In this document: positions 1 through 64,000 of the stretch, in pieces
How positions within the stretch are numbered: position 1 is the stretch's first letter
Layout of the letters: each line of letters starts with the position of its first letter
Assembly (NCBI GenBank): GCA_903904515.1
Contig: CAIVCR010000040.1
Coordinates: forward strand, 1-64,000
Direction: 5' to 3'
Origin: an uncultured Bacteroidia bacterium
GTDB lineage: Bacteria > Bacteroidota > Bacteroidia > Bacteroidales > Prolixibacteraceae
Length of the DNA: 64,000 bases
Notes under the pieces: generated by a model
What the model was told of the DNA's origin: nothing
The model's input: only the letters and a program-made list of their open reading frames with translations
Databases searched by the model: none
Program-made: the position numbers and the translations under genes

Positions 1-2944
1 AACTATAATTGGAAAGGTTACGGATGCTTCAGGTGTAGGGATGCCTGGTGTTTCGGTCATAGTTAAAGGGACCACACATGGGGTTGTAACTGATGCTAAT
101 GGAGACTATTCACTGCAGGCTTCCAATCAGGCAACTCTCTCTTTTAGCTTTGTAGGTTATAAAGGTCATGAAGTTCAGGTGAACAATCGTGGACTTATTA
201 ACCTTGTCATGGAAGAAGAGGTCGTTGGGGTAGAAGAGGTTGTAGTTGTTGGGTATGGTACCCAAAAAGTAAAGGACCTTACTTCATCTATTAGTACTGT
301 TAAATCTGACGATCTTCAGAAAACACCGGCAAGTCAGCCAATGAATGCCTTACAGGGTAAAGTTGCAGGTGTACAGATTGTAAACGATGGAGGTCCCGGA
401 AATTCAGCTACAGTAAGGATTCGCGGTATTGGCTCCTTCCCGGGACAGAATAATGAGGCCCCATTATATGTGGTTGACGGAATGTTTTATGACAACATTG
501 ATTTCCTCAATCCTACGGATATCGAAACCATTTCGGTACTCAAGGATGCCTCTGCAGCTGCAATTTACGGTGTAAGGGCGGCAAACGGTGTCATTCTGAT
601 TGAAACCAGGTCCGGTTCATACGACCAGAAAACTAAGATCACCTATGATGGATATGAGGGGTATCAGATTGACCAGAACGTTCTCAAGATGGCTAATGCC
701 CAGCAATATACCGCTATGGCCATGGAATCAGGGTCTGGTACAGAAGTACAGGATGTATTGAATTCAATGCAGAAATGGGGTAGAAGCCGTGTCGATCCGA
801 ATATTCCGCTTACAAATACAGATTGGTATAAACAGGTAATTCGGAATGGTCAGATCAGGAATCATAGTGTTGGAATCGATGGAGGGACTGAAAAGGCAAA
901 ATATTCACTTGGTGTAAATTATTTCTACCAGGATGGAACCTTGAAGGAGTTGAATAATTATGAGCGTATGAATCTTCGTTCCAAAGCTGATATAAAAGCG
1001 ACAAAATGGCTTACCCTGGGAGAAAACATGATATTCAGTAACGCGACCAAATATATAGATGCCAGTAATGCCTGGAATAACACCTATTTCGCAGTGCCTA
1101 TTTTCCCGGTTTTTGACCTGACTAATACTGCTGCTAACCCATTCAAATATGCAAGTGCCGATCCGCTTGGTTACAGAAGCGGGCAAAATCCATTTCCGAC
1201 CATGGTCAGTAATCAGGACCAGCAGAAGATATTGAAAGCACTGGCAACTGTCTATATGGAAATTACTTTGATACCAAAAGTTTTAACCTTTAAATCCACC
1301 TATAATAATAGTTACACTCAGGTAAATCAGAGGGTCGTTGATTTACCCTGGTTTATTGATAACAATTTCCAGAATCCTCACGGGACAATAACCAAGAGCA
1401 ATTCATCTTACATGAACCAGTATTGGGACAATATTTTAACCTTCACGAAAAGCTTTGGCCGCCATAATGTGACTTTAATGGCTGGTACCTCCTATAAGGA
1501 TGAAACATTTCAGTATCTAACCGCCCAGGGAGTTGATTTTGATCCGAACCAGCCACAATCCTGGTACATCAACCAATCGCTTACTAAACCCAGTACTGCA
1601 GTGGGCGATGATGGTCTTCACCAATTTGGATTCTCCTATTTTGGAAGAGCTGCTTATAACTACCAGGAAAAGTACCTGTTATATGGTACTATGCGTGCTG
1701 ACGGAAGTTCGAAATACCAGGAAAAATGGGGTTATTTCCCTACTGTTGGTGCCGGCTGGGTAGTATCCGAAGAAGAATTTCTGAAGAACAATGATTTTGT
1801 CCCTTTTCTAAAGTTGCGGGCAAGCTGGGGGGAACTTGGGAATGACCATATTCAGGCCAGTGACGGAGCAAGGACGACCTCAATCGTGAAAACGACCATG
1901 GGAGGAAATCTGGTTACAGGGACAATTGCACAAAATACATTCTCTACTCTCAAATGGGAAAAAACTCAGGAAACCAATCTTGGGATAACTGCCCGGTTTC
2001 TGCATAACCGTTTATCTGCCGACATTGATTATTTTAGCCGTGACACAAAGAATGCTGCCATTCCGGTTAATATCCCCTTAATTGGAGGAAGTGTTTTGAA
2101 GGCTGTAGGGACCATCAGGAATTCCGGGTTTGAATGCACGCTTAACTGGAGTGACAAGATTACCGATAAGCTTAGTTACAACGTCGGAGTCAATTTTGCG
2201 ACACTTAAAAACGAGGTTCGCGATCTTTACGGACAACCTTACATCAATTATGGTACGGCTGAATTCCAGCAACGCTCGTATGTTGGACACCCCCTGAATG
2301 CTTATTACGGTTGGAAAATTGCCGGTGTATACCAAAACCAGGCACAAATTAATGCCGATCCGATTGCAGTTGCCAATAGTTTGGTACCGGGTGATTTTAA
2401 ATATGTGGACCAGAATCATGATGGTAAGATAGACGGCAGTGACCGCGTAATACTGGGATCCTATTTTCCTAACCTCACCTATGGCGGTAACATTGGACTG
2501 AAATATTTGAACTTTGATTTGACTGCCTCTTTCTACGGACAATCCGGGAATTCTATTCTCAACCGCAGACGTGGTCAAATGCTCTGGACCAATGATGGCA
2601 ACCTTGATGCAGATCTTGCTGTAAATCGCTGGCATGGAGATGGCACTTCCAATAAATATCCATCCTCGGCCGGACTTTTAAAAGTATGGAATCAAAAGAT
2701 GTCTGATTATTTTGTGAACGATGGTAAATTCTGGAGGATACAGAATGTGCAGGTAGGTTACACCTTCAATAGTCATTCGTGGTTAAACGGTAATTTTCCG
2801 CAAACCCGGGTATTTTTAACTGCTGAACATCCTTTGACTCATTTTAAATACCAGGGTTTTACCCCGGAAGTTGCCAATGGATATGATGATGTAACCTATC
2901 CGGTTCCTGCGATTTATACAATTGGTCTTAATATTAAATTCTAA
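1..2944 (+). CDS. SusC-family TonB-dependent outer-membrane receptor (5' partial)
   Basis: Outer-membrane TonB-dependent transporter that imports oligosaccharides with its SusD partner. The reading frame is open from base 2 to the window edge, so the signal peptide and true start lie upstream. The first visible residues are the end of a carboxypeptidase-regulatory-like domain (MPGVSVIVKG, then DANGDYSL). A TonB-box-like stretch follows (EEVVVVGYGTQK), then a plug domain with NALQGKVAGVQI, RIRGIGSF and LYVVDGMF, and a long beta-barrel that ends in a C-terminal Phe as outer-membrane proteins do. It lies directly before a SusD gene, the usual SusCD order, and opens a locus of GH144 and GH3 enzymes, so a beta-1,2-glucan fragment is the likely cargo. 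The SusC family is certain; the cargo is inference. Confidence 0.96.
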   Translation, partial: TIIGKVTDASGVGMPGVSVIVKGTTHGVVTDANGDYSLQASNQATLSFSFVGYKGHEVQVNNRGLINLVMEEEVVGVEEVVVVGYGTQKVKDLTSSISTVKSDDLQKTPASQPMNALQGKVAGVQIVNDGGPGNSATVRIRGIGSFPGQNNEAPLYVVDGMFYDNIDFLNPTDIETISVLKDASAAAIYGVRAANGVILIETRSGSYDQKTKITYDGYEGYQIDQNVLKMANAQQYTAMAMESGSGTEVQDVLNSMQKWGRSRVDPNIPLTNTDWYKQVIRNGQIRNHSVGIDGGTEKAKYSLGVNYFYQDGTLKELNNYERMNLRSKADIKATKWLTLGENMIFSNATKYIDASNAWNNTYFAVPIFPVFDLTNTAANPFKYASADPLGYRSGQNPFPTMVSNQDQQKILKALATVYMEITLIPKVLTFKSTYNNSYTQVNQRVVDLPWFIDNNFQNPHGTITKSNSSYMNQYWDNILTFTKSFGRHNVTLMAGTSYKDETFQYLTAQGVDFDPNQPQSWYINQSLTKPSTAVGDDGLHQFGFSYFGRAAYNYQEKYLLYGTMRADGSSKYQEKWGYFPTVGAGWVVSEEEFLKNNDFVPFLKLRASWGELGNDHIQASDGARTTSIVKTTMGGNLVTGTIAQNTFSTLKWEKTQETNLGITARFLHNRLSADIDYFSRDTKNAAIPVNIPLIGGSVLKAVGTIRNSGFECTLNWSDKITDKLSYNVGVNFATLKNEVRDLYGQPYINYGTAEFQQRSYVGHPLNAYYGWKIAGVYQNQAQINADPIAVANSLVPGDFKYVDQNHDGKIDGSDRVILGSYFPNLTYGGNIGLKYLNFDLTASFYGQSGNSILNRRRGQMLWTNDGNLDADLAVNRWHGDGTSNKYPSSAGLLKVWNQKMSDYFVNDGKFWRIQNVQVGYTFNSHSWLNGNFPQTRVFLTAEHPLTHFKYQGFTPEVANGYDDVTYPVPAIYTIGLNIKF

Positions 2945-2957
2945 AATACTTTTAACT

Positions 2958-4499
2958 ATGAAACCACTTCGTCATATTATACCGGTTATTCTGCTATTCG
3001 TGGCACTTCTTGTGGTATCCGGATGTACTAAAAAACTGGATTCACTCGCAGAAAACCGCACGTATACCGGAGGTACCGACTATACCATAACCAGCAATAT
3101 GATTCAGCCGCTGTATGGGGTATATTCACGACTCAACGGTATCGGATGGAATATCTTTCCTTTACTTACCGTACGCGGAGATGATGTCAATAAAGGTGGA
3201 CTGGGGGATCAGTCGCCATTGGGAGATATTGATTACTATCATTATGACAATACTTTCTGGATGCTGGATGCTGATTGGCAGGAATTATTTGGAGACATTA
3301 TCACTGCCAACTCGGCAATGGAACAAATCGCTTTGTATAAGAAAAATGCCAAAAACGGCGCGCCCTTAGCCGATCAATACATCGCCGAAGCGCAAGTGAT
3401 GCGTTGTTGGTGGTTATTTTGGGCCAGCCGCGCCTGGGGAAGTATCCTGGTTCCGCCAAGTTCAGATCCATCGGTAATGTTTACCGTAAAACTATCCTCC
3501 AAAGATAGCGTGATGGCCCACATTTCATCCAGGATGGATGAAGCGATCCCTAACTTACCCGATAAGCGTCCAAATCAGCGCACCGATATCCCGGGAGGAT
3601 TAACAAAATATACCGCTCTTGCTGTTAAGGCTTTGGCAAATCTTGAGTTAAAAAAATATCAGGCTGTGGCCGATGCAACCGGCAAGATCATTCAGTCCGG
3701 TCTATTTTCGCTGGAACCTGATTTCTATAACCTCTTCAAACTTAAAGGGAAGTTAAATAACGAAAACGTTTGGGAATTAAATTTTACCGATTTTGGCACA
3801 CCTTCGGGTGACTCCTATAATTATCTGTGGGACTTTTTCGGACCTCAGAGCTGGACTCCTAAAGTTTCCACTGCAGGAGGCGGATGGGGATTCTGGGAAC
3901 CAAGCTTTAAATATGTAAAATTCATGCTTGACCGAGGCGAAAATGTAAGGCTTGAAACAACCGTGATCTTTACCCAGGCTGGAATTGATTCCTTAAAAAA
4001 GGTTGCACCCCAGTATGCCAATTCACTCCCCGCTTTTGTTTCAAATACTACCAGAGACGGAGATGTATTCAATAACGGTTCGCGTCAGGTGTTTTATTCC
4101 GGTAAAATGTACTTGCCGTCTGATATGCTTACCACTGGGCGTACTTCCTATTCTTCCAACAAAGATTTTCAGATTATCAGGTATTCACAGATTCTTTTAA
4201 TGTATGCCGAAGCGCTGACTCAGGGTGCGACAGGAACTGCCGGTACAGCCGATGATGCGGTGAATGCTGTCCGACTCAGGGCCGGTTTGAGCGCAATTTC
4301 AGGTGTTACTAATGCCCAGGTAATGGATGAAAAATTCGCTGAATTAGCTACCGAATGGGGTGACCGATATTACGATATGGTCCGGCTTGGTAATACCGCA
4401 GCGTTAAGCTATGACGGAAGGACATTTTCTACCGATAAAACCTTTCTACCCTATCCGTTGGCAGAGACGGATGTGCTTCCTCAATTATTATCAAAATAA
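2958..4499 (+). CDS. SusD/RagB-family glycan-binding lipoprotein
   Basis: Surface lipoprotein that caps the SusC receptor and delivers glycans to it. The N-terminus is a lipoprotein signal with lipobox VSGC followed by TKK, so I take the ATG at 2958, 13 bases after the susC stop; an in-frame ATG at 2922 inside susC would put hydrophilic residues before the signal. The product is 513 aa, normal for SusD. The body shows the helical TPR-like pattern (YIAEAQVMRCWWLFWASRAW) and the C-terminal segment typical of the family (RYSQILLMYAEAL; EKFAELATEWGDRYYDMVRLG). Together with the receptor before it, it defines a PUL. Ligand specificity cannot be read directly; the neighbouring GH144 enzymes suggest beta-1,2-glucan. 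Confidence 0.95.
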   Translation: MKPLRHIIPVILLFVALLVVSGCTKKLDSLAENRTYTGGTDYTITSNMIQPLYGVYSRLNGIGWNIFPLLTVRGDDVNKGGLGDQSPLGDIDYYHYDNTFWMLDADWQELFGDIITANSAMEQIALYKKNAKNGAPLADQYIAEAQVMRCWWLFWASRAWGSILVPPSSDPSVMFTVKLSSKDSVMAHISSRMDEAIPNLPDKRPNQRTDIPGGLTKYTALAVKALANLELKKYQAVADATGKIIQSGLFSLEPDFYNLFKLKGKLNNENVWELNFTDFGTPSGDSYNYLWDFFGPQSWTPKVSTAGGGWGFWEPSFKYVKFMLDRGENVRLETTVIFTQAGIDSLKKVAPQYANSLPAFVSNTTRDGDVFNNGSRQVFYSGKMYLPSDMLTTGRTSYSSNKDFQIIRYSQILLMYAEALTQGATGTAGTADDAVNAVRLRAGLSAISGVTNAQVMDEKFAELATEWGDRYYDMVRLGNTAALSYDGRTFSTDKTFLPYPLAETDVLPQLLSK

Positions 4500-4526
4500 A
4501 CCTGTATTGATTAAAAATGATATAAG

Positions 4527-6305
4527 ATGAAAAAAATTAAATACTTATTAGCAGTTCTCGTAGGCATTGTACTTACCACTGCGTGCCAGAATGGTTATAT
4601 AGACTCGATTAAGGCAGTTGCTGCCGGATCAGATAAGACAGCTCCGGTTGTTGTTGTGAGTTATCCTGCTGAAGGAGTGAAGATACAGGTTCCCACACTA
4701 TTGGCCTCTATCAACATCCAGTTTGTAGCAACCGATGACATCGAACTGAAATCGATTTCTGTTTTGTTGGATGGAACCGAACTTACCAGTTACAACAGTT
4801 TCAAGGATTATCGCCGGGCTGTTGAGGCATACCAATATGACAAAGTAACAAATGGAGTCCATGCTCTTGATATTAAGGTTACTGACATGGCTGGGAAGGT
4901 GACAGACAAAATCGTAAACTTTGAGAAAAAACCCCCTTATACTCCGATTTTCCCCGGGGAGCTCTTCTATATGCCGTTTGATGGTGACTATGTTGACAAG
5001 GTTAGTTTCACAGCCGCAACAAAAGTTGGCAATCCCGGGTTTGCAGGTGAAAGCTTAAAAGGATTAAATGCCTATGCAGGCGCTACAGACAGCTACCTGA
5101 CATTCCCTCTGGCGGGATTGAAGAACAATGAATTCTCTGCCGAAATGTGGTATAAACTGAATGCTGTGCCTGACCGTGCCGGGATTTTTGTGATCAGCCC
5201 ATCAGGAACAACCGACGCTAATTTTGATGCCAGCAGGACAAAAGGTTTACGCTTTTTCCGCGAATCGTCAGGTACAACCCAACGATTTAAGTTAAACGCC
5301 GGATCGGGTGCTTCAGAATCGTGGTTTGATGGCGGTGCTAATGCAGATGTTCCAAATAATATCGGGAAATGGGTTCACCTTGCCTTTACTGTTTCCGGTT
5401 CAGAGTGTGTTGTTTACATCAATGGAACCGTAGTAAGCCATGGAAGTTTCCCGGGCATTGATTGGACCGGATGTGAATCAATTTCTATTGGTTCAGGGGC
5501 GCCTAACTTCGTAACCTGGGGTCATAAGGCTGACAACAGCTTCATCGATGAGCTAAGGATTTTTAATAAAGCGCTTACCCAGTCAGAAGTACAGGCAATC
5601 ATTCAACATGATTCCCCTTATGTTCCAAAATATAGTGGAGAGGTATTTTACATGCCTTTTGAAGGAAACTATACAGATCTGGTTTCAAATACTGAAGCTA
5701 CAAAAGTTGGATCACCCGATTTTGCCGATGGTAAAAAAGGGAAGGCTTATGCTGGTGCCACAGATTCATATCTCACATTTCCAACCACGGCATTAAAGAA
5801 TTCAAATTTCAGCGCGGTATGGTGGACAAAGATTAATGCAACGCCTGATCGTGGCGGTATCCTGGTCATGGGCCCTGAAGATAAGGGGAATGCCGGATAT
5901 CCGGCTACACAGAACCTGAGGACAAGCGGATTCAGATTCTTCCGTGAAGTTGGTGGCGCACCAAATCAAAGGTTCAAGTTAAATGCTGCAAATGGTACGG
6001 CAGACTCATGGTTTGACGGAGGTACAAATGCAGATGTCGACCCTTCAACAGGGAATTGGGTTCATATGGCCTTTACAATTTCTGGTACGGAGTGCAATGT
6101 TTATATTGACGGACAAGTCGTATCACATGGTGCGTTCTCAGGTATCGACTGGACCGGTTGTGATCTCCTCCAGATTATGTCAGGAGCGCCACGTTTCACC
6201 GAGTGGGGGCATTTGTCCGATCTTAGCTTAATGGATGAGCTGCGTATATTTAATAAAGCACTTACCCAGACGGAGATTCAAACGATTATAAATGATGAGA
6301 AATAA
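4527..6305 (+). CDS. Surface lipoprotein with Ig-like domain and two tandem LamG-like domains
   Basis: Probable surface glycan-binding protein in the SusE/F position of the PUL. The signal has lipobox TTAC. Residues of about 35-135 look like a bacterial Ig-like domain (TAPVVVVSYPAEG, then VLLDGTELTSY). Two concanavalin-A/LamG-like jelly-roll domains follow at about 144-366 and 371-592, with a period of 227 residues and strong mutual similarity: GELFYMPFDG against GEVFYMPFEG, AGATDSYLTFP in both, ELRIFNKALTQ in both. No catalytic motif is visible, so binding is the better guess. It starts 28 bases after susD and precedes a hairpin that may thin transcription into the enzyme genes. Export and domain architecture are clear; the ligand is inferred from context. 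Confidence 0.85.
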   Translation: MKKIKYLLAVLVGIVLTTACQNGYIDSIKAVAAGSDKTAPVVVVSYPAEGVKIQVPTLLASINIQFVATDDIELKSISVLLDGTELTSYNSFKDYRRAVEAYQYDKVTNGVHALDIKVTDMAGKVTDKIVNFEKKPPYTPIFPGELFYMPFDGDYVDKVSFTAATKVGNPGFAGESLKGLNAYAGATDSYLTFPLAGLKNNEFSAEMWYKLNAVPDRAGIFVISPSGTTDANFDASRTKGLRFFRESSGTTQRFKLNAGSGASESWFDGGANADVPNNIGKWVHLAFTVSGSECVVYINGTVVSHGSFPGIDWTGCESISIGSGAPNFVTWGHKADNSFIDELRIFNKALTQSEVQAIIQHDSPYVPKYSGEVFYMPFEGNYTDLVSNTEATKVGSPDFADGKKGKAYAGATDSYLTFPTTALKNSNFSAVWWTKINATPDRGGILVMGPEDKGNAGYPATQNLRTSGFRFFREVGGAPNQRFKLNAANGTADSWFDGGTNADVDPSTGNWVHMAFTISGTECNVYIDGQVVSHGAFSGIDWTGCDLLQIMSGAPRFTEWGHLSDLSLMDELRIFNKALTQTEIQTIINDEK

Positions 6306-6386
6306 TTTTGTTCAAAGTTTCAAGCATTGTTAACCGGTTTGTGATTTGTGACGTACTTATTACTTACTTTCCTTGATAGATTTAAG

Positions 6387-6414
6387 GGTTGCCCGGGTTC
6401 AAAACCGGGCAACC
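6387..6414 (+). terminator. GC-rich hairpin after the susCD block
   Basis: A perfect 10-bp inverted repeat (GGTTGCCCGG at 6387-6396 and its complement at 6405-6414) with an 8-base loop, in the gap between the LamG lipoprotein and the first GH144 gene. No T-run follows on the + strand, so it may act as a partial terminator or mRNA-end stabiliser that separates highly expressed susCD from the enzymes. Function is inferred. Confidence 0.5.
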
Positions 6415-6456
6415 TTCTAAACAAATTCTTCTGATCCAATAATTCATGCCCAAAAA

Positions 6457-8115
6457 ATGTTCAGACTCTTTCTTTTTAGTATTTCCCTTTTCCTGGTATT
6501 GAGTTGTCAGAAGAGTAAACATATCGGAAACGATCCGGGAGCTGTCTCATTCATTTATTACTCCCTGACTGTCAACGATGTTACTGAAGGTTTGGAATAT
6601 AAAGGGCTCAACGATATTCCGGTTATAAAGGTTGCGTTCACTTCATCCCTGGATCAGGCCTCAGCCACTACATCCATTACCATGGCTGATAAAAGCTCTG
6701 CGGATGTTCCGTTAACGCTAATATTTGAAAAAAAGGACAGCACGGTGACTATTCACCCCACTTCCCCGCTTCATTATTTATCGGCTTACACCCTAAATAT
6801 ATCAGGTTCATTAAAGGCTAAATCAGGGGGTTACAACCAAACCCCATTTACATTAAGTTTAAAAACCGGCATTGATTCAACAAATAAATTTGCCGATATC
6901 ACGAATGATCAGTTATTAACTTTAGTTCAGAAACAAACATTTAAATATTTCTGGGACTTTGGCCATTCGGTTTCAGGTTTAGCACGTGAACGGAATACAT
7001 CAGGCGATGTAGTTACAACGGGAGGATCAGGTTTTGGGATGATGGCTATCCCGGCAGCAATTAGCCGAAGTTTTATCTCCAGAGCTGACGGGTTGGCACG
7101 TTCAAAAAAAGTCGTTGATTTTCTTAAAAATAATGCTCAGCACTTTCATGGTGCCTATCCCCACTGGTTAAACGGATCATCCGGCGTTGTTATCCCCTTC
7201 TCTGCCAACGACGATGGAGCCGACCTGGTAGAAACTTCCTACCTGATGATGGGATTATTAACACTTAGACAGTATTTCGATGGGTCAGGAACAGCTGAAA
7301 CAACTCTAAGATCAGATATAAACGGGCTTTGGGATGCAGTTGAATGGGATTTCTTCAATAAAGACGGAGGTAATAAACTTTACTGGCACTGGAGTCCCAC
7401 CAAAGGTTGGGTGATGAATATGCCGATACAGGGTTGGAATGAATGCCTGATCACCTATGTTCTGGCTGCCTCATCACATACGCACCCGATTGCTAAAATA
7501 GTTTATGACAACGGTTTTGCGAGAAATGGTGCAATGAAAAATAACAATACTTATTTTGGCCTTCAACTTCCTCTGGGAGAGGTATATGGTGGACCACTTT
7601 TCTTTGAACAATATTCTTTTCTTGGCATAAATCCACACGGATTATCAGATGGGTATGCCAATTACTGGACGCAGGTGGTGAACCATTCAAAAATCAACTT
7701 TGAATATTGTAAGTCAAACCCAAAAAAATTCTATGGTTACAGCAGTCAATGCTGGGGATTGACCGCCAGCGATATACAAAACGGATATACTGCCAGCTCA
7801 CCCACCAACGATGTGGGAGTTATCGCACCTACCGGGGCAATCTCGTCGTTACCTTATACTCCGACAGAATCACTTCAGGCTTTAAATTTCTATTACTATA
7901 AATTGGGTGATAAAATCTGGGGCCAGTATGGCTTTATCGATTCATTTGATTTAGATAGTTTCTGGATTGCCGATTCATTTCTGGCAATCGACCAGGGGCC
8001 GCAAATCGGGATGATCGAGAATTACCGAACCGGTTTACTGTGGAATTTATTCATGAGCTGTCCGGAGGTAAAAACGGGAATGAAAAATCTCGGTTTTCAG
8101 GGTCCTAATTTATAA
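6457..8115 (+). CDS. GH144-type endo-beta-1,2-glucanase lipoprotein with N-terminal Ig-like domain
   Basis: Predicted surface endo-beta-1,2-glucanase. The signal with lipobox VLSC marks a lipoprotein. Residues of about 25-135 look like an SbsA/Big_5-type Ig-like domain; the rest is the glucoamylase-like (PF10091) domain of GH144. Candidate catalytic acids are D252 and D256 (DDGAD) and E329 (GWNE); as I recall, Chitinophaga pinensis SGL has its candidates at D135, D139 and E211, nearly the same spacing. Other family blocks are LYWHWSP, CWGLTAS, PTGAISSLPYTP and MIENYRTGLLW. First of three consecutive GH144 genes, 35 bases before the next. The surface-anchored form probably makes the first cuts in the polymer. 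Family assignment is strong; linkage specificity rests on family knowledge. Confidence 0.88.
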   Translation: MFRLFLFSISLFLVLSCQKSKHIGNDPGAVSFIYYSLTVNDVTEGLEYKGLNDIPVIKVAFTSSLDQASATTSITMADKSSADVPLTLIFEKKDSTVTIHPTSPLHYLSAYTLNISGSLKAKSGGYNQTPFTLSLKTGIDSTNKFADITNDQLLTLVQKQTFKYFWDFGHSVSGLARERNTSGDVVTTGGSGFGMMAIPAAISRSFISRADGLARSKKVVDFLKNNAQHFHGAYPHWLNGSSGVVIPFSANDDGADLVETSYLMMGLLTLRQYFDGSGTAETTLRSDINGLWDAVEWDFFNKDGGNKLYWHWSPTKGWVMNMPIQGWNECLITYVLAASSHTHPIAKIVYDNGFARNGAMKNNNTYFGLQLPLGEVYGGPLFFEQYSFLGINPHGLSDGYANYWTQVVNHSKINFEYCKSNPKKFYGYSSQCWGLTASDIQNGYTASSPTNDVGVIAPTGAISSLPYTPTESLQALNFYYYKLGDKIWGQYGFIDSFDLDSFWIADSFLAIDQGPQIGMIENYRTGLLWNLFMSCPEVKTGMKNLGFQGPNL

Positions 8116-8149
8116 GCATTTGTGCGTAAATTTTTTATAACGAAAAACT

Positions 8150-9523
8150 ATGAGAAATTATATCCCTTATTTTATTCTGGCAGGCTTATTGGTTTTTTGT
8201 AGTTGGTATCCTTTTCCTGAGAATGACGCGATTAAGTCTACAAAAGAACAGAATGGAAAAATCATTTCTGATGATTCATTACTGACATTGATTCAATATA
8301 AAACCTTCCAATATTTTTGGGATGGAGCAGAACCAACCTCGGGTCTTGCCTGCGAAAGAATTAACCTGGATGGCATTTACCCGCAGAACGACAAATCAGT
8401 GGTTACAACAGGTGGCTCGGGATTTGGGATCATGGCCATCTTAACAGGAATCGAAAGGAAATTTATCACGCGGGAAGAGGGATATCAGCGCATGCGCCAT
8501 ATCGTAAATTACCTTGCAAAAGCCGACCGTTTTCATGGCGCATGGCCCCATTGGCTTTATGGCGAAACGGGAATAGTAAAGCCTTTCGGCAGAAAGGATA
8601 ATGGCGGCGATATTGTTGAAACAGCATACCTTATGCAGGGATTATTAACCGCGCGTCAATATTTCACAAACGGAACCAATGCAGAGAAGATTCTAAGTTC
8701 AGACATCGATAAACTCTGGCGAGGTGTTGAGTGGAACTGGTTTACAAGGGGGCAGGATGTCCTATACTGGCATTGGTCTCCCGAATATTTATGGGAAATG
8801 AACTTCCCGATCGGGGGTTATAACGAATGTCTGATCGCATATATCCTTGCTGTTTCGTCCCCCACAAACGGAGCTGATCCGGCAATTTATCATAAAGGAT
8901 GGGCACGAAATGGGGGAATTAAGGGTAAACACAAGAAATTTGGTTATACGCTCAATCTCAATCACAACGGGGCGGAGAAATCTGGCGGACCACTTTTCTG
9001 GGCGCATTACTCCTTCCTGGGTCTGGATCCCCATGGGTTGAAAGACCGGTATGCCAACTATTGGGAAGAGAACAAAAATCAGACATTGATCAACAGGGAA
9101 TGGTGTGTTCAAAATCCGAAAAAATTTACCGGCTACAGCGAGAAATGCTGGGGCCTGACTGCCAGTTACTCAGTTAACGGGTATGCAGCCCATGCGCCCG
9201 ATTTAGATAATGATTTGGGAGTGATCTCTCCCACAGCTGCCCTCTCATCCTTACCCTATACGCCGAAATACTCCATGGAGGCCATCAAATATTTCTATAC
9301 CGATTTAGGGGGTAAGATCTGGGGAAAGTACGGCTTTTACGATGCCTTTTCACTCCAAAAAAACTGGTATCCAGGCCAATATCTGGCTATAGATCAGGGC
9401 CCGATAGTTGTGATGATCGAGAATTACCGCAGTGCTCTGCTTTGGAAACTCTTTATGAGCTGTCCCGAAATTCAGAACGGTCTGAAAAAACTCGATTTTC
9501 AATCCCCCTGGATCACAAAATAA
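8150..9523 (+). CDS. GH144-type endo-beta-1,2-glucanase, single-domain exported form
   Basis: Second GH144 protein of the locus, 457 aa, essentially only the catalytic (alpha/alpha)6 domain after a short hydrophobic export signal (possible lipobox LVFC, otherwise a plain signal peptide). The acidic candidates are D150 and D154 (DNGGD) and E226 (GYNE), spacing 76, the same as I recall for the Chitinophaga enzyme. The conserved blocks WHWSP, CWGLTAS, SSLPYTP and MIENYRSALLW are present. Compared with its neighbours it lacks the N-terminal accessory domain, and it has a longer insertion before the VVTTGGSGFG block. It may act in the periplasm on imported oligosaccharides, or on shorter chains; that split of labour is inference. 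Confidence 0.87.
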   Translation: MRNYIPYFILAGLLVFCSWYPFPENDAIKSTKEQNGKIISDDSLLTLIQYKTFQYFWDGAEPTSGLACERINLDGIYPQNDKSVVTTGGSGFGIMAILTGIERKFITREEGYQRMRHIVNYLAKADRFHGAWPHWLYGETGIVKPFGRKDNGGDIVETAYLMQGLLTARQYFTNGTNAEKILSSDIDKLWRGVEWNWFTRGQDVLYWHWSPEYLWEMNFPIGGYNECLIAYILAVSSPTNGADPAIYHKGWARNGGIKGKHKKFGYTLNLNHNGAEKSGGPLFWAHYSFLGLDPHGLKDRYANYWEENKNQTLINREWCVQNPKKFTGYSEKCWGLTASYSVNGYAAHAPDLDNDLGVISPTAALSSLPYTPKYSMEAIKYFYTDLGGKIWGKYGFYDAFSLQKNWYPGQYLAIDQGPIVVMIENYRSALLWKLFMSCPEIQNGLKKLDFQSPWITK

Positions 9524-9547
9524 TTTAAGATATAAGATTTAATACTG

Positions 9548-11731
9548 ATGATTAAGATAAGAAATAGGTTGTTTGTTTGCTGTCTGCTGCTTTCACTCCA
9601 GTGTGCTGCAGAGGAATATAAATATACCTATAGCTTTTTCGCAAACAGTACCATGGCTGGAGACTATTTTTTCAGCAGGAGTTCTGCCTCTGGTGGTTCA
9701 ACCATTCAAACCATGAATGGGAAATTGCCTGTGTGCGATTCTGTATTCCATTCACCCGGTAACTCGCTGGTTTTAAACTATAGAAATTCAGCAGAGGGAA
9801 CCTGGAAGGCAATAGTCTTCCGACAGGAAAAACGGGGAATGGATCATTTTAAGAAGGGGGAATCTCTCTCTTTCTGGATCCTGAACAAATCAGCGGCAAC
9901 ATCTTCGGGCGAATTGCCTTCGGTGCAGATAATGAGAAGAGACAGTAGCCTATCATCAGTATTCTCAATTCCGGAAATGAAAACGATTGGATGGCAGCAT
10001 GTTATCCTGCCATTGGCCTCAGTCGCCAATTTTAATCCTGATAAACCCGAAGATTTTATCGGCATCGTATTTTCGCAGCAAAACAGGGAGGTCAGCAGCC
10101 CGAAGATAATTTTTGTGGATGATATCGAATTCATGGCTGTCTCTGATTCTACTGCGGTTTCCGTGTTGCCGGCGATCTCGAAAGTTACAGGCTATGCCAT
10201 GCATGTGGATATAACATGGGAAAAAGTGACCAGTAACAATGTCCATCTGGTAAAGATTTACCGTTCTGAAGATGGACAGGATTTTAAACCTATAGGTGTC
10301 CAACAGCCTTACATTAACCGCTATGCCGATTTTACAGGAGTAACAGGAAAGAAATACTCCTATAAGATCTCTTTTCTGAACGATCAATACAAAGAGACTA
10401 AGTTGTCATCGTCAAAGAGCGCTTCGACAAAACATATGACAGATGATGAGTTGCTTTCTATGGTTCAGGAGGCCTCCTTCAGGTACTACTGGGAGGGAGC
10501 AGAACCCAACAGCGGAATGGCGCGGGAGAACATTCCTGGCAGACAGAATATGATTGCAACTGGCGCATCCGGTTTTGGCATTATGGCGCTGATTGTCGGT
10601 ACCGAACGAGGTTTTATCACTCGTGACGAATCTGCTTCAAGGATTCTTAAAATTTTAAACTTTTTGGGAAAGGCAGAATCGTTTCACGGCGTTTACCCTC
10701 ATTTCATGGATGGCCCGATGGGTAAGGTGGTACCGTTTTTTGGCCACCGGGATAATGGCGCTGACCTTGTCGAGACCTCATTCCTGCTTCAGGGTTTGCT
10801 TGCTGCACGGCAATATTTCTCAGTTAAAAATTCAGCGGAAGAGCAGGTCAGGGATAAGATTACCTCAATATGGGAAAAAGCAGAATGGGACTGGTTCAGA
10901 CAGTCTGCCGACAGTAAATTCTTATACTGGCACTGGTCGCCGGACCAGGGATGGGTGATTAATCACAATTTAATCGGTTGGAACGAAACTATGGTTACTT
11001 ATTTGCTCGCTATTGCATCTCCGACGCATCCTGTAAGCCCCTCAATGTACTATTCCGGCTGGGCTAACCGGGAGATTACGGGTCAAAAATACCGCTTGGC
11101 CTGGGGGCAGACGACAGATGGAAGTATGTATACCAATGGAAATACCTATTTTGGAATCAAACTGGATGTAGGTGTATCCAATGGTGGCCCCTTGTTTTTC
11201 ACCCACTATTCTTTTATGGGTTACGATCCCCATTTTATCACCGATAAATACACAAACTATTTTGTTAATAATCAGAATATAGCAAAAATAAATTACAGGT
11301 ATTGTGTCCTAAATCCTAAACATTTCAAGGGATATGGCGAAAACGGCTGGGGACTTACTGCCAGCGACGGTCCGTATAATTATTCAGCCGATCAACCTGT
11401 CCCTTCAGAGGACCACGGAAAGTTAGCCCCAACGGGAGCTATCAGCTCTTTCCCTTATACCCCGGAGGAATCGATGAAAGCATTGAAGAATTATTATTTC
11501 AATTACGGCAAATTCCTGTGGGGCGAATACGGATTTAAAGATGCATTTGATCTTACCAATAACTGGTGTTCGGAGATTTATATGGGACTAAACCAGGCTC
11601 CGATGACCGTAATGATTGAAAACTACCGGACTGGTTTGCTATGGAAGTTATTTATGCAGGCACCGGACATACAAAATGGTTTAAAAAAGCTTGAGCTAAA
11701 AACTCAGGAACTTACATTAAAACAAAAATGA
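9548..11731 (+). CDS. Multidomain GH144-type glucanase with CBM-like and Fn3 domains
   Basis: Third GH144 protein, 727 aa. After a cleavable signal (ending near CAAEE) comes a beta-sandwich of about 170 residues resembling carbohydrate-binding or galactose-binding-like modules, then a fibronectin-III-like domain at about 200-290 (VDITWEKVTSNN, VKIYRSEDG). The GH144 domain runs from about 295 to the C-terminus, with D402 and D406 (DNGAD) and E480 (GWNE). It carries an insert around GQTTDGSMYTNGNT absent from the two upstream copies, and an N-for-C change in the CWGLTAS block (GWGLTAS). Its stop overlaps the start of the next gene by 4 bases (ATGA), implying translational coupling. It is probably secreted or periplasmic and glycan-tethered. 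The N-terminal binding role is inferred from shape and context only. Confidence 0.85.
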   Translation: MIKIRNRLFVCCLLLSLQCAAEEYKYTYSFFANSTMAGDYFFSRSSASGGSTIQTMNGKLPVCDSVFHSPGNSLVLNYRNSAEGTWKAIVFRQEKRGMDHFKKGESLSFWILNKSAATSSGELPSVQIMRRDSSLSSVFSIPEMKTIGWQHVILPLASVANFNPDKPEDFIGIVFSQQNREVSSPKIIFVDDIEFMAVSDSTAVSVLPAISKVTGYAMHVDITWEKVTSNNVHLVKIYRSEDGQDFKPIGVQQPYINRYADFTGVTGKKYSYKISFLNDQYKETKLSSSKSASTKHMTDDELLSMVQEASFRYYWEGAEPNSGMARENIPGRQNMIATGASGFGIMALIVGTERGFITRDESASRILKILNFLGKAESFHGVYPHFMDGPMGKVVPFFGHRDNGADLVETSFLLQGLLAARQYFSVKNSAEEQVRDKITSIWEKAEWDWFRQSADSKFLYWHWSPDQGWVINHNLIGWNETMVTYLLAIASPTHPVSPSMYYSGWANREITGQKYRLAWGQTTDGSMYTNGNTYFGIKLDVGVSNGGPLFFTHYSFMGYDPHFITDKYTNYFVNNQNIAKINYRYCVLNPKHFKGYGENGWGLTASDGPYNYSADQPVPSEDHGKLAPTGAISSFPYTPEESMKALKNYYFNYGKFLWGEYGFKDAFDLTNNWCSEIYMGLNQAPMTVMIENYRTGLLWKLFMQAPDIQNGLKKLELKTQELTLKQK

Positions 11732-13488
11732 AAAATAAAGTTTTGGTCATGAAAAAACTTCTGTTTACAATCATCGTAATGCTAATGGTTGCAACATCTC
11801 TTCTTGCCCAGCAAAAGACATATTGTAATCCAATCAATCTCGATTACGGTTATTGTCCGATTCCAAATTTTACGGAGCAGGGGAAGCACCGGGCAACGGC
11901 TGATCCAGTAATCGTTACCTATAAAGGAGATTATTATCTTTTCTCCACAAACCAGTGGGGTTACTGGTGGAGTTCAGATTTGAATCATTGGAATTTTATC
12001 TCCAGGACTTTTCTTAAGCCTTTCCATAAAGTGTACGATGATCTTTGTGCTCCAGCCGTTTGGGTTCAGAACGACACGATGTTTGTTTTCGGCTCAACCT
12101 ATTCCACCAATTTTCCGATTTGGATGAGCACCAATCCAAAAGGAAACGAGTGGAAGGAGGCGGTTGATTCCCTTTCTATTGGTGGGTGGGATCCCGATTT
12201 TTTCAAGGATGACGATGGGAAATTATATATGTATAACGGCAGCAGCAATACCTATCCCACTTATGGAATCGAGCTTAACCGCACAACCTTTGCTCCTGTA
12301 GGTACACGGAAAGAGCTTTTACTGCTTGATGATGAACGTTTTGGCTGGCAACGTTTTGGCGAATATTCTGATAATACCTTCCTGAAACCGTTTATCGAAG
12401 GTTCCTGGATGACCAAACACAATGGGAAGTATTATCTTCAATATGGAGCTCCGGGTACTGAGTTCAGTGGTTACGCGGATGGTGTGGCCGTTTCTGACAC
12501 TCCATTGGGGTGGTTTACCCATCAGTCGATGCCTTTTTCATATAAGCCGGGAGGTTTTGCCAGGGGGGCAGGGCATGGCGCCACCTTTCAGGATAAATGG
12601 GACAACTACTGGCATGTCAGCACGATAGTAATTTCTGTAAAGAACAGCTTTGAGCGTCGACTGGGGCTTTGGCCGGCAGGTTTTGACAAGGACGATATCA
12701 TGTATTGCAACACCGCATTTGGTGATTACCCGCTATACCTGCCTGATGGGAAATCTGATCACACTCGTGGCCGTTTTACAGGCTGGATGATACTCAATTG
12801 TAATAAACCAGTAACCGTTTCTTCAGTTTTTGGCGGGTACGAGCCAAATTATGCGGTTGATGAAAATATTAAAACCTATTGGTCGGCTGCCACTGGGAAT
12901 CCGGGCGAATGGATCACCTCCGATCTGGGTTCGGTGTCAACAGTCAAAGCCATTCAGCTCAATTATGCCGACCAGGATGCCACCTTAATGGGGAAACAAA
13001 CCAATATTTTTCACCAGTACATACTCTGGTCCTCCATTGACGGGAAGAAATGGAAGCTGCTTATCGACAAGAGTAAGAATTCTACCGATGTGCCACATGA
13101 TTATATCGAACTCGAAAAACCTGTTGAAACCCGTTTTATTAAATTGGAAAATATCCATGTACCGACCGGGAAATTTGCAATAAGCGGATTGCGTGTCTTT
13201 GGGAATGGTCACGGAAATAAGCCCGATGCTGTCGGAAAATTTGTGGTATTGAGAACAGGCAATGACAAACGGAGTGCGTGGCTTAAATGGGCTCCCGTTA
13301 ACAATGCCTACGGATATAATATTTATGTAGGGACGGCTCCCGATAAGCTTTACAACTGCATAATGATTTATGGGGTAAATGATTACTGGTTCAAGGCGAT
13401 GGATAAAACAATTCCGTACTACTTTGCCATTGAGGCAATTAATGAGAACGGGGTTTCGGTAACAACAAAGATTGTTAAATCTGAATAA
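11728..13488 (+). CDS. GH43-like five-bladed propeller glycosidase with discoidin and Fn3-like domains
   Basis: Exported glycoside hydrolase of the GH43/clan-F type; substrate unknown. The start at 11728 forms an ATGA overlap with the preceding gene; a second ATG at 11749 sits closer to the hydrophobic signal (MKKLLFTIIVMLM) and is a fair alternative. The three acidic residues expected for GH43 can be placed: D59 (TADPVIVTYKGDYYLFST), D155 (GWDPDF) and E224 (FIEGSW). Residues of about 355-490 form an F5/8 type C (discoidin) domain (VFGGYEPNYAVDENIKTYW), followed by an Fn3-like C-terminus (AWLKWAPVNNAYGYNIYVG). GH43 enzymes usually release arabinose, xylose or galactose, so its presence in a glucan locus is unexpected. 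It may remove a side group, or have a different specificity. Confidence 0.8.
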   Translation: MKNKVLVMKKLLFTIIVMLMVATSLLAQQKTYCNPINLDYGYCPIPNFTEQGKHRATADPVIVTYKGDYYLFSTNQWGYWWSSDLNHWNFISRTFLKPFHKVYDDLCAPAVWVQNDTMFVFGSTYSTNFPIWMSTNPKGNEWKEAVDSLSIGGWDPDFFKDDDGKLYMYNGSSNTYPTYGIELNRTTFAPVGTRKELLLLDDERFGWQRFGEYSDNTFLKPFIEGSWMTKHNGKYYLQYGAPGTEFSGYADGVAVSDTPLGWFTHQSMPFSYKPGGFARGAGHGATFQDKWDNYWHVSTIVISVKNSFERRLGLWPAGFDKDDIMYCNTAFGDYPLYLPDGKSDHTRGRFTGWMILNCNKPVTVSSVFGGYEPNYAVDENIKTYWSAATGNPGEWITSDLGSVSTVKAIQLNYADQDATLMGKQTNIFHQYILWSSIDGKKWKLLIDKSKNSTDVPHDYIELEKPVETRFIKLENIHVPTGKFAISGLRVFGNGHGNKPDAVGKFVVLRTGNDKRSAWLKWAPVNNAYGYNIYVGTAPDKLYNCIMIYGVNDYWFKAMDKTIPYYFAIEAINENGVSVTTKIVKSE

Positions 13489-13572
13489 TAACTTTTTAAA
13501 TAAAGGGAACTCTAATCCAATCCTGATTGGAAATAAGGATCAAGAAATTTGAACTTCTAAAGCGTCAAAAAA

Positions 13573-15864
13573 ATGAAAATATTCACCAGTATATTATCAG
13601 TATTCCTTCTGATTCAGATCAATATTTCCTTTGCCCAAAAAACGACGGATCCGAATATGAATCAATTCATTACGAATCTGATGAGTAAGATGACTCTCGA
13701 TGAAAAGATCGGGCAGTTAAACCTGTCGGGCGCAGGCGATATCATCACAGGGCAGGCTAAGAGCTCAGGGATCAGCAGAAAAATCAGGGAGGGGAATATC
13801 GGGGCGATCCTGAATCTAAAGACAGCAGCCAAAATTCGCGAAGTTCAGCGAATTGCGGTCGAAGAGAGCCGTTTAAGGATCCCTTTACTTTTTGGGATGG
13901 ATGTGATCCATGGATATCAGACCATCTTTCCGATTCCGCTGGGACTGTCATGCAGTTGGGATATGAAACTGATTGAACATTCAGCCCGGGTTGCGGCCCA
14001 GGAAGCAACGGCAGATGGTCTGTGCTGGACTTTTGCCCCCATGGTCGACATCTCGCGGGATCCGCGCTGGGGTCGTATGTCAGAAGGTTCGGGTGAAGAT
14101 CCATACCTGGGCGCACAGATCGCCAAAGCAATGGTGCATGGATTCCAGGGGGATGATCTTCGGAAAAACAACACAATCATGGCGTGTGTCAAACACTTTG
14201 CCTTGTATGGTGCTGTAGAAGCTGGCCGCGATTACAACACAACCGACATGAGCCGGATCAGAATGTACAACGAGTATTTTCCCCCTTACAAGGCTGCGAT
14301 AGATGCCGGAGCTGGGAGTGCAATGGCATCATTTAACGAGGTAGATGGTTTACCTGCCACGGCAAACCGTTGGCTAATGACCGATGTCCTGCGTAAACAA
14401 TGGGGTTTCAAAGGTTTTGTGGTTACCGATTATACGGGTATTGCTGAAATGACTGAACATGGGATTGGTGATTTACAGGAGGTTTCAGCCCGGGCACTCC
14501 ATGCGGGTACCGACATGGATATGGTCAGCGAAGGGTATTTGACAACCCTGAAGAGATCCCTTGAATCGGGCAAAATAACAAAAGCGGATATTGAAACCGG
14601 ATGCAGAAGGATTCTTGAAGCCAAATATAAATTGGGACTCTTTGAAGATCCATTCAGGTATTGTGATGATAATCGTGCTAAGACAGAAATATTTACATCT
14701 GAAAATCGTCAGGTTTCGCGCGAAACTGCAGCTCAGTCACTTGTTCTTTTGAAAAACAGCAACCAGATTCTGCCACTTAAAAAAGGGGGGACAATCGCGG
14801 TGATTGGTCCGTTAGCTGATAATAAGCTGAATATGACCGGCACGTGGAGTGTTGCCGCAGATTTTTCAAAATGCGTTTCGCTCCTTTCCGGGATCAAGGC
14901 AGCAGTAGGAAATGAGACGACAATTCTGACCGCCTGGGGAACCAATATCCTCAATGACTCCATTCTCGATTCGAGGGTGAGTGTTTTCGGAAAACCGACC
15001 TTCCGGCAAAGCAGATCACAAAAGGAGATGATTGACGAGGCTGTTGAAGTTACCCAAAAAGCGGATCTGATTGTTGCCGCAGTTGGTGAAAGCGCTGAGA
15101 TGAGCGGGGAGTGTTCAAGCCGAACAGACATTGGATTACCCGATAACCAGAAAGAACTTTTAAAGGCATTATTAGCAACGGGCAAACCGGTTGTAATGGT
15201 CCTATTCAACGGGAGACCCCTTGCATTACCGTGGGAAAATATCCATGTACCTGCGATTCTGGAGGTTTGGTTTTCGGGCACCGAGGCGGGAAATGCGATT
15301 GCTGATGTCCTTTTCGGCAAGGTAAATCCTTCAGGGAAGCTGACGGCAACCTTTCCGCAAAATGTGGGTCAGATCCCCATTTACTACAGTTATAAAAACA
15401 CAGGAAGACCATTACCCGAGGGGGCATGGTTTATGAAGTTCCGCTCCAATTATCTCGATGCTTCGAATGAACCCGTTTATCCGTTCGGGTACGGATTAAG
15501 CTATACGACCTTCAATTACGGCGATTTGAAATTAAGCGCTTCCCGGGCAAAGGGAAACCAGTCCATAACAGCGTCTGTAAATCTTATCAATTCAGGCAAT
15601 TACGATGGGGCAGAGGTGGTTCAGCTTTATATCCGCGATGTTGTCGGATCAGTTACGCGCCCCTTGAAAGAGCTGAAAGGTTTTCAGAAGATCTTCTTAA
15701 AAGCAGGTGAAACCAAATCGGTTACATTCAAAATTACTCCCGAAGATTTAAAATTCTACAATAGCGATCTTAAATATGATTGGGAGCCGGGTGATTTTGT
15801 AATTATGGTTGGGGGGAACTCAAGGGATCTGAAATCGGCTAAAGTTAAGTGGCAGCTAAAGTGA
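13573..15864 (+). CDS. GH3 beta-glucosidase, exported
   Basis: Predicted periplasmic beta-glucosidase releasing glucose from oligosaccharides. The signal peptide ends near SFAQK. The 763 aa show the full BglX-like GH3 order: the (beta/alpha)8 domain with nucleophile D286 in VVTDYTG, the alpha/beta sandwich with probable acid/base E513 in EMSGECSSRTD, and a C-terminal fibronectin-like domain (VVQLYIRDVVGSVTRPLKELKGF). FAPMVDISRDPRWGR is the typical substrate-site motif. It closes the locus that contains three GH144 genes. In Bacteroides thetaiotaomicron, as I recall, the GH3 BT_3567 cleaves sophoro-oligosaccharides in a similar setting, so a beta-1,2-glucosidase role is likely but not proven by sequence. 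Confidence 0.93.
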   Translation: MKIFTSILSVFLLIQINISFAQKTTDPNMNQFITNLMSKMTLDEKIGQLNLSGAGDIITGQAKSSGISRKIREGNIGAILNLKTAAKIREVQRIAVEESRLRIPLLFGMDVIHGYQTIFPIPLGLSCSWDMKLIEHSARVAAQEATADGLCWTFAPMVDISRDPRWGRMSEGSGEDPYLGAQIAKAMVHGFQGDDLRKNNTIMACVKHFALYGAVEAGRDYNTTDMSRIRMYNEYFPPYKAAIDAGAGSAMASFNEVDGLPATANRWLMTDVLRKQWGFKGFVVTDYTGIAEMTEHGIGDLQEVSARALHAGTDMDMVSEGYLTTLKRSLESGKITKADIETGCRRILEAKYKLGLFEDPFRYCDDNRAKTEIFTSENRQVSRETAAQSLVLLKNSNQILPLKKGGTIAVIGPLADNKLNMTGTWSVAADFSKCVSLLSGIKAAVGNETTILTAWGTNILNDSILDSRVSVFGKPTFRQSRSQKEMIDEAVEVTQKADLIVAAVGESAEMSGECSSRTDIGLPDNQKELLKALLATGKPVVMVLFNGRPLALPWENIHVPAILEVWFSGTEAGNAIADVLFGKVNPSGKLTATFPQNVGQIPIYYSYKNTGRPLPEGAWFMKFRSNYLDASNEPVYPFGYGLSYTTFNYGDLKLSASRAKGNQSITASVNLINSGNYDGAEVVQLYIRDVVGSVTRPLKELKGFQKIFLKAGETKSVTFKITPEDLKFYNSDLKYDWEPGDFVIMVGGNSRDLKSAKVKWQLK

Positions 15865-15928
15865 GAGTTTGACTCGAAGTCATGCCCTCACTCGCCCGGG
15901 TGATGCAATTTTTAATCGCATTTAATTA

Positions 15929-15947
15929 CGGAGATTAAAAATCTCCG
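15929..15947. terminator. Short hairpin between convergent genes
   Basis: CGGAGAT at 15929-15935 pairs with ATCTCCG at 15941-15947 around a TAAAA loop, in the gap between the GH3 gene (+) and the convergent acetolactate decarboxylase gene (-). There is no T-run on either side, so termination is only a guess. A related AT-rich word lies just upstream at 15904-15919. Confidence 0.35.
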
Positions 15948-16022
15948 CACCCATTGCTCTAATATAATTTTAAAATGGCAATCTATTTATCTGAAAATCA
16001 CGACACAAAATGAGAAGTTTAA

Positions 16023-16820
16023 CTATCTTTCAGATCCTTCAATGAGTTTAAGTTCTGATTTATTATTTGTCAAAACAGAATGATTAAAGTATGCGTTATT
16101 TGGAAGTTGCAGGTTGTAGTTGTGGATAAAGGCCACCGAAACTTCACCGCTTAAAATGGAGCAGTTCAGCAGGTGACCACCCTTCGTTTTATCTTTTGAA
16201 AGAAAATGAAAATGGTAATCATCCATATTGACCTCTTTGAGATATTTGGGGAATTTAAATCCTAAGAGTACCCCTTCCTGATTGGTGAATGTGAAAACAC
16301 CCTGTTTTTTATACGCTTCTATCAGCCGTTTATAAGGCTTCTCCTGCTTCGGCACACTTCGGATAACTAACGTATCAAACTTACCGGAAATCTGGTATCC
16401 GTAAATCAGGTTGGGCCTTGCAAGGACGCTATCCAGATAGTTTTCAAGCGCTTTTATTTTTATGGGGTGGTTAATCCGGATCAGGGTATCGGCACTGAAG
16501 TTGCAAATCGCAGCAAATGGTGTCCTGACCGAGTCGTTCATCGGGAGAATCTTTGAATCGGATGCCGCTTTAAAACACTGCCCTTCAAACAGGATTAGTT
16601 CACCGTCAAGGGCATTAAAGGTTCCGATACCAAAAGTTCCTTGTTTCTTCAGTTCTCCGACAGTCAGTTCTCCGTCATAAACCCCTTCGAGCAATGCACT
16701 TAAAGTGGAATATTGGAAGATTGAATTTGGTTTCCGAATCGCTGCGGAATTCTTAGGGCTAAATCCAGAAAGAGATAACATTGTGCCAATGATCAGAAAA
16801 ATAATAAACAGAGTTTTCAA
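16023..16820 (-). CDS. Acetolactate decarboxylase, exported form
   Basis: Converts 2-acetolactate to acetoin and CO2 (EC 4.1.1.5 family). The three zinc-ligand histidines are H203, H205 and H216 (YHFHFLSKDKTKGGHLL), with spacing 2 and 11 identical to the Brevibacillus enzyme (H194, H196, H207, from memory). The N-terminal family block (QYSTLSALLEGVYDGE, GTFNALDGELI) is intact. The start is a TTG at 16820, chosen because it gives a clear signal peptide (MKTLFIIFLIIGTMLSLSGF); upstream in-frame codons offer no ATG. No acetolactate synthase is nearby. The export signal is notable because the substrate is normally made in the cytoplasm. Family confidence is high; the physiological role is open. 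Confidence 0.9.
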   Translation of the reverse strand: MKTLFIIFLIIGTMLSLSGFSPKNSAAIRKPNSIFQYSTLSALLEGVYDGELTVGELKKQGTFGIGTFNALDGELILFEGQCFKAASDSKILPMNDSVRTPFAAICNFSADTLIRINHPIKIKALENYLDSVLARPNLIYGYQISGKFDTLVIRSVPKQEKPYKRLIEAYKKQGVFTFTNQEGVLLGFKFPKYLKEVNMDDYHFHFLSKDKTKGGHLLNCSILSGEVSVAFIHNYNLQLPNNAYFNHSVLTNNKSELKLIEGSER

Positions 16821-17142
16821 TTTCGAGTTTTTAATGTTTTGGATTACAAAAAGTAATCTTGTTTACATTAACAGCGAGTATCGGTAAACTGTTTAGCTGT
16901 TAACTGATTTAAATAGAAACACATATAAAATGTCGTATTTTAATTATTTAAAATTTGTTTCAATAAAAATTAAAAGCAGTAAAAATGCCACCAAGTCACC
17001 AAGTCACTAAGGCACTCAAAGGATTGAAATCTAAAGAAATATACTTTGTGTAGCTTTGAGACTTAGAGCCATTGTGGCATTTTTTGTATGACCAGTCGTT
17101 GTAATCCATTTGAATCTAAAATGCGACATTTATTCTCCCTAC
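16821..17142. other. Gene-free stretch of 322 bases
   Basis: Holds the inverted-repeat element at 16981-17084 and an AT-rich upstream region of the acetolactate decarboxylase gene. On the minus strand near 16847-16855 there is a TA-N2-TTTTG string one base longer than the Bacteroidota -7 consensus; I do not call it a promoter. No coding potential is seen. Confidence 0.6.
16981..17084. repeat. Long imperfect inverted repeat, terminator-like
   Basis: Outer arms AAAAATGCCAC (16981-16991) and GTGGCATTTTT (17074-17084) are perfect complements. The inner sequences (CAAGTCACCAAGTCACTAAGGCAC on the left; the complement of TCTAAGTCTCAAAG on the right) continue the symmetry imperfectly. T-runs follow the stem on both strands. 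It lies just downstream of the last gene of the second cassette copy (minus strand), so it may terminate that operon. Its word-like composition suggests an interspersed palindromic repeat. Confidence 0.65.
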
Positions 17143-17844
17143 TTAAAAGTTAATACTCAGCCCGTTTTGCATGATTAGATTCCAGGCCTGGACAAAAGTC
17201 GCTTCATCGAGAATTTGGATGCCGTTTTTGCGCAACAATCTTTTTACAATTTTCTGACTGGGTTTGTCAAATTTGGAGAGGAGGGAGCTTCTGCTCATTT
17301 TAAGCGAGGTATAACCTTTCCCTGCAGACCAGGCATAAAAATGGTAAGCCGGCATGTATGCCAATCCAAACTTACTATAGGAGGTGTCGCAAGTCTCCAG
17401 GTCAACTTTACGATAAGCCAGCAGGGATATATTACCATCACTGAGCACTTCGAAGAAACGTTCTTCCTGCAAATAGGTGTCAAAATTCTGACGGCGAAAA
17501 CTCCTTTTAGTTCCGAGCTCATCGGGATATGAAAATCCTTTAAGACTGATTTTGTCAATGACAATCTGAGTCTTAATATCTGTATTATAGTAAATTAACT
17601 CATCCTGAAACGAGCTGTAACGGATTCCAAGATTCCCAATTTTTGTGCCGTCCAAAAGCTCAATCTCTCCCAGAACGAACTTTTCATTGAAGTATGGCGT
17701 ACCTGAATAGGGCGGGTAAGGGATAAACCGGGTCCCCTTGATTTTGTCTGGTTTCCAGTCTTTCTGCAGCTTCTCCTGCGCGAAAAGCGCTGATACTGCA
17801 AGCAATCCGAAAATGGTTATCAGAAATAGGATTCTTTTGGCCAT
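17143..17844 (-). CDS. Unrecognised exported protein, cassette copy 2, gene 4
   Basis: I do not recognise this family. The 233 aa start with a signal peptide (hydrophobic core, cleavage near LFAQ). The mature part has a conserved N-terminal half shared with the paralogue at 23447-24160: IKGT, IPYPPYSGTPY, EKFVLGEIELLDGTKI, RYSSFQDELIYY, IDKISLKGF. The C-terminal half ends in a basic, helical segment (KFDKPSQKIVKRLLRKNGI). The repeated small hydrophilic/aromatic strands suggest a beta-rich periplasmic or surface protein. It starts one base after the stop of the 537-aa gene, so both are translated together. Role unknown; linkage to the receptor cassette is the only clue. Confidence 0.75.
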   Translation of the reverse strand: MAKRILFLITIFGLLAVSALFAQEKLQKDWKPDKIKGTRFIPYPPYSGTPYFNEKFVLGEIELLDGTKIGNLGIRYSSFQDELIYYNTDIKTQIVIDKISLKGFSYPDELGTKRSFRRQNFDTYLQEERFFEVLSDGNISLLAYRKVDLETCDTSYSKFGLAYMPAYHFYAWSAGKGYTSLKMSRSSLLSKFDKPSQKIVKRLLRKNGIQILDEATFVQAWNLIMQNGLSINF

Positions 17845-17845
17845 A

Positions 17846-19459
17846 TTAATTTACCTCAAATAAATGTTCTTTATAGAAAATAGATCCATCCTTATCCGCT
17901 CCGCAAATCACAAGTTTGTAATTACCAACCAGGTCTGATGTTCCAAAATTAAACTTAATCGTTTGCCCTGGTTTTACAGAAGGATTCCAAAGCAGAACTT
18001 TCCGCAGGTCAGGTTCATTTAACGGGTGTTCAGACAGAGTGGTTAAGGTTACATCGGGCTGAATACAATCAAAATTAAGCTTAACAACTTCGTCAGAAAC
18101 CAAAACCCGCGAGTAATCGGCCTTTTTTGTATGGATGGCTAACACCCCAGGAAATTTGAGATTACCGTAATACCGTTCATTCATTGAGATCTCAATCTTT
18201 GCAATTTCTTTCGATCCCAGATCCTTGATGACACTCAAATCGCGGACAGGAATACCATCAATCAGCAATAGGGGTGAATCGTTAAAATAGGTACGTTGGG
18301 CGCTGTTGAAGATCTGCAGTGAGGGAATACGGTTATAGGCCCTGTATTTGACTCCGGTCAACAGTTCGCGTGAAATTTCGGTAAAATCGGGAAGATTTAT
18401 AAACAGTTGGGGATCAACTACAATGTTTGGAACTCCAAAAAACGGATAGCGGTCTGTCCCGGGTTTCATCGCTGGTTGGACTGCCACTTCGGGTTGGTTA
18501 AATATTTTCCGGAAGGTAACAGCATCTTTACTCTCCTCTGCACTTGTGCGAAATGCAGGCGAAATCTCCCAACTTTCGAAATCCGGAAGACAATTTTTAA
18601 GACTATCGCGACGATTGACTGAAATTTTGAGAAGATGTTTATCCTCATTGTCGAACCCCTGAACAACCACGGGTATTTTGCCATAGTAATTGTCAAGCTG
18701 AAAATTAAAATAGCCGTCATCACCGGTAATGTAAAAGTCGAATCTTGGAATGGAGTCCGGAATGGAAAGATAGACAACTCCGTTTTTAAAGGGAATCCCT
18801 GTTTTAAGATCTTTTAAATATCCGTCAAGGACAACCCCCTCTTTCTCTGCAGATTTAAAATTGTCGCGATGGATAGTACTTTGAAAAGATTGGGAATTGT
18901 ATCCCGGAGTGACCTCTGAGACGCTAACAAAAAGATTGCCTTCAATTTGGGCGACTATATCCTTGGGTAGATTAAGAGATACTTCTAATTTTTCCCTTGC
19001 TTTGACGCTTTTATCCAGACCTTCGATTTGCAGATCATCAATTAATCTGTTTTTAAGGGGTTTAATTTTCGATGCCCGTACAGGAGTTCCTACCTCAGGA
19101 ATTCCTGTAAACCGGTTAGTGATATATAACTCCTTGAATGTTAATGAAGAATTGATTTTGGTTGAAGTACAGAGGAGATAGCTGCCTGAACTCAATGAAT
19201 CAGGAATATAGATATATCCATCAGCCTGATGACCGGTAATTTTCTTACTAATTCCCGAAATTATCCGCCCTTTGGTGTTTAACAGATCAATATTCACTAT
19301 TCCTGATGGTTCATCTGCCGGCACGTAAACCTTGATCAACATCGTCTCACCACTGGCATAGAGATCCCGATCAGTAAACAGACTGAAATGGTTCTTCTCC
19401 TGGGACTTACCTGTAATGGCGACAAAGAGTATTAACAATATAATTAGTTTTCTTTTCAC
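17846..19459 (-). CDS. Exported macroglobulin-like/plug-like protein, cassette copy 2, gene 3
   Basis: Exported 537-aa protein with a signal peptide ending near GKSQE and a GTG start (no better start is seen; the paralogue also uses GTG). Residues of about 22-110 resemble the MG2 domain of bacterial alpha-2-macroglobulins (FTDRDLYASGETMLIKVYVP, LSSGSYLL). The middle contains a beta-sandwich with ITGDDGYFNFQL. Residues of about 360-440 resemble a TonB-receptor plug (LLLIDGIPVRDLSVIKDLGS, KIEISM, GVLAIHTKK), but no barrel follows. The C-terminus is another beta domain (VLLWNPSVKPGQ). It may be a soluble or surface partner that interacts with the cassette's TonB receptor; this is inference. Confidence 0.8.
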   Translation of the reverse strand: MKRKLIILLILFVAITGKSQEKNHFSLFTDRDLYASGETMLIKVYVPADEPSGIVNIDLLNTKGRIISGISKKITGHQADGYIYIPDSLSSGSYLLCTSTKINSSLTFKELYITNRFTGIPEVGTPVRASKIKPLKNRLIDDLQIEGLDKSVKAREKLEVSLNLPKDIVAQIEGNLFVSVSEVTPGYNSQSFQSTIHRDNFKSAEKEGVVLDGYLKDLKTGIPFKNGVVYLSIPDSIPRFDFYITGDDGYFNFQLDNYYGKIPVVVQGFDNEDKHLLKISVNRRDSLKNCLPDFESWEISPAFRTSAEESKDAVTFRKIFNQPEVAVQPAMKPGTDRYPFFGVPNIVVDPQLFINLPDFTEISRELLTGVKYRAYNRIPSLQIFNSAQRTYFNDSPLLLIDGIPVRDLSVIKDLGSKEIAKIEISMNERYYGNLKFPGVLAIHTKKADYSRVLVSDEVVKLNFDCIQPDVTLTTLSEHPLNEPDLRKVLLWNPSVKPGQTIKFNFGTSDLVGNYKLVICGADKDGSIFYKEHLFEVN

Positions 19460-19537
19460 GTTAAAATCTCTGTATGTAATTAACTGAATGAATGATGTTT
19501 ATTTATAAGATTAACGATTTCTGAATATTTGCCTTAC

Positions 19538-20611
19538 TTATTCTTCCCACCAATCGGGCCGTACAATTGGATTTTTCTTAACAGCTCTGACAATTCCATT
19601 GTCAGGGATATCCGGATACCTGTAAATTTGTTTTAATGTGATCGCCGTTGTTGGGCTGAACAGGTTAAAATAGTACCTGTACTGTTGACAGGAGTTCAGA
19701 TCGAAGAACCCATAAACGATCTTTGAGGGATCATTTTTACACAGGACATTTCCGTAGACCTGAGTCGTGACCGGATCAAACAGGCTGCCCGTAGCTGCGA
19801 ACTGACTATTTAGTTTTTGGTGGTATTCATAAGACTCTTTGGAGGTGCCGAATTGCTCTATGATTAATATCCATCCCTGCGAAACCAGTGTGTCGGCATA
19901 GAGATAATCCTTTGCATTGTAGGAGATCATTAACAGCGGATGTTTTTCAATTTTATTTACCTGATTAAAATCGGTGGGTCCTGCCAGATTAAACTGTTGA
20001 TTTTCATAGTAGGAATACCATCCAAATGCAGTGTGAGTTATCGAATATACCGAAGGAATTGAATCCCATGTCCATTCCAATACTGACCTCACGTCAAACC
20101 GGTAGTGGGAAAGTGAATCTGTGAGCGCTAAATCGACATTAATTTCTCTCCCTTGTTTTTCGAATGATTGCGGAATGCCATCGCCGTTGTTTATCCATAC
20201 CTTTTTTATGGTGTCTAAGGTATAAAAACTAGCCAGGGTAGGAATCGGAGGCATTGTAACAGCCAGTGATTCATAGATATCGACACCAATTGTGATGCGC
20301 AGATAATACCTCTTGCCTGTAACCGGAACAGATGGAAACGAATAATAGCCGGTATTTCGCTCGACTGCCTGGACCGACTTACCACCCATTTGGATCAGCT
20401 CAACTTTTGCTCCGGAAACTTCGGGGAGGGGGACCATATCATAGAAACTACGCGTTCGGGTCAGATGAACAAAGTTTTTGGCAGGATCGTTTGTAATTTG
20501 TGCATCAACCACAAGTTGTCCCTCCACCCGGTCAATGGAAGGGTGGTAAATCTGTTCGCATGAGACGAAGAGAATCAGCAGAAATACCAAAGAGTAAAGT
20601 TCTTTTTGCAT
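19538..20611 (-). CDS. DUF4249 lipoprotein, cassette copy 2, gene 2
   Basis: Lipoprotein with lipobox FVSC, 357 aa, of the DUF4249 type that accompanies TonB receptors in Bacteroidota. Family features are the N-terminal block after the lipobox (VEGQLVVDAQITND, VHLTRTRSFYD), an Ig-like strand pattern with YLRITIGVDIYES and PPIPT, and a C-terminal half rich in aromatic residues with VYGNVLCKNDPSKIVYGFFD. Its ATG overlaps the receptor stop by one base (TGATG), so translation is coupled. By position it may play the SusD-like capping role, but it is unrelated to SusD by sequence. The ligand is unknown. Confidence 0.87.
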   Translation of the reverse strand: MQKELYSLVFLLILFVSCEQIYHPSIDRVEGQLVVDAQITNDPAKNFVHLTRTRSFYDMVPLPEVSGAKVELIQMGGKSVQAVERNTGYYSFPSVPVTGKRYYLRITIGVDIYESLAVTMPPIPTLASFYTLDTIKKVWINNGDGIPQSFEKQGREINVDLALTDSLSHYRFDVRSVLEWTWDSIPSVYSITHTAFGWYSYYENQQFNLAGPTDFNQVNKIEKHPLLMISYNAKDYLYADTLVSQGWILIIEQFGTSKESYEYHQKLNSQFAATGSLFDPVTTQVYGNVLCKNDPSKIVYGFFDLNSCQQYRYYFNLFSPTTAITLKQIYRYPDIPDNGIVRAVKKNPIVRPDWWEE

Positions 20612-23343
20612 CAGAATTTAAAATTATAGGTAATCGATGGAACAGGAACACCGATAATTGACATCATATAGATTTCATAACTGCTTTGACCTGAATCCTG
20701 GACCATGGATCCTTTGCGGTAGAAGACTGAGTAGGGATTTTTACGACCATACAGGTTGTAGACCGAGAAGGTCCAACTCCCTTTCCACATCCGCTTCCTG
20801 CGAAGGTTTTCATCGAGTGTGATACTGACATCTGCCCTGCTGTAGGCAGGCATCCGGTATTTATTTCTGTCCGAAAATACAACGACCTGGTAGGCTCCTG
20901 AGGTATATTTTTGTTCAGGCAAGGTGATGGGACGACCCGATGAGAAGACAAAATTTCCTGAAAAGCGCCATCTCCGGCTGATTTTATAATTCATTACAGC
21001 CGAAAAATCGATTGGTTTATCATAGACTGAAGGGTACCAGGCCCCCCCGTTGATTTTTTCTTCAGGATTCGGGCCGTCTGTTTTTTGAAATGCGCGCGAA
21101 AAGGTGTAGCTGATCCATCCGTTTAACCGCCCTGTATTCTTTTTAGCAAATAATTCAAGGCCATAAGCATATCCCTGCGACTGCAAGAGTGCTGTTTCAA
21201 TGTGTTTATTCATCACCAGTTGCGCTCCATTTTTGTAATCCATCAGATTTTGTAATTGCTTGTAATAGATCTCAACAGAGGTTTCATATTTTCCATTTGC
21301 AGGATTTTTGAAGAACCCCAGAGCAATCTGGTCGTTAATCAGCGGCGCTAGATTTTGATCAGCTGACTTCCAGTAATCGGCTGGTGTAATTACCGTTGTA
21401 TTCGAAATCTGACTTACATACTGGTGGATTCGCTGATAATTTATCCTGAAAGAACCGCCGTTTTCGAGATTGTATTTAAATGCGAGACGGGGTTCAAGGC
21501 CATGGTAAGATTTTATATTGGCCCCCGAATTATAGCTGGTTGAATCAGTTAGTGTGCTGAGACTTTTTGGTGCCCCCGGGGCATAATTGAAGACCATTCC
21601 CGGTCCATAATTCATAAAATAGGAGTAACGTATACCGATATTAAAGGCCAGTTTATCGGTCAGGTTAAAATCATCGTCTGCAAAAAGGGCCATTTCGGCA
21701 GATTGCTCCGGTCTCATTGTCGATTTAACCACATTGGAGGTGGTCCAGGTGGGAGTGATCTTTCCCGGATTGATCCGGTACCCAATGGCTTGAAATCCTG
21801 CACTGATCCGGTGTTTGTCATTTGGATACAACGACAGGGCATATTTTAGACTGCCATATTGGATGTCAGACTGTAGTGTGTAGTCGTTGGCTTTGAGAAC
21901 AGGATCTTTCTGGTCCATCTTTAAATCGTATTTTGAATAGGCAAGGCCTAAGTTGGATACTAATTTATCGGTGAGGTTCAGTTTCCAGTTCAAAGAGCCC
22001 AGTGTATTGGCGTAGGTGTATAATGAACTTGAATTGAGATTAAAAACATCACCACTTATATACCCCATCATCTTAAGGTGGTTTTTGGGAGAGATCTCAA
22101 GGTTAACAGTTCCGTTGAGGTCATAAAAGTGGGCCACACTGTTCATCAGTGTCGCATTCTTTGTCTGCCGGAGAAGCCAGTCCGAATAGGTACTCCGGCC
22201 TCCAATTAAGAAGGTGCTTTTTTTCTTTTTAACAAATGGACCTTCAATGGTGAGGCGGCTATTTATGAGGCCAATTCCGCCGTTTATCCGAAGATTCTTG
22301 TCACTGCCATCCTTGAGCTGCACATCGAGAACCGAGGAGATCCGTTCGCCGTAGGAAGCTGGAATTCCCCCTTTAAAAAGTGTAACATCGTCGATTGCAT
22401 CAGGATTGACCATTGAAAGAAATCCAAAGAGATGTGTCGTATTAAAAACCGGAGCGCCATTCAATAATACAAGATTCTGATCGGTATTTCCACCCCTGAC
22501 ATTAAAGCCGGATGACATCTCGCCCACACTTTGCACTCCTGGCAGCATTACAATACTTTTGATCAAATCAGCTTCACCCATCAATACCGGGAATTCCTTA
22601 ATCTCGATTGCTGACATTTTTGCCATACTCATCTGGGCCTTCGAAGCCTTGGCATTTTCGCTTGTTATTGTAACTTCTTCAATTTCGTGTGTCTCCTCAA
22701 ATAATTCAAAATCGGCATTCCCATCCTGAATGAGCTGTATCTTTGCCAGCTGATTTTCAAAGCTCAGATAAGATACCTTTAAATGGATGTTACCTGTCGG
22801 CATTTCAATGGAATATCTCCCTTTTGAATCGGTGGCAACACCTGTTTTGGTTTCGGGATTGTAAATCACTGCCCCGGCAAGCGGCTCTCCTGTCTTGCCC
22901 TCAAGTACCCTGCCGCGAAGTCTGGCCCGTTGATAACGCCCCAAATTCAGAGGGTCTCCAATTACAAGAACCTGTGAATCATGAATATCTATCCCTGAAC
23001 CATGCAGGTCGGCATTTGCCGGATAGACCATGACGGCATTCGCCTGAAAAAATTTGAAAGTCAGATCCTTTCCTGTAAATGTTTGATTCAGTGCCTGGAT
23101 AAGCGGCAAATTATTAAAAGTGGCAGTAACCTCTTTGGATTTTACCCACTCCTCCTTATAGAAGAATCGGATACCATAATTTTTTTCCAGTTTACTGAAG
23201 AACTCCTGAAGCGGAACCTGATTGAAAGCCCCGTTAATTTTCATCTCTTTAATCTGTTGCGATCGGCCACTCTGAGTCGAGAGTAGAATCGTAACAAACA
23301 GAAAAACAGCTTGATATAAATACTTAATTTGAAAATACTTCAC
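20611..23343 (-). CDS. TonB-dependent receptor with N-terminal STN domain, cassette copy 2, gene 1
   Basis: Outer-membrane TonB-dependent receptor, 910 aa, with a GTG start at 23343. After the signal peptide an STN domain spans about 33-105 (LQEFFSKLEKNYGIRFFYKE, IQALNQTFTGKDLTF). Next is a carboxypeptidase-regulatory-like domain at about 145-220 (LRGRVLEGKTGEPLAGAVIY), then a plug with GFNVRGGNTDQNLVLLNGAPV and a barrel ending in SITYNFKF. STN domains usually talk to FecR-type anti-sigma factors, yet none is encoded in view. It is closely similar to the receptor at 26893-29622 throughout. Ligand unknown; the DUF4249 and macroglobulin-like neighbours are not diagnostic of sugar, metal or peptide. 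Confidence 0.93.
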   Translation of the reverse strand: MKYFQIKYLYQAVFLFVTILLSTQSGRSQQIKEMKINGAFNQVPLQEFFSKLEKNYGIRFFYKEEWVKSKEVTATFNNLPLIQALNQTFTGKDLTFKFFQANAVMVYPANADLHGSGIDIHDSQVLVIGDPLNLGRYQRARLRGRVLEGKTGEPLAGAVIYNPETKTGVATDSKGRYSIEMPTGNIHLKVSYLSFENQLAKIQLIQDGNADFELFEETHEIEEVTITSENAKASKAQMSMAKMSAIEIKEFPVLMGEADLIKSIVMLPGVQSVGEMSSGFNVRGGNTDQNLVLLNGAPVFNTTHLFGFLSMVNPDAIDDVTLFKGGIPASYGERISSVLDVQLKDGSDKNLRINGGIGLINSRLTIEGPFVKKKKSTFLIGGRSTYSDWLLRQTKNATLMNSVAHFYDLNGTVNLEISPKNHLKMMGYISGDVFNLNSSSLYTYANTLGSLNWKLNLTDKLVSNLGLAYSKYDLKMDQKDPVLKANDYTLQSDIQYGSLKYALSLYPNDKHRISAGFQAIGYRINPGKITPTWTTSNVVKSTMRPEQSAEMALFADDDFNLTDKLAFNIGIRYSYFMNYGPGMVFNYAPGAPKSLSTLTDSTSYNSGANIKSYHGLEPRLAFKYNLENGGSFRINYQRIHQYVSQISNTTVITPADYWKSADQNLAPLINDQIALGFFKNPANGKYETSVEIYYKQLQNLMDYKNGAQLVMNKHIETALLQSQGYAYGLELFAKKNTGRLNGWISYTFSRAFQKTDGPNPEEKINGGAWYPSVYDKPIDFSAVMNYKISRRWRFSGNFVFSSGRPITLPEQKYTSGAYQVVVFSDRNKYRMPAYSRADVSITLDENLRRKRMWKGSWTFSVYNLYGRKNPYSVFYRKGSMVQDSGQSSYEIYMMSIIGVPVPSITYNFKF

Positions 23344-23402
23344 AATTGATCGTCGTCTTGAGGATGAGAAAAATAAGAAATTGCAGTAGCGTAAAATTAA
23401 AA

Positions 23403-23425
23403 AATATTTATTTTAATTAAATATT
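23403..23425 (-). terminator. AT-only hairpin between the two cassette copies
   Basis: AATATTTA (23403-23410) and TAAATATT (23418-23425) form an 8-bp stem with a 7-base loop; on the minus strand it is followed by a T-rich run. It lies between the last gene of copy 1 and the receptor of copy 2. Weak because the stem has no G-C pair. Confidence 0.3.
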
Positions 23426-23446
23426 ATGAATGATAAGTTCGCGTGT

Positions 23447-24160
23447 TCAAAAATTTGTAGGGATCCTGTTAATCTGAATCAGCTTCCAGGCTTCTATAAG
23501 GCCGGACTCATCCCTGATCGCAATTTTATTGTTCCGAAGTAACTTTTTCACCAGTTTCTGATTGGATTTGTCGAATTTCGACAACAATGAATTTTTCCCA
23601 ATTCTGATTGTTTCATATCCCTTTTTACTGTTGTATAAATAGTAATTGAAATTCTGCTGGTACTCCATGTTTTTGAGTACACCTGCCTCATTATTATATA
23701 CGGAGCAATATTGCAAAACAACAGTGCGATAGGCCAGAAGAGCAATGTCACCATCATTCAATACCTCAAAAAAGCGGTTCCCCGGAAGGAATCCATTGTA
23801 ATATTGGTTACGGAATATCCGGTTAGCACCCTCCTTTGTAAACAGTTTAAACCCTTTAAGGCTTATCTTGTCGATGATAATCTGAGCAGAAATTGCAGAA
23901 TTGAAGTAGATTATTTCATCCCGATAGGTACTGTATCGTAAAAAGAGGTTTTCAATTTTCGTCCCGTCAGTAAATTCAATCTCTCCGGATACAAATTTCT
24001 CAGTTAAATAAGGATTTCCGGTATAGGAAGGATAAGGAATCAGCTGGGAACCTTTTATTTTTTCACTATCCCAATTTTTAGGTACTGCTTCCTGGGCTGT
24101 GAGCGAGGTGGCTGCCAGTAAAGCAAAAAGTGTGATGATATAGAAAGTGTTGTTCGCCAT
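23447..24160 (-). CDS. Unrecognised exported protein, cassette copy 1, gene 4
   Basis: Paralogue of the protein at 17143-17844; 237 aa with a signal peptide cleaved near LTAQE. The shared mature-protein blocks are IKGS, LIPYPSYTGNPY, EKFVSGEIEFTDGTKI, RYSTYRDEIIYF and IDKISLKGF; the C-terminal half keeps the LLSKFDKSNQKLVKKLLRNN helix but otherwise differs. No enzyme motif, cysteine pattern or membrane helix is seen beyond the signal. It follows the 537-aa gene by one base, exactly as in the other copy. Family and role unknown. Confidence 0.75.
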   Translation of the reverse strand: MANNTFYIITLFALLAATSLTAQEAVPKNWDSEKIKGSQLIPYPSYTGNPYLTEKFVSGEIEFTDGTKIENLFLRYSTYRDEIIYFNSAISAQIIIDKISLKGFKLFTKEGANRIFRNQYYNGFLPGNRFFEVLNDGDIALLAYRTVVLQYCSVYNNEAGVLKNMEYQQNFNYYLYNSKKGYETIRIGKNSLLSKFDKSNQKLVKKLLRNNKIAIRDESGLIEAWKLIQINRIPTNF

Positions 24161-24161
24161 A

Positions 24162-25775
24162 TTAGTTTACTTCAAAAGATTGTTCCTTAAAAAAGAGAGA
24201 GCCATCTTTGGTTTTGCCCCGCAAAACCAGCTTGTAGACACCCTTAATGTCAGAAGCCCGAAAATTTAGTGTAATTGTCTGTGCCGGTTTAAGTGACGGG
24301 GTCCAAAGCAATACCTGCCGGAGATCGGGTTCTGAAGGCAACTGCTCTGAAGGGGAATTTAAGACTGTCTGGGCTTGAATTGCCTCAATGGTGAGCTTGA
24401 TCAGATCCTTAGATTCGGGTACAAGGGAATCGTCTGCCTTAGGCGAGAAGATAGCCACGACACCAGCAAAAGAGAGATCACCAAAATGCCTTTCCTCCAG
24501 ACAAATCTCAACTTTGTCGATCTTTTTTGAACCCAGATTTTTGATGATGTTAAGATCCTGTATTGGAATACCATCAAGCAAAACCAACGGGGGCTCGTTA
24601 AAATAGTTATGCAGCGAAGCGCTCAGAACCTCTATAGTAGGTATCCGGTTGTAAGTTCTGAATTTGACGCCGGGCAATAACTCGTGCGATATTTCGTTAA
24701 AGTCGGGGAGATCAATAAACAGTTTTGGGTCGACTGTATTTGTCGGGATACCATAAAACGGATAGGCATCAGCCTGGGGTTTAGGAGCTGGCAATGTTAT
24801 AATCTCCTGCTGATTGAATATTTTGCGAATGGTTACTGCTTCGATATTTTTTGCAACCTCCTTTCTTGCTTCCGTGGGGAAAGTGCTGGTTTCGAAAGCT
24901 GGAAATCCACTTCGCAGACTTTCAGAATCGACAAGGGAAATCTTCAGAAGCCGGGTTCTTGCTTTATCGTAACATTGGAGAACAACAGGAATTTTCCCGT
25001 AGTATTTCTTTAACTTGAAAAAGAAGCGGCCGTCGTCACCTGTTATGTAATAGTTGAAACCCGGAGTGGTGCCGGGAATGGAGAGCATCACCACTGAATT
25101 TTTAAAAGGGGCGGCTGTTTTCAGATCTGTCACAACCCCTTCAAGGATGATACCGTCTTTTTCAATAAGTTGATCAGTAGTGGGTTTAGCACTTATGCAA
25201 AATGTGCCGCCGTTATATCCGGGAGCTGTTTTTGAGACACTAACATGCACGTTACCTTCCGTTTTGGCGAGCAAATCATCTGCTAAATGAATTGAAGCAG
25301 TAACTTTTTCCCTCCTCTTATAATGCTCTTCAAGCCCAGTAATCGGGGAATTACCCATTTCCGTTTCTGCAACCGGAGTTGCTCTGCCAATCCGTGACAC
25401 TGAATTTGATTCAGGCATACCTGCGAACCTGTTTGCAACATATATTTCCCTAACTGTTTGTAGCTTGTCTGACCTTGTGGAGGTACGCAGGATATAACTT
25501 CCAGAACTTAAAGAGTCTGGCAGATAAACGGCCCCATTGGCCTGATGATCAGTTATTTCCAGGATTATTCCTGTTATTGTTTTACCTCCGCAACTGATCA
25601 GGTCAATATGGACAATTCCGGCTTGATCATTTAAAGGGGCAAATAGCTTGAGCAGAAGAGTCTCGCCGCTTACATACAGATCACGATCGGTATACAAGCC
25701 GAAGTTCTCCTTCTGCTGGGCATTGCCAAGTAGTGATATGAAGAGCAACAGGACTATAAAAAATTTTGTTTTCAC
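24162..25775 (-). CDS. Exported macroglobulin-like/plug-like protein, cassette copy 1, gene 3
   Basis: Paralogue of the protein at 17846-19459, with the same length (537 aa), GTG start and domain order. The signal peptide ends near GNAQQ. It has an MG2-like domain (YTDRDLYVSGETLLLKLF, SLSSGSYILRTSTRS), a central beta domain (YYITGDDGRFFFKLKKYYG), a plug-like segment (LVLLDGIPIQDLNIIKNLGS, KVEICL, GVVAIFSPKAD) and a C-terminal beta domain (VLLWTPSLKPAQ). The plug-like segment contains the LLDGIP turn seen in receptor plugs, but there is no barrel and no TonB box. Divergence from the copy-2 protein is greatest in the central region, as expected for a ligand- or partner-facing part. Function unknown. 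Confidence 0.8.
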   Translation of the reverse strand: MKTKFFIVLLLFISLLGNAQQKENFGLYTDRDLYVSGETLLLKLFAPLNDQAGIVHIDLISCGGKTITGIILEITDHQANGAVYLPDSLSSGSYILRTSTRSDKLQTVREIYVANRFAGMPESNSVSRIGRATPVAETEMGNSPITGLEEHYKRREKVTASIHLADDLLAKTEGNVHVSVSKTAPGYNGGTFCISAKPTTDQLIEKDGIILEGVVTDLKTAAPFKNSVVMLSIPGTTPGFNYYITGDDGRFFFKLKKYYGKIPVVLQCYDKARTRLLKISLVDSESLRSGFPAFETSTFPTEARKEVAKNIEAVTIRKIFNQQEIITLPAPKPQADAYPFYGIPTNTVDPKLFIDLPDFNEISHELLPGVKFRTYNRIPTIEVLSASLHNYFNEPPLVLLDGIPIQDLNIIKNLGSKKIDKVEICLEERHFGDLSFAGVVAIFSPKADDSLVPESKDLIKLTIEAIQAQTVLNSPSEQLPSEPDLRQVLLWTPSLKPAQTITLNFRASDIKGVYKLVLRGKTKDGSLFFKEQSFEVN

Positions 25776-25840
25776 GTTAGATTCATTTTTAAATAATTGG
25801 AATACATACAGATACTAGTCTGTATATGCACTTCAACCAG

Positions 25841-26893
25841 TTATTCCCACCAATCCGGGGGGTGTCCTGTAATTTGTCCTTCATCGGAAATATAGGGAAA
25901 GCGCGTTATTTCCCGGATGATGATATTCCCGTCGGGGCTTGGATTTGTAAAGTATAAATAATAACGGTGTTGCCGGTAGGAATTCAAATCGAAATATCCG
26001 TAAACAATTTTTGCTGGATCTGTTTTGCACGTAATATTTCCATAAACCTGAGTCTGTATCGGATCAAAAAGATTTCCGTTGGCAGAAAACTGGGCGTTCA
26101 GCTTTTCATGAAAATCATAGGATCCTTGTGATGTGCCATATTGATCAAGGATATAAATCCATCCTGAAAACGTTGAATCGGGTAAAATCAATATTGCAGT
26201 ACTGTATGGAAGTGTGTTAAGCGGATGTTTTTCGATGATATCGGTCTGGCTGAACTTCTTAGGCCCTGCAATATTGTAGTTGTCAAAATAGTGAATTGCA
26301 AGCCATCCGTAAACCGTTGGGGGGGGCGGACCCATGGCTGGTGGGGTGTAATACCATTCCAAAATACTTCTCATCCTGAACCTGTAATTTGCAAGTGCAG
26401 GTTTTGCCGAAAGATCAACGTAAAGTTCCCTGCTGATCACTGTGGAAGGGACAGGAACGCCATATCCATCAGTTTGATATTCGGTTTTTTCAATGCGATC
26501 AGCACGGAAATTGGTAATCGTCGGGATAGGTGGCATCGTCACCGATTCCGATTCATAAACATCATTATTGTATTCAATATGCAGGATATAGGTCTGTCCT
26601 TCAGTGGGTATCATCTCAAAATGGAAATTGCCCGAACTACTCTCTGTACCCATGACAACGGTTCCCGTAGCATCAATTAATTTTACGCTGGCACCCGTAA
26701 CAGCCTCATTGGGACTGTTGCTGTAAAATCCTGTTGTCCTGGTAAGCTGGACATAATTCTGCGAGGGATCATTGGTTATCAGTGCCTCAACAATCAAATG
26801 ACTTTCAACAGTGTCAATTTTCGGATGATAAGCATCTTCACACGAGGCGAAGCCGAATAACAATAACGAACCATATATAAGATCTTTAAACAT
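25841..26893 (-). CDS. DUF4249 lipoprotein, cassette copy 1, gene 2
   Basis: Lipoprotein (lipobox FASC) of the DUF4249 type, 350 aa. It shares with the copy-2 protein the N-terminal block (VESHLIVEALITND, VQLTRTTGFY), the PPIPT turn, IIEKHPL, the GTSQGSYDFHEKLNAQF block and the C-terminal VYGNITCKTDPAKIVYGYFD and PPDWWE end. A proline-rich stretch in the middle (PPAMGPPPPTV) is not found in the paralogue. The start overlaps the receptor stop by one base. It is probably on the outer leaflet of the outer membrane next to the receptor; the ligand is unknown. Confidence 0.87.
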   Translation of the reverse strand: MFKDLIYGSLLLFGFASCEDAYHPKIDTVESHLIVEALITNDPSQNYVQLTRTTGFYSNSPNEAVTGASVKLIDATGTVVMGTESSSGNFHFEMIPTEGQTYILHIEYNNDVYESESVTMPPIPTITNFRADRIEKTEYQTDGYGVPVPSTVISRELYVDLSAKPALANYRFRMRSILEWYYTPPAMGPPPPTVYGWLAIHYFDNYNIAGPKKFSQTDIIEKHPLNTLPYSTAILILPDSTFSGWIYILDQYGTSQGSYDFHEKLNAQFSANGNLFDPIQTQVYGNITCKTDPAKIVYGYFDLNSYRQHRYYLYFTNPSPDGNIIIREITRFPYISDEGQITGHPPDWWE

Positions 26894-29622
26894 CAGAATT
26901 TAAAGTTATAGGTAATTGATGGGACCGGAACTCCAATGATTGATAGTTTATAGATCGCATACTGCGTTTTATCGGTACTTTGAATAGATGGTTCCTTGCG
27001 GTAGAAGACCGAGTAGGGGTTCTTGTGCCCGTAGAAGTTATAGATTGAGAACGTCCAGCTCCCTTTCCACATTCTCTTTTTTCGCAGATTTTCATCCAGT
27101 GTTATGGCCAGATCCATACGGTGATAGGGGGGCATTCTGTATTTATTTCTATCAGAATAGACAACTACCTCCTGCCCTCCGTAGTTGTACTTCTCCTCAG
27201 GCAAGGTGATTGGTCTGCCGGAAGAGAAGACAAAGTTTCCAGAGAATCTCCAGCGCCGGCTGATTTTATAATTCATCACAACCGACAGATCGTGGGGTTT
27301 GTCGTATATCGATGGATAATAACGTCCTCCATTAATTTTTTCGTCCGGAAACACGCTGTCGTCTTTTCTAAAAGTTCTTGAATAAGTATAGCTTGCCCAT
27401 CCGTTCAACCGTCCAGCACTCTTTTTGGCGAGTAGTTCGATACCATATGAGTATCCGTTCGCGTTTAGCAGATCTGTTTCGATATGCCTGTTCATCAGCA
27501 GTTGCGCCCCGTTTTTGTATTCCGTAAGGTTTTGCAATTTCTTGTAGTATACTTCAACAGAGGTCTCAAACATACTGGTGCTGCGGCTTTTAAAATATCC
27601 AACAGCAATTTGGTCATTGATTAGTGGTGCCAGGTAGGGATCGGACGATTTCCAGTAATCAGCCGGAGATATTACTGCCGTATTCGAAATCTGGCTCACA
27701 AACTGGTGTATCCGCTGATAGCTTAACCGCAGCGATCCGCCGTTAGGCAGATTGTATTTTACAGCCAAACGGGGTTCGAGACCACGATAAGCTTTAATAA
27801 TATCTCCTGACTTATACAGCGTAGAATCAATGATGGATCGTTCGCTTTTCATAATTCCGGGTGCATATTTGTAAACTGTTCCGGGGCCGTAATCGAAATA
27901 CTGGGTGTAACGTAAACCAAGATCAAAGGCCAGTTTCTCGGAAAGGTCGAAATTGTCATCTGCAAACAGGGCGAGCTCGGCCGATTGCTCGTGCCGCATG
28001 GACGTTTCAACGATGTTTGAAATCGTCCGTGTTGGAGCAACATTCCCCGGATTGATCCAGTAACCGATAGTCTGAAAACCTGTGCTGATACGGTGTTTGT
28101 CATTTGGATAAAGGGAGAGGGCGTATTTAAGACTCCCATATTGGATATTTGATTTCAAGGTATAGTCATCCTGAGGGAGAACAGGATCTTTTTGATCCAC
28201 TTTTAAATCGTATTTGGAGTAAGCAAGCGATAAATTGGAAACGAGTTTTTCGGAGAGATTCAATTTCCAATTCAGTGAGCCAAGAGAATTGGAATAGTTG
28301 TAAAGGGAACTTGTGTTAAGATTGAAGAGATCAGAACTCAGGTATCCCATTAATTTTACATGATTTCTGGGGCTAATTTCAATATTGGCAGTGCCGTTCA
28401 CATCATAAAAACGGGCAACACTATTCATGAATGTTGGATTTTTAGTCTGATACAGCATCCAATCCGAATAGGTACTTCGTCCACCGAGCATAAAGGTGCT
28501 TTTTTTCTTTTTTGCAAACGGCCCTTCAATGGTGAGACGACTGTTAATAAGACCTAATCCTCCATTGATTCGTAACGATTTATCACTTCCATCTTTTAAC
28601 TGAACATCCATCACTGAAGCTATCCGTTCGCCATAAGATGAGGGTATTCCACCTTTGTAAAGCGTCACATCTTCAACAGCATCCGGATTGATCATTGAAA
28701 AGAAACCAAACATATGGGTGGTATTGAAAACCGGGGCTCCATTGAGTAAAACCAGGTTCTGATCGGTGTTGCCTCCCCTCACGTTAAATCCGGACGACAT
28801 CTCCCCTACACTTTGGACTCCCGGCATCATTGTCATACTCTTAATCAGATCCGCCTCACCCATTAGGACCGGCAACTCTTTAAGGACGACCGAGGTCATC
28901 TTAATCATGCTCATCTGTGCTTTGGAAGCCTTTGAATTTTCGCTGACTACAGTGACTTCTGAGATGGCGTGGGTCTCCTCGAACAGGTCAAAATTTGCAT
29001 TTCCATCCTGAATCAACCGTATTTTTTGGTACTGCTTTTCGAAACTGAGAAATGATACCTGCAGGTGTGACTCACCGGTTGGCATTTCTATGGAATACCG
29101 GCCGTTTCGGTCTGTTGCCACCCCGACTTTGGTTTCGGGATTGTAAACTACTGCCCCTGAGAGTGGCTCCCCGGTTTTTCCTTCAAGAACCTTTCCGCTG
29201 ATTTTGGCCCGCTGATACCGACCCTGGTTTAGCGGATCACCGATTACGAGTACCTGCGAATCATCGTGGCCAGATTCTGAACGTACCTCGGCACTTCCGG
29301 GATATATAACCACCGAATTATCCTGAAAAAACTTAAGGTTTAATTCTTTGCCGGTAAACGTCTGATTCAGTGCCTGAACCAGTGGTGTGTTTTTGAAGGT
29401 GCCGGTTACCCGGACAGATTTAATCCACTCCTCTTTATAAAAAAAGGTGATCCCGTAGCTCTTCTCCAATGAACCGAAGAACTCCGTTATAGGAACATCT
29501 GTAAAACTCCCAGAAATCTTTAACTCCTGGATCGTTTGGGATTCGACCTGCTGAACCAGGAGGAGAAGTGTTATGATCAGAAAAATAGCTTTAAGCAAAT
29601 GCTTAATTTGATGATACTTCAC
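26893..29622 (-). CDS. TonB-dependent receptor with N-terminal STN domain, cassette copy 1, gene 1
   Basis: First gene of the duplicated region, 909 aa, GTG start at 29622 like its paralogue. Domains in order: signal peptide, STN (ITEFFGSLEKSYGITFFYKE; LVQALNQTFTGKELNLKF), carboxypeptidase-regulatory-like domain (ISGKVLEGKTGEPLSGAVVY), plug (GFNVRGGNTDQNLVLLNGAPV) and 22-strand-type barrel ending in SITYNFKF. Identity with the 20611-23343 receptor is high over the whole length; differences cluster in barrel loops. No sigma or anti-sigma gene lies between here and dgt upstream. About 160 bases separate it from dgt, and I could not find a convincing promoter there. Confidence 0.93.
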   Translation of the reverse strand: MKYHQIKHLLKAIFLIITLLLLVQQVESQTIQELKISGSFTDVPITEFFGSLEKSYGITFFYKEEWIKSVRVTGTFKNTPLVQALNQTFTGKELNLKFFQDNSVVIYPGSAEVRSESGHDDSQVLVIGDPLNQGRYQRAKISGKVLEGKTGEPLSGAVVYNPETKVGVATDRNGRYSIEMPTGESHLQVSFLSFEKQYQKIRLIQDGNANFDLFEETHAISEVTVVSENSKASKAQMSMIKMTSVVLKELPVLMGEADLIKSMTMMPGVQSVGEMSSGFNVRGGNTDQNLVLLNGAPVFNTTHMFGFFSMINPDAVEDVTLYKGGIPSSYGERIASVMDVQLKDGSDKSLRINGGLGLINSRLTIEGPFAKKKKSTFMLGGRSTYSDWMLYQTKNPTFMNSVARFYDVNGTANIEISPRNHVKLMGYLSSDLFNLNTSSLYNYSNSLGSLNWKLNLSEKLVSNLSLAYSKYDLKVDQKDPVLPQDDYTLKSNIQYGSLKYALSLYPNDKHRISTGFQTIGYWINPGNVAPTRTISNIVETSMRHEQSAELALFADDNFDLSEKLAFDLGLRYTQYFDYGPGTVYKYAPGIMKSERSIIDSTLYKSGDIIKAYRGLEPRLAVKYNLPNGGSLRLSYQRIHQFVSQISNTAVISPADYWKSSDPYLAPLINDQIAVGYFKSRSTSMFETSVEVYYKKLQNLTEYKNGAQLLMNRHIETDLLNANGYSYGIELLAKKSAGRLNGWASYTYSRTFRKDDSVFPDEKINGGRYYPSIYDKPHDLSVVMNYKISRRWRFSGNFVFSSGRPITLPEEKYNYGGQEVVVYSDRNKYRMPPYHRMDLAITLDENLRKKRMWKGSWTFSIYNFYGHKNPYSVFYRKEPSIQSTDKTQYAIYKLSIIGVPVPSITYNFKF

Positions 29623-29782
29623 AAGTTGTTGATGCCTGGAGAATGAAAAAATGAAGAAATATTGATAGGCGAAATTAAAACATATAATTTAATAAGATGT
29701 TGAATAAGATCAACAATAACCAATTTGGCTCAATTTTTAATGAGTCCCGATAAACGGTAGAAGCAATCTGGTTAGCGAATAG

Positions 29783-31129
29783 CTAGGCTATACCTGGCAG
29801 CTCCATTCCGGTGATTTTCCTGTATAAATTAAGGGCAAAAAGATCGGTCATTCCTGAGACAAAATCGACCACCGACTGAATCTTTCCATATATGGTCTGG
29901 TCTGAATTTTCGTACTGTGATGGGATAAGGGATAAGAGCTTTTTCGATAAGAAACTATCCGGTTCAACAACAGCAGATATAAAGACCTCGAGGAGTGTCC
30001 CCAGTATCTTATAGCCTGCAATTTCAATTTCGACGACCGCCCTGTCATTGTAAATTTTTTCCTGGGATACCGATTTTACCAGGTCCATGGCTCTCTTAGA
30101 TGGTTCAGGAAGGTGGTTAAAAAGGGGGATTATCTTATCGGAAACAGGGAAATCATTGATCCGGGAAATAAACTGTTGCGCACACTCCCTTGTCAGTTTG
30201 CCGATCACCATTGCGCGAAAGTAGGCGATTCGCTCGTTCGAATCACTCACGAGTGCCAGATTGGATGCGATATTATCGAGGATTGCCTGGTCATTAACCG
30301 GATCGAAAAAATTCAGGAAGAGGGTCTCTGTCTCTGAGTAGGTCAGGATCTTCAGTTTGTGGGCATCTTCCACATCCATAATCTGGTAACAGATATCATC
30401 GGCTGCTTCAACCAGATAGACCAGCGGGTGACGCATGTAATGTAACGGGCTCTCTGAAAGCTGAGTCATTTCCAGCGTGGTGGCTATTTTGCGAAAAAGC
30501 TCTTTCTCGCTTTGGAAAAATCCGAATTTTGGTTTTCCACCTGCAAGTGACGACTCAAAAGGGTATTTGACAATGCTTGCTAATGTGCTGTAGGTTAATG
30601 CAAAACCTCCGTTTCTTTTCCCGGAGAACTGATGACTGAGCACCCTGAATGCATTTGCATTTCCCTCAAAACAGGTAAAATCTGACCATTGCTCCGGTGT
30701 AACCTGATCCTGGTATTTCAATCCAACACCTCTTTTAAAGAAATCGGCGATAGCATATTCCCCTGAATGGCCGAACGGGGGATTACCCAGGTCATGAGCC
30801 AGGCAAGCTGCCGAAACAATTGCACCTATCTCACCGGTGATGTTTTGCATGATGGGTTGTTGATCCCTTTTTATGGCTGATGCAACCAGATTGCCCAACG
30901 AGCGGCCAACACTGGCAACTTCGAGCGAATGGGTTAACCGGTTATGGACAAAGATACTTCCCGGGAGGGGGAAGACCTGGGTTTTATCCTGAAGTCGCCT
31001 GAAAGGGGAGGAGAAGATAATCCGGTCGTAATCGCGTTGAAATATGGAGCGGATGTCATCCTCATTTTGAAAGATCCGATCTTCAAGACCCAGCCGGCAA
31101 TCGGCGATCAGTTTATCCCATTTTATCAT
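29783..31129 (-). CDS. dgt: Deoxyguanosinetriphosphate triphosphohydrolase (dGTPase)
   Basis: Cytoplasmic HD-domain enzyme that hydrolyses dGTP to deoxyguanosine and triphosphate. The 448 aa contain FSSPFRRLQDKTQVFPL near the N-terminus, the first metal His in NRLTHSLEVA, the HD pair in CLAHDLGNPPFGHSGE and a later Asp in LVEAADDICYQIMD. All four HD metal positions are therefore present. Length and order match the dgt family closely (type 2, long form). It stands alone, with the receptor cassette downstream and a repeat-rich gap upstream. Family assignment is firm; in some species these enzymes act on several dNTPs. Confidence 0.94.
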   Translation of the reverse strand: MIKWDKLIADCRLGLEDRIFQNEDDIRSIFQRDYDRIIFSSPFRRLQDKTQVFPLPGSIFVHNRLTHSLEVASVGRSLGNLVASAIKRDQQPIMQNITGEIGAIVSAACLAHDLGNPPFGHSGEYAIADFFKRGVGLKYQDQVTPEQWSDFTCFEGNANAFRVLSHQFSGKRNGGFALTYSTLASIVKYPFESSLAGGKPKFGFFQSEKELFRKIATTLEMTQLSESPLHYMRHPLVYLVEAADDICYQIMDVEDAHKLKILTYSETETLFLNFFDPVNDQAILDNIASNLALVSDSNERIAYFRAMVIGKLTRECAQQFISRINDFPVSDKIIPLFNHLPEPSKRAMDLVKSVSQEKIYNDRAVVEIEIAGYKILGTLLEVFISAVVEPDSFLSKKLLSLIPSQYENSDQTIYGKIQSVVDFVSGMTDLFALNLYRKITGMELPGIA

Positions 31130-31206
31130 TATCTAATTGTATTTTATAATTAGTTATGAACTTGTTGCAATAATCATACTACCCTTCAGGGTTCGAACCT
31201 TTATGC

Positions 31207-31384
31207 TGAAAATTTTCAAATTGGCCCATTAGCAAATTAGCACATTATCGCATTACCTCATTTTCAAATCTTCAAATTGGCACATTAGCAAATTGGCACA
31301 TTAGCAAATTGGCACATTAGCAAATTGGCACATTAGCAAATTGGCACATTAGCCCATTTTCAAATTTTCAAATTAGCACATTAA
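31207..31384. repeat. Tandem 16-bp repeat array with degenerate flanks
   Basis: Five exact consecutive copies of CAAATTGGCACATTAG occupy 31273-31352. Degenerate units flank them on both sides (for example CAAATTGGCCCATTAG at 31218-31233, and CAAATTAGCACATTA at the right end). There are no spacers, so this is not a CRISPR array. The word composition (cAAATTrgCACATTag) recalls intergenic word repeats seen in other Bacteroidota genomes. Confidence 0.9.
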
Positions 31385-31422
31385 TCCGCCCCAAAGTTCA
31401 TCATTTTTTGAGGATTAAAAAA

Positions 31423-31456
31423 TTGCTTGCTCATTAACCATTATTCTCTACCTTCG
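31423..31456 (+). promoter_or_regulatory. Possible promoter of the PiT-type transporter gene
   Basis: TACCTTCG at 31449-31456 matches the Bacteroidota -7 box TAnnTTTG with one change. TTG-containing words lie about 19 bases upstream (31423-31429), the expected place of the -33 box. The start codon follows at 31474, giving a very short leader. Confidence 0.4.
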
Positions 31457-31473
31457 CATGAATTTTTTTAAGT

Positions 31474-32517
31474 ATGATTTCACCAATGTTAAATGGATTG
31501 CTTCTTCCATTTTTGGTCGCCATGTTTCTGGCTATCAATATGGGAGGGAGCGGCACTTCTCCTTCGTTTGCAACTGCTTACGGTTCAGGCATATTGCGAA
31601 GAGACCTGATCCCGGGTTTGTTCGGACTTTGTGTGCTTGTTGGCGCTTTGCTTGCAGGAAAGAATACCGCCATTACATTGGGTAAAGGGATTATCCCCGC
31701 TGAAAGCCTGAATTATGTCCTGACAACGATCATTCTCTTTTCTGTTGCTTTATCGCTTTTATTTGCCAATTTATTAGGGGTGCCTCAATCAACCTCACAG
31801 TCAACCGTTCTTGCTCTGGCTGCACCGGCACATTACATGGGGCAACTAAATTCCACAAAGCTCTTTACCCAGATTATACCAACGTGGGTGATGTTGCCGA
31901 TTGTGGCTTTTGGTCTTATGTATTTAATATCCAATGTCTCTATCAAGCGATTCGACATCAAATATCCGGGCTATTTTCAAACGTTTAAGAGGCAGTCATT
32001 TTTTCGATGGATCGTAATTATAACCAGCTGCTATGTTGCCTTCTCAATTGGCTCAAATAATGTTGCCAACGCCTCTGGGCCCATTACCTCTATGATCACC
32101 AATGAATTGCACATTAATCCAACGAGTGCGAATTTTGTGCTTGTGATGATTCTTGGCACCTTAATTATCGCCCCCTCTTTTGCCATCGGAAGTTCAATAT
32201 TTGGGCGGAAACTAATTGTAAAAACCGGAACTGAGATTGTCGATATCGGGAAGGTTGAAGCCTCTATTATATCCGTTATTACAGCTTCACTGCTGCTTTC
32301 TGCCTCGATAAGCGCTGGTATTCCTACCTCACTGGTCCAGTTGAATACCTTTGCAATCCTGGCCCTGAGTGTTTCAAAGGTGGGATGGAAATCGACCTTT
32401 AGCAATAAGGTGGTTAAACGACTTTGGCTGATCTGGTTTATTGCTCCTGTATTTGCATTTTTCTTCTCATACCTGCTTACCATCCTGGCCGATCGTGCAG
32501 GGTTATTACATCTTTGA
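31474..32517 (+). CDS. PiT-family inorganic anion transporter with altered signature motifs
   Basis: Inner-membrane permease of the PiT (phosphate transporter) family, 347 aa, with about ten hydrophobic segments and the internal two-fold repeat of the family. The signature, normally GANDVANA in each half, reads GGSGTSPSFATA in the N-terminal half and GSNNVANASGP in the C-terminal half; the Asp of both is missing. The family also includes sulfate permeases (CysP-like), so phosphate is not certain. No PhoU-like (DUF47) partner gene is adjacent. The 3' end overlaps the convergent metallopeptidase gene by 12 bases. Family assignment is good; substrate is uncertain. Confidence 0.85.
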   Translation: MISPMLNGLLLPFLVAMFLAINMGGSGTSPSFATAYGSGILRRDLIPGLFGLCVLVGALLAGKNTAITLGKGIIPAESLNYVLTTIILFSVALSLLFANLLGVPQSTSQSTVLALAAPAHYMGQLNSTKLFTQIIPTWVMLPIVAFGLMYLISNVSIKRFDIKYPGYFQTFKRQSFFRWIVIITSCYVAFSIGSNNVANASGPITSMITNELHINPTSANFVLVMILGTLIIAPSFAIGSSIFGRKLIVKTGTEIVDIGKVEASIISVITASLLLSASISAGIPTSLVQLNTFAILALSVSKVGWKSTFSNKVVKRLWLIWFIAPVFAFFFSYLLTILADRAGLLHL

Positions 32518-33246
32518 TGTTGGAAAAAGTCCGCTCCCTGTTCTCTTTAATTCCTGATCAAGTTCACCCATATCTCCAAAATGCTTTTTCATGGTATCCT
32601 TAAACTGAGGTCCATGGTTGGGAATAACTGTGTGCACAAGTTCATGGACAATAATATAATCGATAAGCCTGTCACTCAATAGCATCAGATGCAGGTTGAG
32701 GTTGATGTTTTTACGGTAGGAACAGCTGCCCCAGTTTGTCTTATTGTTTTTGATCGTTACCTTCTGAAAGGTATAACCATGGCTTTTTGCCAATTCTGTT
32801 ATTCTTCCCGGAAGGTATTTTTTAGCGTCAAACCGAAGCACATGCTCAACCATCAGTGTGAGCTTTTTTTGCAACTCCTCTGATTCGATATCCTGATTGG
32901 CCGGATACTGAAAAATCACCTGATTGCCTTCATTGACATATTTAATGTGCAATCGGGATACATCGGCCGCCACCAGGTGGTAATGGTAATTTCGGGTTGA
33001 GAACAGATGACCGGGTTGAATTAACTTCAGCACTTTTGGTCTTTTGGCCAGTTTCTCCCTGGTCTCTGTAATCCATTTATGGTGTTGATTCAGAAAATCT
33101 TCTCCACTGCTGAATGTTGCGAGCCATGGTATTGTGACCCTGATTTTGCCATCCGGCCTGACCGTAATTTTAAACCGGTTGGCCTGACGGTTCCTGCTGA
33201 TGGTAACTTCTCCGATATGTTCGACAAAAACCTCTTTTGTTGACAT
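32506..33246 (-). CDS. YgjP-like zinc metallopeptidase (DUF45/WLM-type)
   Basis: Cytoplasmic protein of 246 aa of the YgjP-like metallopeptidase family, related to SprT/M48-type enzymes. The zinc motif is HELVH (within IIVHELVHTVIPNHGPQF), with the third ligand His a few residues on. NNKTNWGSCSYRKNINLNLHL is the family block just before it. The N-terminal half is a beta-rich domain with VTISRNRQANRFKITV. It shares its last 12 bases with the convergent transporter gene. In Escherichia coli a member is linked to a type I restriction locus, but no restriction gene is present here. The cellular substrate is unknown. Confidence 0.88.
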   Translation of the reverse strand: MSTKEVFVEHIGEVTISRNRQANRFKITVRPDGKIRVTIPWLATFSSGEDFLNQHHKWITETREKLAKRPKVLKLIQPGHLFSTRNYHYHLVAADVSRLHIKYVNEGNQVIFQYPANQDIESEELQKKLTLMVEHVLRFDAKKYLPGRITELAKSHGYTFQKVTIKNNKTNWGSCSYRKNINLNLHLMLLSDRLIDYIIVHELVHTVIPNHGPQFKDTMKKHFGDMGELDQELKRTGSGLFPTSKM

Positions 33247-33272
33247 TAAAACGCTTCCTGTTTTTAATTACT

Positions 33273-34163
33273 TTACCCTTTTATTGAATGAGCGACAAGC
33301 TGGTTGAATAACCCCAGCTGCTCCTTTAAAGCGGTTACTTTGTCAGCAGGATCTGTGCGCGCTTCCATCAGTATCCAACCGTTATAATCGATTCCGGCAA
33401 AAAGATTGAAGAGTTGCTGGTAGGGGTAATCTCCAACGTTGAATTCGCGCACATGCACGGTGTCTCCAAACCATTTTTTTACGCTGTTGAAATTTCCTTC
33501 AAGCCCGGGCGGAAGCAGATCCTGTTCATTGCAATTCCAGCACATCTTCACATTCTTTTCGTTTACCTGATCGAAAATTGCTTTCATATTAGGCAGTTCC
33601 TGTGTCTTATTCCCATGTACTTCAACCCGTACCAATAGACCATAATCCTGCGCGAATTTTCCGACCTCATTGAGGGAAGTGGCAATCTGTCCAATTGTCT
33701 TTTCCTTTTCAACACCCTCGGGCAGACCATTGGGTTTAACCTTTATCCCGGAGGATCCGATATCTTTGCAAAGTTTGATATACTCTTTTGTCTGATCTAT
33801 ATTCCATCGCAGTTTTACCGGATCAGGACTATGGTATTCAAAATTAGAGCCATAGCCCAAACAAGTAACCGGACTGTCTGCGAACATTTTTTTAACTTCA
33901 CTTCGCTGAGTGGCATTTAGCCTGGACTCAACTCCATGAGCATGCTCAGTGCGCAGTTCCACCCCAAGGATCCCGGTTTTCGCGCAATTGGCTATCAACG
34001 TGGGCAAATCCCAGTCTTTAGCCCATTGGTAAGTCACCAAACCAAGTCTCATTTGCGGTTTTTTTGCTTTTGCCCATGCCGAAAATGGTGGCATGGCTGC
34101 TAGGCCTAATGCTGAAATGGTACTCTTTTGAATAAAATTGCGTCTGGACAAACTTTTCTCCAT
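33273..34163 (-). CDS. Tat-exported sugar phosphate isomerase/epimerase-like TIM-barrel protein
   Basis: A protein of 296 aa of the xylose-isomerase-like TIM-barrel (AP endonuclease family 2) superfamily. The N-terminus is a twin-arginine signal (SRRNFIQKS, then a hydrophobic stretch ending SAWAKA), so it is folded before export. The barrel shows the usual metal-site carboxylates and histidines (GVELRTEHAHG, VRVEVHGN, MCWNCNEQDLL, HVREFN, WILMEART). Such exported isomerase-like proteins are common in Bacteroidota carbohydrate loci, but this one is flanked by housekeeping genes. The reaction cannot be assigned from sequence. It is divergent from purD, with about 135 bases between starts. Confidence 0.85.
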   Translation of the reverse strand: MEKSLSRRNFIQKSTISALGLAAMPPFSAWAKAKKPQMRLGLVTYQWAKDWDLPTLIANCAKTGILGVELRTEHAHGVESRLNATQRSEVKKMFADSPVTCLGYGSNFEYHSPDPVKLRWNIDQTKEYIKLCKDIGSSGIKVKPNGLPEGVEKEKTIGQIATSLNEVGKFAQDYGLLVRVEVHGNKTQELPNMKAIFDQVNEKNVKMCWNCNEQDLLPPGLEGNFNSVKKWFGDTVHVREFNVGDYPYQQLFNLFAGIDYNGWILMEARTDPADKVTALKEQLGLFNQLVAHSIKG

Positions 34164-34297
34164 GATATAAGCTGCTAATATTGGATTCTGAAAGGGTGAA
34201 GATAGACATTCCCGCTTTTAATACGAAATGTAGCCTGAAAATTTGTTTATTTTGTACTCTGAATAGAAACAGAGGTATAAATACAAATTGTCAGCAC

Positions 34298-35572
34298 ATG
34301 AATATGCTTATCATTGGCTCAGGAGGACGGGAACATGCCTTCGCATGGAAAATCCGCAGGAGTCCGAAAATTAATCAGCTCTTTATTGCTCCGGGGAATG
34401 CTGGAACTGCAGAATTCGGAACAAATGTTGAAATAGGGGTTTCCGATTTCGCTGCAATCGGTAATTTGGTCCTTGAGAAACAAATCGATATGGTTGTGGT
34501 TGGCCCTGAAGTGCCTCTTGTAGAGGGGATTCATGACTTCTTTCTTGCAGATGAGCGTCTGAAGAGTGTTCCGGTAATTGGACCTGCCAGTAGAGGGGCA
34601 CGGCTTGAGGGGAGTAAAGATTTTGCAAAACAGTTTATGATTCGCCATGGAATACCCACAGCTGCTTATTTTTCGGTGACAAAGGATAATCTGGAGGAAG
34701 GAATCAGTTTTATGCGGAGTCTGAAGGGGCCTTATGTGCTTAAAGCCGATGGTCTTGCAGCCGGCAAAGGGGTGCTGATTCTTGATGACCTTACCCAAGC
34801 CGAACAATCGATCCGCGAGATGCTTGGCGGAATGTTTGGCCAGGCCAGTGAAACTGTGGTCATCGAGGAATTTCTATCCGGAATCGAATGCTCTGTCTTT
34901 GCCATCACCGATGGAAAAGACTATAAGATCCTTCCTGTTGCCAAGGATTATAAACGGATTGGGGAGGGAGACAGCGGTCTAAATACCGGAGGGATGGGTG
35001 CCATCTCACCCGTTCCTTTTGCCAATGCGGTTTTTATGAAAAAGGTCGAGCAAAGGATTATTGTCCCGACAATAAGTGGATTGGTAAAGGATAACATTCC
35101 ATACAAAGGTTTTGTCTTTTTCGGACTTATAAGTGTCGGTTCAGAACCTTTTGTGATCGAATATAATGTCCGGATGGGTGATCCCGAAACAGAAGCGGTT
35201 ATTCTGCGGATCAAATCTGATTTGGTTGACCTGTTTGAAGGGGTGGCCCAGGGAGATCTGGCAAATCGGACCCTTGAAATCGATTCAGCCTGTGCTGCCA
35301 CTGTTATGATCGTTGCCGGCGGATATCCGGGGGCTTACGAGAAAGGAGCCGTCATTTCCGGTCTGGATGAAATCGAAGGAAGCATTCTGTTTCATTCAGG
35401 GACCAAAATTTCGGGAAATGATGTGGTAACCAACGGAGGAAGGGTGATTGCAGTAAGTTCAAAAGGGGAAGATATCGCCGAAGCATTGAGGTTGTCGTAC
35501 CTGAATGCCTCTAAGATTCAGTTTAAAGATAAGTTTTTTCGTAAGGATTTGGGGTTCGATTTATTAAGCTAA
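34298..35572 (+). CDS. purD: Phosphoribosylamine-glycine ligase
   Basis: Second step of de novo purine synthesis: ATP-dependent joining of phosphoribosylamine and glycine. The 424 aa carry [13 protein letters not shown] at the N-terminus, the ATP-grasp block ([30 protein letters not shown]), the family signature [13 protein letters not shown] and the C-terminal domain. I place the start at 34298, just before [13 protein letters not shown]; a further in-frame ATG at 34181 would add about 39 atypical residues, and ATG 34304 is possible too. The membrane-protein gene follows after 4 bases, so the two are probably cotranscribed. No other pur gene is nearby. Confidence 0.96.
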
Positions 35573-35576
35573 AGTT

Positions 35577-36566
35577 ATGTTATTACGCATTTTAAAGAGT
35601 AATACGCTGCTTAGTGCGTTGTTGATACCTGTGATTGGTCTGCTCTTCTGGATGCATAGTTTGCAGGCTCCAAAACTATTGGATCTTGATGTTGCTCATG
35701 GAGCTATGCCACTCTATTACATGGTAATGCGCTACTTTAAAAATCAGGATTTCTGGCAGGTTTTTATGGGTTTTAGTCTGGTAATTGTAAATTCACTCTT
35801 GATCGCTCAGCTGGGTTCTGCCTTTATTTTTCTGAAAAAACGATCTTACCTTCCGGGGATTATTTACCTTATAACAGTATCTTCACTTCAGGTTTTGCAT
35901 GCTCTTTTGCCTGTTCATCTCGCAACCTTGTTTGTCCTGACCTCAATCTATTTTACGTTCGACACTTTTCATAAGAAGGTTGAGATTACCTATACTTTTA
36001 ATGCCTCATTTTTTCTTGCTATTGCCTCGCTATTTTATATTCCGGTGGTAGTCCTTTTCCCGTTGGTATGGATTTCAATCTTTGTATTGCAAAAAGATGA
36101 CAACTGGAGGTTGCTGGCAGTTCCTATACTGGGATTCGGCGTTCCATGGCTTTTTATGTGGGTTTACTCGTTTCTGACCGATTCATACACCATCTTATGG
36201 AACGAATTAATTAATATGCTTTGGACACGTCATAACGAATATCTTCTTCAGCCCTATTTTTTGTTGCTCACTTTTGTGGTAGCATTTCTAACAACGTTGG
36301 GAAGCATCTCTGTAATCTCAGTATATCAGCGCATTAAAGTAAGTGCCCGAAAATATTTTGTGATTTGTTATTGGTTTTTGGGATTGATAGTGGTTTCTGC
36401 TTTAGGGCTTATAACGATAAGCATCGAGATTGTCGCCTTATCAACAATACCGGTTGCCTATTTTGTCTCTCAGTACCTGCTTTCTGACAACCGGACTAAA
36501 CTCAAGGAGGTGCTAACCTGGATCTTTGTGGGTACAGCAGCTTTTGTCCTGGTTTTTTATGTTTAG
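35577..36566 (+). CDS. Polytopic inner-membrane protein downstream of purD (DUF6427-like)
   Basis: Hydrophobic protein of 329 aa with about eight to ten predicted membrane segments; no soluble domain of note. The architecture and position resemble a Bacteroidota membrane family (DUF6427, assignment tentative) with no known function. A charged loop (KKRSYLPG) and a conserved-looking first loop (APKLLDLDVAHGAMPLYYMV) are the main hydrophilic parts. It starts 4 bases after purD and ends at a strong bidirectional terminator shared with lpxA. No transporter signature is recognised. Confidence 0.75.
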   Translation: MLLRILKSNTLLSALLIPVIGLLFWMHSLQAPKLLDLDVAHGAMPLYYMVMRYFKNQDFWQVFMGFSLVIVNSLLIAQLGSAFIFLKKRSYLPGIIYLITVSSLQVLHALLPVHLATLFVLTSIYFTFDTFHKKVEITYTFNASFFLAIASLFYIPVVVLFPLVWISIFVLQKDDNWRLLAVPILGFGVPWLFMWVYSFLTDSYTILWNELINMLWTRHNEYLLQPYFLLLTFVVAFLTTLGSISVISVYQRIKVSARKYFVICYWFLGLIVVSALGLITISIEIVALSTIPVAYFVSQYLLSDNRTKLKEVLTWIFVGTAAFVLVFYV

Positions 36567-36568
36567 GC

Positions 36569-36607
36569 AATAAACCCCGAAGATTTTGAGAACCTTCGGG
36601 GTTTATT
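36569..36607. terminator. Bidirectional intrinsic terminator
   Basis: A perfect 14-bp stem: AATAAACCCCGAAG (36569-36582) and its complement CTTCGGGGTTTATT (36594-36607), with an 11-base loop. It sits between the convergent purD-operon end and lpxA end, and each arm has an A/T-rich outer part, so it can serve both strands. Confidence 0.9.
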
Positions 36608-36635
36608 AGTTATTTGGATCAGAATTAAACTGTAA

Positions 36636-37418
36636 TCAATCCGGAAAATATCCCTTGATAATTCCTCTTTTTGAATCTTTTAGGAAGAGGAGAATTTCAT
36701 CCCGTTCACGTGAGGCCTGCATCTCTGCTTCGATCACCTCGAGCGCCTGACTGTTATTATATCCTTTTTGATAGATAATCCGGTAGATATCCTGAATCTG
36801 GCAGATCACCTCGTTGGAGAATCCCCTGCGGCGAAGACCGATTGAATTTACCCCCGCATACGATAATGGTTCGCGTCCTGCTTTAATATAGGGGGGGACA
36901 TCTTTACGCACCAATGAACCACCTGAGAGCATCACGTGTTTTCCGATATGGCAGAACTGATGAATTCCAGTATGACCGCCAATGATGGCGAAATCATCCA
37001 CGATCACCTCACCTGCCAGGGCAACGGAGTTTACAAGGATTACGCTATCGCCAACAACACAGTCGTGAGCAACATGAACGTAGGCCATAATCAGGCAGTT
37101 ACTGCCAATCACGGTTTTCCCGTGGGCCGCTGTGCCTCGGTTTACGGTTACGCACTCCCTGATGGTGGTATTGTCCCCGATCTCAACAGTGGTATATTCA
37201 CCCTTGAATTTTAAGTCCTGCGGTTCTCCTCCGATTACAGCTCCTGAATGGATTTTGCAGTTTTTCCCAATACGGCATCCGGGTAAGATTACTGCGGTGG
37301 GACCAATATATGTTCCGTCTCCAATGATTACATCGCTCGATACTGTGGCGAAAGGTTCAATAATTACCCCTGTGCCAATCTTCGCATTTGGATGAATATT
37401 TGCTAATGGTTGATTCAT
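36636..37418 (-). CDS. lpxA: UDP-N-acetylglucosamine O-acyltransferase
   Basis: First step of lipid A synthesis: transfer of a hydroxyacyl chain from ACP to UDP-GlcNAc in the cytoplasm. The 260 aa begin with left-handed beta-helix hexapeptide repeats (IHPNAKIGTGVIIEPFATV). The catalytic His lies in VHVAHDCVVGD and the substrate-contact segment is IGGHTGIHQFCHIG. A C-terminal helical domain follows. It sits 12 bases after lpxC-fabZ in the order HD hydrolase, lpxD, lpxC-fabZ, lpxA, an arrangement typical of Bacteroidota. Confidence is very high. Confidence 0.97.
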   Translation of the reverse strand: MNQPLANIHPNAKIGTGVIIEPFATVSSDVIIGDGTYIGPTAVILPGCRIGKNCKIHSGAVIGGEPQDLKFKGEYTTVEIGDNTTIRECVTVNRGTAAHGKTVIGSNCLIMAYVHVAHDCVVGDSVILVNSVALAGEVIVDDFAIIGGHTGIHQFCHIGKHVMLSGGSLVRKDVPPYIKAGREPLSYAGVNSIGLRRRGFSNEVICQIQDIYRIIYQKGYNNSQALEVIEAEMQASRERDEILLFLKDSKRGIIKGYFPD

Positions 37419-37430
37419 TGTTGAAATAAT

Positions 37431-38828
37431 TTATTTTGTTTTTGCAATGATGGCCATGAACTCCCCTTCGCACACCACTGTATCACCTACGAATGCGATT
37501 GCTCTCATGTTGGCAATTCCACGCCGGATAGGGCTAAGCAATTTCAATCTGAAAACGAGCGTATCGCCAGGCACCACTTTCTTCCGGAATTTGATGCTAT
37601 CCATTGTCATGAAGTAGGTTGAGTATTCGCCATCGGATGATTGTGAGCTGATTACAAAGACTCCGCCGCACTGGGCCATTGCTTCGATGATCAGAACCCC
37701 AGGCATTACGGGTTCTTCAGGGAAATGTCCTACAAAGAAAGGCTCGTTCATCGTGACATTTTTCACCCCAATGATGTAATCAACACCCTTTTCGATTACT
37801 TTGTCAAGCAACAGGAACGGATTCCTGTGAGGCAACATTTTCTTTATCTGATTTACATCATACAAAGGGGTCTTATTGGGATCGTATTCAGGGGCGGTAC
37901 TTTCAGATATCCCTTTAAGGTACTCTTTTTGAAGCAGTTTCGCAAATTCTGTGTTTGGTCCATGACCCGGTCTCTTTGCAACAATCCGTCCTTTAATTCG
38001 TTTGCCAATCAGTGCAAGGTCACCAATTACATCAAGTAACTTATGCCGTGCACATTCATTATCGTAATGGAGTGTCAGATTATTTAGAATCCCAATTTTA
38101 TTGACCTCGATATGTTTTTGATTAAAGAGGTCGGCAATCCTGTTTAGCTCCTCCAGCGGCATTGGCTGGTCCATGATTACTATAGCATTGTCGACATCAC
38201 CCCCTTTTACCAGATTATTTTTCAGCAGGGTCTCAAGTTCGCGGACAAAAACGAAGGTTCGGCACGGAGCAATCTCTTCGGCAAATTTTGTCTTTGAGTC
38301 ATAAGTCGCATATTGATTATGCAATACCGATGAATTGTATGAAATCATAACATCAATGCTGAAATCATCATCCGGGTAGGCAATTATTTCAGTACCGGTT
38401 TCCGCATTTTTATAAACGATCTTTCGTTTGATTTCGAAATATTCGCGATCGGCATCCTGCCCTTTTAATCCTGCTTCATTCAGTATTTTGACATATCCAG
38501 CTGCGCTTCCGTCAAGTATCGGTGCTTCAGGTCCATTGAGTTCAATTAAAACGTTGTCGATACCAACACCGATCAGTGCTGCCATGACATGTTCTATTGT
38601 ACTGATTGTTACCTCACCCTCTTTTAGAACAGTGCCACGCGATGTTCCTTTTACTTTGGAAACATTGGCGTCAATAATAGGATGTCCTTCAATATCAATG
38701 CGTTTGAATTTATATCCAAAGTTTTCGGGTGCCGGTTTAAATGTCAATATGACCTCTAAACCGGTATGAAGCCCTTTACCTGAAATGGTCGCTTCTCTTT
38801 CAATTGTATTTTGTTTAATACTCATCAT
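37431..38828 (-). CDS. lpxC-fabZ: Bifunctional LpxC deacetylase / FabZ dehydratase fusion
   Basis: Two enzymes in one chain of 465 aa. The N-terminal half is LpxC, the zinc deacetylase committing UDP-acyl-GlcNAc to lipid A; its motifs are ISGKGLHTG, the zinc His in [10 protein letters not shown] and the later [12 protein letters not shown] with a further His and Asp. The C-terminal about 145 residues are FabZ, (3R)-hydroxyacyl-ACP dehydratase, with LLLDKV, the active-site His in [12 protein letters not shown] and Glu in IEAMAQ. The fusion is a known hallmark of Bacteroidota. Two adjacent ATG codons (38828 and 38825) could both start the protein. Confidence 0.97.
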
Positions 38829-38846
38829 TTCACGAAGTTTATCTAT

Positions 38847-39884
38847 TTATTCGTTAGTTTCGATTCTCTTTACCTTTTTTTGAAGTTCAATGATCTCTTC
38901 CCGTAATTGAGGAAGGTTCCTGATTATTGAATAGGCTTTCATTGTTGCCTTAAAATCATTGGCAGGTGTTCCTAAGACGACCGAATTGGGCTTAAGTGTT
39001 GACATTACCCCTGATTGAGGACCTATTTTCGACTCGTTGCCAATTGAAATATGGCCTGTAATTGCCGCCTGTCCTCCAATTAAACAATTTTTCCCGATAC
39101 TAGTCGACCCTGCAATTCCGACCTGAGCGGCCATTACAGAGTTTTCTCCGATTTCTACATTATGGGCTACCTGAATTAAATTATCAAGTTTGACTCCGTC
39201 ACGAATAAATGTTGACCCCATAGTGGCCCGGTCAACAGTGGTATTTGCCCCAATTTCAACATTGTTTCCGATTATCACATTCCCTATCTGTTCGATCTTG
39301 GTGTATGCTTCACCGGCGTTTGGAGCAAATCCGAAGCCATCAGCTCCGATTACTGCTCCCGAATGAATAATACACGATTTTCCAATTGTACAATCTGAAT
39401 ATATCTTTACCCCGGAATAAAGTATTGTATCATCTCCGATTTTTGCATTGTCTCCGACATAAACATGAGGATATATTTTTACATTCTTACCTATCTCTAC
39501 TTTTTCTCCAATATAGGCAAAAGCGCCAAGATAGATTTGCTCACCCAGGGTGGCAGAACTGCTGACAAAGGAAGGCTGCTCAATCCCTACCTTCACAGGC
39601 TTTGATTTCACATAGAAATCGAGTAATGTAGCCAAAGCCATATAAGGGTCATCTACCCGGATCAGGGTGCATAAAAGTGCAGTATCTGACTTGAAATCCT
39701 TATTTACTATGACTATAGATGCCGTGGTCGTATAAATATACTTAGTGTAGGCCGGATTTGAAAGAAAACTTAACGTATTGGGCTGGCTTTGGTCAATTTT
39801 TGAAATACTACTCACGCTAACAGTGCCATCACCTTCAACCTCACCCTTCAGTAAGGCCGCAATATCGTTTGCCGAAAACTCCAT
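38847..39884 (-). CDS. lpxD: UDP-3-O-acylglucosamine N-acyltransferase
   Basis: Third lipid A step: N-acylation of UDP-3-O-acyl-glucosamine. The 345 aa have the N-terminal LpxD uridine-binding domain ([18 protein letters not shown]), then hexapeptide-repeat helix coils ([16 protein letters not shown]) with the active-site His in [15 protein letters not shown] and the block GIAGSTSIG. The C-terminus is helical. It is 18 bases upstream of lpxC-fabZ in the same direction, so likely cotranscribed with it and lpxA. Confidence 0.97.
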
Positions 39885-39926
39885 TCGTTCGTCTTTAAAT
39901 TTTACGCTGCAAAAATAATAAAATTA

Positions 39927-41177
39927 TTACCTTGTAAGGATATCTCCCGGATAACACACAAAATGTTTGCGGACAGTCTTGGTAAGTCCCTCTAAATTAA
40001 TGTCCGATGCCTCTTTTATGTCTTTTAATTTCCCGTTTTTATAGAGGATATTAATGGTTCCCGCTTCCGAATCGTAAGCACTGTTGGTTATTTCTCCTTC
40101 AATTACCAGGAAATCTGCCTCTTTCAGTGTAATATTGAATCTATCAACAGACAACTGTCTGAGATTGTTTAGCTTATGTTCCGAAGTGGCGGAATTTGAC
40201 AGTTTTATCTTAAAAAGCCTGCGGTTAATTAGTGCCAGGGAGAGATTTGAGAGGATTGGATCGGGGTGTTTCATCCACTCTTTTAAAGTACAAAGGACAT
40301 CAGCGTCATCCAGGTTTGCAAAATGGGAGAGGGCCTGTTTCCTGACTTGAGCGTCTGGGGAACGAAAATCTTCAGCCTCGATCGTTCTGTTGATGAAAAG
40401 TGCCAAAGATCCCGATGCGTGGATCTGCGCACCTGAGGAGCTGAGTTCCGAGGCCCGCTGCAACACCTTAATCATCATATATTCTGCAGAGATTACGGTC
40501 TTATGAAGGTAAACCTGCCAGTACATCAGCCTGCGGGCGATGAGGAATTTTTCAACCGAGTAGATCCCCTTTACCTCCACAACCAGATGATCATTCTTTA
40601 CATTGAGCATCTTAATAATCCGTTCCGAAGAGACTACCCCTTCTGAAACCCCTGAATAAAAACTATCGCGCTTTAAAAAATCGAGCCGGTCCATATCCAG
40701 TTGACTGCTCACTAACTGATGCAGAAATTGTTTCGGATACCGGTTCAGGAAGATCTCGATGGCAAGTGTCAGCCGGCCATCCATCTCGCTGTTTAATTCA
40801 TGCATATAGATCAACGATAACTCCTCATGCGATACTCCCTGAACAATACTCTGCTCGAGGGCATGGGAGAATGGGCCATGTCCGATATCATGCAGCAACA
40901 GAGCTGCCATCACACCCTCCTCCTCCTCAGCGGTGATTTTATTCCCCTTCTTTTTAAGGATGTCGAGGGCGGAACGGACCAAATGGATCGTTCCGATTGC
41001 ATGTTCAAATCGGGTGTGGTTTGCCCCGGGGTAAACCAACGACGAAAGCCCTAATTGTTTGATGCGTCGTAACCGCTGAAAGTACGGATGCTCAATAAGT
41101 TCAACAAGAAGATCAACGTCCAGCTCAATGAAGCCCCAAACCGGATCATTGACTATTTTATTACGGGAGCTTTTCAA
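39927..41177 (-). CDS. HD-domain phosphohydrolase (dNTPase-like, COG1078 type)
   Basis: Cytoplasmic HD protein of 416 aa, probably a metal-dependent phosphohydrolase of dNTPs or related nucleotides. Motifs are the N-terminal NDPVWGFIELD, RLRRIKQLGLSSLVYPGANHTRFEHAIG with the first metal His, LLLHDIGHGPFSHALE with the HD pair, and SSQLDMDRLDFLKRD with the last Asp. The start is a TTG at 41177: an in-frame TAA lies four codons upstream and no ATG precedes the conserved N-terminal block. It heads the lpxD-lpxC/fabZ-lpxA group, a common neighbour in Bacteroidota. Confidence 0.93.
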   Translation of the reverse strand: MKSSRNKIVNDPVWGFIELDVDLLVELIEHPYFQRLRRIKQLGLSSLVYPGANHTRFEHAIGTIHLVRSALDILKKKGNKITAEEEEGVMAALLLHDIGHGPFSHALEQSIVQGVSHEELSLIYMHELNSEMDGRLTLAIEIFLNRYPKQFLHQLVSSQLDMDRLDFLKRDSFYSGVSEGVVSSERIIKMLNVKNDHLVVEVKGIYSVEKFLIARRLMYWQVYLHKTVISAEYMMIKVLQRASELSSSGAQIHASGSLALFINRTIEAEDFRSPDAQVRKQALSHFANLDDADVLCTLKEWMKHPDPILSNLSLALINRRLFKIKLSNSATSEHKLNNLRQLSVDRFNITLKEADFLVIEGEITNSAYDSEAGTINILYKNGKLKDIKEASDINLEGLTKTVRKHFVCYPGDILTR

Positions 41178-41205
41178 CGTTATTTTCTTTTAGGAATTAA
41201 ATGTT

Positions 41206-41213
41206 CAAATCTA
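41206..41213 (-). promoter_or_regulatory. Candidate -7 box for the HD-hydrolase/lpx genes
   Basis: On the minus strand these bases read TAGATTTG, a perfect TAnnTTTG -7 box, about 29 bases before the TTG start. I find no clear TTTG -33 box at the expected distance, so the call is tentative. Confidence 0.4.
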
Positions 41214-41294
41214 AGAAATGTTATTCTGTTTTTACCCTTAACAGTTACAACTTCCTCATTTAAAAAATCATATTCAAATTACGATTATATTTTA

Positions 41295-41326
41295 TTTGTT
41301 TTTTTAACACAAAAGGATTACTTTTG
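41295..41326 (+). promoter_or_regulatory. Promoter of the rimP-nusA-infB operon
   Basis: TTTG at 41295-41298 (-33 box), a 20-base spacer, then TACTTTTG at 41319-41326, a perfect TAnnTTTG -7 box of the Bacteroidota primary sigma factor. Transcription would begin near 41333, about 55 bases before the rimP start. Confidence 0.65.
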
Positions 41327-41349
41327 TTGCGGAGAATAATCGAAGGATT

Positions 41350-41368
41350 AGGGGACGGAAAGTCCCCT
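41350..41368 (+). promoter_or_regulatory. Leader hairpin upstream of rimP
   Basis: AGGGGAC and GTCCCCT form a perfect 7-bp stem around a GGAAA loop inside the short rimP leader, followed by ATTTTATT. The place suggests translational or attenuation control of the rimP-nusA-infB operon; this is inference. Confidence 0.5.
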
Positions 41369-41386
41369 ATTTTATTGATATTAAAA

Positions 41387-41842
41387 ATGATAACAAAGGA
41401 AAAGGTTCAGTCCCTGGTAGAGGAAGTGTTGTTGAAAGATCAGTTCGTTGTTGATATTACAGTCGGTTTAGGGAACACAATTTTAGTTTTCGTCGATAGT
41501 GATAGTGGAATTAGCGTCGGAGAATGTGTCGAAATCAATCGTCATGTTGAGCACAGCCTTGATCGGGAAATTGAAGATTTTTCATTGGAAGTCTCCTCTC
41601 CCGGGCTCTCCGGATCCTTTAAGGTTATGCGTCAGTATGTTAAAAACATAGGACGGGAAGTCGAGGTTTTGACCACGACGGGTGAAAAACAGAAAGGGAT
41701 TCTGAAATCTGTAAATGAAACAGGTTTTGAGTTGGAAGTAGTGGTTAAAGAGAAAGTTGACGGGAAAAAGGTTGCAGTGACCAAATCGTTGACTTATGAA
41801 TTTGAGCAAGTTAAGACAGTTAAAATAGTAATTTCTTTTTAA
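41387..41842 (+). CDS. rimP: Ribosome maturation factor RimP
   Basis: Assists 30S subunit maturation. The 151 aa show the conserved ALDC-like N-terminal alpha/beta domain with the signature block DREIEDFSLEVSSPGL and a C-terminal small beta-barrel (VEVLTTTGEKQKGILKSVNE). Start chosen at 41387, MITKEKVQ; a longer frame reaches back through the leader hairpin and is not plausible. First gene of the rimP-nusA-infB operon, with nusA 17 bases downstream. Confidence 0.95.
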   Translation: MITKEKVQSLVEEVLLKDQFVVDITVGLGNTILVFVDSDSGISVGECVEINRHVEHSLDREIEDFSLEVSSPGLSGSFKVMRQYVKNIGREVEVLTTTGEKQKGILKSVNETGFELEVVVKEKVDGKKVAVTKSLTYEFEQVKTVKIVISF

Positions 41843-41859
41843 ATAAAAATCCTGAAGAT

Positions 41860-43098
41860 ATGGACAACCTGAACTTGATTGACACGTTTTCGGAATTTAA
41901 AGATCTGAAGAGCATCGACCGGGCAACCATGATGAGCGTTCTTGAAGATTCTTTCCGAAGTGTTCTTCAAAAACAGTTTGGTACAGATGAGAATTTCGAT
42001 GTTATCATTAACCCTGATAAAGGAGATTTTGAAATCTGGCGTAACCGGACAGTTGTAGCAGATAACGAATTTACCGATCCCAACCTTCAAATTACACTTT
42101 CGCAGGCAAAAAAGATCGGTGAGGATTATGATATCGGTGAAGAGGTAACCGATGAGGTCAAATTTTCAGATTTTGGTCGCAGAGCCATTCTAAACCTGCG
42201 GCAAAATCTCGCTACCCGTATTTTGGAGCTTGAAAAGGATAATGTCTATACAAAATATAAAAATAAAATTGGTGAGATCGTAACCGGTGAGGTTTATCAG
42301 ATCTGGAAACGCGAATTGCTTTTACTGGATGATGAAGGGAACGAACTTCTCCTTCCTAAGGTTGAGCAAATCCCCACCGACTTTTTCCGTAAAGGAGATA
42401 CTGTAAGAGCCGTCATCATCCGGGTTGAAATGAGAAACAACAGCCCTTATATTATTCTCTCACGTACCTCTTCGATTTTTCTTGAGCGTCTTTTCGAGTT
42501 GGAGGTTCCTGAAATTTTTGATGGATTGATTACAATTAAAAAGATTGTCCGTATCCCGGGCGAGCGTGCTAAAGTAGCTGTTGAATCATATGACGAGCGG
42601 GTTGATCCGGTTGGCGCCTGTGTCGGAATGAAAGGGTCCCGTATCCATGGGATCGTGCGTGAATTGCGTAATGAGAATATCGATATTATCAATTTCACCA
42701 ATAACCTGCAATTATATATCCAGCGGGCACTAAATCCTGCAAAGATCTCATCCATAAAATTGTACCCAACCGAAAACCGTGCTGAAGTTTTTCTGAAACC
42801 GGAAGAAGTTTCGCTTGCTATCGGAAAGGGTGGTTTAAATATTAAACTAGCAAGTCAGCTTACCGGATATGATATTGATGTATACCGTGACCGTGAAGCG
42901 GTGGATGAAGAGGATGTGAGTCTGGATGAATTTTCGGATGAGATCGATGGCTGGATCATCGATGAACTAAAAGCAATTGGTTGCGATACGGCTAAAAACG
43001 TATTGAGCCTTTCGCGTGAAGACCTTATTAAACGCACCGATCTTGAAGAGGAGACTATCGACGAGGTGTTGCGGATATTTAAAGCTGAGTTTGAATAA
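41860..43098 (+). CDS. nusA: Transcription elongation/termination factor NusA
   Basis: RNA polymerase-bound factor for pausing, termination and antitermination. The 412 aa contain the N-terminal polymerase-binding domain (to about 125), an S1 domain (IGEIVTGEVYQI), then two KH domains (ESYDERVDPVGACVGMKGSR; VSLAIGKGGLNIKLASQLTG). It ends in a short acidic region and a helix-hairpin-like segment, without the two long acidic repeats of Escherichia coli, as usual in this phylum. It lies between rimP and infB in the classical operon order. Confidence 0.97.
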   Translation: MDNLNLIDTFSEFKDLKSIDRATMMSVLEDSFRSVLQKQFGTDENFDVIINPDKGDFEIWRNRTVVADNEFTDPNLQITLSQAKKIGEDYDIGEEVTDEVKFSDFGRRAILNLRQNLATRILELEKDNVYTKYKNKIGEIVTGEVYQIWKRELLLLDDEGNELLLPKVEQIPTDFFRKGDTVRAVIIRVEMRNNSPYIILSRTSSIFLERLFELEVPEIFDGLITIKKIVRIPGERAKVAVESYDERVDPVGACVGMKGSRIHGIVRELRNENIDIINFTNNLQLYIQRALNPAKISSIKLYPTENRAEVFLKPEEVSLAIGKGGLNIKLASQLTGYDIDVYRDREAVDEEDVSLDEFSDEIDGWIIDELKAIGCDTAKNVLSLSREDLIKRTDLEEETIDEVLRIFKAEFE

Positions 43099-43163
43099 TT
43101 ATTTTTGTGAAAAAATGAGTTAACTCGGTTGGGACAATAGGATAATTAACTGTTTGGGAAGAT

Positions 43164-46100
43164 ATGATTACAGGGGAAAAAGGATCAAGATTAAGTAAAA
43201 TAGCTCGTGAGCTTAACGTGGGAATCACTACATTGGTAGATTTCCTTCATAAGCAGGGGTTTAAAATCTCTACTGATCCAAACACAAAAATTGAAGCTGA
43301 CATGCATGAGCTTCTGGAAAAGCAATTCCGCAAAGATCATGAAGCCAAAATTGAAGCAGACAAGCTCAATCTTCGCCATCATCATGCCAAAAATGAAGCT
43401 GTATCGATAGCTGATGTGCATGCAGTTAAAAAAGACACTGAAGAACCAGAGGGCGATGATGACTCCATAATGATAAAAGATCACAGTCTTCATCATTATA
43501 AAGAGGAAAAACGTCAGGAACCCTCATTTTCAACCCGTACCATTGAAGTACCACCAGTTACACCAGCTCCGGAACCTGTTGCAGAAACACCCACCGCAGC
43601 TGTCTCATTGACTGAACCCGAGGAGAGACCGCAAATAACCGTTGTAGGTAAAGTCGATTTGGATAGCCTGAACCGCAGGCCAAAGACGAAAGAGGAGAAA
43701 GCTGAAATCGCCCATAAAATTGAGAAACCTGCAATTGAACATGAGAAACAGACTCCACTCCCTGAAACAATAGTTCAAAAACCCGAAGCGTCCCCCGTTA
43801 CAGAGGTACCTATAGAAATTAAACACACAGAGCAGGTAGTTGCTCAGGCCGAAACAGACCTGGAGGAGGCTAAACCTGAAATGGTTTCAAACCGGTCGCA
43901 GATTGAAAATAATATCAAAGTAATCGGTAAAATAGATCTCAATCCGGTAAGAACTGCCGAGCGACCAGCTAAAGAGATTATTAAAAAGAAGCTCACAACA
44001 CGTAAAGCTTCGGAAGAAATAAGCAGGATCCAACCTGAAAGGGAGAGACCTGCCAGGGTTGAATTTATAAAGGCTAAAGATATAGTTCCCAATGAACTTG
44101 AGGTGCCGGATGAAATATTTAAACTCGACCGCAAAAAACTGACTGGTCCGACGGTGATCGGAAGAATTGATCTTCCCGTTGAAGAGAAGAAAAAACCTGC
44201 CCGTATTGACGATAATCTGCTTCGCAATAAAAAGAAGCGGAAACGCGTTCCTAAAGATGGTAAGGAGCGGGTGGAATTACCCGAAAAGAAACATGAGCTT
44301 TCCAAAGAGGTAAAAACTGAAAAGTCCGATAAGCTAAAGAAAAAAATCTCACTCGTTGTTAAAAAGAAAGCCCCTGCAAAACAGGAAGTTAAAGACGAGG
44401 ATGTACAAAAGCAGATTAAAGAGACCCTGGCTCGTCTGACTACGAAAGGGCAAAAAACTAAAGGTTCCAAATACAGACGGGATAAAAGGCTCGCATTCAG
44501 TGAAAAATTGGCTGAACAGAGTGCCCGTGATGAGATGGACAAAAGCATTATTAAGGTAACTGAATTTGTTTCGGTCAATGAATTGGCCTCGATGATGGAT
44601 GTTCCCCCAACCAAGATTATCGCAACCTGCATGTCACTGGGACTTTTTGTTTCGATCAACCAGCGCCTTGATGCAGAAACAATGGCTGTAGTGGCCGATG
44701 AATTTGGCTTTAAAGTTGAGTTTATCTCCGTGGAGGTTCAGGAAGCTATTGTTGAAGAACAGGATCTTGAGACTGAGCTTGTGTCCAGACCACCAATCGT
44801 GACTGTAATGGGACACGTCGACCACGGTAAAACATCGCTGCTCGATTATATCAGGAAAGCAAATGTTATTGCTGGTGAAGCGGGGGGAATTACCCAGCAT
44901 ATCGGTGCATATAATGTAAAACTTGAGGGAGGAAGAAAGATAACCTTCCTGGATACTCCTGGTCATGAGGCGTTTACCGCTATGCGTGCACGTGGCGCCC
45001 AGGTTACCGATATTGTAATCATTATTGTTGCTGCCGACGATGACGTGATGCCTCAGACAATTGAGGCTATCAACCATGCTACCGCAGCCGGGGTTCCAAT
45101 CATATTTGCCATCAATAAGGTAGATAAACACGCTTCTGACCCTGAAAAGATCAAACAACAACTTGCCACGATGAACTTCCTGGTTGAGGACTGGGGTGGT
45201 AAATACCAGTCACAGGATATTTCGGCAAAAAGCGGGCTTGGTGTTATGGAGCTGCTTGAAAAGGTGCTGCTTGAGGCCGATATGCTCGAACTAAGGGCAA
45301 ACCCCAACAAACGTGCAGTAGGTTCGGTAATCGAATCTTCATTAGATAAAGGACGTGGTTATGTTGCCACCATACTGGTTCAAAACGGAACATTAAAAGT
45401 TGGGGATGTAATTCTTGCAGGACCACATTTTGGTCATGTCAAGGCGATGTTCAACGAGCGAAATCAACGTGTCGAAGAGGTGGGACCTGCTGAACCGGTG
45501 CTTATCCTTGGATTGAACGGAGCTCCTCAGGCAGGGGATAAATTCAATGTCATGGAGAGTGAGCGTGAGGCACGAATGATTGCCAACAAGCGGGACCAAT
45601 TGCAGCGTGAACAAGGTCTGCGTACACAAAAACATATTACTCTGGATGAAATTGGCCGTCGTATTGCGATTGGAAACTTCCAGGAACTCAATATTATCGT
45701 CAAGGGTGACGTTGACGGATCGATCGAAGCTCTTGCTGATGCATTGATCAAACTTTCAGTTGGAGAGATCCAGGTGAATGTGATTCACAAAGCCGTTGGT
45801 CAGATTACCGAATCGGACGTTATGCTTGCTTCTGCATCGAACGCCATTATCGTCGGCTTCCAGGTGCGTCCTTCACTCAGTGCAAGAAAGCTTGCTGAGA
45901 AGGAAGAGATTGATATCCGGTTGTATTCAATTATTTATGATGCGATCAACGAGGTTAAATCGGCTATGGAAGGGATGCTTGCTCCCGAAATTAAGGAGGA
46001 GATCAAGGGAACCGCTGAAATTCTTAACGTCTTTAACATTACCAAGGTTGGTACCATTGCCGGCTGTATTGTCAGGGATGGTAAGATCACCAGAAACTCT

Positions 46101-46295
46101 AAAGTACGTCTGATCCGCGACGGTATCGTTGTCTTTACAGGTGATCTTGAATCGTTGAAACGGTTCAAGGATGATGTCAAGGATGTTGCCAAGGGTTATG
46201 AGTGTGGTCTGAATATCAGGGGTTATAACGACCTTAAGGAGGGAGACTTTATTGAAGCCTTCGAACAGGTATCTGTGGCCAAAACATTGGATTAA
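43164..46295 (+). CDS. infB: Translation initiation factor IF-2
   Basis: GTPase that delivers initiator tRNA to the ribosome. The 1043 aa begin with an IF2N domain ([23 protein letters not shown] has the family pattern), followed by a long Lys/Glu/Pro-rich linker to about residue 465. A second IF2N-like segment follows ([20 protein letters not shown]), then the GTP-binding domain with G1 GHVDHGKT, G3 DTPGHEAF and G4 NKVD, and beta-barrel and C-terminal domains. The length is typical of Bacteroidota IF-2. It ends at a strong intrinsic terminator at 46321. Confidence 0.97.
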
Positions 46296-46320
46296 GAATT
46301 CTTAAAATAGATCCTTCTAT

Positions 46321-46351
46321 AAGGCCTCATTCCTGGAATGGGGCTTTTTTT
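46321..46351 (+). terminator. Intrinsic terminator of the rimP-nusA-infB operon
   Basis: AAGGCCTCATT (46321-46331) pairs with AATGGGGCTTT (46337-46347), with G-U wobbles, around a CCTGG loop, and a run of seven T starts at 46345. It lies 26 bases after the infB stop. Confidence 0.88.
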
Positions 46352-46434
46352 ATGGGCTGATGAGTGCCGATTCAAATTAAATTGTACTTTCAGCAAAAAC
46401 TCTGAATGTAAAAAATTAACAACTGCAACCTTCT

Positions 46435-46824
46435 ATGAATACAAAAATTGTGATGACAGCCTCTTCACTAATCATGGGTTTAACCGGCATGATGTTATCT
46501 TTTATCCCTCTCGAGATCTTAAGTTACCTGGGTGTTGAGAGTAGCAAACCTCAATTATTTCTTTTACAGATATTAGGTGCGCTCTACTTTGGTTTTGCCA
46601 TGTTAAACTGGATGAACAAATCGAGTCTTATCGGAGGTATTTATAACCGACCTGTGGCTATTGCAAATTTCTCCCATTTTCTCATTGCCTGTCTTGCCCT
46701 GATTAAGGGGGTAGTCGCGAATCCTGAATTGCCTGGTGCCTTAAGTATTGCAGCCGGAATCTACCTGATTTTTGCAGTCTCTTTTGGAATTATTCTTTTT
46801 CGGCACCCGGTAAATCAACACTAG
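46435..46824 (+). CDS. Small four-helix membrane protein of unknown function
   Basis: Hydrophobic protein of 129 aa with four predicted membrane helices (segments starting near residues 5, 40, 72 and 102) and short polar loops (ESSKPQ; NKSSLIGGIYNRP). No export lipobox or catalytic motif is seen. I do not recognise the family. It stands alone after the infB terminator, so it must have its own promoter; a weak TACTTTCA string near 46364 resembles a -7 box. Confidence 0.65.
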   Translation: MNTKIVMTASSLIMGLTGMMLSFIPLEILSYLGVESSKPQLFLLQILGALYFGFAMLNWMNKSSLIGGIYNRPVAIANFSHFLIACLALIKGVVANPELPGALSIAAGIYLIFAVSFGIILFRHPVNQH

Positions 46825-47092
46825 AATATTTGAAGTTGTCATCTCCATTAAGGGTCGTTACATGCTCACATTTCTTTAATATTAGCGTTAGGTTGAAATT
46901 AAAGTAATTATCGATCGGATTGTAACGTCACTTCCAGGATGTAACTTTATCTTATATGCGGCACCAGGTAAGGAAACATTTTACGAAAGACTTAAGTTTA
47001 GGCGAATGAAAACAGCAATGGCTTTATTCGTGAACCAGGAGATTATGAGCAGCAGGGGATTTACTGAATAATTGCCTAATTAGATGGAGCAC

Positions 47093-48877
47093 TTAATTTG
47101 CCGGCGGTCGAACTGAATCATCTGCGTACTGAGCATAATACATCGTCGACAACTCCCGGAATCCTTCCTCAACTGCCTCATTGGGTATTCCATTGCCTTT
47201 GCGCAGTTCAAAATCAAACATGGCCCGCAGGATTAGAATGCGCCAACGCCACCTTTTTTTTGTGATGTCTGATAACTTCTGATCTGCAGATTTAAGGAGA
47301 GCATAAGCCCTTTCTGCACCATAGTCGTCTTTTGGAACCTTAAACTTTTTAACAGATCCCGCTTCATTGGAAAGACTTAGTCCATGGTTTTTCTCCAGGA
47401 TAGTGATAGCCTCAACAATTGCATCGGCATCATCATGAGAGAACTCAAAAGAGATATATTCCCGCAAAGTTTCGGTTGCAGATTTTCTGCCTGACCAGTA
47501 GAACTGGCTATAAATTACCTTATTGATATCCTCAAAAATCCCTTCGGAATAGGGGGCGCCACCAGCCGCCATATCCCTCACTTCATCCCATAACCGCTGG
47601 AATCTATTCGGAAGCGGGTTTGCACCAAATCCACCCCACGGCCACGATTCCCACATGCTTATTTCGGGAAAGTTTAATAACGGAAGATTCCCGGGAACGG
47701 GATTGTTTTTTAGATATTTGGGAAATGCCTCGTGTGAATCTGCCTGAATATAGTCTACCCATGGTTTCTCCTCCTTGAACACTTTAGCAACTCCTGTCCA
47801 TTCTCCCTCATCTTCAACGCAGTCGAAGAGCCATGTTGAAAGGATAATCCTGACCCCTGGTATTTTTTGGTGGGCGAGTTCCGCTATTTTTTTCGATAAT
47901 TTAAGATAACCGTTACTTCCCCAGGGTGTACACCTGTCGCAACCGCAACCACCCTGGTCATAAGGCCATACAACAATGAAATCTATTAGCACACCGCGGA
48001 GGCTGAAGGCATCGAGTTCCTCTTCGACCTGTTTGATGATCAATTCGGTCCCTCCCGGTTGTGAAGGACAGATCTCCACTCCGTAGCATCCGCGTAACCT
48101 GATCTGTTTCGGAGGTTTGGCACGCAATTCCTTTGGGGATGAATTGTATCCTTCGTTAGCGAGCATGCAAATCGAAATTTTCATACCGGCATCTTTCCCG
48201 GCTCTCAAAATGATCGTCAGCCGGTCTAACATTACTACAGCTTTAGGGTCATTAATCCCCTCAAATCCGTGCATATCAAACCATACTTCAATATTATTAT
48301 ACCCCCAGAGGGCGAGCTCTTCAATATAGTTCGTCACCTTCTCCACCGGGGCTGTGTGGTAAAAATTGTGAAAATGAGTGGCGAAATAGATGTTTCGTTG
48401 TGGTTTCTCCGGGACCGACAATCCCTGCCATTCTCCCGGGGTAAACCCTGTTTCAGTGACGACCGATGTATGGAGCAGTTTTCCCAATCCATACAAGATG
48501 CCGTTTGAATCGCTGGCAGAGAGGATTATGCTGTTTTCTTCGGGTTTCTCAATCCGGAATGCTTCGGGGGGCATTGTCTGGGCTAAAATCCTTAACCGGA
48601 TCGTCAGGCGATTGCCCCCGTTCCCGCTGAAATCAAGACCTGTTCGTTCTGTAAGAATCCTAAAGAAAATTCTCGTTGCTTTTACTGCGAGAACTCCCGA
48701 ACTCTCGGAGGTGATAAAGGTGATTGAATTAAAGGTCTTACCGGTATTTGGACTTTCCGGTCCATGTTTAAATTCAGATTTATCCCGGGCGACAAGATTG
48801 CTACCCATACCTGTGGCTCCTGATAAAAGGATTCCGGCCAGTGCACTTTTCTTCAGGAAGTCTCTGCGGTTATTCAT
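47093..48877 (-). CDS. Tat-exported glycoside-hydrolase-like protein with CxCxxC motif (GH67/GH20-like fold)
   Basis: A protein of 594 aa with a twin-arginine signal (NNRRDFLKKSALAG). The N-terminal domain (about 45-160) resembles the small alpha/beta domain that precedes GH20/GH67 barrels (IILSASDSNGILYGLGKLLH). The barrel that follows has WGYNNIEVWFDMHGF, ISICMLANEGYN and ILSTWLFDCVEDEGEW. A cysteine cluster C311-C313-C316 (GCGCDRC, next to WPYDQGG) is similar to one in the protein at 55626-57863 and recalls alpha-glucuronidase/DUF4838 relatives. Probable substrate: an exported glycan or glycoside, unknown. It stands alone, convergent with the preceding gene. Confidence 0.7.
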   Translation of the reverse strand: MNNRRDFLKKSALAGILLSGATGMGSNLVARDKSEFKHGPESPNTGKTFNSITFITSESSGVLAVKATRIFFRILTERTGLDFSGNGGNRLTIRLRILAQTMPPEAFRIEKPEENSIILSASDSNGILYGLGKLLHTSVVTETGFTPGEWQGLSVPEKPQRNIYFATHFHNFYHTAPVEKVTNYIEELALWGYNNIEVWFDMHGFEGINDPKAVVMLDRLTIILRAGKDAGMKISICMLANEGYNSSPKELRAKPPKQIRLRGCYGVEICPSQPGGTELIIKQVEEELDAFSLRGVLIDFIVVWPYDQGGCGCDRCTPWGSNGYLKLSKKIAELAHQKIPGVRIILSTWLFDCVEDEGEWTGVAKVFKEEKPWVDYIQADSHEAFPKYLKNNPVPGNLPLLNFPEISMWESWPWGGFGANPLPNRFQRLWDEVRDMAAGGAPYSEGIFEDINKVIYSQFYWSGRKSATETLREYISFEFSHDDADAIVEAITILEKNHGLSLSNEAGSVKKFKVPKDDYGAERAYALLKSADQKLSDITKKRWRWRILILRAMFDFELRKGNGIPNEAVEEGFRELSTMYYAQYADDSVRPPAN

Positions 48878-49063
48878 AAGGCTATTTAGTTTCTATTTAT
48901 TTGAAGGGCCCTTTTCCAAAAAATCGTTCAATCGAAGAGCCAAGACCTAAAAAAATATTAGTTACACCTTCTTAGTGTTTCTTGAAACAGTACATCGCTA
49001 ATCCTGAAATTAAATTCTTTGAACAATTTTACCATATCATCTCTTAATGTGAGTCAAAACTAT

Positions 49064-49071
49064 TAAATTTG
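49064..49071 (+). promoter_or_regulatory. Candidate -7 box of the toxin-antitoxin operon
   Basis: TAAATTTG is a perfect TAnnTTTG box, 24 bases before the antitoxin start. No clear -33 TTTG is found at 17-20 bases upstream, as is common for autoregulated operons. Confidence 0.45.
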
Positions 49072-49094
49072 TTGGAGATTAATAGGTTGAAATT

Positions 49095-49310
49095 ATGAAT
49101 ACAATTGAAAAAAGAGATTTTATCCATAGACATTTGGACCAATTAGATGAGAGCTTAATTAATCAGTTTTATGAAACCCTTCGTAAAGAGGAAGTTTTAA
49201 AGATAAAGCTGATAGCCAGAGCCGAAAAATCAGAAAATGATATATTGGAGGGAAAAGTATTTTCAAGAGATGAGATTGAGCAGGTAATAAACGACAAAAT
49301 TTGGAAATGA
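49095..49310 (+). CDS. Probable type II antitoxin
   Basis: Small acidic-helical protein of 71 aa immediately before a ParE/RelE-type toxin gene. The sequence is mostly helix, with an N-terminal charged block and a C-terminal tail (SRDEIEQVINDKIWK) suited to wrapping a toxin; no ribbon-helix-helix or HTH DNA-binding motif is obvious. Its stop overlaps the toxin start by four bases (ATGA). The assignment depends on this pairing and on size; family unnamed. Confidence 0.75.
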   Translation: MNTIEKRDFIHRHLDQLDESLINQFYETLRKEEVLKIKLIARAEKSENDILEGKVFSRDEIEQVINDKIWK

Positions 49311-49606
49311 AGCTTGTATTTACTGAGCAAGCACTTGATAGCCTTCAGGAATTATTGGATTTTATCGGCCCGGAAATCTCCCAAGATAAATTGATAGCAA
49401 TCCGTGATCGGATCTTAGATAAGGCGGATACTTTGTGCTTAAATCCACTCAAAGGCCAGAAAGAACCATTCTTGGAGCATTTAGGATTAGCTCATCGGCG
49501 TATTATTGAAAGCCATTTTAAAATAATTTATAGAGTCGTTGGTGATTGCATTTATATCACTGATATTTTTGATTCCAGACAAGATGTTGATAAGATGAAG
49601 GGATAG
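49307..49606 (+). CDS. ParE/RelE-superfamily toxin
   Basis: A toxin-like protein of 99 aa. Start at ATG 49307, giving an ATGA overlap with the antitoxin; the TTG at 49301 is less likely. It shows the superfamily pattern: VFTEQALDSLQELLDFI, a helical hairpin, then RRIIESHFKIIYRVVGDCIYITDIFDSRQD, with the basic residues and IYRV strand typical of the fold. ParE members poison gyrase and RelE members cleave mRNA; which applies is not decidable from this sequence. Together with its antitoxin it is a typical plasmid/chromosome stabilisation module. Confidence 0.85.
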   Translation: MKLVFTEQALDSLQELLDFIGPEISQDKLIAIRDRILDKADTLCLNPLKGQKEPFLEHLGLAHRRIIESHFKIIYRVVGDCIYITDIFDSRQDVDKMKG

Positions 49607-49631
49607 TATTCTACCTTTAATATTCCTTCCC

Positions 49632-49672
49632 AAAAACACAAAGTCAAATCAATTAATCGATTTGACTTTGTG
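49632..49672 (-). terminator. Strong hairpin terminator between toxin gene and GH92 gene
   Basis: Perfect 14-bp stem CACAAAGTCAAATC (49637-49650) with its complement at 49659-49672 and an 8-base loop. On the minus strand a run of five T follows (complement of 49632-49636), so it is a good intrinsic terminator for the GH92 gene; it also lies just after the toxin gene on the plus strand. Confidence 0.85.
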
Positions 49673-49753
49673 GTGATTACAGAGACAAAGCTTGTCTTAT
49701 CTCTAAGCAGGCCTTGTCTTTGCGTCGTTGCCAATATATTTATTTCTAATCAT

Positions 49754-52009
49754 CTATTCAATTGCAGAAGGTGGTGCATCTTCAGGAGCGGCTCCCCATT
49801 TCTTGTTCGGATATGCTCCCATCTCCAGTTCGATGGTGGCTCCGTTTAACAGGTCTGTGTGTGTAAACCAGGGCCGGTTTAACGGATGACCATTCAACTT
49901 AGCCGACTGGATATACTTATTTCCCTTTGCATAATTATGCGCTACAATAGTGAAGGTTTTGCCGTTGTTTTGTTTGATTTTGACCTCCTCGAAAACAGGA
50001 CTCCCGATGTTATAAACCGGAAGACCCGGCGTGACAGGATAGAAACCCATTGAAGCAAAGACTACAAAGGCTGTCATTCCTCCGCCATCTTCATCGCCGG
50101 GTATCCCGAATATATTATCCTGGAACCAGACATCAAGTAAAAACCGGACCCGTTTCTGTGTTTTCCACGGTTCGCCTGAATAATTATACAGCCATGGAAT
50201 GTGAAAACTGGGCTCATTGCCCATTGAAAATTGTCCCACCATCCCGGTTGCATCGGCAAATTTGGCCCAGAACTGGAATTTGGAACGGCCAAGGTCCTCA
50301 CGGAACAGTTGATCGAGCGTAGCGGTGAATTTCTCACGACCACCCATGAGCTTAATTAAACCATGGATATCTTCCTGAACCTGCCACTGATAGGTATAGC
50401 CGTTGTTCTCATCGTAATAATCGCGTCCACCAGGGCCGCCGTCAAACTTTGGATCAATCTCGATCCATTCACCTTTCGCATTTTTTGGCCACATAAGTTT
50501 CTTCTCGGGGCGGTATAAATTGCGGTAGTTAGTCGACTGTTTATGGAAATATTCCTGGTCCTTTGTGTGTCCCAGCTCCCTGGCCATTTCAGAGAGCGCC
50601 CAGTCGTCATAGCTGGCGCCAAGTGTTACGGCTACGCTCTGCCGTTTTTCGAAGCTGTCGACCTCTTTCACCGTCTCCACCTCTCCGGGCATTAGTGCAG
50701 GATAGTACCCCTTTTCGCGGTAGAAAGTGTCGAGTGAGCAAGTGGGGCCGTTTCTCCAGGGAAGTAATGTAGCTTTATATCCATTTTTGGCAATCCCTTC
50801 ATAAGCTTTTTCAGCGTTGTATTCGCGAACCCCTTTTCTCCAGGCATCGAGAAATACGATCGTTGAGTGGAAGCCGTTCATGGCCGGATTATCGATATAA
50901 AGAAGCGGAAATTGCGGCATCCATCCACCTTGTTCATACATCAGGGTATATGAATTGAGCATGTCCGCCTCCTTTTGAGGCTGGAGAATCATACGTAGCG
51001 GGTGATTGGCCAGGTAAGTATCCCACACCCAATCATCAATATAAAAGTCACGGTCGGTTTTGTGTACCTTATGGTCGTAAGCGCTGTAATAACTTCCATA
51101 TTCATTGATGTTTACCATCCTTTCGTAAGTGCGGTACAAGGAGGTGAAAAAAGTGCGGCGCTGTGATTCAGTTGCCCCTTTAATACTAATCTGGTCCACC
51201 GTATTTGCCCAAACCTGTTCGCCCTTGTTTTTAAGCGCATCAAAATCCCAGTCTGTGATCTCATTTTTTAGATTGAGTTTGGCTTGTTCAGGGCTGATGT
51301 AAGAGATTGCGTATCTGAATTCTACGGGTTTGGACTCATCTTTTGAGAACTCAACCCAGGCTGTTGGTTCCTGACGCATCTTATTCGTCTTTTTGATCAG
51401 TCGCGTTTCTGTTTTGACCACCGCCTTACAGTCCTGGTTGAATTCCCCGTAAACAAATGCCTTCATCCCGAAAAACTGCTCTTCACCTGCGATGCTGTTT
51501 TTTGAGATTACATCCCAATGTCCCTCCTGATTGATCTGAAACCTTAGGGACTTATTACTTTTGGAAGGGAAGCTAAAGCGGAAAAACCCGATTTTGTTTC
51601 CTGGGGCAAATTCAACCTTGATTTCTTCATCAATGAGATACGTTGAGAAATAGTAGGGACGCGTAATTTCAAGATCGTGGTCGTAGGTTTGGCGCTCTTT
51701 CCAGGTTCCGGATTCACTCTTTCCAGTTCCCGGGAGGACACCGAAGAGCTCTCCATTGCGGTGGGAAATTATGGATAAGGGGAAGAAGCTGATCTGATCA
51801 TCGAGAAAATCGGCACGCAGCGGGTGCATGCGGATCATCTGGTTAGGGAGCTGCACGTTGGGACGTGTCGGATGGAGCAGGTGCCCCATCCCGCCGATAT
51901 AGGGATCGACATAATCGAGATTTGTCTTTTTATTATCCACGGGTATAAAACCTGCCATTAAAAAGAAGATAGCGATTGAGATTAAAAGTTTGTTGATTTT
52001 TAGTTCCAT
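49754..52009 (-). CDS. GH92-family exported glycosidase (alpha-mannosidase family)
   Basis: A protein of 751 aa of the GH92 family, whose characterised members are calcium-dependent exo-alpha-mannosidases. A signal peptide precedes DYVDPYIGGMGHLLHPTRPN, the typical N-terminal block. Candidate general acid E534 is in YDENNGYTYQW, and the base pair D639/D641 in GDEDGGGMTAF; the order and spacing fit those I recall for BT3990. GNEPSFHIPWLYNYSGEPWK is also conserved. The block after the base reads MTAFVVFASMGFYP where many members have MSAWYVFSAMGFYP, so this may be a divergent subgroup with another substrate. It is followed by a strong terminator and precedes a NagB/NagA region. Confidence 0.9.
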   Translation of the reverse strand: MELKINKLLISIAIFFLMAGFIPVDNKKTNLDYVDPYIGGMGHLLHPTRPNVQLPNQMIRMHPLRADFLDDQISFFPLSIISHRNGELFGVLPGTGKSESGTWKERQTYDHDLEITRPYYFSTYLIDEEIKVEFAPGNKIGFFRFSFPSKSNKSLRFQINQEGHWDVISKNSIAGEEQFFGMKAFVYGEFNQDCKAVVKTETRLIKKTNKMRQEPTAWVEFSKDESKPVEFRYAISYISPEQAKLNLKNEITDWDFDALKNKGEQVWANTVDQISIKGATESQRRTFFTSLYRTYERMVNINEYGSYYSAYDHKVHKTDRDFYIDDWVWDTYLANHPLRMILQPQKEADMLNSYTLMYEQGGWMPQFPLLYIDNPAMNGFHSTIVFLDAWRKGVREYNAEKAYEGIAKNGYKATLLPWRNGPTCSLDTFYREKGYYPALMPGEVETVKEVDSFEKRQSVAVTLGASYDDWALSEMARELGHTKDQEYFHKQSTNYRNLYRPEKKLMWPKNAKGEWIEIDPKFDGGPGGRDYYDENNGYTYQWQVQEDIHGLIKLMGGREKFTATLDQLFREDLGRSKFQFWAKFADATGMVGQFSMGNEPSFHIPWLYNYSGEPWKTQKRVRFLLDVWFQDNIFGIPGDEDGGGMTAFVVFASMGFYPVTPGLPVYNIGSPVFEEVKIKQNNGKTFTIVAHNYAKGNKYIQSAKLNGHPLNRPWFTHTDLLNGATIELEMGAYPNKKWGAAPEDAPPSAIE

Positions 52010-52122
52010 TATATTTCAAGGGTTTGATTTTTCCTCGCACACAACTCCAATATTGAGAGTAACAAATGTATAACCAATTTGAGCCTCGCAATAAACGCAG
52101 AGAAACGCAAAGTCAAATATTT

Positions 52123-52848
52123 TTAAATTAATGAACCAGATTGCCGGTCAAGATATAATATAGTATTCGGGTGATTTCGCATTATTGAAGCGGGGCAATC
52201 AGGGGAGATATCGCTTTTCAGCGTATCGAAAACTGCTTTTGCTTTCCGCTCATCCGGAACACTGCAGATTATTGCCTTTGATTTCATAATCTGCCGGATA
52301 GACATGCTGATAGCCTTTTGTGGAACATCCTCAAACGTTGGGAACCAACCTTCTCCTAATTGTTGTTGACGGCAGGCGTCATTCAGATTCACAACCAGGT
52401 ATGGCTCTTCAGTTTCAAAATCTGCCGGCGGGTCATTAAATGCTAAATGGCCGTTTTCACCAATCCCGACAAAGGCCACATCGATAGGATGCTTTTTGAT
52501 CAGTTCACCCAAACGCGTGCACTCTTTGTAGGGGTCAGTATCCCCATTCACATAATGAAATTCACGTGGCAGGACGATATCTGCAAATCGCTCTTTCAGG
52601 TATTTACGAAATGAGGCGGGGTGCTGATCTGTGATTCCGATATATTCATCCAGGTGAAATGCGGTAACTGCTGACCAGTTGATCTCCTCCCTGACGAGCT
52701 CGCCCAGCATTTCAAACTGGGAAGCACCTGTAGCTACAATAATATTGGCCTCTCCCCGGTCGAGGATTGCCTTCCGGATAAGGTCTGCTCCGGTTTGGGC
52801 AGCCTTTAATCCTAGTTCCTGTTTGGTTTCTGAGATAATGATTTCCAT
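52123..52848 (-). CDS. nagB: Glucosamine-6-phosphate deaminase/isomerase
   Basis: Cytoplasmic enzyme converting glucosamine-6-phosphate to fructose-6-phosphate and ammonia. The 241 aa show [13 protein letters not shown], the active-site block FHLDEYIG with the catalytic Asp, and [17 protein letters not shown] with the key His. It is shorter than the 266 aa Escherichia coli enzyme and lacks its C-terminal allosteric tail, as in the smaller NagB subgroup. The NagA-like and GH92 genes nearby suggest amino-sugar use. Confidence 0.92.
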
Positions 52849-52900
52849 AATTATATTTTTTTAAAAGGTGTTCCGAATAGCCATGGAATATTAGCTGTAT

Positions 52901-54205
52901 CTATTTGATATAATTCAGCTTGTCGTCCAATGGTGTCATTTTTGGCATCAGCAGGTGGACAAATCCCAGAATCGTAAGGTAGGATAACCCGGCTATCACA
53001 AATGCCCAGAAATATCCTGAATTACCCGCTGTATCGAGCACGGCGCCCAGCGCAATATCCGCGATGATTGCTACGGCTACCCCAACCATTTTCCCAATCC
53101 CGATCACCGAAGCAACAGCCTTCTTTGGAAAGACATCCGGAACCAGGGTATAGCTGTTGATAGACCACGACTGGTGTCCTGCGGCGCCAAGACCAATCAA
53201 AAAGACTGCGACCCATTTACTCGCGATAACCGGAACAAAGGAGACAGGCAGAATGATGACAGCGCAAATAAGCATTGTGATTTTCCGGGCTTTATTGATC
53301 GACCACCCTTTCTTTATCAGGGCGCCTGAGAAATACCCGCCTAACAGACTCCCTGCATCGGCCATGAGAAAAATAATCAGGAATGGTGGTCCGATATTTT
53401 CAATATCAACACCAAACTGGACGGCCAGGAATTTGGCGCCCCAGAAGAGGTAAAACCACCAGACTCCATCTGTTATGGTGGTTAAGGCAAATGCCCACGT
53501 TTCCCGTTTAGGGAGAAGTTTTAGCCAGGGGATTTTCTCAAGGTTCTCTTCTGTCGAATCGCTGTTGATATAGGCAAGTTCCGCTTTGGATAATTTTGGG
53601 TGATCCTCCGGTTTTTGATAAGTTCTGATCCATAAAAATACCCACAATGCACTTAAAACCCCGGTGAACAGGAAGGGGATCTGCCAGTTCTTGCCTTCAA
53701 CCGAAACAATAGCTCCCACAATAAATGGGGCTAAAATGGCCCCAACGCTGGTTGAGGCGTCGAATATTCCGGTTGCAAATGCCCGGTCTTTTTTAGGAAA
53801 CCACTCTGCAACGGTTTTAATGGCAGCCGGAAAATTCCCCGACTCACCAATCCCAAGTCCGAAACGGGCTGTTATAAATCCGATCAGGCTGAAGGCCGGC
53901 CGGATTACTGCATGCAACATTCCGAAGATACTCCAGATCACAATCGAGAGTGTGTAGCCAACCTTTGTTCCTAACTTGTCGATGACTCCCCCCATGAACA
54001 ATAACCCAATTCCGTAAGCAATCTTGAATGAGACCATGATGGCCGCATAATCCTTATTCGACCAGTCGAAAAGCTTTTGCAGGGTAGGGGCCATAACCCC
54101 GACAATACTCCTGTCAAAATAGTTGATGGTGGTAGCCATAAATACCAGTGCAAGAATCCGGTATCGATAAGTGCCGATTTTTTCAGTTACGTTAGTCATG
54201 TGCAT
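52901..54205 (-). CDS. MFS transporter of the anion:cation symporter (ExuT-like) family
   Basis: Inner-membrane permease of 434 aa with 12 predicted membrane helices, of the ACS group of the major facilitator superfamily (hexuronate, galactonate and related sugar acids). Signatures include NYFDRSIVGVMAPTL in helix 1 and GESGNFPAAIKTVAEWFPKKDRAFATGIF with DASTSVGAILAPF in helices 4-5. A second ATG two codons in gives an equal start. The substrate is probably a uronic acid or other sugar acid, which fits the aldolase, RraA and dehydrogenase genes downstream in this cluster. Confidence 0.9.
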   Translation of the reverse strand: MHMTNVTEKIGTYRYRILALVFMATTINYFDRSIVGVMAPTLQKLFDWSNKDYAAIMVSFKIAYGIGLLFMGGVIDKLGTKVGYTLSIVIWSIFGMLHAVIRPAFSLIGFITARFGLGIGESGNFPAAIKTVAEWFPKKDRAFATGIFDASTSVGAILAPFIVGAIVSVEGKNWQIPFLFTGVLSALWVFLWIRTYQKPEDHPKLSKAELAYINSDSTEENLEKIPWLKLLPKRETWAFALTTITDGVWWFYLFWGAKFLAVQFGVDIENIGPPFLIIFLMADAGSLLGGYFSGALIKKGWSINKARKITMLICAVIILPVSFVPVIASKWVAVFLIGLGAAGHQSWSINSYTLVPDVFPKKAVASVIGIGKMVGVAVAIIADIALGAVLDTAGNSGYFWAFVIAGLSYLTILGFVHLLMPKMTPLDDKLNYIK

Positions 54206-54260
54206 TATAGATATTATGCTTAAATATTCAGTTTAGCTTGCTGAAAAAGGTTATTAGGTG

Positions 54261-54370
54261 ATTAGGCTGTAGGCTATTAGGAATACCTTCATTTTTAATT
54301 TTCCTAATGCCCTAAATATCTATAGCCTGAAAGCCTTTTTCCTAAGAACCTAAATGTCTAAAGCCTAAAT
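54261..54370. repeat. Intergenic word repeat with imperfect inverted symmetry
   Basis: ATTAGGAA (54276-54283) and TTCCTAAT (54301-54308) are perfect complements. Around them the strand is full of related words (ATTAGGCTGTAGGC; CTATAGCCTGAAAGCC; CCTAAGAACCTAAATGTC). It lies between the MFS and NagA-like genes and looks like a degenerate interspersed palindrome. Confidence 0.6.
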
Positions 54371-54372
54371 CC

Positions 54373-55596
54373 CTATTCCCCTTCCTCATACACCAGTTTC
54401 CCCTCGACATAAGTTTTTTTCATCACCAGATCAGAGTCCCCAATTTCAAAGAGGATCAGGTCGGCACGTTTACCTTTTGCGAGAACTCCACGGTCATTCA
54501 ACCCATAAAGTTTTGCAGGATTTGTGCTGGACATTTGAATAGCCTCGCTTAAGGTGCATCCTGTTATTTTCATGATTCTGGCCACACCCCTCGAAATCGG
54601 GGAGGCGGAGCCATATAATACGTTTTGTGCCGGTAAACTGAGCCTTCCCTCTTTGGTCAGCTCAATCGTCTCACCTTCATCATTTTTATATTCCCCGGGG
54701 GGCAAAGCTGCAAAGCTGGTTACGTCGGAGGTGATGATCGTTTTATCAGGCCCCTTCACCTTATAAAAAACAGCTATCTCTTCATCACGCAGGTGAAACC
54801 CGTCGCAGATAATACTTGCCATAAGTTTATCGTTGGCCAGTTGCGGCCAGAGCGGATTGAGGTGCCGGTTGATCATGTTTGCGCATCCATTCCCCAAATG
54901 GGTTACAATACGGGCGCCATTTAAAACGGCTTCATCAATAATTTCTTTGCTGCCGTTATGGTGACCAATGGCGACTGTAATTCCCAGTGCAGTACATTTA
55001 CGGATAAATTCGATCGCCCCATCCAGTTCAGGTGCAAGGGTTATCGTCTTAATATTTTTGCCTGAGGCTTCATAGAACTCCAAAAACTCATTCCAGTCTG
55101 GTTTACGCACATATTTAAGCGGATGTGCACCCCGGTAACCATCAACAGGTGAGATGTATGGCCCTTCGAGGTGGAAGCCGGCAACAGATCCATGCAGCGC
55201 TTCATCATTTTTGGTGGCAGCCAGCAGCGCAAGGTTCCTGATCATGACCTCGCGTGTATTGGTGGTAAGGGTAGGCAAATAGGTGGTTACCCCTATCTTC
55301 CAAAGCTCCTGTGTCGCTTTGAGGATACCCTCTTTGGTCAGTTCTCCCCCTGCAAAACAAAAGGAGACTCCTGCGAAACCGTTGACCTGGTTATCGATCA
55401 ATCCCGGGGCAATATAAACCGGATGGCTTTGGTCGGAAAGCTTCGCAATTTGATGGATATTGACAATCTTCCCATTCTTAATCTCAACTACAACAGGTTT
55501 TTTTGTCAGGTACAATAACCCTTCAACCTTGGTTTGGGCAATTGAATTATTTGCAAAAATCATGACGATCATTAAGATTAGCGGGTGGATCTTCAT
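54373..55596 (-). CDS. NagA-like N-acetylglucosamine-6-phosphate deacetylase with an export signal
   Basis: Amidohydrolase of 407 aa in the NagA family. Metal and catalytic motifs are present: IAPGLIDNQVNG, HLEGPYISP (metal Glu), AIGHHNGS (His), THLGNGCAN (His), ICDGFHL and ITSDVTS (catalytic Asp). The N-terminus carries a clear signal peptide (MKIHPLILMIVMIFANNSIAQ), unusual because classical NagA is cytoplasmic and acts on a phosphorylated sugar. It may therefore deacetylate an unphosphorylated N-acetyl sugar or oligosaccharide in the periplasm. The family is firm; substrate is open. NagB lies two genes downstream in this cluster. Confidence 0.88.
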   Translation of the reverse strand: MKIHPLILMIVMIFANNSIAQTKVEGLLYLTKKPVVVEIKNGKIVNIHQIAKLSDQSHPVYIAPGLIDNQVNGFAGVSFCFAGGELTKEGILKATQELWKIGVTTYLPTLTTNTREVMIRNLALLAATKNDEALHGSVAGFHLEGPYISPVDGYRGAHPLKYVRKPDWNEFLEFYEASGKNIKTITLAPELDGAIEFIRKCTALGITVAIGHHNGSKEIIDEAVLNGARIVTHLGNGCANMINRHLNPLWPQLANDKLMASIICDGFHLRDEEIAVFYKVKGPDKTIITSDVTSFAALPPGEYKNDEGETIELTKEGRLSLPAQNVLYGSASPISRGVARIMKITGCTLSEAIQMSSTNPAKLYGLNDRGVLAKGKRADLILFEIGDSDLVMKKTYVEGKLVYEEGE

Positions 55597-55625
55597 TGTA
55601 AATATCTGTTTTATTTTTCACCAAT

Positions 55626-57863
55626 TTATTTATTGACAACTATCTCACCAATATAAATCTGTGCCTTTTGGCCCACCGTTGGATAGGGTTCAGGCATTAG
55701 TTTGTTTCCAGTAACTTCAAGTTTAACATATCTGAATGGTTTGGAAGTGACCGGAATGGTAAAGATATGCGTTCGAAAGTTTTTTTCATCAACCTGATTA
55801 CCTTTTATCTCTGTTTTTCCAATGGATACAAACCCTGAATTCTTATTGTCTGAGGTAAAGCATTCAACCAGTGATGGATGCAATATTTTTCGTGTCTTTG
55901 TATCGAGCAGGGTCGTCATCTCGACTGAAGTGGCATTAACATTCTCTTCAAGATCGAGCAGGAGTCCGACATGCTCCTCCTCCCATCCGATCCAGGCAGG
56001 CTTCGATTTGTTTAGGTCACCGATGGCTCCGTCAGTTAGCAGCGATAAATCGGCATGGTTATATTTATTCAGTGAATTTGGCATCGGATTGGTAACTACC
56101 TTTTTATGAAATGCCAGATTATTTTGAACGTAGACTTTTGCGGCACTCTGCCTGCTCATATCGTAATACTCTTTTGAAGTAAGGTTGTGCTCGCTCATTA
56201 CGCCGATCTTTTCGCGCGTCATCACAGCATAAAAATTATCGAGCAGTTCATCCATCTTTTTCGATTTTACTGTGCCGGTTTCATCCCACCAGCCGCGCGG
56301 ACCGACCATATTGACTTTTGCAATTTCAAGAATTGCATAACTTAAGGGGAGACGCGCCACCTGAACATGACGTAAGAAGGTCGAATCGAATTCGGCAACT
56401 GCTTCTGCCTGATCGAAATAGCCGCTATATTTTGTCAGGTTCTCCGCGGTCAGGTAAGTTTTTTGATGAATCGATGGAGGACCAAAAATATTGAGCCGGT
56501 CACCCGAATTTACGAGGTCTTTTTGAAGTTCATCAATATATTTTCTGATCCATGGCCCCGCGCCGCCATAAAACCCTTTGAGAAATTCATCCATCGTTGC
56601 CGAAACATTGATGTTGGGATTCCACAGCAATTTGGAGATCAGGTGGAGCCTTAGTTCGACAAATTCATGGCCTTCGGCAATATCCGATTGCTGGTAATGG
56701 TCGAAAACGTTGTTTTTTACAAAAAGCTGAATATTCGGCTGAAGGACAAACAGATTGGGATGGGGAGAGATAAAGTGATGATAGTTGATCGTATAATCGT
56801 AGGTGGCAATATGTTTACAGATCTTCCCCCAATCTGCGATATCCTTTACAAATTGCCTGGCCGCTTTGGAGGTATCTGTTTCGATTGGCCTGCTCCGGTC
56901 TGTCTCAATCGAGCAAAGGGTAATGTGAACATTTTCAAGTGGTTTTGTAACTGCCGGGGCCGACTGCGTGTAGTTATAAGCGTAAGTGCAGATCATCTTA
57001 TCAGGAAATTCCTTTGCAATCTGATTCACAAAGTTGATAACCGGACCCGACTGGCTCTTGTCCAGCTGCTCTATTTTAAGGCAATTGTCGCACTGACAGG
57101 GATTGCCATAATCATTTTGGGCGACAGACCAGTAAATTTGTGTTGGGTTTGCGGCCATCTCTTTTCTCAACTTTTCAATGGCAATATTCAGAACCTCCTT
57201 GTTTGTCAGACAAAGTTGGGTGGGGAGGCGTTTCCCATCTCTCTGGGCGTAGTATTCCGGGTGTATTTTGTAATAAGTCTCCCATGGAACCAGCCAGTCA
57301 AACGAGTGCGAGGCAAAGATATAACGACTAAACAGCCGGTTCCAATCCATCAGATCCTCGTCATTCTGGTAGGCGGGTGAGAAGTAATTAACTATGCGGT
57401 AATTGTTTATTGATGAATCGGCAAGGTTAACAAAAGGGATATTCAGATTTTGGCTTGTAGGGATTACCTTGTAGGTTGGACTATACAGATGGCAACCCAG
57501 GTAGTTTTCGAGCAGGGTTATTGCACCATAGATGCACCCTTTGCGTTTTCCTCCTAAAATCGTTATTGAGCCATCTTCGGAACTCCTCAGACGATAACCG
57601 TCGTATTTTAATCCATCAGTTTCACGGATACAGATACTTGTGGGTTCGGGGGTAATATTTTGTTTAATAGGCAGTTCGCATCCGGATATTTGCTTTACGT
57701 ACTTTTGAAGCAAATTTGCTGCACGGGATTCCTGTTCTGTGGGTTTGAGCGGAATTGTGATGGAATATGTGCTTATGCCATCCTTGACCAGGCTGATTGT
57801 TGGTGGTTTAGTACATCCGGATATGAGGAATAAAAGTGCAGCCAAATGGAGTAAATTCTTCAT
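55626..57863 (-). CDS. DUF4838-type exported lipoprotein with C-terminal carbohydrate-binding-like domain
   Basis: Lipoprotein of 745 aa (lipobox ISGC). After an N-terminal alpha/beta domain (RAANLLQKYVKQISG; ITILGGKRKGCIYGAITLLE), the central domain has the DUF4838 pattern: YWSVAQNDYGNPCQCDNC with C256, C258 and C261, followed by FPDKMICTYAYNYTQ. DUF4838 proteins are related to GH67-type alpha-glucuronidases; no activity is proven for most. The last about 170 residues look like an F5/8 type C-like domain (KPFRYVKLEVTGNKL). It shares the CxCxxC arrangement with the protein at 47093-48877. It starts 4 bases after the aldolase gene stop, so is likely cotranscribed with it. Confidence 0.8.
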   Translation of the reverse strand: MKNLLHLAALLFLISGCTKPPTISLVKDGISTYSITIPLKPTEQESRAANLLQKYVKQISGCELPIKQNITPEPTSICIRETDGLKYDGYRLRSSEDGSITILGGKRKGCIYGAITLLENYLGCHLYSPTYKVIPTSQNLNIPFVNLADSSINNYRIVNYFSPAYQNDEDLMDWNRLFSRYIFASHSFDWLVPWETYYKIHPEYYAQRDGKRLPTQLCLTNKEVLNIAIEKLRKEMAANPTQIYWSVAQNDYGNPCQCDNCLKIEQLDKSQSGPVINFVNQIAKEFPDKMICTYAYNYTQSAPAVTKPLENVHITLCSIETDRSRPIETDTSKAARQFVKDIADWGKICKHIATYDYTINYHHFISPHPNLFVLQPNIQLFVKNNVFDHYQQSDIAEGHEFVELRLHLISKLLWNPNINVSATMDEFLKGFYGGAGPWIRKYIDELQKDLVNSGDRLNIFGPPSIHQKTYLTAENLTKYSGYFDQAEAVAEFDSTFLRHVQVARLPLSYAILEIAKVNMVGPRGWWDETGTVKSKKMDELLDNFYAVMTREKIGVMSEHNLTSKEYYDMSRQSAAKVYVQNNLAFHKKVVTNPMPNSLNKYNHADLSLLTDGAIGDLNKSKPAWIGWEEEHVGLLLDLEENVNATSVEMTTLLDTKTRKILHPSLVECFTSDNKNSGFVSIGKTEIKGNQVDEKNFRTHIFTIPVTSKPFRYVKLEVTGNKLMPEPYPTVGQKAQIYIGEIVVNK

Positions 57864-57867
57864 TGAT

Positions 57868-58701
57868 TTAAATACTTTCAGTCGAACTTAAGTTATTGGT
57901 TTGTTCACCTTTGATCGCTCTGATCCGGTTCATGTCGTCCTGCAGCTTGTCAGCGAAAAGGAACATGTCGGAGCTATGCATGAGGATTGTAGCCCCCGCT
58001 TTGGCCCATTCAAGCTGCAGATCGAGGGTTCCTCGCGAGCCGTTATGGCCGCCTGCTGCAACCCCCAATGCTCTTGCTTTTCTGATGATCGAGCAGCTTA
58101 GATCAAGGAACTCCTTGCTCAGATACCGCTCCGGCATATCGTAGGAAGTTGACAGGTCATGAGGGCCGAGGACAATTCCATCCACTCCGGGCCCGTCAAC
58201 CGATTGAATAGCGAAGAACTCCTCCATGTTGGCAACACCCGCCGGACTTTCGATATTCAGCAAAAGGGTGTGATTTTTATTGTGATTTTTCAGATAAGCT
58301 TCAAGCTCAGCCGTTGGTTTCTCCTTGCCGTAAAGGAGCCGCTTTAGCTTCTCCCCTTTGAGCGGACGGTATTTTACAGCTCCAATAAGGTCGTAAACAT
58401 CTTCAACCTTTTCGACATAAGGCACCAGGATTGCTCCTGCACCGGCATCAAGTGCTTTGGTTGCCAGGAACGGATCGGGTTCCAGTATCCGAACGATGGG
58501 ATTTATGCCTGCCGCTTTGTAGGCACGGCACATCCAGCTTAAGGTCTCAGGATTATATGATGCATGTTCGTCGCAAAAAAAGACATAATCGAGGTTAAGG
58601 CTGAGGGTGACATCAAACATCTTTGGAGATGCTGAGGTGATCATCGTGCCATACACGTTTTTTCCTGAACGCAGCGCGTCTCTGAATTCTTGTCCTACCA
58701 T
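57868..58701 (-). CDS. HpcH/HpaI-family aldolase (2-dehydro acid aldolase/citrate-lyase-like)
   Basis: Class II aldolase of 277 aa, cleaving 2-keto-4-hydroxy acids to pyruvate and an aldehyde. Motifs are YVFFCDEHASYNPE, GAGAILVPYVE, NIESPAGVANMEEFF and GIVLGPHDLSTS, the family metal/keto-acid site. The start is uncertain: ATG 58701 overlaps the RraA stop as TAATG and has an AAGGAG-like site 10 bases upstream; ATG 58710 is three codons longer. I use 58701. It follows RraA and precedes the DUF4838 gene in one operon. Substrate is probably a sugar-acid catabolite. Confidence 0.88.
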   Translation of the reverse strand: MVGQEFRDALRSGKNVYGTMITSASPKMFDVTLSLNLDYVFFCDEHASYNPETLSWMCRAYKAAGINPIVRILEPDPFLATKALDAGAGAILVPYVEKVEDVYDLIGAVKYRPLKGEKLKRLLYGKEKPTAELEAYLKNHNKNHTLLLNIESPAGVANMEEFFAIQSVDGPGVDGIVLGPHDLSTSYDMPERYLSKEFLDLSCSIIRKARALGVAAGGHNGSRGTLDLQLEWAKAGATILMHSSDMFLFADKLQDDMNRIRAIKGEQTNNLSSTESI

Positions 58702-59438
58702 TATTTCCATTCTCCTTCCCTGCCAAGCGCAGTAATAGCTGCCTTGCCAAATTCTTTTGCCGCACTGTTCATGGTACCTGCGATTTTTAATTGTTCCTCT
58801 ATCTCGTCGTATTTTAAAGCTGCCTTGATCACGGTATCGCATTCGTTGTTGTCCATAAATAGCGATGCCTCGAGGATTCGGGGCTGGTCCTCTTCCGGAA
58901 TGATTAAAAACCCATGTTTGTCGGCATGAATAAGATCCCCGGAATTTACCCGTGTCCCAAATACTTCAACAGGTTCTCCCCAGCTGATCGGGGTGGCATA
59001 AGCATGGCCCACACATAACCGTCGGGCGAGTGCTTTAAACCCGGCACTCTTCATCTCGTCGAGGTCGCGGATTGCACCATCAACAATAACTCCAACACAA
59101 CCTAATGATTTATGGCTGTTCGCACTGACCTCACCCCAGAACGAGCCGATTACATTTGGCTTATCCAGATCCTGCATGACGATAATCTTTGGGCCGGGCA
59201 GGGAGGCAATATAGTTCCGGTATTCACCCCATGCATTGGAATTTGATCCCGGGGTTGACGGTTTAATCGTAACAGTTACTGCATATCCGATCATCGGTCC
59301 GAATTCGGGCATGAAATCCGTTGTCTCCTCAAGATTGAACCCAGTAGTCCTGTCTCTTTTGGTAATTTGCTCCCAACCATTGTAAACTGTGGGGGTATTC
59401 CAGCGCTTTAGTTTTAATAAATCACTTAGCGATAACAT
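58701..59438 (-). CDS. RraA-like protein (4-hydroxy-2-oxoacid aldolase family)
   Basis: Cytoplasmic protein of 245 aa of the RraA/HMG-aldolase family (formerly annotated as menaquinone methyltransferase). Family motifs are GVIVDGAIRDLDEM, with the Arg and Asp of the active site, GEPVEVFGTRVNSGDLIHADKHGFLI, and the first block WGEVSANSHKSLGCVG. Members cleave 4-hydroxy-4-methyl-2-oxoglutarate or decarboxylate oxaloacetate. The gene is overlapped by one base by the next aldolase gene, so the two aldolase-type proteins are made together. Confidence 0.88.
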   Translation of the reverse strand: MLSLSDLLKLKRWNTPTVYNGWEQITKRDRTTGFNLEETTDFMPEFGPMIGYAVTVTIKPSTPGSNSNAWGEYRNYIASLPGPKIIVMQDLDKPNVIGSFWGEVSANSHKSLGCVGVIVDGAIRDLDEMKSAGFKALARRLCVGHAYATPISWGEPVEVFGTRVNSGDLIHADKHGFLIIPEEDQPRILEASLFMDNNECDTVIKAALKYDEIEEQLKIAGTMNSAAKEFGKAAITALGREGEWK

Positions 59439-59497
59439 TTTAGAGTTCTTTTAGTAATGAGTTTTTTATGGATAGATAATTTGAAATATATTAATTT

Positions 59498-59558
59498 CTG
59501 GCTGCTGGCAACTGGCTACTGGCTGCTGGCGACAGGTTGCTGGCAACTGGCAAATGGC
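59498..59558. repeat. CTGG-word repeat
   Basis: A run of related words (CTGGCTGCTGGCAA, CTGGCTACTGG, CTGGCGACAGGTTG, CTGGCAACTGG) fills about 60 bases between the RraA gene start and the dehydrogenase gene end. It has no coding or hairpin potential of note. Confidence 0.7.
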
Positions 59559-59574
59559 CTTGATTGATAGTCTA

Positions 59575-60537
59575 TTAATTCACAACATTTTGGGGCGTCC
59601 CATTTAAGAACGCTTTAAGATTATCGATGGTAGTTCCCATAAGTCTAATTCTGGATTCTTTTGGAGCCCAGGCGATATGTGGGGTAATCAGACAGTTTTT
59701 AGCTGTTAATAGCGGATTGTCAACCAGGATAGGTTCAGCTGAAACGACATCAACAGCGGCAGCCGCGATTCTCCCGCTATTCAGGGCATCTGCCAGATCC
59801 TGTTCAACGACAAGTGGTCCGCGGGAAGTATTTATAACCATCGCTCCTTGCTTCATTTTCGAGATGTTCTCTTTATTGATAATCCCCTGCGTAGTGTCAA
59901 GTAACGGACAATGGAGACTAATAAAATCGGAATTTGCAAAAAGCTCGTCAAGTGTTGCATATTTGCAGGTAGCGGTTTCCAGACCTGTAGATTTTCCTGT
60001 ATTGTTAAATAAAACATTCATCCCAAATGCCTCTGCAACCCTTGCCGTTGCCTGACCAATACGTCCAAACCCTATAATTCCAAGTGTTTTTCCTGCAAGT
60101 TCGATCAGCGGGGAATTCCAGAAGCAAAAGTCAGAAGACCGGCTCCAGTCACCATTCTTAACCGCTGCATTATGGTCGCCGGCATGGTGACATAATTCAA
60201 GGATGAGCGCAAAGGTAAACTGAGCCACGGCGACTGTACCATAAGTGGGGATGTTTGTTACGATCATCCCCAGCTCTTTTGCTGCAGCGGTATCTACAAT
60301 ATTATAACCGGTTGCCAGGACCCCGATATACTTCACAAAAGGTACCTGATTAAGTACTTCTGCTGATAAAGGTGTTTTATTTGTAAAGACTATTTCTGAA
60401 GTGCCAATCGCCTTTATAATTTCAGAAGCAATCTTTTCAGTCCTGTCAAAAACCGTGAGATCTCCTAGCTCTTTCAGTCCGTCCCAGCTCAGGTCGCCCG
60501 GGTTTAAGGTATATCCGTCAAGTACGACTATTTTCAT
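59575..60537 (-). CDS. D-2-hydroxyacid dehydrogenase (glycerate/hydroxypyruvate reductase-like)
   Basis: NAD(P)-dependent oxidoreductase of 320 aa, interconverting 2-keto and D-2-hydroxy acids. It shows LGIIGFGRIGQATARVAEAFG (dinucleotide fold), INTSRGPLVVEQDLADAL with the substrate Arg, and VVSAEPI and LITPHIAWAPKES with the Glu and His of the active site. I place the start at 60537 (MKIVVLDGYTLNPGDL); a frame open to 60582 would add 15 residues. It lies in the same direction as the RraA-aldolase group and may reduce their keto-acid products. Confidence 0.9.
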   Translation of the reverse strand: MKIVVLDGYTLNPGDLSWDGLKELGDLTVFDRTEKIASEIIKAIGTSEIVFTNKTPLSAEVLNQVPFVKYIGVLATGYNIVDTAAAKELGMIVTNIPTYGTVAVAQFTFALILELCHHAGDHNAAVKNGDWSRSSDFCFWNSPLIELAGKTLGIIGFGRIGQATARVAEAFGMNVLFNNTGKSTGLETATCKYATLDELFANSDFISLHCPLLDTTQGIINKENISKMKQGAMVINTSRGPLVVEQDLADALNSGRIAAAAVDVVSAEPILVDNPLLTAKNCLITPHIAWAPKESRIRLMGTTIDNLKAFLNGTPQNVVN

Positions 60538-60745
60538 AATATGATGTTTGAAGTATTTAGAATTTATAGTAATTTTTTTCAATCCCGGCGGGTTTGCATG
60601 TTTATAGAAAATTTAAGTTGGGAGAGAAATATAGGACTCCACCGACCAATTTATTATCCTAATTTAATCACTTTATCATCCAAACCCTAAATGGAATTGT
60701 CATTCCCCCCTCCTGCAACCATGGTTCCATTTTCATCGTAAAAAA

Positions 60746-62104
60746 TTATTCCTTTTTCTCTTTTGCCAGTTCAAAGGCTGACGTTGTGATATAATATTTT
60801 GCCAGTGTATTGGGGACTTCCCACTTTGGCATATCCTTGTTTAGAAGGTAGCCGGTAAATACCCTGAACGTCGGATCGTTTGAATTTCTCAATTCCGAAG
60901 GTATAATAATTTGTACATTATTCCCCTCCCCGGAGAAGGAAATTCCGGGATAGTCTTTCTGAAGCTGTTGAATGGTCTTATTCAGCTGGTTTTTAAATTC
61001 ATGAAGCGTTATTTTATCCCCTTTTTGAAGGTGAAGCTCAGGTTTTTTAAGGCCATATTGCTGTTGGATAAGGAGTTTGCAATTTGTCCCTTCCGCATAG
61101 GCGCTCCGCAAATCGTTTCCATCCGCTGGAGTTGCAGGACGCCACTCAACGGCAACGGTATTATAAACTCCCTTCACTCGATACGTTATAGACCCGTTTG
61201 CAAACACCTGCAAAACGGAGTCCTTAACATACTCACTAAGCGAGGAAGGTATAGCAGGCAAGGAGGTGGCTGCAGAAAATTCAGCATTTGTAAGATTTAC
61301 AGACCAATGTTTTGCCGACAGAACTTCAATATCTTTGGAATAGTCGATGATTTGATCGGGGAAAGATTTCCAGAATGTCAGATCGATCAGGTGGGTGGTC
61401 ACATCAACGATCCCTTCACCTTGCTGCTGGACGTCAAAATACCAGGCCGGACGAGTCCCTTTTCCTCCCCGGTAGAAATGATGGACACTTGATTCCATGA
61501 TGGACGGATGATCCGGGGAGCCTGGTACGAGTTTTCCAAACAGAAGAGTATCCTGCATAAGAGACCGTTGGATTCTGTGGATCAGGCTGTAACGCTCTGT
61601 CATCATGTCAAACAGTTGGACCCCTTTTTGTGTGGCAAGCTGGTAGACATTTTTAAGCCGCTCAAAACCTGCCCGGTTAATCACCATGGGTTTGTCTGAA
61701 AACACATTCATCCCGGCATTAACCGATTGTTCGATATAATCGATTTTGATTCGGTTGTTTCCAGCCAGAACGACCACATTTCCCTTTTTATCTGCGACCA
61801 TTTTCTCAAGATAATCCTTCCCGAAGTAGCATATTTCGTTCCAATGGGTTGGATTTTCTTTTCGGTTATTGAAGGAATTTATCTGTTGAAGGAAGGGAGT
61901 CACCGCATCTTTATCTGCAGCATATACATAAATAGTCGAATCAAGAGCGCTTAATTGCTCACTCTGAGCTGCCGCTGCATGACTATGTGTCGGATCCAGC
62001 TGAATAATCCTGATTTCCCCTCTTTTTTCAGCTATTCCGGGTCTCTGGCTGCATGAGCAAAATGCAAGCAACGCGATCGAAAGGATTTGAATTCTGGTTG
62101 GCAT
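60746..62104 (-). CDS. Lipoprotein of the Gfo/Idh/MocA fold with PF16490-type C-terminus
   Basis: A protein of 452 aa anchored as a lipoprotein (lipobox FCSC). The N-terminal Rossmann-like half reads IRIIQLDPTHSHAAAAQ where Gfo/Idh enzymes have a glycine-rich nucleotide loop; no GxGxxG is present. A VFSDKPMVINRAGFE block replaces the usual EKP motif, and the C-terminal half matches the putative oxidoreductase C-terminal domain (PF16490 type, by memory). Because the protein is outside the cytoplasm and lacks the loop, it may not use NAD(P) in the usual way. Function is unknown. It sits 19 bases from the HGSNAT-like gene. Confidence 0.8.
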   Translation of the reverse strand: MPTRIQILSIALLAFCSCSQRPGIAEKRGEIRIIQLDPTHSHAAAAQSEQLSALDSTIYVYAADKDAVTPFLQQINSFNNRKENPTHWNEICYFGKDYLEKMVADKKGNVVVLAGNNRIKIDYIEQSVNAGMNVFSDKPMVINRAGFERLKNVYQLATQKGVQLFDMMTERYSLIHRIQRSLMQDTLLFGKLVPGSPDHPSIMESSVHHFYRGGKGTRPAWYFDVQQQGEGIVDVTTHLIDLTFWKSFPDQIIDYSKDIEVLSAKHWSVNLTNAEFSAATSLPAIPSSLSEYVKDSVLQVFANGSITYRVKGVYNTVAVEWRPATPADGNDLRSAYAEGTNCKLLIQQQYGLKKPELHLQKGDKITLHEFKNQLNKTIQQLQKDYPGISFSGEGNNVQIIIPSELRNSNDPTFRVFTGYLLNKDMPKWEVPNTLAKYYITTSAFELAKEKKE

Positions 62105-62123
62105 CTTACAGAAATTTAAATGG

Positions 62124-63212
62124 TTAGAGTTTGAAAAATAGTTTTTTCCGGTACAGGATTAACGCTACCAGAAAGCATGAGACAACAGAGATCAGTGACC
62201 AGATCAGTGATGCATTCACCTCTGCCATACCAAGATTGGTCAACCCTCCGTAGACAAAATCATGGATATGGGTATATTTATACGTAGTCTCGAAAATATC
62301 AGCCATAACATATATCGCAATTGCATTACTTCCGAAAATAACGCCGTAGCGGGCTAATAAATTATTCTTATAACCCCTGAGATCTATCGTGTAGAGTGAA
62401 AGGGCCAATACAACAAGTGCCCATCCGGATGTATAAAGGACATATGAGCTTGTCCATATTTTTTTGTTGATTGGGAATTGCCAGTTCCAGACCGAACCAG
62501 CAAGAATACAACATATGCCGGCTATAAAGAACAGGATTACCGTATTTTCATTGATTTTGCGCGTCAGGATAAGACGTCCTGCCAGCATTCCGGTCATGCC
62601 GGTGGCAACAGCCGGGAAAGTTGAGTAAAAACCCTCGGCGCTCCAGCCATGTTTCCCGATCATATCTATTGGGAAAATCAGCCGATCGACCCAGAAGGCA
62701 AAATTGCCTCCGGGTTCAATAGTCCCTGCAATTAGGGTGTCAGTTGAAACAAAGGACATTGTAATCCAATACCCCAGGAGTATACTGCCAATGATATAAA
62801 GCTGAGTTTTCCAGTTGGTGTAAATAAACAACAGTGCGCAAACCACAAAAACGGCGGCAATCCGTTGAAGAACGCCAAATAAATTTATTTTGGTAAAATC
62901 GAATTCGGGAAGGTAATGTAAGAAAAGACCGATCAGATAGATTTTCAACCCACGGATCAGAATCTTTTTCACCATCTCCTTCGGGGATTTTCCAGACTCT
63001 ATTTGCCGGGAATAAGAGAGGGCAACAGAGACCCCAACGATAAAAATAAAGAACGGGAAAATTAAGTCAGTGGGTGTTGCTCCATTCCATGCCGAATGAA
63101 CCAGCGGAGGATACATAAAGTCCCAGGATCCCGGATAATTAACCAGGATCATCATCGACATCGTTAACCCTCTGAAGATATCAACCGAAAGTATTCTGTT
63201 CGGATTGTCCAT
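62124..63212 (-). CDS. Multi-pass acetyltransferase of the HGSNAT-like (DUF5009/DUF1624) type
   Basis: Integral inner-membrane protein of 362 aa with about ten membrane helices. The N-terminal block (RILSVDIFRGLTMSMMILVN, WNGATPTDLIFPFFIFIVG) is the conserved site of the heparan-alpha-glucosaminide N-acetyltransferase-like family, which uses acetyl-CoA to acetylate amino sugars on the far side of the membrane. Substrate is not known for bacterial members. The ATG directly follows the stop of the upstream ChbG-like gene (TAGATG). Its place beside a ChbG-like deacetylase and NagA/NagB supports an amino-sugar role. Confidence 0.85.
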   Translation of the reverse strand: MDNPNRILSVDIFRGLTMSMMILVNYPGSWDFMYPPLVHSAWNGATPTDLIFPFFIFIVGVSVALSYSRQIESGKSPKEMVKKILIRGLKIYLIGLFLHYLPEFDFTKINLFGVLQRIAAVFVVCALLFIYTNWKTQLYIIGSILLGYWITMSFVSTDTLIAGTIEPGGNFAFWVDRLIFPIDMIGKHGWSAEGFYSTFPAVATGMTGMLAGRLILTRKINENTVILFFIAGICCILAGSVWNWQFPINKKIWTSSYVLYTSGWALVVLALSLYTIDLRGYKNNLLARYGVIFGSNAIAIYVMADIFETTYKYTHIHDFVYGGLTNLGMAEVNASLIWSLISVVSCFLVALILYRKKLFFKL

Positions 63213-64000
63213 CTAGTTTTTATTATCAAATCGGTTCATAATCTCTTTCCAGTTTGTAAGGATAATTCCTTTATCGTTAAAAAATTGAATAATAATTGGA
63301 TCTGTGAACAATTCAGCCTCCCAGGCACGTTGCTGCCAGGTTGCAGTAATTGATTTCATATTTTCGGTGGGTACCGAAGGGTGAAAAATAATTTCTGTCA
63401 GTCCATCTGTTAATGATTCCACCATTTTCAAAAAATTGCTCCTTTTCTCCTCATAGGTTTGTCCCTCAGGAACACTTGTAAAATTATCCAGTTTTGGCAA
63501 TTTGTATTCCCCAACCTGGCTGATAACCTCCTTGGGAAGCGGATAACCGGAAGCTTTTGCGAAATTTTCAGCAGTCTCTGGATTTGAAAAATTAATAATA
63601 TTAGCCGGAATGTGATATTCCTGGGCAACCTTTATGAAAACTTTGATATAATCCACTGATTCAAATAATGTTCCCATGTGGCTATCGATGTGGGTTGGAC
63701 GATATCCCATCGCAATTGACTTATCAAGCTGAGCACGAATTTCTGTTTCCACCTCTGCCGCTGAAGCATGCGAGATAACATCGGGCACCTCAGACCAGAG
63801 TTTACCGTCGGGATCAATTAATCCCGGAACTTTGGCAGGGGTGGAAAGTGGACCCCAGCGATAATTCGACCACTCACTGGTTAACGTGAGATGCAGGCCA
63901 ATATCCTCAGCAGGGTGCTCTTTCGCCCACTCAATCATTGCCTCTGCATTTGGACAGGGCATCATAACCGCTGCAGAATGGAGGTAGCCCTTTTCAAGGT
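63213..64000 (-). CDS. ChbG/YdjC-like carbohydrate deacetylase (5' partial)
   Basis: Member of the YdjC/ChbG family, deacetylases of chito-oligosaccharides and related sugars. The frame stays open to base 64000 and reads in from LEKGYLHSAAVMMPCPNAE, so the N-terminus with the first metal Asp lies beyond the window. Visible zinc/active-site motifs are DIGLHLTLTSEW and PTHIDSHMGT. The C-terminal third contains LTEIIFHPSVPT. It is followed without a gap by the HGSNAT-like gene. The pairing of a deacetylase with a membrane acetyltransferase suggests handling of an N-acetylated sugar. Confidence 0.88.
   Translation of the reverse strand, partial: LEKGYLHSAAVMMPCPNAEAMIEWAKEHPAEDIGLHLTLTSEWSNYRWGPLSTPAKVPGLIDPDGKLWSEVPDVISHASAAEVETEIRAQLDKSIAMGYRPTHIDSHMGTLFESVDYIKVFIKVAQEYHIPANIINFSNPETAENFAKASGYPLPKEVISQVGEYKLPKLDNFTSVPEGQTYEEKRSNFLKMVESLTDGLTEIIFHPSVPTENMKSITATWQQRAWEAELFTDPIIIQFFNDKGIILTNWKEIMNRFDNKN

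Follow-up and report, generated by a model that had tools for sequence, protein, structure and literature searches.

The whole 64,000-nucleotide stretch of DNA analysed here (the window) carries two consecutive copies of a four-gene cassette in which a TonB-dependent receptor and a DUF4249 lipoprotein are accompanied by two further exported proteins: MG, a 537-aa macroglobulin/plug protein, and S235, a protein of about 235 aa. This raises the question of whether the four genes constitute one system and, if so, what the two additional proteins contribute to it.

Two complete cassettes in the window

All eight ORFs of cassette copies A and B were located on the minus strand between positions 17143 and 29622, with the order receptor, DUF4249 lipoprotein, MG and S235 in both copies. 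The cassettes comprise the following features:

29670..29677 (-), TAATTTCG, promoter-like element, 55 nt upstream of the start of receptor A, differing from TANNTTTR at one letter
26893..29622 (-), copy A receptor, TonB-dependent, 909 aa, GTG start; STN/FecR_C-like, CarbopepD_reg_2, plug and barrel domains
29233..29547 (-), receptor A, STN-like domain, aa 26-130 (limits drawn by eye); its occurrence coincides with that of an MG gene
25841..26893 (-), copy A DUF4249 lipoprotein, 350 aa, putative surface lid; PF14054, E 6e-28
24162..25775 (-), copy A MG/plug protein, 537 aa, GTG start, N-terminus resembling a signal peptide (by eye), no lipobox
24921..25160 (-), MG A, CPD (carboxypeptidase-regulatory-like) domain, aa 206-285; matches the CPD of the receptor by hhalign (96.6%, E 5.3e-10)
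24441..24761 (-), MG A, plug-like domain, aa 339-445; matches the plug of the receptor by hhalign (65.5%, E 5.9e-5)
23447..24160 (-), copy A S235, exported protein, 237 aa, no known family
23392..23399 (-), TAATTTTA, promoter-like element, 56 nt upstream of the start of receptor B
20611..23343 (-), copy B receptor, 910 aa, GTG start; 73% identical to A
19538..20611 (-), copy B DUF4249 lipoprotein, 357 aa; PF14054, E 3.1e-25; 47% identical to A
17846..19459 (-), copy B MG/plug protein, 537 aa, GTG start; 50% identical to A
17143..17844 (-), copy B S235, 233 aa; 50% identical to A

The junctions are nearly identical, and the preliminary description of this DNA, two complete copies with the same order, overlaps and GTG starts, is confirmed. 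Start codons, which were assigned mechanically, are GTG for the receptor and MG and ATG for DUF4249 and S235 in A and B alike. In each copy the receptor and DUF4249 genes overlap by 1 nt and the MG and S235 genes lie 1 nt apart, while the DUF4249-to-MG spacing is 65 nt in A and 78 nt in B. The spacer between the two copies measures 103 nt. The TANNTTTR pattern stands at the same distance in relatives, and the presence of TAATTTTA before receptor B suggests that transcription of copy B may start separately. Acetolactate decarboxylase and HD phosphohydrolase genes flank the cassettes; among the flanking genes examined, no FecR, sigma or anti-sigma gene was found directly beside them.

The four-gene set recurs in the Bacteroidota

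The set is a conserved predicted operon, widespread in Bacteroidota. We collected 112 distinct receptor–DUF4249–MG cassettes, 98 of them with S235. Among 67 MG genes (the window's two and those in 60 regions picked by hand, mostly stronger matches), 63 were surrounded by all three other families; three of the remaining four (L102, L114 and L119) are truncated where their contigs stop, and the fourth (L120) is a solo gene. DUF4249 was directly upstream of MG in 65/67 cases, a receptor preceded it in 64 of those 65, and S235 adjoined the cassette in 64/67. That the four proteins form one system had been proposed earlier, with a lack of co-occurrence elsewhere named as the finding that would refute it, and the outcome favors the proposal. 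A tandem duplication does account for the presence of two copies in the window; however, the idea that these genes are neighbors merely by chance or local duplication is refuted by the co-occurrence counts, the set recurring across many Bacteroidota with altered gene order and altered neighbors, and we regard it as extremely improbable.

S235 is not an invariable member. Of 49 MG cassettes found through their receptors (in the best 80 of at least 588 relatives), 38 have S235, eight lack it and three are cut by contig ends. Two loci, L122 and L127, have three DUF4249 genes each, with S235 as the fifth gene.

The neighborhood offered little further guidance. No cluster of neighboring genes occurred in more than 8/61 loci. 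The glycan locus at 41-15864, with a GH3 gene at its end, was considered as a pointer to the ligand and rejected: it lies on the opposite strand, and homologues of the GH3 gene are near the cassette in 6/61 loci. Copy A proteins, tried in sets of three and of four, matched no phage or defence families.

MG adjoins STN-bearing receptors

The receptor-first sample consisted of the best 80 of at least 588 related loci and held 92 receptor ORFs, of which five were incomplete and excluded, leaving 87; SusC-like receptors matching both the receptor and the MG profiles were kept out of these counts. Within these best 80 of at least 588 loci, STN was present in 52/87 receptors (MG adjoining in 49, absent in one, contig-cut in two), absent in 34 (three contig-cut, and MG beside none of the 31 evaluable) and ambiguous in one; 28 of the 31 evaluable STN-less receptors had a DUF4249 gene and three did not. 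The DUF4249-first sample comprised 40 hand-picked regions, mostly one per genus and two from the window's own genome, and was scored with an STN model built from the receptors under study themselves. It yielded eight STN receptors, seven with MG beside them, and 26 STN-less receptors, none with MG on the same strand; in the other six regions no adjacent receptor was recognised. L190 and L238 carry STN without MG, and L251 has an MG-like gene on the opposite strand, two genes off the lid of an STN-less receptor.

MG therefore appears to go with one receptor class, that bearing STN, a new association that rests on few evolutionary switches. The best tree has four switches for STN and five for MG, of which well-supported branches force one and two, respectively, and a single independent STN/MG pair falls on such branches.

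The receptor and its lipoprotein

Both window receptors scored above the Pfam cut-offs for barrel (PF00593), plug (PF07715), CarbopepD_reg_2 and FecR_C. The STN score of receptor B (28.4 bits) is at the cut-off, and that of receptor A (16.7) is below the 28.4 required; in receptor A, FecR_C is above cut-off on a stretch overlapping STN, and the protein aligns over its whole length with receptor B and other family members. A lipobox pattern was present in 21/24 DUF4249 family members, as compared with 0/53 for MG and 1/60 for S235. No convincing match of DUF4249 to any solved structure was found.

The receptor–DUF4249 half of the cassette corresponds to what has been described as a transporter–lid pair. 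In Bacteroides, according to excerpts of PMC11003636, BT2172/BT2173 are a receptor and DUF4249 partner in a conserved operon, and both genes have similar mutant effects. DUF4249 is predicted to act at the cell surface as a lid, shutting the barrel once ligand is on it; the lid role is taken from the title of a 2023 preprint on TonB-transporter lids cited in those excerpts. Compared with BT2172/BT2173 as a pair, and by its description in the excerpts only, the window cassette shares the adjoining receptor and DUF4249 genes and differs in its STN receptor, MG and S235. The earlier statement that no named system has this composition consequently needs to be divided: the pair is in print (PMC11003636, as excerpted), while for the four-gene set no name was found in the literature searched. 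The iron-induced receptor operon PG1019-PG1022 of P. gingivalis was considered as a member and set aside, as it is listed with DUF4876, not DUF4249, in an excerpt of PMC10434189.

Two other receptor types invite comparison. The SusCD/RagAB glycan and peptide importers share a CPD, plug and barrel receptor with a lipoprotein lid, as well as the lid-and-barrel working idea; the cassette, however, has no SusD-family protein, and the window receptors reach 74.8 and 69.3 bits with the SusC signature TIGR04056, under its cut-off of 368.25. FecA-type receptors, which work with FecR/FecI, likewise carry STN at the N-terminus, but the window cassettes have no adjoining FecR or sigma gene and their constant partner is MG.

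Domain architecture of MG and S235

MG combines predicted macroglobulin-type domains with a CPD, a plug-like part and a further domain at its C-terminus, and has neither barrel nor lipobox; profile, fold and CPD/plug matches all bear out its original designation as macroglobulin-like and plug-like. Pfam gave only a weak MG2 match, below cut-off, for the window proteins (E 0.065 and 0.027), while an MG2-type domain was detected at E<=0.01 in 26/53 MG members and the MG profile matched the MG2 region of C3 (E 2.9e-5). The best PDB folds for the predicted structure (pLDDT 89.5) were alpha-2-macroglobulin and complement, with Salmonella A2M as the top Foldseek match. When MG was compared by hhalign with all but the last receptor segment (aa 721-909), the CPD and plug matched and the other three tested segments did not; MG thus repeats the receptor's CPD-then-plug order without the barrel. 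The plug-like domain of MG A also matched SusC homologues in PDB (E 0.0055), and among the six MG segments compared it shows the highest conservation (mean majority frequency 0.55 vs 0.47 for the MG2-like part).

No thioester-domain family was among the Pfam families matched by the 53 MG members at E<=0.01. In comparison with bacterial alpha-2-macroglobulins, MG has MG2-type matches, below cut-off in the window copies, and macroglobulin fold matches, but it is 537 aa long, the Salmonella structures it matched being about 1500 aa, no thioester domain was found, and it includes both a CPD and a plug-like domain of the TonB type. A type 9 C-terminal sorting domain was found in neither MG nor S235 of the window, and a single weak match (E 0.008) among the 53 MG members. 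Signal peptides were judged by eye, and no membrane segments were seen by eye in MG or S235. MG-family proteins also occur without receptors: the solo gene L120, in the window's own genome, encodes 851 aa. A relation of MG to the Bacteroidota BAM canopy proteins was considered and dropped, the terms “macroglobulin” and “DUF” being absent from the main text of PMC12611786.

For S235, Pfam returned no family for copy A and a single below-cut-off match for copy B, sequence comparison with PDB nothing better than E 0.11, and a fold search nothing at E<=0.001. The surroundings of homologues outside cassettes (20 regions, genes named by eye) include ECF sigma/FecR/SusCD-like genes, a cation-transporter-like gene and a peptidase-like gene, and are so varied that genome context yields no single functional answer.

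Divergence of copies A and B

A and B are an old tandem duplication. Identity was computed per gene pair (73% for the receptors; 47%, 50% and 50% for DUF4249, MG and S235), and this difference had been read as a sign that the copies handle different ligands. That argument fails, because the gap is general and that between A and B ordinary. Across cross-locus cassette pairs, accessory identity was below receptor identity in 6206/6207 for DUF4249, 6207/6207 for MG and 4746/4746 for S235; among 62 pairs of similar receptor identity, 13%, 23% and 29%, respectively, were as low as A/B. It is possible that A and B handle different ligands, on the grounds of their old, separately kept accessory sets.

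Recent gene conversion between the window receptors was sought and rejected: no tract was apparent, third positions being 0.34-0.75 identical per 50 codons, and the longest exact match between the two genes is 21 nt. The receptors of a sister lineage appear to have been homogenised, and lid, MG and S235 retain their A/B types; the clades used to test this were chosen after quick trees, so the p-values do not come from a prior hypothesis. Within the lineage of G008/G001, the STN segment of the receptor departs from the A/B types (p-AU 0.0011) and MG follows them, so an STN–MG contact there would not be type-specific.

Proposed function and alternatives

We consider it probable that each copy is a DUF4249-lidded TonB-dependent importer with a predicted periplasmic module of MG/plug protein and S235. 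The barrel, with its STN, CPD and plug, would import ligand across the outer membrane, the lipoprotein closing over that ligand at the cell surface. MG and S235 would act as soluble periplasmic partners at the receptor's STN/CPD/plug face, a placement proposed because MG accompanies STN receptors and was not found beside STN-less, DUF4249-lidded ones. MG would most likely dock at this periplasmic face, with its plug-like domain as the conserved core, and gate, receive or report the imported ligand. Each copy has its own promoter-like element, and lid, MG and S235 would travel together as type A or B; receptors could be homogenised between copies while accessory types persist.

A bolder version, which we think unlikely, is that MG is a “plug in trans”, i.e., a soluble periplasmic protein with the receptor's CPD-plug order and no barrel, working from below on STN receptors. 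If true, MG would seal the pore or hand on the ligand while the receptor's own plug is displaced, and the TonB-dependent transport cycle would then involve two plugs, one of which sits on a macroglobulin arm. It also seems unlikely that MG, perhaps together with S235, pairs with STN in place of an anti-sigma factor and reports ligand to gene control rather than serving transport. STN elsewhere has an established role in signaling to an anti-sigma factor (PMC7782687, in excerpt), STN and MG go together, the window cassettes are not flanked by sigma/anti-sigma genes, and in 6/61 clustered loci the second or third gene upstream is ECF sigma-like (family checked for one, L085). These ECF-bearing cassettes are a minority, however, and neither MG nor S235 has, by eye, a membrane segment that could carry a signal through the inner membrane.

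Rather unlikely, in our judgment, is a role in biogenesis, with MG and S235 as chaperones that assemble the STN receptor or deliver the lid and have no part in transport. Both are soluble exported proteins, one with receptor-like domains, and one SusC requires its CPD-type N-terminal domain for function, for reasons that may lie in biogenesis (PMC7782687, in excerpt). Yet STN-less receptors with a DUF4249 partner manage without an adjacent MG, and the retention of A/B types by lid, MG and S235 under receptor exchange would be odd for a receptor chaperone. The MG2-type matches (26/53 members at E<=0.01) and macroglobulin folds would suit a small alpha-2-macroglobulin relative that guards the complex or traps proteases, its plug-like part a mere anchor; the lack of any detected thioester-domain family and the better conservation of the plug-like part argue against this, and we hold it to be improbable.

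Implications

Many Bacteroidota TonB-dependent transporters carry extra periplasmic domains whose jobs are unexplained. The importer cassette proposed here ties one of these, STN, to a constant soluble partner that contains a plug-like domain and seems not to have been studied, and it places two unnamed protein families (the short MG/plug form and S235) in a system. The STN-less relatives, with a DUF4249 lid and no adjacent MG, are a ready natural comparison, and the cassette enables a direct test of the role of STN where no anti-sigma gene adjoins.

Organization of the two cassettes

Copies A and B each encode a TonB receptor, a DUF4249 lipoprotein, a 537-residue macroglobulin/plug protein (MG) and an exported protein of about 235 residues (S235). 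These and other features of the window are:

17143-29622 (-), cassette copies A and B
16023-16820 (-), acetolactate decarboxylase gene with a TTG start, immediately downstream of copy B
41-15864 (+), glycan-use locus with SusC-like and SusD proteins, a LamG protein, GH43, GH3 and three consecutive "putative glucoamylase" PF10091 proteins
46435-46824 (+), 129-residue ORF with no Pfam match at E<=0.001

The positions, order and start codons that the preliminary description gave for two complete copies were all found in the ORF table: both read receptor, DUF4249, MG, S235, and start codons agree gene by gene. Its claim of identical overlaps held to the base at the receptor/DUF4249 and MG/S235 junctions but not between DUF4249 and MG, where the gaps are 65 and 78 nt. 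Between copies, identity was 664/908 residues for the receptor, 163/347 for DUF4249, 267/537 for MG and 117/233 for S235. Pfam confirmed the receptor and DUF4249 families for the window proteins and scored MG weakly against MG2; S235 matched no Pfam family above cut-off, and no NCBIfam cut-off was exceeded by any of the eight cassette proteins.

Of 16 receptors, both of the window's among them, 12 have a TANNTTTR element, presumably resembling the Bacteroidota promoter -7 box, 35-80 nt before the start, and in 11 of these it lies at 53-56 nt; single-letter shuffles, 500 in all, averaged 2.0 and never exceeded 8. Copy B has the element and copy A a one-letter variant in the same place. A promoter-like element before each copy suggests that A and B may be two operons. 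A general sigma-70 scan performed no better than shuffles.

Co-occurrence of the four genes

Co-occurrence was approached from three ends: MG, the receptor and DUF4249. Across 149 genomes (the window's own and relatives), MG was found in 71 and S235 in 78. Sixty regions were fetched from the MG list, and their ORFs were classed by profiles grown from the window proteins. With the window's two genes counted in, DUF4249 lies immediately upstream, on the same strand, of 65 of 67 MG genes, the exceptions being one at a contig end (L114) and a solo 851-residue member (L120). A receptor precedes DUF4249 in 64 of those 65 loci (the exception, L119, is cut), and S235 adjoins the cassette for 64 of the 67 MG genes (not in L120, nor at the contig ends L102 and L114).

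For the receptor-based sample, loci were ranked by receptor likeness and nothing else, and the top 80 of at least 588 were taken; of their 92 receptor ORFs, 87 are complete. S235 was present in 38 of this sample's 49 MG cassettes; three were cut by contig ends and eight lacked it (L136, L138, L140, L150, L155, L156, L162 and L187). Of 148 genomes taken from the phylum, 97 encode the DUF4249 family, and 40 hand-chosen regions formed the DUF4249-based sample. Altogether, we counted 112 distinct receptor-DUF4249-MG cassettes, 98 with S235. The two principal layouts have S235 last, in the window and in Draconibacterium, or first, in Flavobacterium, Aequorivita and Tannerella-type bins; in L140 and L185 MG stands ahead of DUF4249. 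The four genes had been proposed to form one system; given this wide co-occurrence, they are a real system, widespread in Bacteroidota.

Several loci showed further features. Thirteen of the 112 cassettes carry two or three DUF4249 genes, consecutive in, for example, L062, L063, L074, L076, L118, L122 and L127, as if there were several lids per receptor. The L070 (G081:C5) receptor is encoded by two ORFs, of 667 and 202 residues, instead of one, and the L035 (G007) S235 match contains one stop, each reflecting decay or assembly error. Directly upstream of the cassette lies an ECF-sigma-like gene in 6 of 61 loci and an outer-membrane-barrel-like gene in 7 of 61 (L083, L084 and L085 are examples of both; families were checked for L085). 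Five loci (L137, L138, L150, L156 and L190) have a SusC-like gene followed by one or two ORFs immediately ahead of the STN receptor, the first of these ORFs being SusD-sized (judged on size alone). An acetolactate decarboxylase-like gene (likeness by eye) was seen one or two genes downstream in 4 of 61 clustered loci.

Association of MG with STN receptors

DUF4249-paired receptors are of two kinds. When an STN domain is present at the N-terminus, the operon includes MG; when it is absent, there is no MG. Among the best 80 of at least 588 relatives, MG accompanied 49 of 50 evaluable STN receptors (all but L190; two more were cut by contig ends) and 0 of 31 evaluable STN-less receptors (three more were cut), 28 of which have a DUF4249 neighbour; one receptor (L200) was ambiguous. 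In the 40 DUF4249-based regions, MG was found with 7 of 8 STN receptors (all but L238) and, on the same strand, in 0 of 26 STN-less regions; in STN-less L251, an MG-like gene lies on the opposite strand, two genes beyond the lid. The receptor profile recognised no adjacent receptor in 6 of the 40. The window's own genome also has an STN-less receptor-DUF4249 pair without MG (L248).

A tree of 80 receptors, with the STN part left out, gave at least four STN changes and five MG changes; well-supported branches force one and two, respectively, and one independent pair remains. Judged from these sequences, the STN-MG link is close yet phylogenetically thin. In L182, a record titled Bifidobacterium breve, the receptor falls within Flavobacteriaceae, and the bin is probably mislabelled or contaminated.

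Properties of MG and S235

In the PDB, the MG profile (53 members) picked out SusC homologues at E 0.0055 and, at E 2.9e-5, the MG2 region of complement C3. At E<=0.01, Pfam assigned MG2 to 26 of the 53 members, CPD (CarboxypepD_reg) to 13 and Plug to three. The predicted MG model is of good quality (pLDDT 89.5) and had Salmonella alpha-2-macroglobulin and complement proteins as its top PDB matches. Whole-chain TM-scores were low (0.23 for the Salmonella protein), which we attribute to a chain that would consist of jointed domains. When MG was compared piecewise with five receptor segments, residues 206-285 matched the CPD (96.6%, E 5.3e-10) and residues 339-445 the plug (65.5%, E 5.9e-5), the plug-like part being the best conserved stretch of MG; all remaining segment pairings reached at most 8%, and the best MG-DUF4249 pairing 14%. 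MG thus repeats the receptor's CPD-plug order, with the barrel absent.

A lipobox-like pattern was present in 21 of 24 DUF4249 proteins, 0 of 53 MG, 1 of 60 S235 and 0 of 24 receptors, consistent with DUF4249 as a putative surface lid on the barrel and with soluble MG and S235, both probably located in the periplasm.

The MG/plug family extends beyond the cassette, to a solo protein and to longer members. The solo protein of the window's own genome (L120:6530-9082, G000:C95) combines MG2 with a Plug domain above the Pfam cut-off; no receptor lies near its gene, which has those of thymidylate synthase and dihydrofolate reductase as neighbours. Longer MG-type proteins occur elsewhere in the class (profile matches in 41 of 149 genomes at E<=1e-10).

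S235 was modelled confidently (pLDDT 93.9), and its fold matched nothing in the PDB at E<=0.001. Distant homologues sit in other settings (20 regions). With neighbours named by eye, these adjoin a cation-transporter-like gene in L205 and L207-L211 and are divergent from an ECF sigma/FecR/SusC-like locus in L201, L204 and L206.

History of the copies

In trees of all four genes, copy A grouped with the first copies of genomes G014 and G013 and copy B with their second copies, weakly for B in S235 and moderately for A in MG; the duplication therefore predates these species.

The gene trees conflict in the G008/G001 lineage. For clades picked after quick trees had been viewed, a single-clade grouping was rejected for DUF4249 (p-AU 3.4e-5), MG (2.9e-5) and S235 (6.3e-4); the A/B grouping was supported at 100/99 or better by DUF4249 and MG and not rejected by S235 (p-AU 0.38). 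The four receptors, in contrast, form one clade (100/100) and reject A/B (p-AU 2.6e-4). Within the receptor, rejection came from STN (0.0011), CPD (0.024) and the first barrel part (0.0015), and not from the plug (0.27) or second barrel part (0.084); the best tree of the C-terminal part is A/B (support 91), with the rival grouping unrejected too (0.089). We read this as receptor genes that would have been homogenised over a large part of their length, and accessory genes that stayed distinct. L066, whose receptor falls on one side of the A/B trees and DUF4249/MG on the other, suggests a mosaic cassette.

That receptors stay alike while accessory proteins diverge had been taken as a hint that A and B may handle different ligands. 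The gap proved general: accessory identity was below receptor identity in 17159 of 17160 accessory comparisons, and cassette pairs with 70-75% identical receptors averaged 52% for DUF4249, 53% for MG and 54% for S235.

Relation to known systems

The open-access literature searched contained nothing on a macroglobulin together with TonB receptors in Bacteroidetes, and no published name for the four-gene set. PMC7782687 gives signalling as the role of STN in receptors and describes a CPD domain as needed in a SusC, leaving the reason unexplained. The closest likeness is to BT2172 (receptor) and BT2173 (DUF4249), which, according to PMC11003636, form a conserved operon and have similar mutant effects; that paper cites a 2023 preprint on TonB-transporter lids. 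The cassette shares this receptor-DUF4249 operon but adds the STN-linked MG/plug protein and S235. It would represent DUF4249-lid TonB-dependent transport, newly varied by an STN-linked MG/plug and S235 module of putative function.
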